From NCBI GenBank assembly GCA_949295465.1, contig CASFKY010000020.1, forward strand, positions 1 through 35,244: a stretch of 35,244 nt of DNA, written 5' to 3'. Shown here in pieces: positions 1-35,244 of the stretch. A model generated the notes under the pieces. The model was not told the origin of the DNA. It saw nothing but the letters and a program-made list of their open reading frames with translations, and did no database searches. Origin of the DNA: an uncultured Oscillospiraceae bacterium (lineage in GTDB: Bacteria > Bacillota > Clostridia > Oscillospirales > Ruminococcaceae). A program made the translations under genes and the position numbers. How positions within the stretch are numbered: position 1 is the first letter of the stretch; each line of letters begins with the position of its first letter.

Positions 1-194
1 TACCCGCCCTTTTTCTCCAGCTCCAGCTCCCGGGCCACCGGCATCACCCCCACCACCGGCCGGCCGCTGGCCAGGATGATCTTCACGCCCTTCTGGCGGG
101 CGGCGTCCAGCGCGGCCTTGGTGGCCGGCGTCACTTCCTTCTGGCTGTTGGTCAGGGTGCCGTCCAAATCCAGCGCCAGTGCTCGAATCTTCAT
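1..194 (-). CDS. Cof-type HAD-superfamily hydrolase, N-terminal part (cut by window edge)
   Basis: The reverse strand from 194 reads MKIRALALDLDGTLTNSQ and continues without a stop to the window edge, so only about 64 residues are visible. The DLDGT motif at residues 9-13 holds the two catalytic aspartates of HAD phosphatases. The following segment with VTPATKAALDAARQKGVKIILASGRP is the motif II region (SGRP) typical of Cof/YidA-type sugar-phosphate or FMN phosphatases. A GGAGGGG ribosome binding site lies just before the ATG. Substrate cannot be told from this fragment. A terminator separates it from the gene at 363-1712, so it is a separate transcription unit or starts from its own promoter in 195-270. 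Confidence 0.85.
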   Translation of the reverse strand, partial: MKIRALALDLDGTLTNSQKEVTPATKAALDAARQKGVKIILASGRPVVGVMPVARELELEKKGG

Positions 195-272
195 CGCTCT
201 TCCCCCTCCGCTGCCCCGTCGCCCCTGCGGCGGGATGTACAGATTTTCACACGCAATATCTATATTACACGG

Positions 273-310
273 AAAAAGCAGCGCCGAAAAGTCTTTCGGG
301 CTGCTTTTTC
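273..310. terminator. Bidirectional intrinsic terminator
   Basis: An outer stem AAAAAGCAGC (273-282) pairs with GCTGCTTTTT (300-309) and encloses a second stem CCGAAA/TTTCGG (284-299). It has A and T runs on both flanks. It most likely ends the minus-strand transcript of 4694-363. Confidence 0.8.
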
Positions 311-362
311 GCAATTTCAGGATTTTGGATAAAACCGCACTCCCGGGCGCGGGATTTTTTGC

Positions 363-1712
363 TTACAGGCCCGCGGCGGTGTGGTTCATCATGGGCATGC
401 CGCCGCCCAGATCCTCGGCGGTGAGCCGCAGCAGGGGCTCCTTGGTCTTGGTGCGGTCGTTCAGCCGCTCCTTGGCCACGGCCAGCATCAGCTTGATGCG
501 GTTTTCCTGGTTGACCCGGGTGGCACTGGGGTCGTAGTCAATGGGGGTGATGTTGGCGGTGGGGTACAGGGCCCGGATCTTGTTGATCATGCCCTTGCCC
601 ACAATGTGGTTGGGCAGGCAGCCGAAGGGCTGGGCGCAGACGATGTTTTCATAGCCGCTCTGCACCAGCTCGATCATCTCGGCGGTGAGCAGCCAGCCCT
701 CTCCCATCTTGGCACCCAGGCCGATGATGCCCTTGGGCAGCTTTTCCAGTTCCTTGAACCGGGCCGGCGCATGGAAACCGCCCGCCTTCATGGCGGCGCA
801 CATCTCTTTTTCAATGCTGTCCAGCCAGCTCAGCAGAGCCTCGGAGCCCACGATCTCGGCGCGAGCGCCGCCGTACAGCCGGATGGTCTCACCCATGTTG
901 AAGATGCTGTACTGCACAAAGCCCATCAGGCCGGGCAGGTTGACCTCGCAGTCCTCGCTGGCCAGGAAGTCCTCCAGGCCGTTGTTGCCCAGGGGGGAGT
1001 ACTTCACATAGATCTCGCCCACAACGCCCACCTTCACCTTGGGCACCCGGGTGACCGGGATGGCCGCATACTGGGCCACGATCCGCTTGAAGGCGTGCTT
1101 CATCTCGTGGGCCGAATAGCCCTTGTTCTGCATCAGCCAGCCCGAGATGGTGCGGATCCAGTGGTCGGTGAGGGCCTCGGTATCCCCCTTCTTGTCCTCA
1201 TAGGGCTTGGTCTGGTTGCGCAGGGCCATGAGCAGGTCGCCGTAGAAGATGCAGGCCACCACCTGGCGCAGCAGGGGCAGGGTCAGCTGGAAGCCGCTGT
1301 CCTTTTCCAGGCCGGAAAAGTTCAGGGAGGCCACCGGGATCTGGGGATAGCCGGCCTTTACCAGAGCCTTGCGCAGCAGGTGGATGTAGTTGGAGGCCCG
1401 GCAGCCGCCGCCGGTCTGGGTGATGAGCAGGGCGGTGTGGTCCAGATCGTACTTGCCGCTGTTCAGCGCGTCCAGGAACTGGCCGATCACCAGCAGGGCG
1501 GGATAGCAGGTATCGTTATGTACATACTTCAGTCCCAGCTGGGCCACCTGGCTGCCGCAGTTGCCCAGAATTTCCACCTTGTAGCCGGCCTTCTCCAGCG
1601 CCGCCTTCATCAGGCGGAAATGCAGCACGGCCATATTGGGGATCAGAATGGTATGGGTCGCCTTCATGGCCTTGGTGAACTTGGGATATGCCTTTACGTC
1701 GCGGATCTCCAT
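363..1712 (-). CDS. 2-hydroxyacyl-CoA dehydratase-like (HgdB-type) protein; C-terminal part of a split activase/DUF2229 protein
   Basis: The 449-residue product matches the C-terminal third of the very long activase/DUF2229 proteins of Clostridia. That part has an HgdB/FldB-like fold with a Cys-rich iron-sulfur region: NDTCYP (about 66-71), TGGGCRAS (about 100-107) and QPFGCLPNH near residue 385, followed by the IDYDPSATRVNQ segment. The gene starts with ATG and AGGAG only 15 bp after the stop of the 988-residue gene, so the two are surely cotranscribed. The partner reaction is not known. The family is usually annotated as acyl-CoA dehydratase activase-related, and its role is inferred from homology to HgdB plus HgdC. 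It is not the HgdB of the glutamate pathway, which lies at 11209-12363. Confidence 0.8.
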   Translation of the reverse strand: MEIRDVKAYPKFTKAMKATHTILIPNMAVLHFRLMKAALEKAGYKVEILGNCGSQVAQLGLKYVHNDTCYPALLVIGQFLDALNSGKYDLDHTALLITQTGGGCRASNYIHLLRKALVKAGYPQIPVASLNFSGLEKDSGFQLTLPLLRQVVACIFYGDLLMALRNQTKPYEDKKGDTEALTDHWIRTISGWLMQNKGYSAHEMKHAFKRIVAQYAAIPVTRVPKVKVGVVGEIYVKYSPLGNNGLEDFLASEDCEVNLPGLMGFVQYSIFNMGETIRLYGGARAEIVGSEALLSWLDSIEKEMCAAMKAGGFHAPARFKELEKLPKGIIGLGAKMGEGWLLTAEMIELVQSGYENIVCAQPFGCLPNHIVGKGMINKIRALYPTANITPIDYDPSATRVNQENRIKLMLAVAKERLNDRTKTKEPLLRLTAEDLGGGMPMMNHTAAGL

Positions 1713-1727
1713 GTCCTTACCTCTCCT

Positions 1728-4694
1728 TTATTTCTCGCTGTGGGTTTTCTGGGTGACGGTGAGATGGGGCCGATCCTTTTTCTGCCGCTCCTTCTCATCC
1801 AGGGCGGCAAACAGGCTGCGAAGCCGGATGTTCACCGCGCCCAGGTTGGTGATCTCGTCAATTTTCAGCTGGGTGTACAGCTTGCCGCCCCGGTGCAGGA
1901 TCTCCCGGGTCTCGTCGGTGGTGATGGCGTCCAGCCCGCAGCCGAAGCTCACCAGCTGGACCAAGTCCATGTCCGGCTGCTCGGTGCAGTACTTGGCAGC
2001 CGCGTACAGCCGGGAGTGGTAGGTCCACTGGTTCAGCACCGAGGTGTCGAACTTCTGTTCCAGCCAGCTCACGCTGTCCTCGCTGACCACCGCCGCGCCG
2101 CAGCGGCAGATCAGGGAGTCGATGCCGTGGTTCACTTCCGGGTCCACATGGTAGGGACGGCCGGCCAGCACGATGATCCGCTTGCCCTCCTTGCGGGCCT
2201 GGGCGATGATCTCGGCGCCCTTGCGCCGCAGGTCCGCCATGTGGGCGGCGTATTCCTTGTAGGCCGCGTCGGCGGCGGTCTTTACCTCGCCCCAGGTGAT
2301 GCCCTTGAAGTATTTTTTCAGGATGGCCGTCATCTTGGGCACAAAATCCGCCGGGCGATGGATGCCCACATAGTCGTAAATGAAGGGGATGTGCTCGATC
2401 TCCGGGCAGTTGCCGGCGATCACCTCCGGGTAGTAGGCCACCACCGGGCAGTTGTAGTGATTGTCCCCCAGATGCTCATCGATGTTGTAGGTCATGCAGG
2501 GGTAGAAGATGGCGTCCAGCTTCATCTGGCTCAGGGCCTTGATGTGGCCGTGGGCCAGCTTGGCCGGGAAGCAGGCGGTGTCGCTGGGGATGGTGGCCTG
2601 CCCCGCCAGGTACAGCCCCCGGCTGGACATGGGGCTGGTGTGCACCGAGAAGCCCAGACGGGTAAAGAAGGTGTACCAGAAGGGCAGCAGCTCGTACATG
2701 TTCAGGCACAGGGGGATGCCGATGTTGCCCCGGAACCCGGACTGGGGTTTGTACCGGGCCAGCAGCTGGCGCTTGTACTCGTACAGATTCAGGGCATTGT
2801 CGGCGCTCTTGCCGGTGACCGGCTTGTCGCACCGATTGCCGGAGATGTACTTCTGCCCGTCCGAGAAGGTGTTGACGGTGAGCTGGCAGTGGTTGGTGCA
2901 GCCGCCGCACTTGACGCTGCGCACCTGCTGGCTGAAGTTTTCCAGTTCTTCCTGGCTGATCAGGGTGCTCTTGGCGTCCGGCTCAGAGAGGCTGCGCCCG
3001 TGGAGGGCCGCCCCGTAGGCGCCCATCAGACCCGCGATGTCGGGCCGGATCACGTTGACCCCCATCTCCTTTTCAAAGGCCCGCAGAACCACCTCATTGT
3101 AGAAGGTGCCGCCCTGCACCACGATGTTCCGGCCCAGCTCCTCAGGGCTGGAGGCCCGGATCACCTTGTACAGCGCGTTTTTCACCACGCTGATGGAAAG
3201 CCCCGCAGAGATGTTGTCCACCGTGGCGCCGTCCTTCTGGGCCTGCTTGACGCTGGAGTTCATAAAGACGGTGCAGCGGCTGCCCAGATCCACCGGCCGC
3301 TTGGCAAAGAGGCCCAGGGCCGCAAACTCCTTCACGTCGTAGCCCAGCGCCTGGGCGAAGGTCTGCAAAAAGCTGCCGCAGCCGGAGGAGCAGGCCTCGT
3401 TGAGGAAGATGTCGCTGATGGCGCCGTCCCGGATTTTGAAGCACTTCATGTCCTGGCCGCCGATGTCGATGATGAAATCCACATCCGGCAGGAAATACTT
3501 GGCGGCGGTGAAATGGGCCACTGTCTCCACCAGGCCGTAGTCGGCGTGGAAGGCGTTTTTCACCAGGTCCTCCCCGTAGCCGGTGGTGGTGACGCTGGCC
3601 ACCTTTAGCCCCGGATGGCTCTTGTAGATATTCAGCAGCTGCTCCCGGATAAGGGGCAGGGGGTTGCCCAGGTTGGACTGGTAGTTGGTGTAGAGGATGT
3701 GGGCGTTCTGGTCGATGACCACCAGCTTCACGGTGGTGGAGCCGGAGTCGATGCCGATATGTACCGGCCCGCAATCCTGCCCGAAGGGCTCGCAGGGCAC
3801 GCTGGCCTTCTGGTGGCGGGCGTGGAACTCCTCGTACTCCTCCTTGCTGGCAAACAGCGGAGGCTCGCTGGCGTAGGTGGCGCTGGCGCTGTACTGGTTC
3901 AGGCTCTCGGCCACCCGGCTGGGGTCAAAGGCCTTGTCGGAATAGAAGGCCGCGCCCAGCGCCACATAGTAGAGGCTGTTTTCAGGGCAGACGCCGGTGA
4001 CCCCCAGGGAATCATCAAAGCTCTGGCGCAGCACGTCCGAGAAGGTGAGGGGCCCGCCCAGATACAGCACATTGCCCTTGATGGTGCGCCCCTGGGCCAG
4101 GCCGGCGATGGTCTGGTTCACCACCGCCTTGTAGATGCTGGCGGCCACGTCCCCGGTGCGGGCGCCCTGGTTCAGCAGGGGCTGCACGTCGCTCTTGGCA
4201 AACACGCCGCAGCGGCTGGCGATGGTGTAGGTGCGCTGGGCCTTGCGGGCGGCCAGGTTCATCTCCTCGGCGCTCATCTTGAGCAGGGTGGCCATCTGGT
4301 CGATGAAGGCGCCGGTGCCGCCGGCACAGCTGCCGTTCATCCGCACCTCGGTGCCCCCGGTGAGGAAGAGGATCTTGGCGTCCTCCCCGCCCAGCTCGAT
4401 CACACAGTCGGTGTCGGGGGCCAGCTTTTTCACCGCCACCCGGGTGGCGAACACTTCCTGCACAAAGGGCACCCCGCAGCTCTGGGCCAGGCCCATGCCT
4501 GCGGAGCCGGAAATGGCCAGCTGCACTTTTTCGCCCTTGGAAAACTCCGCCGCCAGCCGGCGCAGCAGCTCCTGGGTTTTCTCCAGGATATGGCTGTAAT
4601 GGCGCTCGTAAATCTTATATGCGATCTGGTCCTGCTCATCCAGGACAACGCATTTGATGGTGGTGGACCCGATGTCCAGGCCTGCTTTCCACAA
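1728..4694 (-). CDS. Acyl-CoA dehydratase activase with two BadF/BcrA ATPase domains plus DUF2229
   Basis: The 988-residue product has two tandem ASKHA ATPase domains of the HgdC/BadF/BcrA type. Domain 1 (about 3-260) shows GLDIGSTTIK, GGEDAK at 102 and a cluster-binding NGSCAGGTG at 120. Domain 2 (about 311-570) shows GIDSGSTTVK, GGQDMK at 412 and NEACSSGCG at 432. A Cys-rich KCGGCTNHC (596-603) with Cys622 follows and could hold a metal or Fe-S cluster. The rest (about 655-988) is DUF2229-like. The start codon is TTG at 4694, chosen because AAGGGAGG sits 9 nt upstream and the next residues begin the ATPase fold at once. In many Clostridia this protein is fused to the product of 363-1712. 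Function is inferred as ATP-driven electron injection or activation; the substrate is unknown. Confidence 0.85.
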   Translation of the reverse strand: MWKAGLDIGSTTIKCVVLDEQDQIAYKIYERHYSHILEKTQELLRRLAAEFSKGEKVQLAISGSAGMGLAQSCGVPFVQEVFATRVAVKKLAPDTDCVIELGGEDAKILFLTGGTEVRMNGSCAGGTGAFIDQMATLLKMSAEEMNLAARKAQRTYTIASRCGVFAKSDVQPLLNQGARTGDVAASIYKAVVNQTIAGLAQGRTIKGNVLYLGGPLTFSDVLRQSFDDSLGVTGVCPENSLYYVALGAAFYSDKAFDPSRVAESLNQYSASATYASEPPLFASKEEYEEFHARHQKASVPCEPFGQDCGPVHIGIDSGSTTVKLVVIDQNAHILYTNYQSNLGNPLPLIREQLLNIYKSHPGLKVASVTTTGYGEDLVKNAFHADYGLVETVAHFTAAKYFLPDVDFIIDIGGQDMKCFKIRDGAISDIFLNEACSSGCGSFLQTFAQALGYDVKEFAALGLFAKRPVDLGSRCTVFMNSSVKQAQKDGATVDNISAGLSISVVKNALYKVIRASSPEELGRNIVVQGGTFYNEVVLRAFEKEMGVNVIRPDIAGLMGAYGAALHGRSLSEPDAKSTLISQEELENFSQQVRSVKCGGCTNHCQLTVNTFSDGQKYISGNRCDKPVTGKSADNALNLYEYKRQLLARYKPQSGFRGNIGIPLCLNMYELLPFWYTFFTRLGFSVHTSPMSSRGLYLAGQATIPSDTACFPAKLAHGHIKALSQMKLDAIFYPCMTYNIDEHLGDNHYNCPVVAYYPEVIAGNCPEIEHIPFIYDYVGIHRPADFVPKMTAILKKYFKGITWGEVKTAADAAYKEYAAHMADLRRKGAEIIAQARKEGKRIIVLAGRPYHVDPEVNHGIDSLICRCGAAVVSEDSVSWLEQKFDTSVLNQWTYHSRLYAAAKYCTEQPDMDLVQLVSFGCGLDAITTDETREILHRGGKLYTQLKIDEITNLGAVNIRLRSLFAALDEKERQKKDRPHLTVTQKTHSEK

Positions 4695-5260
4695 AGCAGT
4701 TGACCTCCCTTTCTCTGGGGCGCCCGTCTCGGCGGCGCCCGTCTGTGCTTGACGCTGTATGGATTATATTCTATAGTTATAAAATTGGCGCAGGGCCATT
4801 TGCCCGGCCCCGGGCCGTTTGCCATTGTAACGCCGATTTTGGGGGCGTGCAAGCAAATGGCAGATTTTTTGGCAGTTTGCCTCGAAGCGGCTTGCTCTCC
4901 TGCAAGCTTTTGGGGAATTCTGACCGGGAACGGCCGTTAAATTTTCATTAATGCTCCCGCCATTTCCGTTAAGAATATGTTAAGGCCACCCTCGAACCGA
5001 TTATGCCTATTGTACTGGATAATTATGACCAGGATTTGAACAAACACAGGTTTTCTCGGAAACAATTTGCTTTTTTACGGCCTTTTTTTGGTCATTTTGC
5101 CTGTTTCGCCCTGTTTCAGGCTTTGCCGGCAGCCCCGGGCTTGGGATGCGGGGCTGTTTTCATTCTGTAAAGGGAGAGAGGCAGCGGCGCAGATTTGGCC
5201 CGTTATTTGCTAACAATTTGTATCTCCCCGCCTTTTTCGAGCCAACCTTTTGTATATGCG
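4695..5260. other. Intergenic region between divergent activase and glnS genes
   Basis: No convincing coding sequence was found. For the minus-strand activase gene a TATAAT box is visible (reverse complement of 4763-4768) in an AT-rich patch, but no good -35 is seen. A palindrome with a GCGCC core occurs around 4726-4740 in the 5' leader. The region 4930-5120 is AT-rich with repeated GTTAA words. An orphan terminator-like hairpin is listed separately at 5130-5161. Confidence 0.5.
5130..5161 (+). terminator. Orphan intrinsic terminator-like hairpin upstream of glnS
   Basis: CAGCCCC (5130-5136) pairs with GGGGCTG (5150-5156) and TTTTC follows on the plus strand. No plus-strand gene lies upstream within the 430 bp after the divergent activase start. 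It may end a small RNA or stop read-through. Confidence 0.5.
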
Positions 5261-5289
5261 TTGAAAATCCCCTTTTTCTATTGTAAAAT
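5261..5289 (+). promoter_or_regulatory. Sigma-A promoter of glnS
   Basis: The -35 box is TTGAAA (5261-5266) and the -10 box is TAAAAT (5284-5289), with exactly 17 bp between them. The leader to the glnS ATG would be about 110 nt. Confidence 0.8.
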
Positions 5290-5370
5290 AGAAAATATTC
5301 TCAATGGGAGTTATTGCCCCGGCTGCGGCGAAAAGGGGGCGGCTGCCCATCTGTTGTTTTCAAATCATCC

Positions 5371-5397
5371 GCCCTCCTTGAGGGCGATTTCAGGAGG
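5371..5397 (+). promoter_or_regulatory. Short hairpin next to the glnS ribosome binding site
   Basis: GCCCTC (5371-5376) pairs with GAGGGC (5380-5385) over a CTT loop, and the Shine-Dalgarno AGGAGG follows at 5392-5397. The CCTCC inside the hairpin is complementary to the Shine-Dalgarno, so an alternative pairing that masks the start is possible. No T-box specifier or antiterminator consensus was found in the leader. Confidence 0.4.
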
Positions 5398-5405
5398 GAA
5401 AGATC

Positions 5406-7079
5406 ATGGCAGAAAAGCCCAGCAATTTTCTCACGGAGATCATCGACGCCGATCTGGCGGCCGGGAAGGTGAAGGAGATCCACACCCGGTTCCCGCCGGA
5501 GCCCAACGGCTACCTGCACATCGGCAGCGCCAAGGCCATCTGGATCAACTGGAGCATTGCCACCGCCTATGGGGGCAAGTTCAACCTGCGCTATGACGAC
5601 ACCAACCCCGCCCGGGAGGACATGGAGTACGTCAACAGCATTTATGAGGACCTGACCTGGCTGGGCGCGGTACCCAACGGGGGCGTCTTTTACGGCAGCG
5701 ACTATTTTGAGCAGTGCTATCAGTACGCCGAGAAGCTGATCCGGGAGGGCAAGGCCTATGTGTGCGATTTGAGCCGGGAGGAGATGCAGGCCGGCCGGGG
5801 CGACGACGCGGGCAAGCCCGGCATCCCCAGCCCCTATCGGGACCGCACCCCCGAGGAAAACCTGGACCTGTTCCGCCGGATGCGGGCGGGCGAGTTTCCC
5901 GACGGCAGCCGCACCCTGCGGGCCAAGATCGACATGGCCAGCCCCAACATGAACCTGCGGGACCCGGCCATCTACCGCATCAAGCATGTCTCCCACCATC
6001 GCCAGGGGGACAAGTGGTGCATTTATCCCCTGTACGACTTTGCCCATCCCATTCAGGACGCCATCGAGGGCATCACCCACAGCATGTGCAGCCTGGAGTT
6101 TGAAAACCACCGGCCCTTGTACGAGTGGGTCATCAACAACACCGTGGGGGGCGAGTTCCCCAAGCAGCGGGAGTTTGCCCGGCTGAATGTGAGCAACACT
6201 GTGATGAGCAAACGCTATCTGCGGGAGCTGGTGGAGACCGGCATCGTGGACGGCTGGGATGATCCCCGCATGCCCACTCTGTGCGGCCTGCGCCGCCGGG
6301 GCTACACCCCCACCAGCATCTTTGAGTTTGTGCGGCAGGCCGGCGTGGCCAAGAGCGACAACCTGGTGGACATGCGCCAGCTGGAGGCCTGCATCCGCAG
6401 CGAGCTGGAGCTGAGCGCCCCGCGCCGGGTTGCCGTGCTGGAGCCGGTGAAACTGATTGTGGACAACTACCCCGAGGGCAAGGAGGAGACCTTCCAGCTG
6501 CCCAACAACCCCAACCGGGACGCGGGGGATGACTCCACCCGGCCGGTGGTTTTCAGCAAAGAGCTGTGGATCGACCGAAGCGATTTCTTCGAGGTGCCGC
6601 CTCCCAAGTTCAAGCGGCTGAGCCCGGGCAGCGAGGTGCGGCTGATGGGGGCCTATCTGGTGAAGTGCACCGGGGTGGACAAGGACTCCGAGGGCCGCGT
6701 CACCGCCATCCACTGCACCGCCGACCTGGAGACCGGCAACGGCAACCCCGCCGACGGTCGCAAGGTGCGGGGCACCATCCACTGGCTGAGCTGCGCCCAC
6801 TCCCTGGAGGCTGAGGTCCGGCTGTACGACAAGCTCTTTACCGAGGCCAACATGAACGCCATCCCGGAGGGCAGCGACTACAAGGATTACCTGAACCCGG
6901 ACAGCGTGAAGGTGCTCACCGGCGTCAAGCTGGAGGAGAGCCTGGCCGGCGCCAAGCCCGGCGAGCGGTTCCAGTTTGTGCGGATGGGCTATTTCACCCC
7001 CGACTCCAAGTATCCCGGCGTCTACAACCGGGTGGTCACCCTGAAGGACAGCTTCACCAAGACCCTGAAACAGAACTAA
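5406..7079 (+). CDS. glnS: Glutaminyl-tRNA synthetase
   Basis: The 557-residue product is a class I synthetase that charges tRNA-Gln with glutamine using ATP in the cytoplasm. The N-terminus has FPPEPNGYLHIGSAK, with the HIGH-type signature at 38-41, and the KMSKS-type loop is VMSKR at 266-270. The length equals that of bacterial GlnRS (about 550). The C-terminal anticodon-binding beta-barrels run from about 340 to the end. AGGAGG sits 8 nt before the ATG. Many Firmicutes lack GlnRS and use GatCAB, but clostridial lineages often carry it. It is monocistronic, between its own promoter and a strong terminator. Confidence 0.97.
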   Translation: MAEKPSNFLTEIIDADLAAGKVKEIHTRFPPEPNGYLHIGSAKAIWINWSIATAYGGKFNLRYDDTNPAREDMEYVNSIYEDLTWLGAVPNGGVFYGSDYFEQCYQYAEKLIREGKAYVCDLSREEMQAGRGDDAGKPGIPSPYRDRTPEENLDLFRRMRAGEFPDGSRTLRAKIDMASPNMNLRDPAIYRIKHVSHHRQGDKWCIYPLYDFAHPIQDAIEGITHSMCSLEFENHRPLYEWVINNTVGGEFPKQREFARLNVSNTVMSKRYLRELVETGIVDGWDDPRMPTLCGLRRRGYTPTSIFEFVRQAGVAKSDNLVDMRQLEACIRSELELSAPRRVAVLEPVKLIVDNYPEGKEETFQLPNNPNRDAGDDSTRPVVFSKELWIDRSDFFEVPPPKFKRLSPGSEVRLMGAYLVKCTGVDKDSEGRVTAIHCTADLETGNGNPADGRKVRGTIHWLSCAHSLEAEVRLYDKLFTEANMNAIPEGSDYKDYLNPDSVKVLTGVKLEESLAGAKPGERFQFVRMGYFTPDSKYPGVYNRVVTLKDSFTKTLKQN

Positions 7080-7094
7080 GGGAATTTTCTTTCC

Positions 7095-7139
7095 AAGCGC
7101 CCGCCTTCCCGGCAATTTCCCGGGAAGGCGGGCGCTTTT
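7095..7139 (+). terminator. Intrinsic terminator of glnS
   Basis: An 18-bp perfect GC-rich stem (7095-7112 with 7120-7137) has a short AATTT-type loop and is followed by TTTT. Confidence 0.9.
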
Positions 7140-7143
7140 GGGT

Positions 7144-7172
7144 TTGCCGAGACTTATCCGGGATGCTATAAT
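7144..7172 (+). promoter_or_regulatory. Sigma-A promoter of the MATE gene
   Basis: TTGCCG (7144-7149), a 17-bp spacer and a perfect TATAAT (7167-7172). An ATG at 7173 lies directly on the -10 box and would be upstream of the transcription start, so it cannot be the translation start. Confidence 0.8.
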
Positions 7173-7247
7173 ATGAATGAACAGTATGCAGGAATCACCC
7201 GGCGGCGCGGCCGGGCAAAAGAAAAAGGAAAAGGATTTGAGAACACC

Positions 7248-8612
7248 ATGTTTACCCTGAAAAAGCCCAGCCCCTCCCGGGCGCAGGCCTATCGCTTCGC
7301 CTTCCACATGGCCTGGCCCGCCGTGGTGGAGAGCTTCTTTGTCTCCTTCGCGGGCCTGGTGGACTCCCTGATGGTGAGCAGCCTGGGCAGTTCCGCCGTG
7401 GCGGCAGTGGGGCTCACCACTCAGCCCAAACTCATCAGTCTTTGCTTTTTTCTGGCCCTCAACGTGGCCATCAGCGCCCTGGTGGCCCGGCGCCGGGGCC
7501 AGGAGGACCAGCGGGGCGCCAATCGGGTGCTCCTCACCGCCATGCTCATCACCCTGGCGGCAGGGGCGCTGATCAGCACTTTTTGCGTGACCCAGGCCGA
7601 GACCATCATGGGCTGGGCCGGCGCCAACGAGGACACCCTGGCCTCCGCCTCCCTCTATTTCCGCATCATCAGCGGCGGGATGCTCTTCAACGTGACCTTC
7701 CTGGCCATCAATGCGGCCCAGCGGGGCAGCGGCAACACCCGCATCGCCATGTATACCAACGTCACCGGCAACCTGGTGAACATTGTGGGCAACTATTTCC
7801 TCATCAACGGGCACTTCGGGTTCCCCGCCCTGGGCATCCAGGGCGCGGCCATGGCCACGGTGCTGGGCACCATTGTGGCCTTTTTCATGAGTCTGTCCTC
7901 CCTGTTCCGAAAGGGCAGCTTTGTGAGCCTGCCCTATCTGCTGCGGGAGAAGGTCCGCCCCCGGCTGGACGCCCTCAAGGGGCTGGCCAAGCTGGGCAGC
8001 AGCGTGCTGCTGGAACAGCTGCTGATGCGGATCGGCTTCATGACCACCGCCCTGATGGCCGCCAAACTGGGCACCGATGCCTTTGCGGCCCACAATGTGG
8101 GCATGAACCTTCTCAGCCTCTCCTTCTCTTTTGGCGACGGCATGCAGGCCGCCGCGGTGGCCCTGATCGGACGCAGTCTGGGAGAAAAAAAGCCCCAGCA
8201 GGCCATGGAGTACGGCTTTGCCTGCCAGCGCATCGGGCTGTGCATCAGCCTGTGCATCTTTGCCCTCTACTTTTTGGGCGGCCGGTTTTTGTACGGCCTG
8301 TTCTTTGAGGAGGCGCACATCATCGAATACGGCGTGCAGATTCTGCGGGTGCTCAGCTTCACAGTGATGGCCCAGATCTCGGCCGTCATCTTCATGGGCA
8401 GCCTGCGGGGCGCCGGCGACGTGATCTACACCACCTGCGCCTCCACCATCAGCGTCACCCTGGTGCGCACCCTCACCGGCTACTTCTTCTGCTATCAGAT
8501 GGGCTGGGGGCTTATCGGCCTGTGGCTGGGCATCTTCTCGGACCAGGCCTGCCGGCTGATTTTCGGCGCCCTCCGCTTCAAAAGCGGTCACTGGACCAAG
8601 CTCAAGATCTGA
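7248..8612 (+). CDS. MATE-family multidrug/metabolite efflux transporter
   Basis: The 454-residue product has about 12 hydrophobic segments in two halves, as in the MATE (MatE/NorM/DinF) family, which exports cationic compounds in exchange for Na+ or H+. Typical stretches are the first-helix region AWPAVVESFF followed by DSLMVSSLG, and the repeat in the second half with AAHNVGMNL and RSLGEKKPQQA. The start at 7248 is chosen because the longer in-frame start at 7173 overlaps the promoter -10 box; an AAAGGAAAAGG purine stretch lies upstream. The substrate cannot be inferred. The IclR gene follows after 33 bp and may be cotranscribed. Confidence 0.92.
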   Translation: MFTLKKPSPSRAQAYRFAFHMAWPAVVESFFVSFAGLVDSLMVSSLGSSAVAAVGLTTQPKLISLCFFLALNVAISALVARRRGQEDQRGANRVLLTAMLITLAAGALISTFCVTQAETIMGWAGANEDTLASASLYFRIISGGMLFNVTFLAINAAQRGSGNTRIAMYTNVTGNLVNIVGNYFLINGHFGFPALGIQGAAMATVLGTIVAFFMSLSSLFRKGSFVSLPYLLREKVRPRLDALKGLAKLGSSVLLEQLLMRIGFMTTALMAAKLGTDAFAAHNVGMNLLSLSFSFGDGMQAAAVALIGRSLGEKKPQQAMEYGFACQRIGLCISLCIFALYFLGGRFLYGLFFEEAHIIEYGVQILRVLSFTVMAQISAVIFMGSLRGAGDVIYTTCASTISVTLVRTLTGYFFCYQMGWGLIGLWLGIFSDQACRLIFGALRFKSGHWTKLKI

Positions 8613-8645
8613 CCCCCATCCCCACCCCCGAAAGGAGGCCTTTTC

Positions 8646-9404
8646 ATGGTACAAAGCGTCGCCCGCACCCTGGATCTGCTGGAGGTGATGAAGCAGCCCC
8701 AGCGCAGCTTTTCCCTGGCCCAGCTCAGCGAGGCGGTAAACCTGCCCCCCAGCACCACCCACCGCATCCTCCAGACCCTGTGCGAAAAAAACTATGTGGT
8801 GCGGGACGAGCGGGCCCATCTGTACAGCCTGGGTCCCGCCCTCATCAGCCTGGGGGCCGCCGCCACCCACAACCTGGACCTGAAGAGCATCGCCACCCCT
8901 GTCTTGCAGCGGCTCTCCGGCCAGACCCGGGAGGACTCCTTCCTCATCATCCTCTCCGGCTACCGGGGCATTGTGCTGAGCCATGAGGACGGCCCCCGGA
9001 ACCTGAAGATCGTGGAAAAGCTGGGCCACGAGGTGGAGCTGCACTGCGGGGCCATCCGCAAGGCTCTGCTGGCCTACCAGGACGGAGCCTTTTTGCAAAA
9101 CTACCTGCGCCACTGCCAGGACACCTTTTGCAGCCACCCCATCACCGATTCCTCGGCACTGCTGGCCGAGCTGAAAGAGATCCGCCAGCAGGGGGTGGCC
9201 CTCACTTGCAGCGACTATATCCAGGACGCGGTGGGTATCGGCGCGCCGGTCTTTGACGCCCAGGGCCGGGTGCGCTCCTCCCTGGGGATCGTGCTGCCGG
9301 TGGGCCGGGCCAGCGCCCAGACCCAGGACCTGCTCAAGCAGATGGTCAAAAAAAGCGCCGCCGAACTGAGCACCTGTCTGGGCTACACCGGGGCAGGGCT
9401 GTGA
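8646..9404 (+). CDS. IclR-family transcriptional regulator
   Basis: The 252-residue product has the IclR layout: an N-terminal winged helix-turn-helix (about 1-70, with VARTLDLLEVM and LAQLSEAVNLPPSTTHRILQ as recognition part) and a C-terminal GAF-like effector domain (about 80-250). The C-terminal domain includes the segments LHCGAIRKALLAY and SDYIQDAVGIGAPVFD. IclR proteins usually control catabolic or transport operons by binding a small carboxylate. AAAGGAGG precedes the ATG at good distance. It follows the MATE gene closely and may control it; no operator could be assigned. Confidence 0.93.
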   Translation: MVQSVARTLDLLEVMKQPQRSFSLAQLSEAVNLPPSTTHRILQTLCEKNYVVRDERAHLYSLGPALISLGAAATHNLDLKSIATPVLQRLSGQTREDSFLIILSGYRGIVLSHEDGPRNLKIVEKLGHEVELHCGAIRKALLAYQDGAFLQNYLRHCQDTFCSHPITDSSALLAELKEIRQQGVALTCSDYIQDAVGIGAPVFDAQGRVRSSLGIVLPVGRASAQTQDLLKQMVKKSAAELSTCLGYTGAGL

Positions 9405-9420
9405 AAACCTTATTTTTGGA

Positions 9421-9455
9421 AAAAGAGGCAGGAGAGCGATGCTCTCCTGCCTCTT
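9421..9455. terminator. Bidirectional terminator between IclR and CotH genes
   Basis: A 15-bp perfect stem (9423-9437 with 9441-9455) has a GAT loop. The minus strand continues with TTTTT-rich sequence, so it serves the convergent CotH-like gene best and also ends the IclR transcript. Confidence 0.85.
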
Positions 9456-9460
9456 CCTGA

Positions 9461-11062
9461 TTATCCCGCCGTATACAGGCCCTGCCCGATCCAGCTTTCC
9501 GCCAGATCCCACCGCCTGTAGATCAGCTCTTCTGTTTCCTCCAGCGATATGCTCTCCCGGGTGCCGTCCGTGGATGTCCGGGTATTTTTCCAACGCTGCC
9601 GGTTGTGGGCCAGCCCGCCGGTAGCTTCCAGATACACACGGTTTTCTTCCAGGAGCGAACACAGATATTCCGGCCGGAATATCTCCCCGCTCATCTCTGT
9701 CCACCGCTGCTGTGCCAGGAGGACGGTTCCTTCGGGATCCATCTGGCACAGGGCCTTGAGTTCCCGGTCCACCAGCAAATCCGCCGCCATTTCCTCCATA
9801 TCCCGATAGGTGTCCGGTCTGGAATCCGCCCCCAGAACCGTATCCGTATCATACAGCACCCGCTGTATTTTCCCGTTTTGGGCCTTCCAGAGATACAGCT
9901 GATTGCTGCTCATGCCGTCTATTGCATAGATCCATTGCTTGTACAGTGCCACATCCACCAGGTTGTCCAGGTCCGCAAACTGCTCTGTCTGCGCTTTGTC
10001 GCTCTCGGTCCCCTCTTTCCACCATAGCTGGCTGGCATAGTTGCTCATCGGTTCCCATATTTTTTCCACATACTCTTTGGGCCATTCCACCATCAGGCGG
10101 TCATCCCAGTTGGTGATCTGCTCCCCTTCCAGAGTGTTCAGCGCCCACGGCACCCACAGATCCACATTCTTGGCCAACTTGTAAAGCCGGTCTTCCTCTG
10201 TCAGACCGTATGTTTTCTGATCCAGCGGCGCGGCTATCCCGTAAACCCCTCTGTATTCTCCGTCCAGATACAGCTCCAGATATTCTATTTCGTTGGTCTT
10301 TGGCTGGCCTGTGAGTTCCGCCCATTGGTTCCACAGATCACAGACCGCTTTTTCCTTGCAGAGCGTCTCGTCCGCCGCCAGAGAATAGAGCCTCCAGTCA
10401 TCATCCTCCCGCAGACCCAGTATGGAGGCGTTGGCCTGCCCTCCCTGCTCATCCAGCAAGCTGATCTTATAATTTTTCTTGGCAAAGGTCAGGCTGCCAA
10501 AACCACGCACATGATAGGAGATAGGAGTCTCCAAAAATCTTTCCCCTGCGTCTTCTGCCCCCATATCGAACACCCGAAGTGTCCCATATCCTTCCTCGCC
10601 CAGCTGAGAATAGAATTTTTCTGTATGGATTTCCAATACCGGCAGCGCCGTAACCGAAATTTGAACTTCCTGCCATGCTGTCCCCACCTTTACATAGGCA
10701 GAAAGAGGGTCTCCCTCCCTCAGCGCCCGAGCTTTATCCTGCCAGCTCCCTTCGCTCAGGCAGATCGGAGCCGCCAGCCCGTCAACCTGCGCATCCAGTC
10801 TGCCCTCCCACTCCTCAGCCAGGCTCTGCGGCAGGCAAAATACTCCGCTTTCTTTATCCGCCGGCAGCTTTCTGCCCTCTAAGAAAAGATCAATCCTGTC
10901 CGCCTCTCCTTCTGTTTTCTGCAAATTTTCCGCCTTTTCGGCGCTCAGCGCCGGGCAATCCAGGATGCTTTTTCCTCGAACAAAAAGGCCGAACGCAGAG
11001 AGCGCCGCAAGCAAACAGAGCGCCAGCAAGAAGAGTTCCTTTTTTACTGTGTACTTCCTCAT
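9461..11062 (-). CDS. CotH-like protein (CotH kinase family), membrane-anchored
   Basis: The 533-residue product has an N-terminal hydrophobic segment (about 10-28) after basic residues, consistent with a signal anchor. The central domain matches the CotH family: YHVRGFGSLTFAKKNYKISL (183-202), a DDDWRLYSLAADETL segment near 220, and a YDTDTVLG motif late in the chain that corresponds to the metal-binding DxD of CotH kinases. CotH of Bacillus phosphorylates spore coat proteins, but related proteins occur widely as extracellular or surface proteins in Clostridia, so the role here is open. The start ATG has only a weak ribosome binding site (GGGAAC). Codon and base use look less GC-rich than the neighbours, which may point to transfer. 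Confidence 0.85.
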   Translation of the reverse strand: MRKYTVKKELFLLALCLLAALSAFGLFVRGKSILDCPALSAEKAENLQKTEGEADRIDLFLEGRKLPADKESGVFCLPQSLAEEWEGRLDAQVDGLAAPICLSEGSWQDKARALREGDPLSAYVKVGTAWQEVQISVTALPVLEIHTEKFYSQLGEEGYGTLRVFDMGAEDAGERFLETPISYHVRGFGSLTFAKKNYKISLLDEQGGQANASILGLREDDDWRLYSLAADETLCKEKAVCDLWNQWAELTGQPKTNEIEYLELYLDGEYRGVYGIAAPLDQKTYGLTEEDRLYKLAKNVDLWVPWALNTLEGEQITNWDDRLMVEWPKEYVEKIWEPMSNYASQLWWKEGTESDKAQTEQFADLDNLVDVALYKQWIYAIDGMSSNQLYLWKAQNGKIQRVLYDTDTVLGADSRPDTYRDMEEMAADLLVDRELKALCQMDPEGTVLLAQQRWTEMSGEIFRPEYLCSLLEENRVYLEATGGLAHNRQRWKNTRTSTDGTRESISLEETEELIYRRWDLAESWIGQGLYTAG

Positions 11063-11090
11063 TTTTCTTGTTCCCGATTTGTTTTTTTAT

Positions 11091-11119
11091 ATTTTATCAT
11101 GCCTGGATGACCCTGTAAA
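11091..11119 (-). promoter_or_regulatory. Sigma-A promoter of the CotH-like gene
   Basis: On the minus strand TTTACA (11114-11119), a 17-bp spacer and TAAAAT (11091-11096) stand about 30 bp before the ATG at 11062. Confidence 0.75.
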
Positions 11120-11131
11120 TTTAATTGGAGA

Positions 11132-11173
11132 AAAAGAGCGCCCCCGCTGTTTTGTCCAAAACAGCGGGGGCGC
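11132..11173 (-). terminator. Terminator of the glutamate-fermentation operon
   Basis: GCGCCCCCGCTGTTTT (11138-11153) pairs perfectly with 11158-11173. On the minus strand it is followed by CTCTTTTTC. It lies about 35 bp after the hgdB stop codon. Confidence 0.9.
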
Positions 11174-11208
11174 TTCTATGTGCTCAAATCAAGTATGGAA
11201 AAAGTGCC

Positions 11209-12363
11209 TTACTTGGCCATCTCCAGCACGTCGGCAAAGGCCTGGATGGCGGTGCTGGCCTGACCGAAGTCCCGCATCTGCTGGTCCACGCCCAGCTTGA
11301 TGTGAGGCACGCCGGCCGCATCCAGAGCTTTCTTCAGGTAGGGATACTCCATCTCCTCGGGGTCGCAGAACTGCTGCATGAACAGCACCAGACCCTGGGC
11401 GCCGCTCTCCTTGACCAGGTTGGCCACATGCTCGCCGCGGCGGTTGGAGCTGGAGTGCTCGTCGTACAGCAGCACATCGTAGTCCTGGGCGGCGAACTGC
11501 AAAGCCAGCGCCATCATGGGATCGTCGTTCTCGGGCACATCCACCCGGAAAGAGCGGCTCTCATGGGCCACGTCATCGGCGGCAATGGCGATGTGGTTGT
11601 CCTCAAAGATCTTGAGCAGGGAGGGGTTGTCGCAGATGATGCCGCTGGTGACCACCTTGGTGCCCTTCCAGTCGCAGACGGGCAGGGCCTTCAGCAGGCC
11701 GTTCAGCTCGGTGAGCTTGGCGGTGTACTCGTCCTTCAGCATAAACCAGGAGGCCTTCAGCACGGCGCTGCGCATGGTGGGGGTGATCACGTCGCAGTGC
11801 TCGCCGGCCAGCTTCACAAACTCACGGCGGGCAGCGCGGCTGGCGTTGTACACCTTGATGGCCTCTTTCAGGGCCTCGTCGGTGATGGGCGCGCCGCTGA
11901 TCTCCTCCAGCGCATTCTTCACATTGGTGTACTGGTCAATGCAGAACTTCAGGCCGTAGGCCGGCTTGCGGTTCTGGGGATGGGCCAGGAAGATGGTGGG
12001 CATCTTGTGCAGCTTCTTCATGGCCACACGGATGTTCTGGCTCATGGGACGCAGGGTGTCGCAGATGGTGGGAGTGATCACACCGTCCAGCTGATCCATG
12101 GTGCCGTCCAGCAGCATCTCCAGCGCCAGCTGGGCGATGGTGCAGTAGAAGGTGGCGCAGTATTCCTTGGCCTGGCTGATGGTCTTGGTGTTGGAGCCCC
12201 AGATCCCCATGGGGACCATGCCGGCGGCATACACCAGTTCCTCAGGTGCATAGTAGGGCAGCACGCCGATCACCTTTTTGCCGGCGGCCTTGTAGTTGTC
12301 CAGCTGACGGGCGGGGGAAGCCGCAACCGTCTGGAACTCTTTTACGATGCTTTCGATGCTCAT
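11209..12363 (-). CDS. hgdB: (R)-2-hydroxyglutaryl-CoA dehydratase, beta subunit
   Basis: The 384-residue product is close in length to HgdB of Acidaminococcus fermentans (379). Together with HgdA it forms the Fe-S dehydratase that removes water from 2-hydroxyglutaryl-CoA through a ketyl radical. Family features are an N-terminal KVIGVLPYYAPEELVYAAGMVP segment, the cysteines in KEYCATFYC and TICDTLRP, and the C-terminal MQQFCDPEE segment, positions where HgdB-type subunits bind [4Fe-4S]. The stop of hgdA and the hgdB ATG are 3 bp apart, and GGAGG lies within the hgdA end, so the subunits are translationally coupled. It is the last gene of the operon, before a strong terminator. Confidence 0.95.
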   Translation of the reverse strand: MSIESIVKEFQTVAASPARQLDNYKAAGKKVIGVLPYYAPEELVYAAGMVPMGIWGSNTKTISQAKEYCATFYCTIAQLALEMLLDGTMDQLDGVITPTICDTLRPMSQNIRVAMKKLHKMPTIFLAHPQNRKPAYGLKFCIDQYTNVKNALEEISGAPITDEALKEAIKVYNASRAARREFVKLAGEHCDVITPTMRSAVLKASWFMLKDEYTAKLTELNGLLKALPVCDWKGTKVVTSGIICDNPSLLKIFEDNHIAIAADDVAHESRSFRVDVPENDDPMMALALQFAAQDYDVLLYDEHSSSNRRGEHVANLVKESGAQGLVLFMQQFCDPEEMEYPYLKKALDAAGVPHIKLGVDQQMRDFGQASTAIQAFADVLEMAK

Positions 12364-12366
12364 TGT

Positions 12367-13662
12367 TCAGTCCTCCTTGGCAGCCTTGTTCTTGGCGTTC
12401 TGCTCCATGGCTTCCACCAGGCCCTGAACGCGGGTGAGATACTGAGCCTCGTTGAAGTTGCGGGGGTCAGCCTGGTCGCCGTCGAAGCCTGCGCAGGGGA
12501 TGCCCAGATCCTCGGTGAAGCGGCGCTGCATCTCGGCCATGTAGCCGGACCAGGGCTTGCAGCTGCGGTTGTAGTGGACCAGCACGCCGTCCACCTTGTT
12601 CTCCCGGCAGATGCCTTCACGCCAGTCGACGCCCTGCTCGATGCACACCGAGTTGGGAGCCTTGCAGTAGGCGCGGGCCATGCTGTCCAGATCATCGTAC
12701 ACAAAGCCGAAAGCGGGGGCGTACACCACGGCGGTCACGTTGACGCCGTTGGCCTTCAGGGGCTTGAACAGGGCCTTCAGGTTGGGCCAGCAGGGAATGC
12801 CCTCGAACATGATCCGATACTTCTCGGGGAAGGGAGTGGTGGTGGTGCCGTTCTTCACATGCTCTTCCAGCTCGCTGGCCAGCAGCTCAAAAGCCTCGGC
12901 GGTCTGGACCTTGCCGCGGGCGGTCACCACGTCGGCCATGTGGTTGAACAGGTCAAAGCCGCTCATGGGGGCGGGCTTGTACTGCAGATAGTCGCACACC
13001 TTCAGCCAGGCCTTGGCGGTGCGGTTGGCGCACTCGCAGGCATGCTCAAAGCGGGCGGGGTCCATCTTCTTGCCGGCGATCACTTCCAGCTGCTTGATGG
13101 CGTCGTCAAACTGACCCCGGATGTAGGCCACCTGGGAATCGCTGACGGTCACATCGTTGTTGTAGGGCACGTCGATCATGATGAGGGGGATGTTGTGCAT
13201 CCGGGCGATGTTCTCATACCACTTGGTCATGCAGTTGCAGATGTTGTTGCAGCAGAGCACGAAGTCGGGCTGAGGCATACGGCGGGACTCGTTGGTGGTC
13301 TCCACGCCGGCCGAGTAGGCCAAGCTGATGCGGGCGTAGCCGCAGATATCGGCGTCATAGCCCATATCCTCGGCGGCCTGGCACATCCGCTCGCCGTCAT
13401 GCTGGGCGCCGATGCCGGCAGCCTGGTTTTCGGGGTAGACCACGGCCAGGTCCAGGGCCTCGGCAATCTCGCAGGGGAACTTGGAAGAGGACCAGCCCAC
13501 AGGACGGCCGGCCTTCTTGGCCTCCCAGGCGGCGGCGTACACGTCAGACACCACCTTGCGCAGGGCGGCAACGCCGGGGCTCACCGGCTTGGGTGCTTTC
13601 TTTACAGGGGCCGCAGGGGCGGCTTCCTGAGCGGGGGCTGCGTTTTTTTCCATTTCAGCCAT
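12367..13662 (-). CDS. hgdA: (R)-2-hydroxyglutaryl-CoA dehydratase, alpha subunit
   Basis: The 431-residue product belongs to the HgdA/FldB dehydratase-subunit family and is the partner of HgdB. Signature regions include WSSSKFPCEIAEAL with the cluster cysteine, an FVLCCNNICNCMTKWYE segment rich in cysteines, and the C-terminal VLVHYNRSCKPWSGYMAE region. The first 30 residues are an Ala/Pro/Lys-rich extension that looks like a flexible tail. ATG at 13662 is preceded by GGAGG at 11 nt; an internal ATG at 13653 is a possible alternative. The 83 bp between hgdC and hgdA show no terminator. Confidence 0.95.
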   Translation of the reverse strand: MAEMEKNAAPAQEAAPAAPVKKAPKPVSPGVAALRKVVSDVYAAAWEAKKAGRPVGWSSSKFPCEIAEALDLAVVYPENQAAGIGAQHDGERMCQAAEDMGYDADICGYARISLAYSAGVETTNESRRMPQPDFVLCCNNICNCMTKWYENIARMHNIPLIMIDVPYNNDVTVSDSQVAYIRGQFDDAIKQLEVIAGKKMDPARFEHACECANRTAKAWLKVCDYLQYKPAPMSGFDLFNHMADVVTARGKVQTAEAFELLASELEEHVKNGTTTTPFPEKYRIMFEGIPCWPNLKALFKPLKANGVNVTAVVYAPAFGFVYDDLDSMARAYCKAPNSVCIEQGVDWREGICRENKVDGVLVHYNRSCKPWSGYMAEMQRRFTEDLGIPCAGFDGDQADPRNFNEAQYLTRVQGLVEAMEQNAKNKAAKED

Positions 13663-13745
13663 GATATCTCATTCCTCCATAATCTAATGGGTGATAAGTG
13701 TACGGCCCAAGGGCCGCGCGCCTGAAAACAAGGGGCAAGTCTCTC

Positions 13746-14528
13746 TTATTTGGAGACCTTCTGGTAGGCAAAGAGGGCCGCGCCCAGAGCGCCCACATAC
13801 TGGGTGAGGGGCGAGGTGTGCACTTCATGGCCCAGCTGTTCCTGCAGGGCCTGCACCACACCCGCGTTCTGGGCCACACCGCCGGTCATGACCACCATGT
13901 CCTGCACGCCCACCCGGTGGGCCAGGCCCACCACACGGGCAGCCACCGAATGGTGGATGCCGTTGATGATGTCGCACTTGTCGGTGGCCTGAGCCAGCTG
14001 GCTGATGACCTCGCTCTCGGCAAAGACGGTGCAGGTGGAGCTGATGGCCACCTTCTTGGTGGACAGTGCGCCCAGACGGCCCAGGTCGCCCACCTTCACC
14101 TCCAGCACACGGGCCATCACGTCCAGGAAACGGCCGGTGCCGGCGGCACATTTGTCGTTCATCTGGAAGTTGACCATCGCGCCGTTTTCGATGTGCATGA
14201 CTTTCACATCCTGGCCGCCGATGTCAATGACGGTGTGCACCTGGGGGAACAGGAAATATGCGCCGCGGGCATGGCAGCTCAGTTCGCTCATCTGCTTGTC
14301 GGCAAAGCCTTCCAGGGAGTTGCGGCCGTAGCCGGTGGCCAGGATAAAGGCCATGTCTTCCCGCTTCAGGCCGGCGTTTTCCAGCACCTGGTTGATGGCC
14401 CGTTCGGGACCGCTGGTGCCGGCGCCCACATCGATGAGGCTCTTGGCCACCAGTTCCTTGCCGTCCTTGAGAATCACGCATTTGGACGCGGTGGACCCCA
14501 CGTCGATGCCCAGAGTATAAATTGCCAT
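13746..14528 (-). CDS. hgdC: (R)-2-hydroxyglutaryl-CoA dehydratase activator (archerase)
   Basis: The 260-residue product equals the length of A. fermentans HgdC. It is an ASKHA-fold ATPase homodimer with one bridging [4Fe-4S] cluster that pushes one electron into HgdAB per activation, at the cost of ATP. GIDVGSTASK (7-16) is the nucleotide-binding loop and GGQDVK (104-109) the second phosphate motif. Cys127 (in KCAAGTG) and Cys166 (in SSTCTVF) fall at the known cluster-ligand positions of the family. The ATG at 14528 is chosen over the upstream in-frame start at 14585 because the fold begins directly after it and GGAG sits 9 nt upstream. Confidence 0.96.
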   Translation of the reverse strand: MAIYTLGIDVGSTASKCVILKDGKELVAKSLIDVGAGTSGPERAINQVLENAGLKREDMAFILATGYGRNSLEGFADKQMSELSCHARGAYFLFPQVHTVIDIGGQDVKVMHIENGAMVNFQMNDKCAAGTGRFLDVMARVLEVKVGDLGRLGALSTKKVAISSTCTVFAESEVISQLAQATDKCDIINGIHHSVAARVVGLAHRVGVQDMVVMTGGVAQNAGVVQALQEQLGHEVHTSPLTQYVGALGAALFAYQKVSK

Positions 14529-14598
14529 TGGTTGTTTCTCCACTTTTTGTTCAGGATCTCCCGCCCGGGGGCGGGGTGCGGGCACATGCCCTTACAGA

Positions 14599-14682
14599 CT
14601 TTTTGGCGCGGCGGGCCTGCCGCCGCGCCAAAAGCCCTTATATCGTTGCTTTTAGGCTGTTTTCCGGCTCTGCCGGAAAATC
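14599..14682. repeat. Two inverted repeats between gcdA and hgdC
   Basis: TTTTGGCGCGGCGG (14601-14614) pairs with 14620-14633, and TTTTCCGGC (14660-14668) pairs with 14672-14680. Both have Ts on the 5' arm and As on the 3' arm, so neither is a standard terminator for the operon strand. They sit right after the gcdA stop inside the operon and may set mRNA stability or partial attenuation between the decarboxylase/transferase part and the dehydratase part. Confidence 0.55.
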
Positions 14683-16446
14683 TTATTTGTGGCCGTTGTC
14701 GTAGTCGCGGATCATCCGGGGGATCAGCATCTGATGGAAGGGGCAGATGCTCTCCGGGTTCTGGTAGACAGAATCGGCAAACGCAATGATGTAGTTGCGC
14801 AGCACAGGCATATCCACCACTTCATCCACGAAGCCCTGTTTGGCGCAGAAGGCGGGCTTGGACTTCTCGTTGTAGTCCTCGATCAGCTCGTTCATCTTCT
14901 TAATGGTGTCATCCAGGGGCTTGCCGGCCTTCTGATCCTTCACCAGACGGCCGGTGTACATGGCAGCCGCGGCGGTCTCGCCGTTCATCACGTTGATCTC
15001 GGTGGCGGCGGTGCCCAGGCTGAAGGCGTTGTTGTCGTTGCCCTGAGGGCCGCCCAGCACATAGTGGGCAGCGGCGGTGCCGCGGCGCAGGGTGATCTCC
15101 ATCATGGGCAGCTTGGAGCTCTGGATGGAGTAGATCAGGCTCTGGCCCAGACCCAGCAGCTCGGCCTTCTCGGCGTCGTCGCCCACGTCGATGCCGGTGG
15201 TATCCTGGATCCAGATCATGGGGATGCGGTCACGGGCGCAGAGGGTGACGAACTCGTTCATCTTGATGAGGCCCTGGCGGTACAGCTTGCCGCCGGCGCC
15301 GATGGATCCCTTGCCGTTGTCGCCCTTGTACTCGGGGTAGTTCATGAAGAAGCCCTGCACGTTGGCCACAACGCCCACCAGCAGGCCGTCTACCTTGGCC
15401 AGGCCGGTGATCATCTCGGGGCCGTAGCCCTTGCGGAACTCCATGAACTCGCTGCCGTCGAACAGGCGGCCGATGACACTGTACATGTCATAGGGGCGCT
15501 TTTTGTTCATGGGCACCAGGTCATACAGCTCGTTGGGGTCCTGGGCGGGAGCCTTGGGGTCGTCTACCCGGAAGAAGTCCAGGTTGTAGGTGGGCAGCAT
15601 ATCCATGTACTTCTTGATGCCGGCCAGCACGCCCTGCTCCTCGGCGTACACCTCACGGAAGAAGCCGGTCTCATTGTAGTGGATGGCCACACGTCCCGGA
15701 GGATCGGTACGGACGCCCTCGCTGCCCTTGATGAGGGCCTCGGCGCCCTCCTGGTCCACATAGCCCTTGGGGTTCATGCCGCCCACGATGCCGGCGCCGC
15801 CCACGGCCATGTTGGCCTTCTGATGAGCGATCAGGATGGTGGGGCTGATGGAGTGATAGCCGCCGCCGGCGGGGTTGGTGCCGTAGATGCCCACGATGAC
15901 GGGCACGCCCATCTGGTTCAGCTCGCTGTTGCGGTAGAAGGGAGTGCCGCCGCCCCGACGGTTGGGGTACACCTTTTCCTGCTCGTCCAGCTCCACGCCG
16001 GCGCAGTTCAGGATGTACACCAGGGGGATGCGCAGCCGCTTGGCAGTGTCGCTGCCCCGCAGCAGGTTGTCGGCCTGGCCGGGCACCCAGGTGCCGGCGT
16101 GCTTTTTGTTGTCGGAGGCAATGATCACAGCCCACTTGCCGTTGATGCGGCCCAGCCCCTTGAGGATGCTGGTGGAGCCGTTCTTATTGTCCTGGGGGTT
16201 GTAGATGGTGTTCAGAGGGCACCAGGTGCCGGGATCTACCAGCTGCTGGACCCGCTGAGAGGCGGTCATCTGACCCTTGGCGTTCATGTCCGCGTCGGAC
16301 TTGCCGGCCGCAATGGCAGAGGCGGCAAGCGCGTGGATTTCTTCCTCAACTTTTTTCAGCTCTTCGACATTGGTAGGGTCCGCCTTGACGGCCTTGCCCA
16401 CTACGCCCATCTTCTGAAAATAGCTGGGCATCGAATAGTCACCCAT
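14683..16446 (-). CDS. gcdA: Glutaconyl-CoA decarboxylase, alpha subunit (carboxyltransferase)
   Basis: The 587-residue product has exactly the length of A. fermentans GcdA. It transfers the carboxyl group from glutaconyl-CoA to the biotin of GcdC, giving crotonyl-CoA. It has two crotonase-fold halves: the N-terminal half includes KWAVIIASDNKKHAG and NRRGGGTPFYRNSELNQMG, and the C-terminal half includes PMIWIQDTTGIDVGDDAE, HYVLGGPQGND and the late DNAFSLGTAATEI-like region. ATG at 16446 has AAAGGAG at good spacing. It lies between gctB (50 bp) and hgdC (154 bp with two hairpins). The enzyme is the soluble, membrane-attached part of the Na+ pump. Confidence 0.96.
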   Translation of the reverse strand: MGDYSMPSYFQKMGVVGKAVKADPTNVEELKKVEEEIHALAASAIAAGKSDADMNAKGQMTASQRVQQLVDPGTWCPLNTIYNPQDNKNGSTSILKGLGRINGKWAVIIASDNKKHAGTWVPGQADNLLRGSDTAKRLRIPLVYILNCAGVELDEQEKVYPNRRGGGTPFYRNSELNQMGVPVIVGIYGTNPAGGGYHSISPTILIAHQKANMAVGGAGIVGGMNPKGYVDQEGAEALIKGSEGVRTDPPGRVAIHYNETGFFREVYAEEQGVLAGIKKYMDMLPTYNLDFFRVDDPKAPAQDPNELYDLVPMNKKRPYDMYSVIGRLFDGSEFMEFRKGYGPEMITGLAKVDGLLVGVVANVQGFFMNYPEYKGDNGKGSIGAGGKLYRQGLIKMNEFVTLCARDRIPMIWIQDTTGIDVGDDAEKAELLGLGQSLIYSIQSSKLPMMEITLRRGTAAAHYVLGGPQGNDNNAFSLGTAATEINVMNGETAAAAMYTGRLVKDQKAGKPLDDTIKKMNELIEDYNEKSKPAFCAKQGFVDEVVDMPVLRNYIIAFADSVYQNPESICPFHQMLIPRMIRDYDNGHK

Positions 16447-16496
16447 GATGGTTACTCCTTTTTATTCTGTAAGTATTTTCCCGCGGGGTATCCCGA

Positions 16497-17300
16497 TTAC
16501 TCCTTGGGAACCTTGATGAAGGCCTGGCCGGGGTCGATCTCCTCCCGGATCAGCCGGATGATGTCGGGGCCGGGGCCCTCCATCAGCTGGGCGCGGGAGA
16601 CGTCCACCTCAAAGCCGGTGTTGGCCTGCACCATCTCGGGGCTGGAGAAGGGATAGTAGTAGGCCAGGTACATCCGCTTGGTCTCTTCGTCGAACTTCAT
16701 GATGCCCAGATCGGTAACCACCATCTGAGGGCCGCGGTTGCCGGGCAGGCCGGCGCGCTCACGGCCTCCGGGGCCATCCATCCAGCCGCAGCTGGTGATG
16801 TAGTCGATCTTCTCCATAAAGCGGCGCTTCTGGTGCTGCATCATGATGATGGTGTTGCAGTAGGTGGCGATGCCGTTGGCGCCGCCGGAGCCGGTGAACC
16901 GGGTCTGGGGCTTGACATAGTCGCCCTTGCCGTAAATGCAGGTGGAGTTCACATTGCCGTAGGGGTCGATCTGGGCGCCGCCGATGAAGGCCACCAGCCG
17001 ATCCTCGTCATGGAGCCACTCGTTGGCCTCAAAGCCGATGAAGCGGATGTTGGGCCACTGCACGGCGCAATGAGCCATGAAGCGGTTGTCGCCCACGCTG
17101 CGGGGCACCTCCACGGGGGAGCAGTCCATCAGGCCGCTCTCCACAATGGGGTGGCAGGAGGGGCAGATGGCCCGCTTGGCCAGGGAAGCGCCGATCAGGG
17201 GCAGGCCGGTGCCGACGATGACGATCTGGTTTTCTTTGATATTCTTCGCAATGGCATATGCCTGCATTTCCTGTTTGGTGTACTTAGTATAGTCAGCCAT
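16497..17300 (-). CDS. gctB: Glutaconate CoA-transferase, subunit B
   Basis: The 267-residue product resembles A. fermentans GctB (266 residues) along its whole length. With GctA it moves CoA from acetyl-CoA to (R)-2-hydroxyglutarate or glutaconate. The catalytic glutamate that forms the CoA thioester is Glu54 in PIVESGLMDCSPVE, at the same number as in the characterised enzyme. FIGGAQIDPYGNVNS and the FTGSGGANGIA oxyanion-hole region are present. The start at 17300 (MADYTKY) is chosen because GGGAGG lies 9 nt upstream; a TTG 9 nt earlier is less likely. The gap to gctA is 21 bp. Confidence 0.96.
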   Translation of the reverse strand: MADYTKYTKQEMQAYAIAKNIKENQIVIVGTGLPLIGASLAKRAICPSCHPIVESGLMDCSPVEVPRSVGDNRFMAHCAVQWPNIRFIGFEANEWLHDEDRLVAFIGGAQIDPYGNVNSTCIYGKGDYVKPQTRFTGSGGANGIATYCNTIIMMQHQKRRFMEKIDYITSCGWMDGPGGRERAGLPGNRGPQMVVTDLGIMKFDEETKRMYLAYYYPFSSPEMVQANTGFEVDVSRAQLMEGPGPDIIRLIREEIDPGQAFIKVPKE

Positions 17301-17321
17301 TTCTCTCAACCTCCCTGCTTC

Positions 17322-18419
17322 TCAGTGTCTGGTGGAATAGCCCAGATGAGGCTCATTCTTCAGGCGCATCAGACGGGAGCCGCCGATCTTGTCCAGCAGC
17401 TCGTCGTTATCCTTCACGCTGTAGACCCACTTGTCCAGGAAATCCTTGAAGGTCTCGGGGATGGCTACGCCGTCCGCGGCATCCTTGGCAGCCTTGGCAG
17501 CCTTGGCGGCAGCGTCGGCCAGCTTGGGATCGTCAGGGGCTTTCTCGGCGGCCTTGGCAGCCTTGTCCGCGGCCTTGGCCAGCTGAACCTTGGCGTCCTC
17601 GGCATCCTGATACTTGGAAGCCTTGTCGTACTCCTTCAGAGCATGGGAGTCGTTGTCGTAGTAGTTGTAGCACTGGCTGGGCCATGCACCATAGGGAGCA
17701 TGCACCACCGCGCTGATGCACTCGCCGAAGATGCGGGTGAGGGTGGGGTCGCGGCGGATGTACTCATCGCTCACCAGTTCCTCACAGGTGACGATAACCT
17801 TCTTGGCAGCCACAGCGATGTCCACATCGTGGAACTCGTCGCCCTCGATGATGCAGGTGCCGTCGGGAGAGGCCTTCTGCACATGGATGATGGCGGTGTC
17901 CAGCTTGGGCACAGGCACAGCCACAACCTTCTCGCCGGGATTGAAAGGGTTTTCGATCTCCACGCACTTCAGATCGTCCACCTTCTCCAGGGTCTTGCGC
18001 TGCTCTTCACTGATGCCCCAGTACTTCATCAGGCCGGAGCCCTGCATCAAACGCACAGGCAGGAAAGGCAGGCCCAGGCTGGCGGCATGCAGCTGGAGCA
18101 TGAGGACATCCTGAGAGTAGTCCTCATAGATCAGCTGGCCCTTCTCGATGGCAGCACGGAACCGACGGGACACGTTGGTATAGCCGGAGTTGGCGGTGTA
18201 GCAGTTGATATAGGTCTTGACCCGGCCTTCGCCGATCAGCATATCCCAGTCACCGCCGGCAGGGCCGGCCCAAACGGTAAAATCCTTCTGACCCTGGCGC
18301 AGGATCTCATAGACCGCAGCGTAGGGTTTCCGGTTGGTGGTGAAACCGCCAAAGGAGATGGTATCGCCGCTCTGAACATACTTTTCGACTGCGTCATGCA
18401 GACTCATAACCTTGTTCAC
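17322..18419 (-). CDS. gctA: Glutaconate CoA-transferase, subunit A, with an Ala/Lys-rich insertion
   Basis: The 365-residue product has the GctA fold, including SGDTISFGGFTTNRKPYAAV near the N-terminus, AGPAGGDWDMLIG (51-63), RLMQGSGLMKYWG and the end segment GGSRLMRLKNEPHLGY. A. fermentans GctA has 320 residues; the extra length is explained by residues about 272-318, which consist almost only of Ala, Lys, Asp and Glu (AKAADKAAKAAEKA type) and could form a charged helix. The start is GTG at 18419 with AGGAGG 7 nt upstream. The 56 bp gap to gcdB has no terminator. GctA lines the active site completed by Glu54 of GctB. Confidence 0.94.
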   Translation of the reverse strand: MNKVMSLHDAVEKYVQSGDTISFGGFTTNRKPYAAVYEILRQGQKDFTVWAGPAGGDWDMLIGEGRVKTYINCYTANSGYTNVSRRFRAAIEKGQLIYEDYSQDVLMLQLHAASLGLPFLPVRLMQGSGLMKYWGISEEQRKTLEKVDDLKCVEIENPFNPGEKVVAVPVPKLDTAIIHVQKASPDGTCIIEGDEFHDVDIAVAAKKVIVTCEELVSDEYIRRDPTLTRIFGECISAVVHAPYGAWPSQCYNYYDNDSHALKEYDKASKYQDAEDAKVQLAKAADKAAKAAEKAPDDPKLADAAAKAAKAAKDAADGVAIPETFKDFLDKWVYSVKDNDELLDKIGGSRLMRLKNEPHLGYSTRH

Positions 18420-18475
18420 AATAAAACCTCCTATCAGCGCAAACGCTGAAATTTTTGTTCAGGCTGCCCCAGAAA

Positions 18476-19639
18476 TCAGACCTGGGGGAACATGATCAGG
18501 AAGAAGCCGGCAGCTACCGCGCTGCCGATCACGCCGGCCACGTTGGGGCCCATGGCATGCATCAGCAGGAAGTTGGTGGGATCCGCCTCTTTGCCCACAT
18601 TCTGAGAAACGCGGGCGGCCATGGGCACGGCAGACACGCCGGCCGAGCCGATGAGGGGATTGATCTTGCCGCCGGTGACCAGATACAGCACCTTGCCCAG
18701 CACGACGCCGCCCACGGTGGCAAAGGCAAAGGCCACCAGACCCAGAGCGATGATGCCCAGCGTCTTGGGAGTGAGGAAGTTGGCGGCTTTGGCAGTGGCG
18801 CCCACAGTCAGGCCCAGCCAGATGGTGGAGATGTTGCACAGCGCGTTCTGGGCGGCGTCGGACAGACGATCCACCACGCCGGACTCACGGAACAGGTTGC
18901 CCAGCATCAGGCAGCCCAGCAGGGGAGCCACGGCGGGCAGCAGCAGGCTGCAGAACAGAACCACAAAGACAGGGAAGACGACCTTCTCCACCTTGGCCAC
19001 CTTGCGCAGCTGGGTCATCTTGACCTTGCGCTCCTTCTTGGTGGTGAGCAGCTTCATGATGGGAGGCTGGATCATGGGAATCAGCGCCATGTAGCTGTAG
19101 GCGGCCACCGCGATGGCAGGCACCAGTTCGGGGCAGAGCTTGGTGGCGGTGTAGATGGCCGTGGGGCCGTCGGCGCCGCCGATGATGCCGATGGCGGCGG
19201 ACTCAGCGGGGCTGAACAGACCGCTCATGTTGGCCAGCACAAAGGCCACATAGATGCCGAACTGAGCGGCAGCGCCCAGCAGCAGGCTGATGGGGTTGGC
19301 GATCAGGGGGCCGAAGTCGGTCATGGCGCCCACCGCCAGGAACATGATACAGGGGAACAGCTCGCTGGCCACACAGGCATTGTACACCACGCCCAGCACG
19401 CCCTGGGTAAAGTGGGGCAGCCCGTCGGCGCCCATGGTCTGTTCCATCATGCCGGTGAGAGGCAGGTTGGTGAGGAAAATACCAAACGCAATGGGGAGCA
19501 GCAGGAGCGGCTCAAATTTCTTGACGATGGCCAGGTACAGAAGCACAAAGCTGACCAGGATCATGAGCCCCTGCTGCCAGGTGAGAGCCGCAAAGCCGGA
19601 TTGTTCCAGCAGCTCTCCCATGACAGTAAAGAAATTCAT
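18476..19639 (-). CDS. gcdB: Glutaconyl-CoA decarboxylase, beta subunit (Na+-translocating carboxybiotin decarboxylase)
   Basis: The 387-residue product is a polytopic membrane protein of the OadB/MmdB/GcdB family with about nine hydrophobic helices. It decarboxylates carboxybiotin on GcdC and moves Na+ out of the cell. Family signatures are [20 protein letters not shown] (the GGADGPT region with the Na+-linked Asp), [30 protein letters not shown] and the C-terminal [16 protein letters not shown] followed by [16 protein letters not shown]. Its ribosome binding site AAGGAGG overlaps the gcdC stop codon (12 bp gap), which implies coupling. Confidence 0.96.
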
Positions 19640-19651
19640 TCCGCGCCCTCC

Positions 19652-20095
19652 TTAGTTCAGGGTGACCAGAACGGCGTCAGTCTCCACAGTATCGCCCTTC
19701 TTCACATTGATGGAGGCCACGGTGCCGGCCACAGGGGCCACGATCTCGTTCTCCATCTTCATGGCTTCCAGCACCACCAGGGTCTGGCCGGCGGTGACAG
19801 CCTGGCCAACGGTGCAGGGTACATCCAGGATGTTGCCGGGCATGGGGGCGGTCACGGTAGTGGCGCCGGCAGCGGCGGGAGCAGCGGGCGCGGGAGCCGG
19901 AGCGGGCGTAGGCGCAGCGGCAGGGGCGGGAGCCACCACAGGAGCCGGGGCGGGGGCCGCAGGAGCGTTCACCACGATGGGAGCGGCAGGAGCAGGAGCC
20001 GCAGCGGCGTTGGCGCGGGTCAGGGGGGTGAAGTCATCGATGCGGGCAACCTCGGCCTCATAACGCTTGCCGTTCAGGGTAATCACATATTTCAT
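19652..20095 (-). CDS. gcdC: Glutaconyl-CoA decarboxylase, gamma subunit (biotin carrier)
   Basis: The 147-residue product ends in a biotinyl domain (about 78-147) with the motif EAMKM, in which Lys113 carries biotin. The N-terminal 25 residues form a short anchoring domain, and residues about 30-77 are an almost pure Ala/Pro linker that lets biotin swing between GcdA and GcdB. This three-part layout is that of GcdC and similar Na+-pump biotin subunits. AAAGGATCG precedes the ATG. It lies 89 bp after gcdD and 12 bp before gcdB. Confidence 0.95.
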
Positions 20096-20184
20096 GGGGA
20101 TCGATCCTTTCTTTTTTCAATAGGTTTGGATGATGAAATGTTTTGACTCCGCGCTGCGGAGCCCGGTTTCAGGACAGTAGCGCC

Positions 20185-20466
20185 TCAGAGCTCCCTGATG
20201 CTGGTAATCTGGAACTTATCCAGCGGCAGGCCGGTCTCCTCGCTGACTGCTGCGATGATGGCCGCGTAGCTCTCCTCGTCAAAGGCCGGCGCAGCGGGGG
20301 CTGCGGCGGGAGCCGGCGCCTTTTTGCCGCCCTCTGCCAGGGTAAAGATGCGGGAAAAAAGCATGATGACCAGGCTGAGCACGATCAGGCAGGTAAACAC
20401 GGTGGCCATGCCCAGCAACGAGACGATCAAGGATTCGCCAAGAGTCATGGTTTCTGCTGTAAACAC
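20185..20466 (-). CDS. gcdD: Glutaconyl-CoA decarboxylase, delta subunit (OadG-like small membrane anchor)
   Basis: The product is about 93 residues: a single transmembrane helix (LIVSLLGMATVFTCLIVLSL and following), an Ala/Pro-rich linker and a C-terminal part FDEESYAAIIAAVSEETGLP. This is the layout of OadG/GcdD subunits that hold the decarboxylase complex together at the membrane. The start is taken as GTG at 20466 because the only strong Shine-Dalgarno (AAAGGAGG, core 20478-20482) is 11 nt upstream; the ATG at 20448 has no such site nearby and would give 87 residues. It is the first gene of the operon, preceded by a structured leader. Confidence 0.85.
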   Translation of the reverse strand: MFTAETMTLGESLIVSLLGMATVFTCLIVLSLVIMLFSRIFTLAEGGKKAPAPAAAPAAPAFDEESYAAIIAAVSEETGLPLDKFQITSIREL

Positions 20467-20491
20467 GGGGTCTAACACCTCCTTTTGGTGG

Positions 20492-20522
20492 GTGGGGCAA
20501 TGCCCCACAATGGTCAGCTGAC
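20492..20522 (-). promoter_or_regulatory. Leader hairpin and palindrome just upstream of gcdD Shine-Dalgarno
   Basis: GTGGGGC (20492-20498) pairs with GCCCCAC (20502-20508), ending 9 nt before the ribosome binding site. The palindrome GTCAGCTGAC lies at 20513-20522. A GCCGC/GCGGC hairpin with an A6 loop lies further upstream (about 20552-20567). No known riboswitch was recognised. Confidence 0.4.
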
Positions 20523-20615
20523 TTTTTAAACGGAACTTTGCCCGCGGGGCCTGCCGCAAAAAAGCGGCCCGGGCCTTTGCCGGCGCAGAACCGCGATTCC
20601 TATAGCACTCAGGGG

Positions 20616-20643
20616 AGCATTCCATATCGTGGAATATATTCCA
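20616..20643 (-). promoter_or_regulatory. Palindromic operator downstream of the gcd promoter
   Basis: TGGAATATATTCCA (20630-20643) is a perfect 14-bp palindrome at about +17 to +30 of the predicted transcript. A third half site ATTCCA sits at 20619-20624, giving alternating half sites. This position suits a repressor. The binding protein is unknown. Confidence 0.65.
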
Positions 20644-20665
20644 TTTATTGAGCCAAGCTGTTAAG

Positions 20666-20694
20666 ATTATAGCAAGATTCACCCGGTTCGTCAA
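20666..20694 (-). promoter_or_regulatory. Sigma-A promoter of the gcd-gct-hgd operon
   Basis: On the minus strand TTGACG (20689-20694), a 17-bp spacer and a perfect TATAAT (20666-20671). It is about 200 bp upstream of gcdD. A second TATAAT without a clear -35 lies at 20791-20796 on the same strand. Confidence 0.85.
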
Positions 20695-20900
20695 CCGCCC
20701 AAAGCTGACGGCCGGGCCCCTGCCACAGAGGGCCAAAAAACATTTTACCGCGCAAAACAGCACGCTGAGCGGCTTTTCGGCCCTGCTTTGATTATACTAT
20801 GTTTCTTTTGGATTTTACAGCGGGAACCTGCAATCGCAGGTTTTTGCCGCCGTAAAACTTTTGGCACAAAATTGGTCGATTTGCACAGATTTCAGGATTT

Positions 20901-20931
20901 CATTCCGTATTATGGCAAAGCATTCCATATC
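20901..20931 (-). promoter_or_regulatory. Paired upstream copies of the gcd operator-like motif
   Basis: CATTCCGTAT (20901-20910) and CATTCCATAT (20921-20930) are 20 bp apart, i.e. two helical turns. The 13-mer AGCATTCCATATC at 20919-20931 recurs exactly at 20616-20628 beside the promoter palindrome. This suggests one regulator binding both places. The remaining intergenic part (20700-20900) holds only a small hairpin AACCTGC/GCAGGTT at 20825-20842 and no gene. Confidence 0.5.
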
Positions 20932-20944
20932 ATGAGATTTCATC

Positions 20945-21832
20945 TCAATTCCCCTGAAAATGGTCCAGGGAGAGGGGGGCCGGGCCGGATTTCTGCCCGG
21001 ACTCCGGGCAGTCCAGCCGCCGGAGCCCCTGCATCAAAAGCAGTACGCCCAGGCCAGTGATGGCCGCCATGGTGCCGGCCCCGCCGGGCAGCAGCAGCTG
21101 AATCAGGGATACCAGCACGGAGGAGCCGTTCACCACCCCGTGGAGCAGCATACAATACCCCAGCCGCCGGTATCGGCCGAACAGCGCCCCCAGCACCAGC
21201 CCGCACAAAAAAGCGTACACCCCCTGCACCCAGTTCAGGTGCAGAAAGGCAAAGCCCAGCGCCTGGAGCAGATTGGCCGCCCAGAATCGGCGGGTCAGCC
21301 GGCCGGCAAAATAGAGCATCAAGCCCCGGCAGTAGATCTCCTCCACCAGGGGCGCCAGAAGTACTGTGGCCAAAAGAGCCTGCCAGTTCAGCTGCCCCAT
21401 GCCGGACTGGACCATCATCTCATTGTACTCCTCCACCCGGGCAGGCCAGAGCAGGCTCTGGAGCCAGACCAGCCCCACTGCCGTCATTTGCAGCCCCAGG
21501 CCGGCAGGCAGCACTCCCCAGAGCGCCCCCCTGGGGGCCTTGTCCCGGGGTCTCACCTTCCTGCCCACTGCCAGGGACCACCACAGGACCCCCGCCGCCA
21601 GGCAGACCAGCTGGCTGACCAGCAAAATCTCCCCCAGGTATTCTCCGTAAAAGCCGGCTGCCTGGGCGGACATTTCCCGGTCCAGCAAAAAATCCAAAGG
21701 ACCGCCGCCTTTCCACAGGCAGTAGACCGCCAGCGACCCGTACAGCACCAGCACCTGCAACCCCAAAAACAGGGCGATGGCCAGAGCAAAGGGCAGCAGC
21801 CACCGGCCCCTTTTCAGCCCAGCACGGAACAT
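20945..21832 (-). CDS. CPBP (CAAX protease / bacteriocin-processing) family intramembrane metalloprotease
   Basis: The 295-residue product has about seven to eight hydrophobic helices and the family motifs: EEIYCRG (Glu164, Glu165, Arg169), the FAFLHLN motif with His198, and HGVVN with His231 and Asn235. All predicted catalytic residues are present, so it should be an active membrane protease. Bacterial members act in peptide maturation, self-immunity or membrane-protein turnover; the substrate here is unknown. AGGAGG precedes the ATG, which lies inside the preceding fau gene (19 bp overlap), so it is the last gene of the folate operon although its role need not be related. Confidence 0.9.
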   Translation of the reverse strand: MFRAGLKRGRWLLPFALAIALFLGLQVLVLYGSLAVYCLWKGGGPLDFLLDREMSAQAAGFYGEYLGEILLVSQLVCLAAGVLWWSLAVGRKVRPRDKAPRGALWGVLPAGLGLQMTAVGLVWLQSLLWPARVEEYNEMMVQSGMGQLNWQALLATVLLAPLVEEIYCRGLMLYFAGRLTRRFWAANLLQALGFAFLHLNWVQGVYAFLCGLVLGALFGRYRRLGYCMLLHGVVNGSSVLVSLIQLLLPGGAGTMAAITGLGVLLLMQGLRRLDCPESGQKSGPAPLSLDHFQGN

Positions 21833-22419
21833 TCCCCTGTCCTCCTTCCCCGATGCCAGAATCCTTTTTCGGTGAGGAGCCAGTCAAAGCCCAGATCCCA
21901 GCTCTCGGCGGGCAGGCTCTCGCTGAGCATCTCCTCCCGGCAGAGCAGAATGGCGGGGACCTCAGCCCCGGCCAGGTACCGATCGTAATAGCCGCCCCCC
22001 TGCCCCAGCCTCAGCCCTTGCCGGGTGGCGGAGAGGCAGGGCACCAGAGCCAGAGCCAGGCTGCGGGCCGGGATGAGAGGGCAGCGATCGGGCCGGGGCT
22101 CCAGGATGCCGTACTGCCCCGGTTCCAGGTCTTCCAGACTTGTCAGCGCCCGGGCCTCCATCTGCCCCGGCCCCACACAGAGGGGCACGCAGAGGGTGTG
22201 CCCCAGGTCCAGCACCCGGCTCAGGATGGGCCGGGTGTCGATCTCCCCTGCCCTGCCCACAAAGCAGAAGACGCTCTTTGCTCTTTGAAAGGCCGGGGAG
22301 CGGAACAGATGGCCGGCGATGTCCCGGTCTGCCTGAGTGCAATAGCCGGCGGGCAGTTCCCGGGCCCGCTGGCGAAGCCGGGGCCGCAGCCGGGCTTTTT
22401 CGGCGGCCGGCCCGGTCAC
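21814..22419 (-). CDS. fau: 5-formyltetrahydrofolate cyclo-ligase
   Basis: The 201-residue product matches the YgfA/MTHFS family. The enzyme uses ATP to turn 5-formyl-THF into 5,10-methenyl-THF, rescuing an inhibitory storage form of folate. The signature GQGGGYYDRYL (139-149) is the ATP/folate-binding loop, and the N-terminal KARLRPRLRQRAREL is the usual basic start. The start codon is GTG and overlaps the folD stop by 4 bp (GTGA), so translation is coupled. Its product methenyl-THF is the substrate or product of the two upstream enzymes. Confidence 0.94.
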   Translation of the reverse strand: MTGPAAEKARLRPRLRQRARELPAGYCTQADRDIAGHLFRSPAFQRAKSVFCFVGRAGEIDTRPILSRVLDLGHTLCVPLCVGPGQMEARALTSLEDLEPGQYGILEPRPDRCPLIPARSLALALVPCLSATRQGLRLGQGGGYYDRYLAGAEVPAILLCREEMLSESLPAESWDLGFDWLLTEKGFWHRGRRTGECSVLG

Positions 22420-23261
22420 GGATTCTGCCGCCGGGCAGCGGTGACCACATGCTCGGCCAGCACCGAGGTGGTGACAGCGCCCACCCCGCCGGGCACCGGG
22501 GTGATGGCCTCCACCACCGGCTCCATGGCCTCAAAGTCTGTATCGCCCCTCAGTTTGCCGTCCTCGCCCATGTGGATGCCCACGTCCAGCACAATCTGTC
22601 CGGGAGCCGCCGCTTCGGCCCCCACTGCTCCCCGACGGCCCGCAGCCACCACCAGGATCTCGGCCTGCCGGCAGAGTCTGGGCAGGTCCCGGGTCTTGGT
22701 ATGGCAGAGGGTGACCGTGGCATTTTTGTGGAGCAGCAGCATGGCTGCCGGCCGCCCCACCACCAGGCTGCGGCCCACCACCACCGCCCGACGGCCCGCA
22801 GGGTCGATGCCGTAGTGTTCCAGGATTTTCAGGCAGGCCTCGGCCGTGCAGGGAGCAAAGCCCCGGCCGGTGCCGGTAAAGACCCCCGCCAGGGAACCAT
22901 CGGTGATGCCGTCCACATCCTTGGCCGGATCCAAGGTCTCCCGGACCCGCTCGTCCCGGATATGAGCCGGGAAGGGACGCAGCATCAGCACCCCGTGGAT
23001 CGCCTTGTCCCGGTTGAGCTTTTCCACCAGGTCCAGCAGCTCCTCTTCCGCCACATTCCCGGGCAGGGCGTAGACGCCGGCCTCGATCCCCACCTTCTGG
23101 CACCGCTTGAGAGCGCCCCGCTCATAGCTCAGGTCGTCCTCCCGCTGACCAATGCGCAGGATGGCCAGCCGGGGCAGGATGCCCTCCTCCTTCAGTTTTT
23201 CGCAGCGGCGGGCCGTGGCCTCATCCAGGGCCAAAGCCACCTGTTTTCCGTCCAGACGCAT
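22416..23261 (-). CDS. folD: FolD-type methylenetetrahydrofolate dehydrogenase, cyclohydrolase residues replaced
   Basis: The 281-residue product has the FolD fold: an N-terminal catalytic domain and a Rossmann domain with VVVGRSLVVGRPAA. DVDG (Asp117) and the C-terminal TPVPGGVGAVT are conserved. In the catalytic motif, normally Y-x-x-x-K, the sequence is LSYERGALKR: Tyr46 is kept but position 50 is Ala instead of Lys. The usual Gln of the QLPLP motif is Leu94 (VLMLRPFP). These Lys and Gln residues are needed for cyclohydrolase activity in bifunctional enzymes. The start is set at 23261 because AGGAGG is 6 nt upstream; the ATG at 23267 directly abuts it. The gene lies 2 bp after the fchA stop. 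Confidence 0.93.
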   Translation of the reverse strand: MRLDGKQVALALDEATARRCEKLKEEGILPRLAILRIGQREDDLSYERGALKRCQKVGIEAGVYALPGNVAEEELLDLVEKLNRDKAIHGVLMLRPFPAHIRDERVRETLDPAKDVDGITDGSLAGVFTGTGRGFAPCTAEACLKILEHYGIDPAGRRAVVVGRSLVVGRPAAMLLLHKNATVTLCHTKTRDLPRLCRQAEILVVAAGRRGAVGAEAAAPGQIVLDVGIHMGEDGKLRGDTDFEAMEPVVEAITPVPGGVGAVTTSVLAEHVVTAARRQNP

Positions 23262-23263
23262 AC

Positions 23264-23899
23264 TCATCCTCCTATTTTTTCTTCCACCCGGGCATAGATC
23301 TCATCGGCCTTTTTCAGCCCCTCCTGCAACAGGCCCCGGGCCTCGGCCTCCAGTTCCTCCGCCCGCTTTCGGTCGGTCATGGAGGAGGCGTTGATGATCA
23401 GGTTCAGGATCGCCCCCTGCATCGCTCCCCGGCAGAGGGCCGCCCCCACGCCCACATCGCTGAGGGCCAGAGCGGAGCCCTTTTGGGCCAGTTCTTCCAG
23501 CAGGTCCAGGGTCTGGCGGGCCGTGCGCATCATTTCCAGAGGAGGCAGGCTGGCCTGATACAGAGCCTGTTCCATCACCCGGGCTTTGTGGGCCTGTTCC
23601 TCCGGGGTCTCCTTGGGCAGCCGGTAGGCTTCGGCCAGAGGCGAAAAGGCCCGGGCATCTTCCTCCACCAGCTCCAGAAATCGGTCGCTCAGGGCCTTGG
23701 TGCAGGCACTGAGCCGCTCCATGTCCTGCTGCACCTGCGCATACTTCTTTTTTCCCAGGGTCAGGCTGGCCACCATCCCTCCCAGGGCCGCCCCCAGGGC
23801 CCCCGCCAGCGCCGAGGCTCCGCCGCCGCCCGGGGTGGGGGCGCTGCTAGACAGTCGGTCGCAGAAATCCCGGCAGGTGAGATTTTCAAAGGTTTCCAT
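23264..23899 (-). CDS. fchA: Methenyltetrahydrofolate cyclohydrolase / formimidoyl-THF cyclodeaminase family
   Basis: The 211-residue product belongs to the FTCD_C family, to which clostridial FchA belongs. The N-terminal LTCRDFCDRLSSSAPTPGGG and following GASALAGALGAALGGMVA form the typical glycine-rich start, and the C-terminus has the ALSDVGVGAALCRGAMQGA and NLIINASS segments. Members either open 5,10-methenyl-THF to 10-formyl-THF or deaminate formimino-THF. The position directly before a FolD that lacks cyclohydrolase residues favours the cyclohydrolase role. ATG at 23899 has GGGGAG upstream. It is the first gene of the fchA-folD-fau-CPBP operon. Confidence 0.9.
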   Translation of the reverse strand: METFENLTCRDFCDRLSSSAPTPGGGGASALAGALGAALGGMVASLTLGKKKYAQVQQDMERLSACTKALSDRFLELVEEDARAFSPLAEAYRLPKETPEEQAHKARVMEQALYQASLPPLEMMRTARQTLDLLEELAQKGSALALSDVGVGAALCRGAMQGAILNLIINASSMTDRKRAEELEAEARGLLQEGLKKADEIYARVEEKIGG

Positions 23900-23952
23900 G
23901 GAGATGCTCCCCTTTCTCTTGTGATTTCTTACCTTTATAATAATATTATATA

Positions 23953-23981
23953 TATCATACACGATTCCACCCCCGCAGGCA
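23953..23981 (-). promoter_or_regulatory. Candidate sigma-A promoter of the fchA operon
   Basis: On the minus strand TTGCCT (23976-23981), a 17-bp spacer and TATGAT (23953-23958), within a strongly AT-rich patch; the start would lie about 45 nt before the ATG. Confidence 0.6.
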
Positions 23982-23996
23982 AAGTCTTTTGACGCA

Positions 23997-24029
23997 GCAA
24001 AAAAGCCGGCGCGGAGCGCCGGCCTTTTG
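23997..24029 (-). terminator. Terminator of the TetR-family gene
   Basis: A GC-rich inverted repeat CCGGCGC/GCGCCGG (24006-24012 and 24016-24022) has flanking A and T runs; the minus strand ends in TTTTTTG. It lies 28 bp after the TetR stop and directly before the fchA promoter. Confidence 0.8.
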
Positions 24030-24056
24030 AAGCCCGAAACATACGGAAAAAGCGGT

Positions 24057-24638
24057 TTACTTCCCGCCGCTGCGGGGCGGCACATGGAGGTAGTTTTCGA
24101 TCATATGGCCGCTGCAGATCCGCCGTACACATTCCATATACCGGCTGGAGTCCGGCTCCAGCCCCTGGCGGATGCTGCGCACCAGCAGCCCCTGGAGGGC
24201 GCTGGCAAAGAAATCGGCGGTGAAGGCCACCTCGTCCTGGCGCATCCGCAGCCCCATCTCCTCGTTCATCCGGCCGATCCGCTGGACCAGCCGCTTTTCC
24301 AGTACATCAAAGATGTAATCCTGCAAACTGTTCTGGCCGCTGTACTCCAGGGCATTCCTGTAAAAGCTGAAATTCTGGCGGACATAGCCGTCCAACTGCC
24401 TCAAAAAGCAGCCCCAGTCATCGGCCGGGACCGCTGCGTCCATCAGCCGGGCACTCTCGGTCTCAAAGATCCAGTTGACCAGATCGTATTTGTCCTTAAA
24501 ATGGTAATAAAAGGTGTTCCGGCCCACACCGGCCTGACGGGTGATGTCCCCCACCGAGATTTTTTCCAGCGGGTTGGTCTTCATCAATTCTTTCAGCGCC
24601 CGGGCCAGAACCTGCCGGGTTTTTTCGGCTGCACCCAT
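24057..24638 (-). CDS. TetR/AcrR-family transcriptional regulator (DhaS-like C-terminal domain)
   Basis: The 193-residue product has an N-terminal helix-turn-helix: KISVGDITRQAGVGRNTFYYHF (about 27-48) followed by KDKYDLVNWIF, typical of the TetR subgroup with a TetR_C_8 (DhaS-like) effector domain. The ATG at 24638 is preferred over an in-frame GTG at 24677 because the conserved domain begins right after it. It is divergent from the NusG domain II gene and may control it or itself; no clear palindromic operator was seen in the 170 bp between them. The ligand is unknown. Confidence 0.9.
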   Translation of the reverse strand: MGAAEKTRQVLARALKELMKTNPLEKISVGDITRQAGVGRNTFYYHFKDKYDLVNWIFETESARLMDAAVPADDWGCFLRQLDGYVRQNFSFYRNALEYSGQNSLQDYIFDVLEKRLVQRIGRMNEEMGLRMRQDEVAFTADFFASALQGLLVRSIRQGLEPDSSRYMECVRRICSGHMIENYLHVPPRSGGK

Positions 24639-24667
24639 TTCTCCGCCCCCTTTCCCACAAGATGGGA

Positions 24668-24696
24668 AGTATAACACATTCCCGTTCTATTTTGAA
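24668..24696 (-). promoter_or_regulatory. Candidate sigma-A promoter of the TetR-family gene
   Basis: On the minus strand TTCAAA (24691-24696), a 17-bp spacer and TATACT (24668-24673), 30 bp before the ATG. The plus strand carries a TTGACA at about 24743 that could serve the divergent gene, but without a good -10. Confidence 0.6.
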
Positions 24697-24808
24697 GGAA
24701 AGAGGGCTTGAATTTATACCATTTTAACAACAGCCTCCTCTTGACATCCGGCTCGGTTTTCTGCATCCTAAAAGACAAGCCATTTTACCCTGAAAGGAAG
24801 TCTGTCTC

Positions 24809-25156
24809 TTGAAATCCTCCTCCCGCGTCAATCGGATTTTCACCCTGGCGGTGCTGCTGGCCGCCCTGCTTTTGTTCTGGTTTGTCCGCCGCAATGCCCG
24901 CCCGGGCGTGATTGCCCGCCTGCAATACGATGACGGGGCCCAGACCTTGGACATTTCTCTCTCCCAGGATGCCCGCTATGATCTGCCCTCGGGGAATTAC
25001 ACCATCCATCTGGAGGTGAAGGATGGGGCCATTGCCTTTGTGGACAGCCCCTGCCCCGATCATCTCTGCGAGCATTACGGCTGGCTGAGCCAGGAGGGGG
25101 ACTGGGCCGCCTGCCTGCCGGCCCGGGCCTCCCTCACCATCGTGGCAGCCGGCTGA
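24809..25156 (+). CDS. NusG domain II-containing membrane-anchored protein
   Basis: The 115-residue product has one transmembrane helix (about 9-26, TLAVLLAALLLFWFV) and then a NusG domain II beta-domain. The domain ends in the family signature DSPCPDHLCEHYGWLSQEGD and the following CLPARASLTI, with three conserved cysteines. Such stand-alone proteins are common in Firmicutes, often near rnf or FMN-binding redox genes; their exact role is unknown. The start codon is TTG at 24809 with AAAGGAAG about 9 nt upstream; no ATG or GTG in frame gives the helix. The gene is divergent from the TetR gene. Confidence 0.82.
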   Translation: MKSSSRVNRIFTLAVLLAALLLFWFVRRNARPGVIARLQYDDGAQTLDISLSQDARYDLPSGNYTIHLEVKDGAIAFVDSPCPDHLCEHYGWLSQEGDWAACLPARASLTIVAAG

Positions 25157-25187
25157 GACCGGCTTTGTGCCCTCAATGGTCTCTTTC
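25155..25187 (+). terminator. Weak terminator after the NusG domain II gene
   Basis: GAGACC (25155-25160) pairs with GGTCTC (25178-25183) and TTTCCCC follows. The loop is long, so this is a weak candidate. A TATAAT at 25221-25226, without a strong -35, is the likely -10 box of the next gene. Confidence 0.4.
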
Positions 25188-25297
25188 CCCGGTATACTTT
25201 CCATCAGGCCGTGAAACTGGTATAATAATTTTGTATTTTTTTGTAGGGAGAACAGCTTTGGTGGGAGCCTCCCGGTTTATGCAAAGGAGAGATTTTG

Positions 25298-26239
25298 ATG
25301 AGTAACGATTTAAAAATCACGGTGATGGGTTTAGGCGGCGTCGGCGGCCTTCTCAGCGGCGCGCTGATCCGCCACTACGGCGACAGGGTGAGTCTGATCG
25401 CCCGGGGAGCCCGGGCCGAGCACCTGCGCAGCCAGGGTCTGACCCTGCACTCCGACGTGTTCGGGGAGTTCACGGTCCTGCCTGGCTGCGTCACCGACGA
25501 CCCCTCCCAGCTGCCGGTACAGGACATCATCCTGGTCTGTGTCAAGAACGGCGGGCTGGAAAAGGCGGCCGCCCAGCTCAAGCCCATTGTGGGGCCCCGT
25601 ACCCTGGTTCTGCCGGTGATGAATGGGGTGAGCGCCAGTCGGAACCTGCGGGCCTGGCTGGGCCAGGGCCATGTGCTGGACAGCGTGATCTACACCGTCT
25701 CCAGCGCCGGGCCGGACTATTCCATCACCCAGAAGGGCCGTTTCACCACCATCCACATGGGGGCCAGCCTGCCCGAAGACCAGGAGGGCGCCCGGGCCTG
25801 CTGCGCGGCGCTGAAGGAGGCCGAAATCGACTGCCGGCTGGCCGAGGACGTACAGGCGGCCATCTGGAGCAAGTTTGTGCTGAACTGCGCCTACAACGTG
25901 GTCACTGCCCGCTGGGGCATCACCATCGGCCAGATCAAGGCAGATCCCAAGCTCACCAAAGACTACCACGATCTGATGGAAGAGGCCTGGAAGGTGGGCC
26001 GCGCCTGCGGGGTGGCCTTGCCGGATGATCTGCTGGAAAAGCACATGATCCGTCTGGCCAACACCACCGACGATTCCACCAGCTCCCTGAGCCGGGATTT
26101 TGATGAGGGCCGGGTGGGCGAAATGGACATTTTCTGCGGCGAGGTGATCCGCCTGGCCGAACAGCTGGGGGTGGAGGTGCCTGTCACCCGCGCCTACCAG
26201 CAGGGCCTTCTGGACCGGGCTGCCACTTTTGCCCACTAA
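25298..26239 (+). CDS. 2-dehydropantoate 2-reductase family protein (ketopantoate reductase-like)
   Basis: The 313-residue product has the N-terminal NAD(P)-binding GLGGVGG (11-17) and the C-terminal ApbA/PanE domain with the catalytic Lys region IWSKFVLNCAYN and a later DDSTSSLSRDFDEGR motif. True PanE reduces ketopantoate to pantoate for CoA synthesis, but many paralogues act on other 2-oxo acids. No panB, panC or panD is nearby, and the next gene is an Asp/Glu-racemase-superfamily enzyme, so a catabolic role is possible. ATG at 25298 follows AAAGGAGA at 8 nt; the TTG just before it is not needed. Confidence 0.88.
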   Translation: MSNDLKITVMGLGGVGGLLSGALIRHYGDRVSLIARGARAEHLRSQGLTLHSDVFGEFTVLPGCVTDDPSQLPVQDIILVCVKNGGLEKAAAQLKPIVGPRTLVLPVMNGVSASRNLRAWLGQGHVLDSVIYTVSSAGPDYSITQKGRFTTIHMGASLPEDQEGARACCAALKEAEIDCRLAEDVQAAIWSKFVLNCAYNVVTARWGITIGQIKADPKLTKDYHDLMEEAWKVGRACGVALPDDLLEKHMIRLANTTDDSTSSLSRDFDEGRVGEMDIFCGEVIRLAEQLGVEVPVTRAYQQGLLDRAATFAH

Positions 26240-26321
26240 ACGGATATGGGTTTTGCCGCTTTTGTTCAAAAGCGGAGAAGATAAAGAAAAAGGGTATTTT
26301 TTCGCAAAGGAGGCAAAAAAC

Positions 26322-27071
26322 ATGTCCGAACTCAAACTCTCCCCCTACACCTACGGCGCTTTGGGGAAGGTGGCCATCGTGGGCAGCGCCCCGGCCATCT
26401 CGGATTTTCATCGGTGGCTCCACCCGGAGATCGCCATCGCCAGCGCCCCCATGCCCCTGGGGCGGCTGGACGCGGCCGGCCTCACCGCCATGGGGCAGCG
26501 GCTGGCCCAGGTCTTTGACTTCATCCACACCTATGACCACTCGGATCTGGCCTTTTTTTCCTGCACTTCCGGCAGCCTGATCGGGGGCGAAGGATACGAC
26601 GAAAAGCTCTGCAAGCTCTGCGCCGAGGCCGCCCACACCGACACCGCCTACACCACCTCCACCGCGGTCCAGCGGGCCTTTGAGGCTCTGGGCGTGGGGA
26701 GCATGTCCATCATCACCCCCTACCCGGACGACGTGAATGTGGCGGAGCGGGACTTCTTTGCCGGCAAAGGCTACACGGTGTACAACATCAACGGTATTCC
26801 CACCCCGGATCCCAACAACCGCAAGCTCATCTACAAGATTCCTCCCCGGGATATCTTCGATTTTGCGGTCCGCCATACCGACCCCAAAGCCGATGTCTGC
26901 TTTTTGAGCTGTACCGGCATGCGGGTTCTGGAGCTGATCCGCCCCTTGGAGGAGGAGCTGGGCATCCCGGTGGTGACCAGCAACCAGACCGCCCTGTGGC
27001 TGATGGGGAAGTATTTCGGCCATCACAGCGACGCCGCTTTGCAGTCTCTGGGCAAGCTGTTCCGGCTCTGA
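26322..27071 (+). CDS. Asp/Glu racemase-superfamily enzyme, maleate isomerase / arylmalonate decarboxylase type
   Basis: The 249-residue product matches the maleate isomerase/AMDase branch of the superfamily. Both active-site cysteines are present: Cys81 in FFSCTSGSLIGG and Cys197 in FLSCTGMRVLE. Arylmalonate decarboxylase keeps only the second cysteine, so the pair points to isomerase or racemase chemistry, as in maleate cis-trans isomerase. The VGSAPAISDFHRWLHPE N-terminus and SNQTALWLM near the end are family-typical. ATG at 26322 has AAAGGAGG at 8 nt. It lies 82 bp after the reductase gene with no terminator between, so the two likely form an operon that acts on a small dicarboxylate or 2-oxo acid. 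Confidence 0.85.
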   Translation: MSELKLSPYTYGALGKVAIVGSAPAISDFHRWLHPEIAIASAPMPLGRLDAAGLTAMGQRLAQVFDFIHTYDHSDLAFFSCTSGSLIGGEGYDEKLCKLCAEAAHTDTAYTTSTAVQRAFEALGVGSMSIITPYPDDVNVAERDFFAGKGYTVYNINGIPTPDPNNRKLIYKIPPRDIFDFAVRHTDPKADVCFLSCTGMRVLELIRPLEEELGIPVVTSNQTALWLMGKYFGHHSDAALQSLGKLFRL

Positions 27072-27093
27072 AGGGCCGGCATCCGAAACAACA

Positions 27094-27125
27094 AAAGGGA
27101 GAGGCCTTTGGCCTCTCCCTTTTTC
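27094..27125 (+). terminator. Intrinsic terminator after the racemase-like gene
   Basis: AAAAGGGAGAGGCC (27094-27107) pairs perfectly with 27111-27124 over a TTT loop, then T-rich sequence. Confidence 0.9.
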
Positions 27126-27139
27126 AGCCCGCAGCACAA

Positions 27140-27336
27140 ACACAAAAGGCCCCGGAGAACCCCTCCAAGGCCTTTTGTGTGTTGAGAAAAAAGAGAAATC
27201 CTTGCAACAGAAAGAACTTATTGGCGTTCGTTCCTTCTGTCTGTCTTCCCTGCCGCCGCCCGGCATGATTGGCGCCATGCCGGGCGGGAAATGCAAGAGA
27301 AGCTATTCCAGCTCCGGGGCAGGCTTGCCCGCCCCG
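27140..27336 (-). terminator. Terminator region of the UroD-like operon (three hairpins)
   Basis: Reading the minus strand after the stop at 27351 there are three inverted repeats: CCGGGGC/GCCCCGG (27315-27336), a CCGCCCGGCATG/CATGCCGGGCGG pair (about 27256-27287), and finally ACACAAAAGGCC/GGCCTTTTGTGT (27140-27151 with 27169-27180), which is the best terminator because a T-rich stretch follows. Confidence 0.65.
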
Positions 27337-27350
27337 GAAAGGAAAACAGA

Positions 27351-28358
27351 TTAGATGGTGGCCAGGATCTTCTTGGCCAGCTCCAGGCGATCCTCGGGAA
27401 CATTCAGAGGTACGCAGCAGCCGGGGCCCAGGATCAGGCGGCCATCGGGCACCTGATTGATGGCGTCGGCCAGCTGAGCCTTCACTTCCTCATCGGTGCC
27501 GTTGAACAGGGTGGTGTACTCCTCCACGCCGCCGATCAGGATCTTGTCGGGGCAGAGCTTGCGGCCGGTGGCCAGGTCGAAGTCCTCAGCCAGACGGTCA
27601 TGCCAGTTGATGGCCTGCACCGGGTACTTGGAGAGCAGCTCGAACATGGGGGCCTCGCCGTGCATGTGCATGATGTTGAACCACATGCCCTTGCAGGCTT
27701 CCAGAACGGCGCGGTCGGTGGGCTCGCCCCACTTCTTGTACTCTTCCAGGTTCATCTTGTCGTAGGTACCCAGCTGGGTGGCCAGGAAGATACCGGCAGC
27801 GCCGGCCTCGGCCAGAGCCTTGACGTAGCGGATGGTGGTCTCGGTGATGACTTCCAGGCCAGCCTTGAACTCTTCCTCATGGCTGCGGGCATGGATCAGC
27901 ACGTTGTCGCCGCCCATCTTCATGGCGGTGGTCAGGGGGTTGAAGACGGTGACCACCACGGGCACCTGGCCCTTGTAGTGATCGGCCAGGATGCGGGTGC
28001 ACTCCACATTCTCACCCAGGGTCCCCTTGGTGGGATCCAGCACGGTGAGCTTCTTCCAGTCGGGAGCCTTCTTGATGAGCAGCTCTTTCAGGGTACCCAC
28101 CTTGCTGGTGGTGTTGGGCCACTCGCAGTCCCGCACGGGCCAGGCGATCTGAGCACCCCAGTCCTGGATGGAGTTGTAGCCATGGTAAGTGATCTTGACA
28201 AAATCCCAGTCGAAGCGATCCTGGAACTGGATGCACTTTTTGACCAGGTCGGTGGTGGGTTTCTCGTCATAAGGAGGGAAATGTTTCCACAGGTTGATGG
28301 CGGTGCTGTCCAGTTTCTTGCCGGCCAGCAAAGCTTCAATGCGTTCGATATGAGTCAT
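27351..28358 (-). CDS. Uroporphyrinogen decarboxylase (URO-D) superfamily protein, second paralogue
   Basis: The 335-residue product has the URO-D/MtaA TIM-barrel. It includes TVFNPLTTAMKMGG near 137, IMHMHGEAP (229-237) and GPGCCVP (311-317). The corresponding HxC...C site binds zinc in methylcobamide:CoM methyltransferases (MtaA, MtbA); here the middle position is His (HMH). It is a paralogue of the preceding gene 28532-29557. Clostridia that use such proteins often run corrinoid-dependent demethylation, but no corrinoid protein gene is in this window. ATG at 28358 is set by GGAGGAG at 8 nt; longer in-frame extensions are not conserved. It is not expected to be the heme-pathway HemE. Confidence 0.85.
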   Translation of the reverse strand: MTHIERIEALLAGKKLDSTAINLWKHFPPYDEKPTTDLVKKCIQFQDRFDWDFVKITYHGYNSIQDWGAQIAWPVRDCEWPNTTSKVGTLKELLIKKAPDWKKLTVLDPTKGTLGENVECTRILADHYKGQVPVVVTVFNPLTTAMKMGGDNVLIHARSHEEEFKAGLEVITETTIRYVKALAEAGAAGIFLATQLGTYDKMNLEEYKKWGEPTDRAVLEACKGMWFNIMHMHGEAPMFELLSKYPVQAINWHDRLAEDFDLATGRKLCPDKILIGGVEEYTTLFNGTDEEVKAQLADAINQVPDGRLILGPGCCVPLNVPEDRLELAKKILATI

Positions 28359-28437
28359 CTTGATCTCCTCCTGTTTCCAAAATTTTTTAATTGGTATGAT
28401 GCGAACCACCAAGCGGCTTCTGCCGCCTCCCCCCGAT

Positions 28438-28470
28438 AGCTGCCCGGCGCTTGGCGTTCGCCGGGCAGCT
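28438..28470. repeat. Strong hairpin between the two UroD-like genes
   Basis: AGCTGCCCGGCG (28438-28449) pairs perfectly with 28459-28470. No T run follows on the minus strand, so it may stabilise the upstream mRNA rather than terminate it. A smaller CCTGC/GCAGG palindrome lies near 28505-28515. Confidence 0.55.
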
Positions 28471-28531
28471 CCACCGTGATGAAAGGGGAGGAAATAGAAC
28501 TCCTGCCTGCGCAGGAAAGTCCTGACAGAAA

Positions 28532-29557
28532 TTAGCGGGCATACTGCTCGCAGGCCATGCGAGCGGCATAGAAGTGGGACTCCACGGAATCGGGATGTGC
28601 CACGCAGCCGGGGCCAACCATCAGGCCCTTCTTGCCGGCAGCCAGGATGCCCTCGCCCACATGAGCGGTGATCTGGTCGGCGGTGTACTCGGGATTGCCA
28701 AAGATGGCGCTCTCGTTGATGCCGCCCAAGAAGCACTTGTCGGACAGCTTGCGGGCCTCGGCCATGGTGGGAGCCACCCAGCGGTCATGCCAGTTGATGA
28801 CTTCGCCGGGGTACTTGGACATGATATCCCAGTAGGTCTTGTCCCCATGGATGTGCAGCACGTTGAAGTAGGTCTTGCCCTCGTAGGCCTGGGCTACACG
28901 GATATCGTAGGGCTCGGCGAACTCAGCATGCACTTCACGGCTCACAGCGCCCTCACGGCAGGTCTGGCTGGCATAGAAGAAGCCGTCCACACCGGCCTCG
29001 ATGTTGGCCTTGATGAAGTTGATCTGGGTCTGGGTAATGGCTTCCAGGCCCTTCTTCACAGACTCAGGGCAGGTCTTGATGGACTTGTTCAGGTTCTCCA
29101 TACCCACCAGCTTGGCCGCGACGGTCAGGGGGTTGAAGATGGTCTGCAGGATGGGCAGCTCCTGCATCTGGGGGTCACGCTCCTGCTTGAGCAGGCGGCG
29201 GGTCTCCACAGCGATCTGCAGGGTCTTGCCGTAGGTGCCGTAGATGGCGGGGAAGACAGGCAGGTTCTCCCACTCCTCAGCGGTCAGATCCCGGAAGAAA
29301 CGCTCCTTCACAGGCTGGGTGGGGGTGCAGAAGAAGTTGCAGCTCAGGCCGTAATCGGTGGCCACATAGTTGCCGTAGGGGCACATTTTGATGAAGTCAA
29401 AATCGTACTTCTTGGCAACCCGGATCATTTCCTCAGCCAGGGAGATGGGGTCCTGGTCTTTATGAGGCATATGGTACCAAATGGACAGGGGTACACGGTC
29501 CACATCCTGCTTTTTGATAGCGGCAATCACACGCTCCTTGTGGGTCATCTGATTCAT
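28532..29557 (-). CDS. Uroporphyrinogen decarboxylase (URO-D) superfamily protein, first paralogue
   Basis: The 341-residue product starts with MNQMTHKERVIAAIKKQDVDRVPL, the usual start of URO-D-like methyltransferase proteins. The barrel has QTIFNPLTVAAKLVG, VLHIHGDKTYWD (233-244) and GPGCVAHP (315-322). As in its neighbour, the zinc-type motif reads H-I-H and not H-x-C. The chain is about the length of MtaA (340). AAAGGAGAG precedes the ATG. It has its own sigma-A promoter at 29641-29669 and is the first of two tandem paralogues, which may work as a pair or on two related substrates. Substrate unknown. Confidence 0.85.
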   Translation of the reverse strand: MNQMTHKERVIAAIKKQDVDRVPLSIWYHMPHKDQDPISLAEEMIRVAKKYDFDFIKMCPYGNYVATDYGLSCNFFCTPTQPVKERFFRDLTAEEWENLPVFPAIYGTYGKTLQIAVETRRLLKQERDPQMQELPILQTIFNPLTVAAKLVGMENLNKSIKTCPESVKKGLEAITQTQINFIKANIEAGVDGFFYASQTCREGAVSREVHAEFAEPYDIRVAQAYEGKTYFNVLHIHGDKTYWDIMSKYPGEVINWHDRWVAPTMAEARKLSDKCFLGGINESAIFGNPEYTADQITAHVGEGILAAGKKGLMVGPGCVAHPDSVESHFYAARMACEQYAR

Positions 29558-29640
29558 GCTATTTTCTCTCCTTTCAAAATCACAAAACTGTGCGTTCTAT
29601 AGATCCGGCCCGGGCACGGCACCCTGCCGACTATGATCGA

Positions 29641-29669
29641 ATTATACTCTCTTTTTTTCCCGATGACAA
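29641..29669 (-). promoter_or_regulatory. Sigma-A promoter of the UroD-like operon
   Basis: On the minus strand TTGTCA (29664-29669), a 17-bp spacer and a perfect TATAAT (29641-29646). It lies just after the cyuA stop (29690), so the UroD-like genes need not depend on the sigma-54 promoter. Confidence 0.8.
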
Positions 29670-29689
29670 TTTCGCGCCCCGGGGAAAAA

Positions 29690-30967
29690 TCAGGTGCGGT
29701 TCAGCATCAGGTGCAGGATCACGTTGTCGGTGTTGTTCATGCCCTTCACCGAGACGGTGGCGATGTTCTGCATGGTCAACTCTGCCTTGCTGCTCAGGAT
29801 GCCGTTGTCGCTGGGGATCTCCACATGGTTCAGGGCCAGCTCGCTGGCATCGATGGCGGCGGCGGCGGCGCAGGCCACCTTCATGCTGCAACCCATCTTG
29901 GCGCCGTCACACAGCATGCCGGTGATGCCGGCGCTCATGTTGTTGATGGCAGCCTTCACCTGCTCGTTGGTGCCGCCCTGCATATAGGTCAGGCCGGCGG
30001 CAGCGCCCATGCCGGCGGCAACGCCGCAGCCGCACACGGGGGACAGAGGTCCAAGGTAGACCTTGATGTAGTTGGTGACCAGATGGCTCAGAGCCACGGC
30101 CCGACGGATCTTGTCGTTGTCGATGCCCTTGCCCTGGCCGATGATGTTGATGGGGACAATGGCGGTCATGCCGTGGTTGCCGCTGCCGGCGCTGCTCATA
30201 ACAGGCAGGGGGCTGCCGGCCATACGGTTCTCACTGCCGCCGGCGGTGTAGGCCTTGGCCTTGCCCTCCAGGCTGGAGTCCTTCTTCAGCAGGGTGTTGC
30301 AGATGCCCAGACCACGGTCAATGGCGTCGGTGGCGATCTTCATGTTCATGTCGATGCCGTCCTGCATGAAGGCGATATCCTCGCTGGGAACCTCGTTGGC
30401 AAAGGCGATCATGTCGTCGATGCTGTACTTCTTGATCTCAAACTTGATGCCGGTGGTGGAAGTCTCGGCGTCGTCGCAGTTGGTGGGGGCGGCGCTCTGC
30501 TTCACGACCTTGCCGTTGACAGCTTCATAAGTAATGTTGGTGTGGGCACCCTCGATGACCACGCGGCTCTCGCCGCCCTGGCCCTTGGCGTCTACAGAGA
30601 TGTACAGGCCGGGGGCGTCCTCTTTCAGGCGCAGATCGATGCAGCCGCTGGCAGCCACAGCGCGGGCGGCGTCAATGGCCTCGGGGGTCACGTCCTTCAG
30701 CACTTCCAGCTTGTACTCAGACTTGCCGATCTCCAGCGCCAGCGCGCAGGCAAACACGATGCCCCGCTCGGGGGTGCCGGGGATGCCCACGCCCAGACCG
30801 TTCTTCAGCACGTTTTTATCCACATACACCACCATGGAGTCCACCTTGGTGCCCAGCAGCTCCTTGGCGCGGGCAACGGCGTAGGCCACGGCGCCGGGCT
30901 CGGTGCAGCCCAGGGCGGGTACGACTTGATCTTTCAGAATAGCGATCATGGTCTCGTTTCTGTTCAT
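29690..30967 (-). CDS. UPF0597 / L-cysteine desulfidase (CyuA, formerly YhaM) family protein
   Basis: The 425-residue product belongs to the family that includes E. coli CyuA and archaeal L-cysteine desulfidase, related to the alpha subunit of Fe-S L-serine dehydratase. Expected Fe-S cysteines are seen in ALGCTEPGA (Cys21), SPVCGCG (Cys312, Cys314) and MLCDGAKMGC (Cys353, Cys360). Characterised members split L-cysteine to pyruvate, ammonia and sulfide; others may act on serine or related amino acids. The ATG at 30967 follows an AGGAGAG site. The upstream region carries a sigma-54 promoter and the divergent gene encodes a sigma-54 activator, so expression should be substrate-induced. Confidence 0.88.
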   Translation of the reverse strand: MNRNETMIAILKDQVVPALGCTEPGAVAYAVARAKELLGTKVDSMVVYVDKNVLKNGLGVGIPGTPERGIVFACALALEIGKSEYKLEVLKDVTPEAIDAARAVAASGCIDLRLKEDAPGLYISVDAKGQGGESRVVIEGAHTNITYEAVNGKVVKQSAAPTNCDDAETSTTGIKFEIKKYSIDDMIAFANEVPSEDIAFMQDGIDMNMKIATDAIDRGLGICNTLLKKDSSLEGKAKAYTAGGSENRMAGSPLPVMSSAGSGNHGMTAIVPINIIGQGKGIDNDKIRRAVALSHLVTNYIKVYLGPLSPVCGCGVAAGMGAAAGLTYMQGGTNEQVKAAINNMSAGITGMLCDGAKMGCSMKVACAAAAAIDASELALNHVEIPSDNGILSSKAELTMQNIATVSVKGMNNTDNVILHLMLNRT

Positions 30968-31055
30968 AATCGATCTCTCCTCTATCTATCTTTCTTCGAT
31001 TTCGGGACTTATCCAGAGGCGGGAGCCATCTCCCGGCCTTTCACAAAAAGTATAA

Positions 31056-31072
31056 AGCAACCACTGTGCCAA
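31056..31072 (-). promoter_or_regulatory. Sigma-54 (-24/-12) promoter of the CyuA-like gene
   Basis: On the minus strand the sequence TTGGCACAGTGGTTGCT has the -24 GG (31069-31070) and -12 GC (31057-31058) exactly 10 nt apart, matching the TGGCAC-N5-TTGC consensus. The transcript would start near 31045 with a leader of about 78 nt. Confidence 0.9.
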
Positions 31073-31138
31073 ATTCCACTTGGAGCAAAAATAATTGTCT
31101 TTTTTTACATTTTTTCTTCTTTTTATCCCGGTTTTAGA

Positions 31139-31149
31139 GTCAATTTGAC
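31139..31149. promoter_or_regulatory. Candidate upstream activator site for the sigma-54 promoter
   Basis: GTCAATTTGAC, an 11-bp perfect inverted repeat with one central base, is about 95-105 bp upstream of the predicted start, a usual distance for sigma-54 activator sites. The 31080-31270 stretch is otherwise AT-rich and gene-free. Confidence 0.45.
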
Positions 31150-31273
31150 ACAAAATCCTCCAAAAATTTGCTTTTTTTCCATTTTTCTCTCTTTTTCCCG
31201 CTTTCTCTGCCCCCTCTTTATTCTCAAATCTAATAAATTTTCTCAAAAAAGCATCCAAAATTTTTGCGGCTTA

Positions 31274-31282
31274 TGTTATAAT
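31274..31282 (+). promoter_or_regulatory. Extended -10 promoter of the sigma-54 activator gene
   Basis: TGTTATAAT gives a TG-N extended -10 with TATAAT at 31277-31282; no clear -35 is seen. The leader to the ATG at 31590 would be about 300 nt. Confidence 0.55.
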
Positions 31283-31383
31283 AAGGTAGCGGCAGCGTTC
31301 CCCCTCTTTGGGAGAGTTCCGGGCAGCCAAAAACTCTGTTGCCGGGGATTTTCTCTGATTTTGTGGAATTTCGGGGTTCTTTT

Positions 31384-31410
31384 GAGGAAAAATGAGGGGG
31401 ATTTTTCCTC
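31384..31410 (+). promoter_or_regulatory. Leader hairpin upstream of the sigma-54 activator gene
   Basis: GAGGAAAAAT (31384-31393) pairs perfectly with ATTTTTCCTC (31401-31410). The rest of the leader (31410-31540) is GC-rich with further inverted repeats. No named riboswitch was recognised and no convincing leader peptide seen. Confidence 0.45.
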
Positions 31411-31589
31411 CTGCCGCCGTTTTGGGCCTGTTTTCAGCCCTTTGGCCCCTGTTTTGTCCCGGCTCCCCTCTCCCGTCCCATACCCTTCGGGCCGGCCCGG
31501 GCGGCGCCGGGTCGCACCGGGGCCCCGAATTTTTCTTCTCAAATTTAAGAATATATGAAATTGCGGTTTTCCGCAGAAAGCGAGACTTT

Positions 31590-33344
31590 ATGAGCGTACT
31601 GGATCTGGTAGTACCAGAGCTGGAATATCTCTCCAACACTCTGGCCTCGGTGCTGGGCCTGGAGATCACCATTGTGGACAGCAGCCTCAAGCGGCTGGTG
31701 GGCACCGGGCGGCTGGGTGCCGGGGTGGGCAAATCGGCCCCCAAGGGATCCGCCTTCAGCCAGTGTATTGAGACCGGCCGCCACTTGTTTGTGGAGGAGC
31801 CCCGCCGCTCCCCCGTGTGCAAGAATTGCAGCCACCGGGATCAGTGCACCGAGGAGGTGGAGTTCTGCATCCCGGTGCGGTACAACAGCAAGATCGTGGG
31901 GGTGCTGGGCATGTGCGCCTTCACCGAGGCGGCCAAGGCCGAGATCATCCGCAACCGGGACAACATGCTGGCCTTTGAGCACCAGTTCAGCCGGCTGATC
32001 ACCACCATGCTGCGGGAGCGGGAGTTCGAGTCCATCCTGGAATACCACTCCAGCGAGCTGATGACCCTGGTGAACAGCCTGGACGAGGGGGTGCTGATCC
32101 TCAGCAAGAACATGGAGGTGCTCACCGCCAACCGGCATATGTTCCGCATCCTGAACATGAACGAGCGCCCCCTCAACAGTTCCACCCACCTGCGCTTGCA
32201 GGACATCCTGCCGGAAAAGCTCTTTGCCCAGTTGCAGCAGAAGGGGCAGGCCGGGCAGATCGGCCCGGTGACCCTGAACGGGCAGGAATATCTCATCAGC
32301 ATCAACCCCATTGAGGTGAAGAGCGGCCGCACCGGGCTGATCCTGCTCTTCTCCGATTTTACCAAGATGCGCCAGTCGGTGATGAAGGCGGACAAGGACA
32401 AGAGCATCGTCACCTTTGACGACATCCTGGGAGAGTGCGAATCCATCCAGCGGGCCCGCCGGCAGGCCCAGCAGATCGCTGAATATGATGTGTCGGTGCT
32501 GCTCACCGGCGAGACCGGCACCGGCAAAGAGGTTTTCAGCCAGGCCATCCACGGCGCCTCCAACCGCAAGGGCTCCATCTTTTTGCCGGTAAACTGCGGG
32601 GCCATCCCGGAAAATCTCATTGAGAGCGAGATGTTCGGCTATGAAAAGGGGGCATTCACCGGCGCCTCCAAGACCGGCCGCCCCGGCAAATTTGAGGTGT
32701 GCAAGGATGGCACCCTCTTTCTGGACGAGATCGGCGATCTGCCCCTGACCATGCAGGTAAAACTGCTGCGGGCGCTGGAAAACAAGGAGATCGTGCGGGT
32801 GGGCGGCTATACCCCCATCCATGTGAACCCCCGCATCATCGCCGCCACCAGCCGGGACCTGGAAAAGATGCTCAAGGAGCACACCTTCCGGGAGGACCTG
32901 TTTTACCGGCTGAACGTGGTGTCCATCCAGATCCCGCCGCTGCGGGAGCGGGGCTACGACATCATCATCCTGGCCCGGCATTTTCTCCACCGCTTTGCCG
33001 AGACCTACAGCAAGGAGATCCGGGGCTTCACCCCCGAATGTGAAAACCTCCTGCTGCGCTACCCCTTCCCCGGCAATATCCGGGAACTGCGCAACCTGGT
33101 GGAATACGCGGTGATTTTTGAAAAGGGAGATCTGGTGGGGGAAGAGATCATCCGCTCCAAATTGCAGCCCAGCGCCGAAATGCCCCGGCAGAATCTGGCC
33201 CAGCTGACCAGACAGTATGAGCGGCAGGTGATCTTGCAGCAGGTGCGGGAGATGGGCGATACCGCCGAGGGCAAGCGGGCCGCCGCCAAGCAGCTGGGCA
33301 TCAGCGTGGCCACCCTCTACCGCAAGCTCAGCGAAGAGGACTGA
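31590..33344 (+). CDS. Sigma-54-dependent transcriptional activator with Cys-rich sensor and PAS domain
   Basis: The 584-residue product has an N-terminal GAF-like sensor (about 1-145) with Cys77, Cys80, Cys86 and Cys93 clustered in SPVCKNCSHRDQCTEEVEFC, then a PAS domain (about 150-260). The AAA+ domain (about 275-505) shows Walker A GETGTGK (307-313), the sigma-54 contact GAFTGA (354-359), Walker B LFLDEIGD (376-383) and the FREDLFYRLN arginine-finger region. A Fis-type helix-turn-helix GKRAAAKQLGISVATLYRKL (561-580) ends it. All residues for open-complex formation are kept. ATG at 31590 is chosen because the sensor begins there; its ribosome binding site is weak. It should activate the divergent sigma-54 promoter; the cysteines may bind a metal, cluster or thiol. 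Confidence 0.93.
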   Translation: MSVLDLVVPELEYLSNTLASVLGLEITIVDSSLKRLVGTGRLGAGVGKSAPKGSAFSQCIETGRHLFVEEPRRSPVCKNCSHRDQCTEEVEFCIPVRYNSKIVGVLGMCAFTEAAKAEIIRNRDNMLAFEHQFSRLITTMLREREFESILEYHSSELMTLVNSLDEGVLILSKNMEVLTANRHMFRILNMNERPLNSSTHLRLQDILPEKLFAQLQQKGQAGQIGPVTLNGQEYLISINPIEVKSGRTGLILLFSDFTKMRQSVMKADKDKSIVTFDDILGECESIQRARRQAQQIAEYDVSVLLTGETGTGKEVFSQAIHGASNRKGSIFLPVNCGAIPENLIESEMFGYEKGAFTGASKTGRPGKFEVCKDGTLFLDEIGDLPLTMQVKLLRALENKEIVRVGGYTPIHVNPRIIAATSRDLEKMLKEHTFREDLFYRLNVVSIQIPPLRERGYDIIILARHFLHRFAETYSKEIRGFTPECENLLLRYPFPGNIRELRNLVEYAVIFEKGDLVGEEIIRSKLQPSAEMPRQNLAQLTRQYERQVILQQVREMGDTAEGKRAAAKQLGISVATLYRKLSEED

Positions 33345-33390
33345 AGCCCGCCCCGAGCCCGGCCTTTTCCCACCTTCAAAATACGCCATG

Positions 33391-33425
33391 AAAAAGGGCG
33401 GCAGGTAATACCTGCCGCCCTTTTT
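33391..33425. terminator. Bidirectional terminator between activator and gap genes
   Basis: AAAAAGGGCGGCAGGT (33391-33406) pairs perfectly with 33410-33425, with A and T runs at both sides, serving both convergent genes. Confidence 0.92.
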
Positions 33426-33477
33426 CGGGGTAGAGTTCGAGAGTATGTCTATGGGAGGATGTTGTGATCAGAAAGGC

Positions 33478-34506
33478 TCAGAGGGCCCCGTCGGCCCGGG
33501 CCATGTGGAGCACCAGGTCAATGACCTTGTTGGAGTAGCCCCACTCGTTGTCATACCAGGCGATGAGCTTGACAAAATCCCCGTCCAGCATGATGCCGGC
33601 CTTCTCGTCAAAGATACAGGTGTGGGGATTGCCCCGCAGATCGCTGGAAACCAGCTCGTCGCTGTTGTACTCGATGATCCCCTTCATATCGCCCTGGCTG
33701 GCCGCCCGGATCGCCTCGCAGATGGCCTCATAGGTGGTCTGGGTATTCAGCTGGGCGGTCAGGTCCACCACCGAGATGTCGTTGGTGGGAACCCGGAAGC
33801 TCATGCCGGTCATATGCCCCTTCAGTTCCGGGATGACCATCCCCACCGCCTTGGCGGCGCCGGTGGTGGAGGGGATGATGTTGTTGAAGACCGAGCGGCC
33901 GGTGCGCCAGTCCCGCCCGCCGTTGGAGTCCACCGGCTTCTGCTTGGAGGTGGAGGCATGGATGGTGGACATGAGCGCCCGCCGGATTCCGAAATTCTGG
34001 TGGACCACCTTGGTGAGAGGCGCCAGGCAGTTGGTGGTGCAGCTGGCGTTGGAGACCACATCCATGGTGGAGGGGTCGTAGGTGTCCTGGTTGACCCCCA
34101 TCACAAAGGTGGGGAAATCCTCCCCCTTGCCGGGGGCGGTGAGCACCACCTTTTTGGCGCCGCCCACAAAATGACGGGCGCAGTCCTCCCGGGTGCGGAA
34201 TACCCCGGTGGATTCCACGATGTACTCGGCGCCGCTCTCGGCCCAGGGGATGGCGGAGGGGTCGCTCTCGCTGAACACCCGGATCTCCTTGCCGTTGACC
34301 CGGATCCCCCTCTCGGTGGCCTCGATCTCCCCTTTGAAGCGGCCAAACACCGAATCGTACTTGAGCAGATAGGCCATCTTTTCATGGTCCGCATTGCGCA
34401 CGTTCACCGCGCACACCTTCACCGGCTCCTGCCGTTCTTCCAGGCTGCGCAGCACCACCCGGGCAATCCGCCCGAAACCGTTGATGCCTACATGTACTTG
34501 CTGCAT
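33478..34506 (-). CDS. gap: Glyceraldehyde-3-phosphate dehydrogenase, type I
   Basis: The 342-residue product catalyses the phosphorylating oxidation of glyceraldehyde-3-phosphate. GINGFGRIAR (7-16) is the nucleotide loop, Cys156 in SNASCTTNCL the nucleophile, and His183 in MSTIHAS its base. The C-terminal KLIAWYDNEWGYSNKV is conserved. After AVN the usual Asp that binds the adenosine ribose of NAD is replaced by Val36 (AVNVRNADHE), as seen with non-Asp residues in GapB-like or dual-cofactor enzymes. The S-loop region STSKQKPVDSNGGRDWRTGR is also divergent. The start is placed at 34506 (MQQVHVGING) with AAGGAGG 10 nt upstream. No pgk or tpi follows, so it is a stand-alone gene. Confidence 0.93.
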   Translation of the reverse strand: MQQVHVGINGFGRIARVVLRSLEERQEPVKVCAVNVRNADHEKMAYLLKYDSVFGRFKGEIEATERGIRVNGKEIRVFSESDPSAIPWAESGAEYIVESTGVFRTREDCARHFVGGAKKVVLTAPGKGEDFPTFVMGVNQDTYDPSTMDVVSNASCTTNCLAPLTKVVHQNFGIRRALMSTIHASTSKQKPVDSNGGRDWRTGRSVFNNIIPSTTGAAKAVGMVIPELKGHMTGMSFRVPTNDISVVDLTAQLNTQTTYEAICEAIRAASQGDMKGIIEYNSDELVSSDLRGNPHTCIFDEKAGIMLDGDFVKLIAWYDNEWGYSNKVIDLVLHMARADGAL

Positions 34507-34559
34507 GGGCAGTGGTCCTCCTTCTTGTGGGGGCACGGCCTCGCCGCTCTCCCCGCATT

Positions 34560-34592
34560 CCCCGGAGGGGCGCTTCTTCGCCGCCTCCGGGG
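34560..34592 (-). promoter_or_regulatory. Leader hairpin of gap
   Basis: CCCCGGAGG (34560-34568) pairs with CCTCCGGGG (34584-34592) in the 100-nt leader. On the mRNA strand its 5' arm contains CCGGAGG, but the working Shine-Dalgarno is at 34517-34523. Confidence 0.45.
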
Positions 34593-34616
34593 ATCCTTTT
34601 TCTTTTTTCCGGGGTC

Positions 34617-34646
34617 ATTATAGCACAGCTGCTTTTACAAAATCAA
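34617..34646 (-). promoter_or_regulatory. Sigma-A promoter of gap
   Basis: On the minus strand TTGATT (34641-34646), an 18-bp spacer and a perfect TATAAT (34617-34622). AT-rich sequence with ACACATTGTTGCG-type words lies upstream. Confidence 0.75.
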
Positions 34647-34800
34647 CAAAAACTTTTTTGAATTATTGTGCAAAACGTGTTAAAAACGCAACAATGTGTG
34701 TTGTATTTGAGATATTTGTCCATGTGCCATTTGCCTCGGCTGCGCTCTTGCGGGCCGCGCCCTTTTCTGGCTGCCAGGTATCGGCGCAGCCGGGCGACCG

Positions 34801-34909
34801 GGCCTCCGGCAGACCCTGCCGGGCCTTTTGGGGAGCAAAACTCCCTCCTTTTGGGGCAGCCTGTCCCATCTGCCCCAAAATATCGGTTTCCGACGGTATC
34901 CATACCGTC
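34801..34909. other. Run of four hairpins in non-coding DNA
   Basis: CCGGCAG/CTGCCGG (34806-34822), GGGAG/CTCCC (34831-34845), TTTTGGGGCA/TGCCCCAAAA (34849-34880, 10 bp perfect) and GACGGTAT/ATACCGTC (34892-34909, 8 bp perfect) follow one another. The whole 34650-35060 gap has no recognisable gene; open frames here have no ribosome binding site and no family features. A structured RNA is possible, strand unknown. Confidence 0.4.
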
Positions 34910-35063
34910 CGGGCCCGGGAGGGCATTGTACCCCGGGCCGGCCCCACGGGTCCGACGGCGACGGTGAGATACTTATCCATCGGGAAAATCCCCCAAAAAA
35001 GAGAAAAAATATTTTCCCTTTTCTCCAAAATATCCGGGATTTTCTCTCCCGCAAAAGTGAAAA

Positions 35064-35135
35064 AGCCTTTCCTTCCCTTTTATTGAGGCGGAAAGGCTGC
35101 GCAAAAAAAGCCGCGCCCAAAAGAGCGCGGCTTTT
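35064..35135 (-). terminator. Terminator(s) of the right-end partial gene
   Basis: AAGCCGCGC (35108-35116) pairs with GCGCGGCTT (35125-35133) and the minus strand continues with TTTTTTT. A second inverted repeat AGCCTTTCC/GGAAAGGCT lies just beyond at 35064-35098. Confidence 0.85.
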
Positions 35136-35139
35136 GATT

Positions 35140-35244
35140 TCAGGAACTTTTGCGCCGGTAGAGATCTCCCACCGGGGTGGTCTTTTGGGCATACTCCTGC
35201 CCGAGCATATCCAGCAAAAAGCCCTCCTTGGGCGATGCGTTGGG
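35140..35244 (-). CDS. C-terminal end of an unidentified gene (cut by window edge)
   Basis: The minus strand is open from the window end to a TGA at 35140-35142 and encodes 34 residues, with LLDMLGQEYAQKTTPVGDLY before an RRKSS end. A good terminator follows at once, which supports a true gene end. The fragment is too short to name. Confidence 0.6.
   Translation of the reverse strand, partial: PNASPKEGFLLDMLGQEYAQKTTPVGDLYRRKSS

Follow-up and report, generated by a model that had tools for sequence, protein, structure and literature searches.

Genes and regulatory features of the locus

The window, by which we mean the whole stretch of 35,244 nucleotides that was analysed, contains a gene for a cysteine desulfidase and, divergent from it, a gene for a sigma-54 activator. 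The features of this locus are as follows.

29690..30967, minus strand: cyuA/cdsB-type L-cysteine desulfidase gene, 425 aa (profile search, structure-relative alignment, homologue alignment)
31056..31072, minus strand: -24/-12 promoter TTGGCACAGTGGTTGCT of cyuA, zero mismatches
31139..31149: inverted repeat of 11 bp, some 77 bases upstream of the -24 element (tentative, by eye)
31221..31236: predicted upstream activator site TTATTAGATTTGAGAA (read on the minus strand), two mismatches to TTATCANNNNTGATAA
31240..31255: possible half-site, 19 bases further upstream of TTATTAGATTTGAGAA, conserved in F. massiliensis
31536..31551: second predicted activator site, adjoining the regulator's own start
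31590..33344, plus strand: CdsR-type sigma-54 activator gene, 584 aa (domain profiles, homologue alignment)
31764..31868, plus strand: codons of Cys59 and of the cluster Cys77-x2-Cys80-x5-Cys86-x6-Cys93
32649..32666, plus strand: GAFTGA loop of the activator, residue 354

The product of the desulfidase gene matches the Pfam family SDH_alpha (PF03313, 1.4e-56), and its only solved relatives (E up to 0.01), 9fsl and 9he0, are both L-cysteine desulfidase sequences. We take 9fsl to be MmCyuA of Methanococcus maripaludis; the residues named for MmCyuA sit at a constant offset in the 9fsl sequence. Residues of the window's enzyme align with the catalytic Cys23/Glu25 and the cluster cysteines of MmCyuA: the predicted catalytic Cys21 and Glu23 are both present, as are three predicted [4Fe-4S] cysteines (Cys312, Cys353 and Cys360), with Cys314 in addition. 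In an alignment of 46 homologous stretches, each of at least 350 aa and in which one genome may count twice, Cys312 and Cys353 are kept in 46/46, Cys360 in 45/46, and Cys21 and Glu23 in all 45 stretches covering those positions. An operon of cyuA with the downstream URO-D genes is thought unlikely, given the promoter-like sequence that these genes have of their own (TTGTCA-17-TATAAT at 29641-29669, read by eye).

Counted from the first base of TTGGCACAGTGGTTGCT through the end of the cyuA start codon (ATG), the distance is 108 bases. By sequence alone the promoter is not beyond chance in 35 kb: two -24/-12 matches with up to one mismatch were observed in the window versus 0.98 expected, and TTGGCAYNNNNNTTGCW has three perfect matches in the draft genome. 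Its position lifts it above chance, because the best -24/-12 upstream of orthologous cyuA has at most one mismatch in all 13 divergent regions examined, and none in seven of them; these 13 were taken from 17 non-Fournierella divergent loci, leaving out L153, L159, L161 and L162. Perfect elements also precede cyuA in F. massiliensis and in G1311.

The activator consists of a GAF-like cysteine domain, a PAS domain, an AAA+ domain and a Fis-type HTH, and 31590 is its preferred start, from which homologues align. Sigma54_activat (3.9e-68) and the AAA lid are above their Pfam cut-offs; HTH_8 lies just below its own (20.7 versus 22), and PAS_8 and GAF_2 in the sensor (23.3 bits versus 28.6 for GAF_2) are also below theirs. 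The NCBIfam PrdR equivalog cut-off was not reached (389 bits versus 795, the best stretch covering only residues 146-582). Two features place the regulator in the CdsR type: it is an AAA+ sigma-54 activator that has GAFTGA and an HTH for DNA binding, and its gene neighbours that of a cysteine desulfidase preceded by a -24/-12 promoter. The window's genome, a 2.15 Mb draft that is 84% complete, also contains rpoN, and each Fournierella genome gave only one strong activator-domain match. The original prediction had named a UPF0597/CyuA-family gene, a consensus -24/-12 promoter upstream of it, a complete divergent sigma-54 activator with GAFTGA and a C-x2-C-x5-C-x6-C cluster in its sensor; each of these is borne out here.

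Activator sites and gene linkage

The genes, the promoter, the predicted sites, the linkage and the conserved residues were all read from sequence. Upstream of orthologous cyuA genes we predict an activator site, TTATCANNNNTGATAA, usually paired at a spacing of 19-21 bp, which is new here. With up to three mismatches allowed, pairs 20-21 bp apart were found at 13/13 divergent loci examined, and pairs 19-21 bp apart at nine of 14 co-directional loci (14 of 17, leaving out L180, L181 and L183). The window itself has no proper 20-bp pair: it has one full site, TTATTAGATTTGAGAA, at the right distance, 164 bases upstream of the -24 element as in F. massiliensis, and a poor half-site, in which only the TGAGAA half matches and the matrix score is negative. 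Within the window the pattern is confined to the cyuA-regulator intergenic region, where it occurs twice, against 0.02 occurrences expected and with two reached in 0/100 shuffles, the motif having first been noticed by eye among divergent regions that included those of Fournierella. The site next to the regulator's start suggests possible autoregulation. The inverted repeat at 31139..31149 is near the place of a further activator site in many orthologues; at the same place F. massiliensis has an inverted repeat of different sequence (tentative, by eye). With this predicted motif, CdsR-type regulons could be found across Clostridia and Tissierellia.

In the contig scan, cyuA and the regulator were together in 35 of 44 loci, 18 divergent and 17 co-directional; locus L185 was discarded, not being a true relative. 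This linkage, together with the rpoN gene, supports the earlier reading of the locus as a sigma-54 promoter and divergent activator for cysteine breakdown. The novelty claimed there for such a regulator fails, since CdsR of Clostridioides difficile is described (PMC5767170, available in part). According to the same partial source, C. difficile cdsB needs SigL, CdsR and a region with two inverted repeats (-179/-190 and -200/-211), and is induced by cysteine but not by Na2S, which goes against sulfide as the inducing signal. In a later C. difficile study, SigL control of cdsB was not seen under the conditions used. No C. difficile locus was among the matches of the contig scan, and orthology to the CdsR tested there (CD630_32330) is presumed from gene pairing, architecture and sites. 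The switch itself is of an already known kind.

Probable extent of the regulon and role of the sensor

In two Fournierella genomes, a second -24/-12 promoter with a TTATCANNNNTGATAA-type site lies before genes for a DcuC/YfcC-type transporter and an M20 amidohydrolase; the promoter is perfect in G001 and has one mismatch in the window's genome (G000). Scored with a matrix trained on 24 loci, none from Fournierella, the carrier-unit sites reach 21.0 bits, tied for the top of 266,499 positions (a background that includes L267-L270, fetched because of such sites), and 0/300 shuffles reach them. The computed chance of two such promoter-site pairs is 2.7e-4 in G000 and 1.1e-3 in G001, values that are optimistic and partly circular because the pattern was defined with the sites already in view and loosened to admit the carrier-gene site; the matrix is therefore the fairer test. 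A third locus, G000:C14, has a strong activator site but no -24/-12 was found there. Perfect -24/-12 matches at G000:C10 and C17 were set aside as targets, having no activator site 40-300 bases upstream; among the loci compared, neither has a homologous G001 locus.

Elsewhere, M20 genes follow cyuA in six loci (L146, L153, L154, L159, L161 and L280, a locus of the same family). These loci, the second promoter with its site and the single strong activator-domain match per Fournierella genome are likewise new here. The closest solved structure to the L280 M20 protein is YxeP; for the Fournierella M20 it is an IAA-amino acid hydrolase, with YxeP third. The Fournierella enzyme shares just 37% identity with the operon M20, and its DcuC/YfcC-type carrier comes from a different family. 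A 398-401-aa protein of those operons, with no usable Pfam match, is a membrane protein with 10 hydrophobic segments. Three N-acetylcysteine deacetylases of Bacillus subtilis are M20 enzymes, as reported in the accessible part of PMC12757645. Two further sets of genes were set aside as evidence, no -24/-12 or activator site being found before them: the M20-DUF3100 genes close to the regulator in four Clostridium loci (L165, which has cyuA, and L168, L175 and L176, which do not) and the M20 gene that follows the regulator in L148.

Most likely, to judge from these sites, the same activator drives the carrier/M20 unit. The activator might instead control cyuA only, the second promoter being a chance pairing: single -24/-12 matches are common by chance, M20 genes lie behind cyuA in just five of the 35 linked loci (some contigs end early), and the published CdsR regulon, in the portion of PMC6615313 available, lists cdsB alone. 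We consider this unlikely, as two species carry the pair in orthologous places despite divergence over much of the intergenic sequence (by eye), and the carrier-unit sites top a matrix trained on other genera; the low computed chance of the pairs points the same way, post hoc as the pattern is. It is far less probable still that the enzyme acts mainly on serine, threonine or homocysteine and that the switch serves such a compound. The name of the Pfam family, serine dehydratase alpha chain, would favour this, but the Cys/Glu pair found in the window's enzyme is, according to the partly available PMC12647591, not conserved in serine dehydratases, and another SDH_alpha gene lies elsewhere in the window's genome, at G000:C9.

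What the activator senses is a related question. The original prediction had taken the cysteine cluster to suggest a thiol, sulfide, metal or redox signal and would have been refuted by loss of the cysteines in close homologues, where C77, C80, C86 and C93 prove invariant (16/16 aligned orthologues), as does a fifth sensor cysteine, C59. The reading of the cluster as the thiol or sulfide sensor for this enzyme is nevertheless weakened: among 88 distinct regulators found by similarity to the window's activator (kept from 126 loci, leaving out duplicates and loci with no or partial matches), C77, C80 and C86 are kept in 88/88, of which 46 have no cyuA seen alongside (many with short flanks), and C93 is in 65/88, not confined to cyuA-linked ones. 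The cysteines are thus not special to this enzyme, and the idea that all four are peculiar to cyuA regulators was rejected. Two more distant regulators, L277 and L278, are without the core, which is not universal. The cluster could still receive the signal itself, through a metal centre, an Fe-S centre or reactive thiols responding to sulfide, redox state or metal, with cyuA induction as a stress or sulfur-balance response; VnfA and AnfA need their GAF-domain cysteines to be active, and an Fe-S cluster may be present in VnfA (PMC9542535, accessible in part). Given the breadth of the core, the serine that replaces C59 in close homologues L149, L150, L152 and L169, and the C. difficile result with Na2S, we regard this as improbable. 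More likely the cluster serves a broad family of activator sensors as a structural element or as the place of a cofactor, perhaps Zn or Fe-S, and is not where cysteine specificity lies. Since the core is so widely shared, the cofactor question could be tested on one purified domain.

Proposed mechanism and comparison with known systems

We conclude, with a probability of roughly 0.7 for the explanation as a whole, that the unit is probably a CdsR-CdsB-type catabolic switch of a Fournierella (Allofournierella) gut bacterium. Our best reading is a cysteine-responsive sigma-54 regulon that would also take in and deacylate a cysteine conjugate. Plentiful cysteine, or a close derivative, would signal to the divergent activator, which would sit at TTATCANNNNTGATAA-type sites some 160-190 bases upstream and, using ATP, bring sigma-54 RNA polymerase at the -24/-12 promoter into the open state. 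The [4Fe-4S] desulfidase would then convert cysteine to pyruvate, ammonia and sulfide, while the carrier and M20 enzyme may import and hydrolyse N-acyl- or peptide-bound cysteine to feed it. In this scheme we infer the inducer, the M20/carrier substrate, the metal and activation itself. One predictable switch would thereby govern how a gut commensal genus turns cysteine into sulfide; should the carrier/M20 branch prove real, gut sulfide would be linked to conjugated cysteine such as N-acetylcysteine. A more far-reaching version is tentative and on balance doubtful: Fournierella may keep sigma-54, as far as is visible, for one activator and two promoters that make up a complete conjugated-cysteine pathway (uptake, deacylation and desulfidation to sulfide, acting on N-acetylcysteine, a mercapturate-like compound or a cysteinyl peptide), with a sensor of a new metal- or Fe-S-binding GAF type found in many anaerobic Bacillota activators.

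The enzyme has active-site and cluster residues in common with 9fsl, whose chain has 400 residues versus 425 aa here. CyuR of Escherichia coli is another kind of activator than the window's regulator. As described in part of PMC9040844, CyuR-CyuPA combines a cysteine-inducible CyuA with an importer for anaerobic cysteine use; unlike the predicted second Fournierella unit, no M20 enzyme is named in that part. VnfA and AnfA of Azotobacter likewise belong to the sigma-54 activators and carry conserved cysteines in a GAF domain at the N-terminus (PMC9542535, same portion), but their targets are different. In the available part of the C. difficile work, where CdsR is called type 2, a cysteine cluster is not mentioned for CdsR. 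The closest parallel is the SigL-dependent CdsR-CdsB of C. difficile and Clostridium, in which, as here, a PAS/AAA+/HTH sigma-54 activator with GAFTGA adjoins the desulfidase gene and its -24/-12 promoter. Two inverted-repeat sites roughly 150-220 bases upstream belong to that system; most orthologues examined have such a pair, and the window has one full predicted site and a poor half-site. The window's unit differs in being divergent and in having a predicted second target, the carrier and M20 enzyme.

Desulfidase gene, promoter and activator sites

All parts of the unit that had originally been predicted, namely a CyuA-like gene, its promoter, a divergent activator and a four-cysteine sensor, were found where they had been placed.

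30967 (start) to 29690 (end), minus strand: desulfidase gene (cyuA)
31056-31072: -24/-12 element TTGGCACAGTGGTTGCT, a perfect match
31221-31236: candidate activator site, 164 bases before the -24 element, the same distance as in Fournierella massiliensis (genus now named Allofournierella)
31536-31551: candidate activator site, beside the start of the regulator

A structure database comparison found only L-cysteine desulfidases as solved relatives of the enzyme, and alignment with the best of these showed that catalytic Cys21 and Glu23, likewise three cluster cysteines, are kept. The catalytic and cluster positions are practically invariant across 46 aligned homologous stretches. According to an excerpt of PMC12647591, the catalytic Cys and Glu are essential for the Methanococcus enzyme and are not conserved in serine dehydratases.

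Matches to the -24/-12 element of this quality also arise by chance, and the sequence by itself is therefore a weak argument. Position upstream of cyuA in orthologues is a strong argument for the predicted promoter: the best site there has at most one mismatch in all 13 orthologous divergent regions inspected (of 17 available), and it is perfect in F. massiliensis and in G1311, another genome of the same family. The original observation as a whole holds.

The palindrome TTATCANNNNTGATAA is common to the orthologous intergenic regions. In all 13 divergent loci examined, copies with up to three mismatches have a spacing of 20 bp (21 bp in a single locus), and in nine of the 14 co-directional loci examined the spacing is 19-21 bp; three of the co-directional loci (L177-L179) have a different palindrome, and no TTATCANNNNTGATAA pair was found in L171 and L184. 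The activator sites of the window are weaker than those of the orthologues, and a poor half-site lies 19 bases beyond 31221-31236.

By eye, the cyuA leader could form a small G+C-rich hairpin (31017-31039), and that of F. massiliensis has a hairpin of other sequence near the same place; Rfam gave no match anywhere in the window. Two URO-D/MtaA-like methyltransferase genes (27351-29557) directly follow cyuA in the same orientation, near a promoter-like sequence, TTGTCA-17 bp-TATAAT, noted by eye at 29641-29669. Elsewhere, at 11209-20095 on the minus strand, Pfam matches identify two HGD-D dehydratase subunits, an activator ATPase, a carboxyltransferase, two CoA-transferase subunits and a Na+-pump decarboxylase beta subunit, followed by a biotin-carrier-like ORF (by eye), a cluster that we take to serve glutamate fermentation through 2-hydroxyglutarate.

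The regulator and its cysteine cluster

The divergent gene had been predicted to encode a sigma-54 activator with GAFTGA, and its 584-aa product indeed has a canonical AAA+ domain with this motif; the cysteine-holding GAF-like domain, the PAS domain and the Fis-type helix-turn-helix all score below Pfam cut-offs. rpoN is present in the genome of the window (G000, a draft of 2.15 Mb, 84% complete). The CdsR-type regulator is the sole strong match to the sigma-54 activator domain in G000 (E 3e-69) and in its 99%-complete relative of the same genus, G001 (1e-68), the next matches being 1.7e-8 and 2.6e-8, respectively. The one weaker match that was read, on contig G000:C6 (L035:4069-5901), is a 610-aa regulator having an activator-like AAA+ remnant without GAFTGA, and is probably independent of sigma-54.

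Among 41 relatives, four genomes have strong rpoN matches (E up to 6e-39), and the same four have the strongest activator matches (E up to 5e-72; next best 1.2e-30); five further genomes have weak rpoN matches, two of them above the family cut-off. Of 396 genomes of the family, 36 encode an activator at E up to 1e-40. Identity of nearly 50% or better to the window regulator, however, was found only in G000, G001 and G1311 (50%); over the full length, the next match reaches 35%. This patchy presence suggests that the regulator may have been acquired by horizontal transfer. A quick tree of 86 regulators, with SH-aLRT support only, places the Fournierella pair (G000 and G001) inside a clade (support 100) of 21 cyuA regulators, most of them divergent, whose sources include Tissierellia, Lutispora and Tepidanaerobacter. 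In G020 and G009 (L031 and L030), which represent two further genera of the family, a different sigma-54 activator is divergent to cyuA and resembles the window regulator only outside the sensor; a perfect -24/-12 element precedes an aminotransferase-class gene, presumably MalY-like. This gene is followed in G020 by an SDF symporter and a RidA-like gene, and there rpoN adjoins cyuA.

The four predicted sensor cysteines (C77, C80, C86 and C93) and a fifth, C59, are invariant in 16 close orthologues, so that the predicted cluster has held in close homologues; the sensor of F. massiliensis An912 is 96% identical to that of the window, which comes from a Fournierella species, a gut member of the Oscillospiraceae. 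In the larger locus set, C59 is replaced by serine in L149, L150, L152 and L169, and C77, C80 and C86 are the sole invariant cysteines when 55 regulators of greater diversity are aligned. These three are present in 88 of 88 distinct regulators, every one found through similarity to the window regulator, and C93 in 65. C93 occurs in 38 of 40 regulators with a divergent or co-directional cyuA, and in 27 of 46 with no cyuA seen, many of the latter loci being so short-flanked that cyuA may be missed. Among the neighbors of such regulators are a gene resembling trimethylamine methyltransferases (L182) and, in L029, a PLP enzyme together with an M20 peptidase. Two more distant homologues (L277 and L278) lack the cysteine core. 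Being kept widely, also where no cyuA was seen, the cluster is a trait of the regulator family, and this agrees with a role as a structural site for a metal or cofactor.

A predicted second target

Near-consensus -24/-12 sites number 16 in G000 and 33 in G001. In each genome just two of them are preceded, at a distance of 40-300 bases, by an activator site. One is the cyuA promoter; the other lies at orthologous positions, on G000:C73 (where the -24 box has one mismatch) and on G001:C4 (where the match is perfect). The promoter core and activator site of the latter are kept between the two genomes, while much other intergenic DNA has diverged. Scored with a matrix trained on other genera only, these activator sites reach 21.0 bits, sharing the highest score among 266,499 positions; none of 300 shuffles attains it. 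Behind this promoter lie genes for a carrier of the DcuC family, YfcC-like although short of that NCBIfam cut-off, and for an M20 amidohydrolase.

M20 genes stand behind cyuA in other genomes that carry this regulator, with a membrane protein in between in L146, L153 and L154 and without it in the Sedimentibacter-type L159 and L161; in L143 the membrane protein is followed by the contig end, the order in G1311 is cyuA, membrane protein, M20, M20, and L163 and L183 have an SDF-type symporter instead. The closest solved structure to the G1311 M20 is YxeP of B. subtilis, which we take to be the ScmP of a study on N-acetylcysteine deacetylases. Three such deacetylases of B. subtilis belong to M20, according to an excerpt of that study (PMC12757645). 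On these grounds we propose that conjugated cysteine would be imported by the carrier, hydrolysed by the M20 enzyme and then desulfidated. Several points speak against this: the M20 of Fournierella shares only 37% identity with the operon M20, the solved structure nearest to it is an IAA-amino acid hydrolase (YxeP being third), M20 enzymes act on many substrates, and of 35 linked loci only five have M20 genes following cyuA. In four Clostridium loci, M20-DUF3100 genes near the regulator are not preceded by any sigma-54 signals. A regulon extending beyond cyuA, as these sites predict, would be a new and testable part of the system.

In orthologous intergenic regions of G001:C3 (L267:3835-3871) and G000:C14 (L268:3589-3625), a strong activator site and a weak one are spaced by 21 bp. 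An oxidoreductase and a FAD/DctM-like gene lie downstream; no -24/-12 element within two mismatches was found there at a usable position. On G000:C10 a perfect -24/-12 element (L241:5799-5815) precedes, by about 230 bases as judged by eye, a gene for a hydrogenase-like iron-sulfur protein, with no activator site upstream and no homologous locus among the G001 matches compared.

Comparison with known systems

The original prediction knew of no described regulator with this exact sensor for the enzyme; CdsR and CdsB of C. difficile are a described unit of this kind. In the excerpted parts of Gu et al. (PMC5767170), cdsB has a sigma-54 promoter in front, its expression is reduced in sigL and cdsR mutants, its inducer is cysteine and not Na2S, and it requires a region with two inverted repeats. 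Judged by this published description, the window unit is of a known kind, CdsR/CdsB. Two further papers, in excerpt, list cdsB as the sole member of the CdsR regulon in Clostridium and Clostridioides (Nie et al., PMC6615313) and class C. difficile CdsR as type 2, SigL control of cdsB not being seen under the conditions of that later mapping (PMC7438776).

No description of the cysteine cluster was found in the titles and abstracts of the literature searched for it, nor in the CdsR passages. How widely the cysteine sensor family extends is a new, testable part. The GAF domain of VnfA, which is likewise a sigma-54 activator, may contain an Fe-S cluster (PMC9542535, in excerpt), and the cysteines of the window activator lie in a GAF-like domain. 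The geometry of the two inverted repeats described for C. difficile (PMC5767170) resembles that of the paired activator sites of the window regulator's orthologues.
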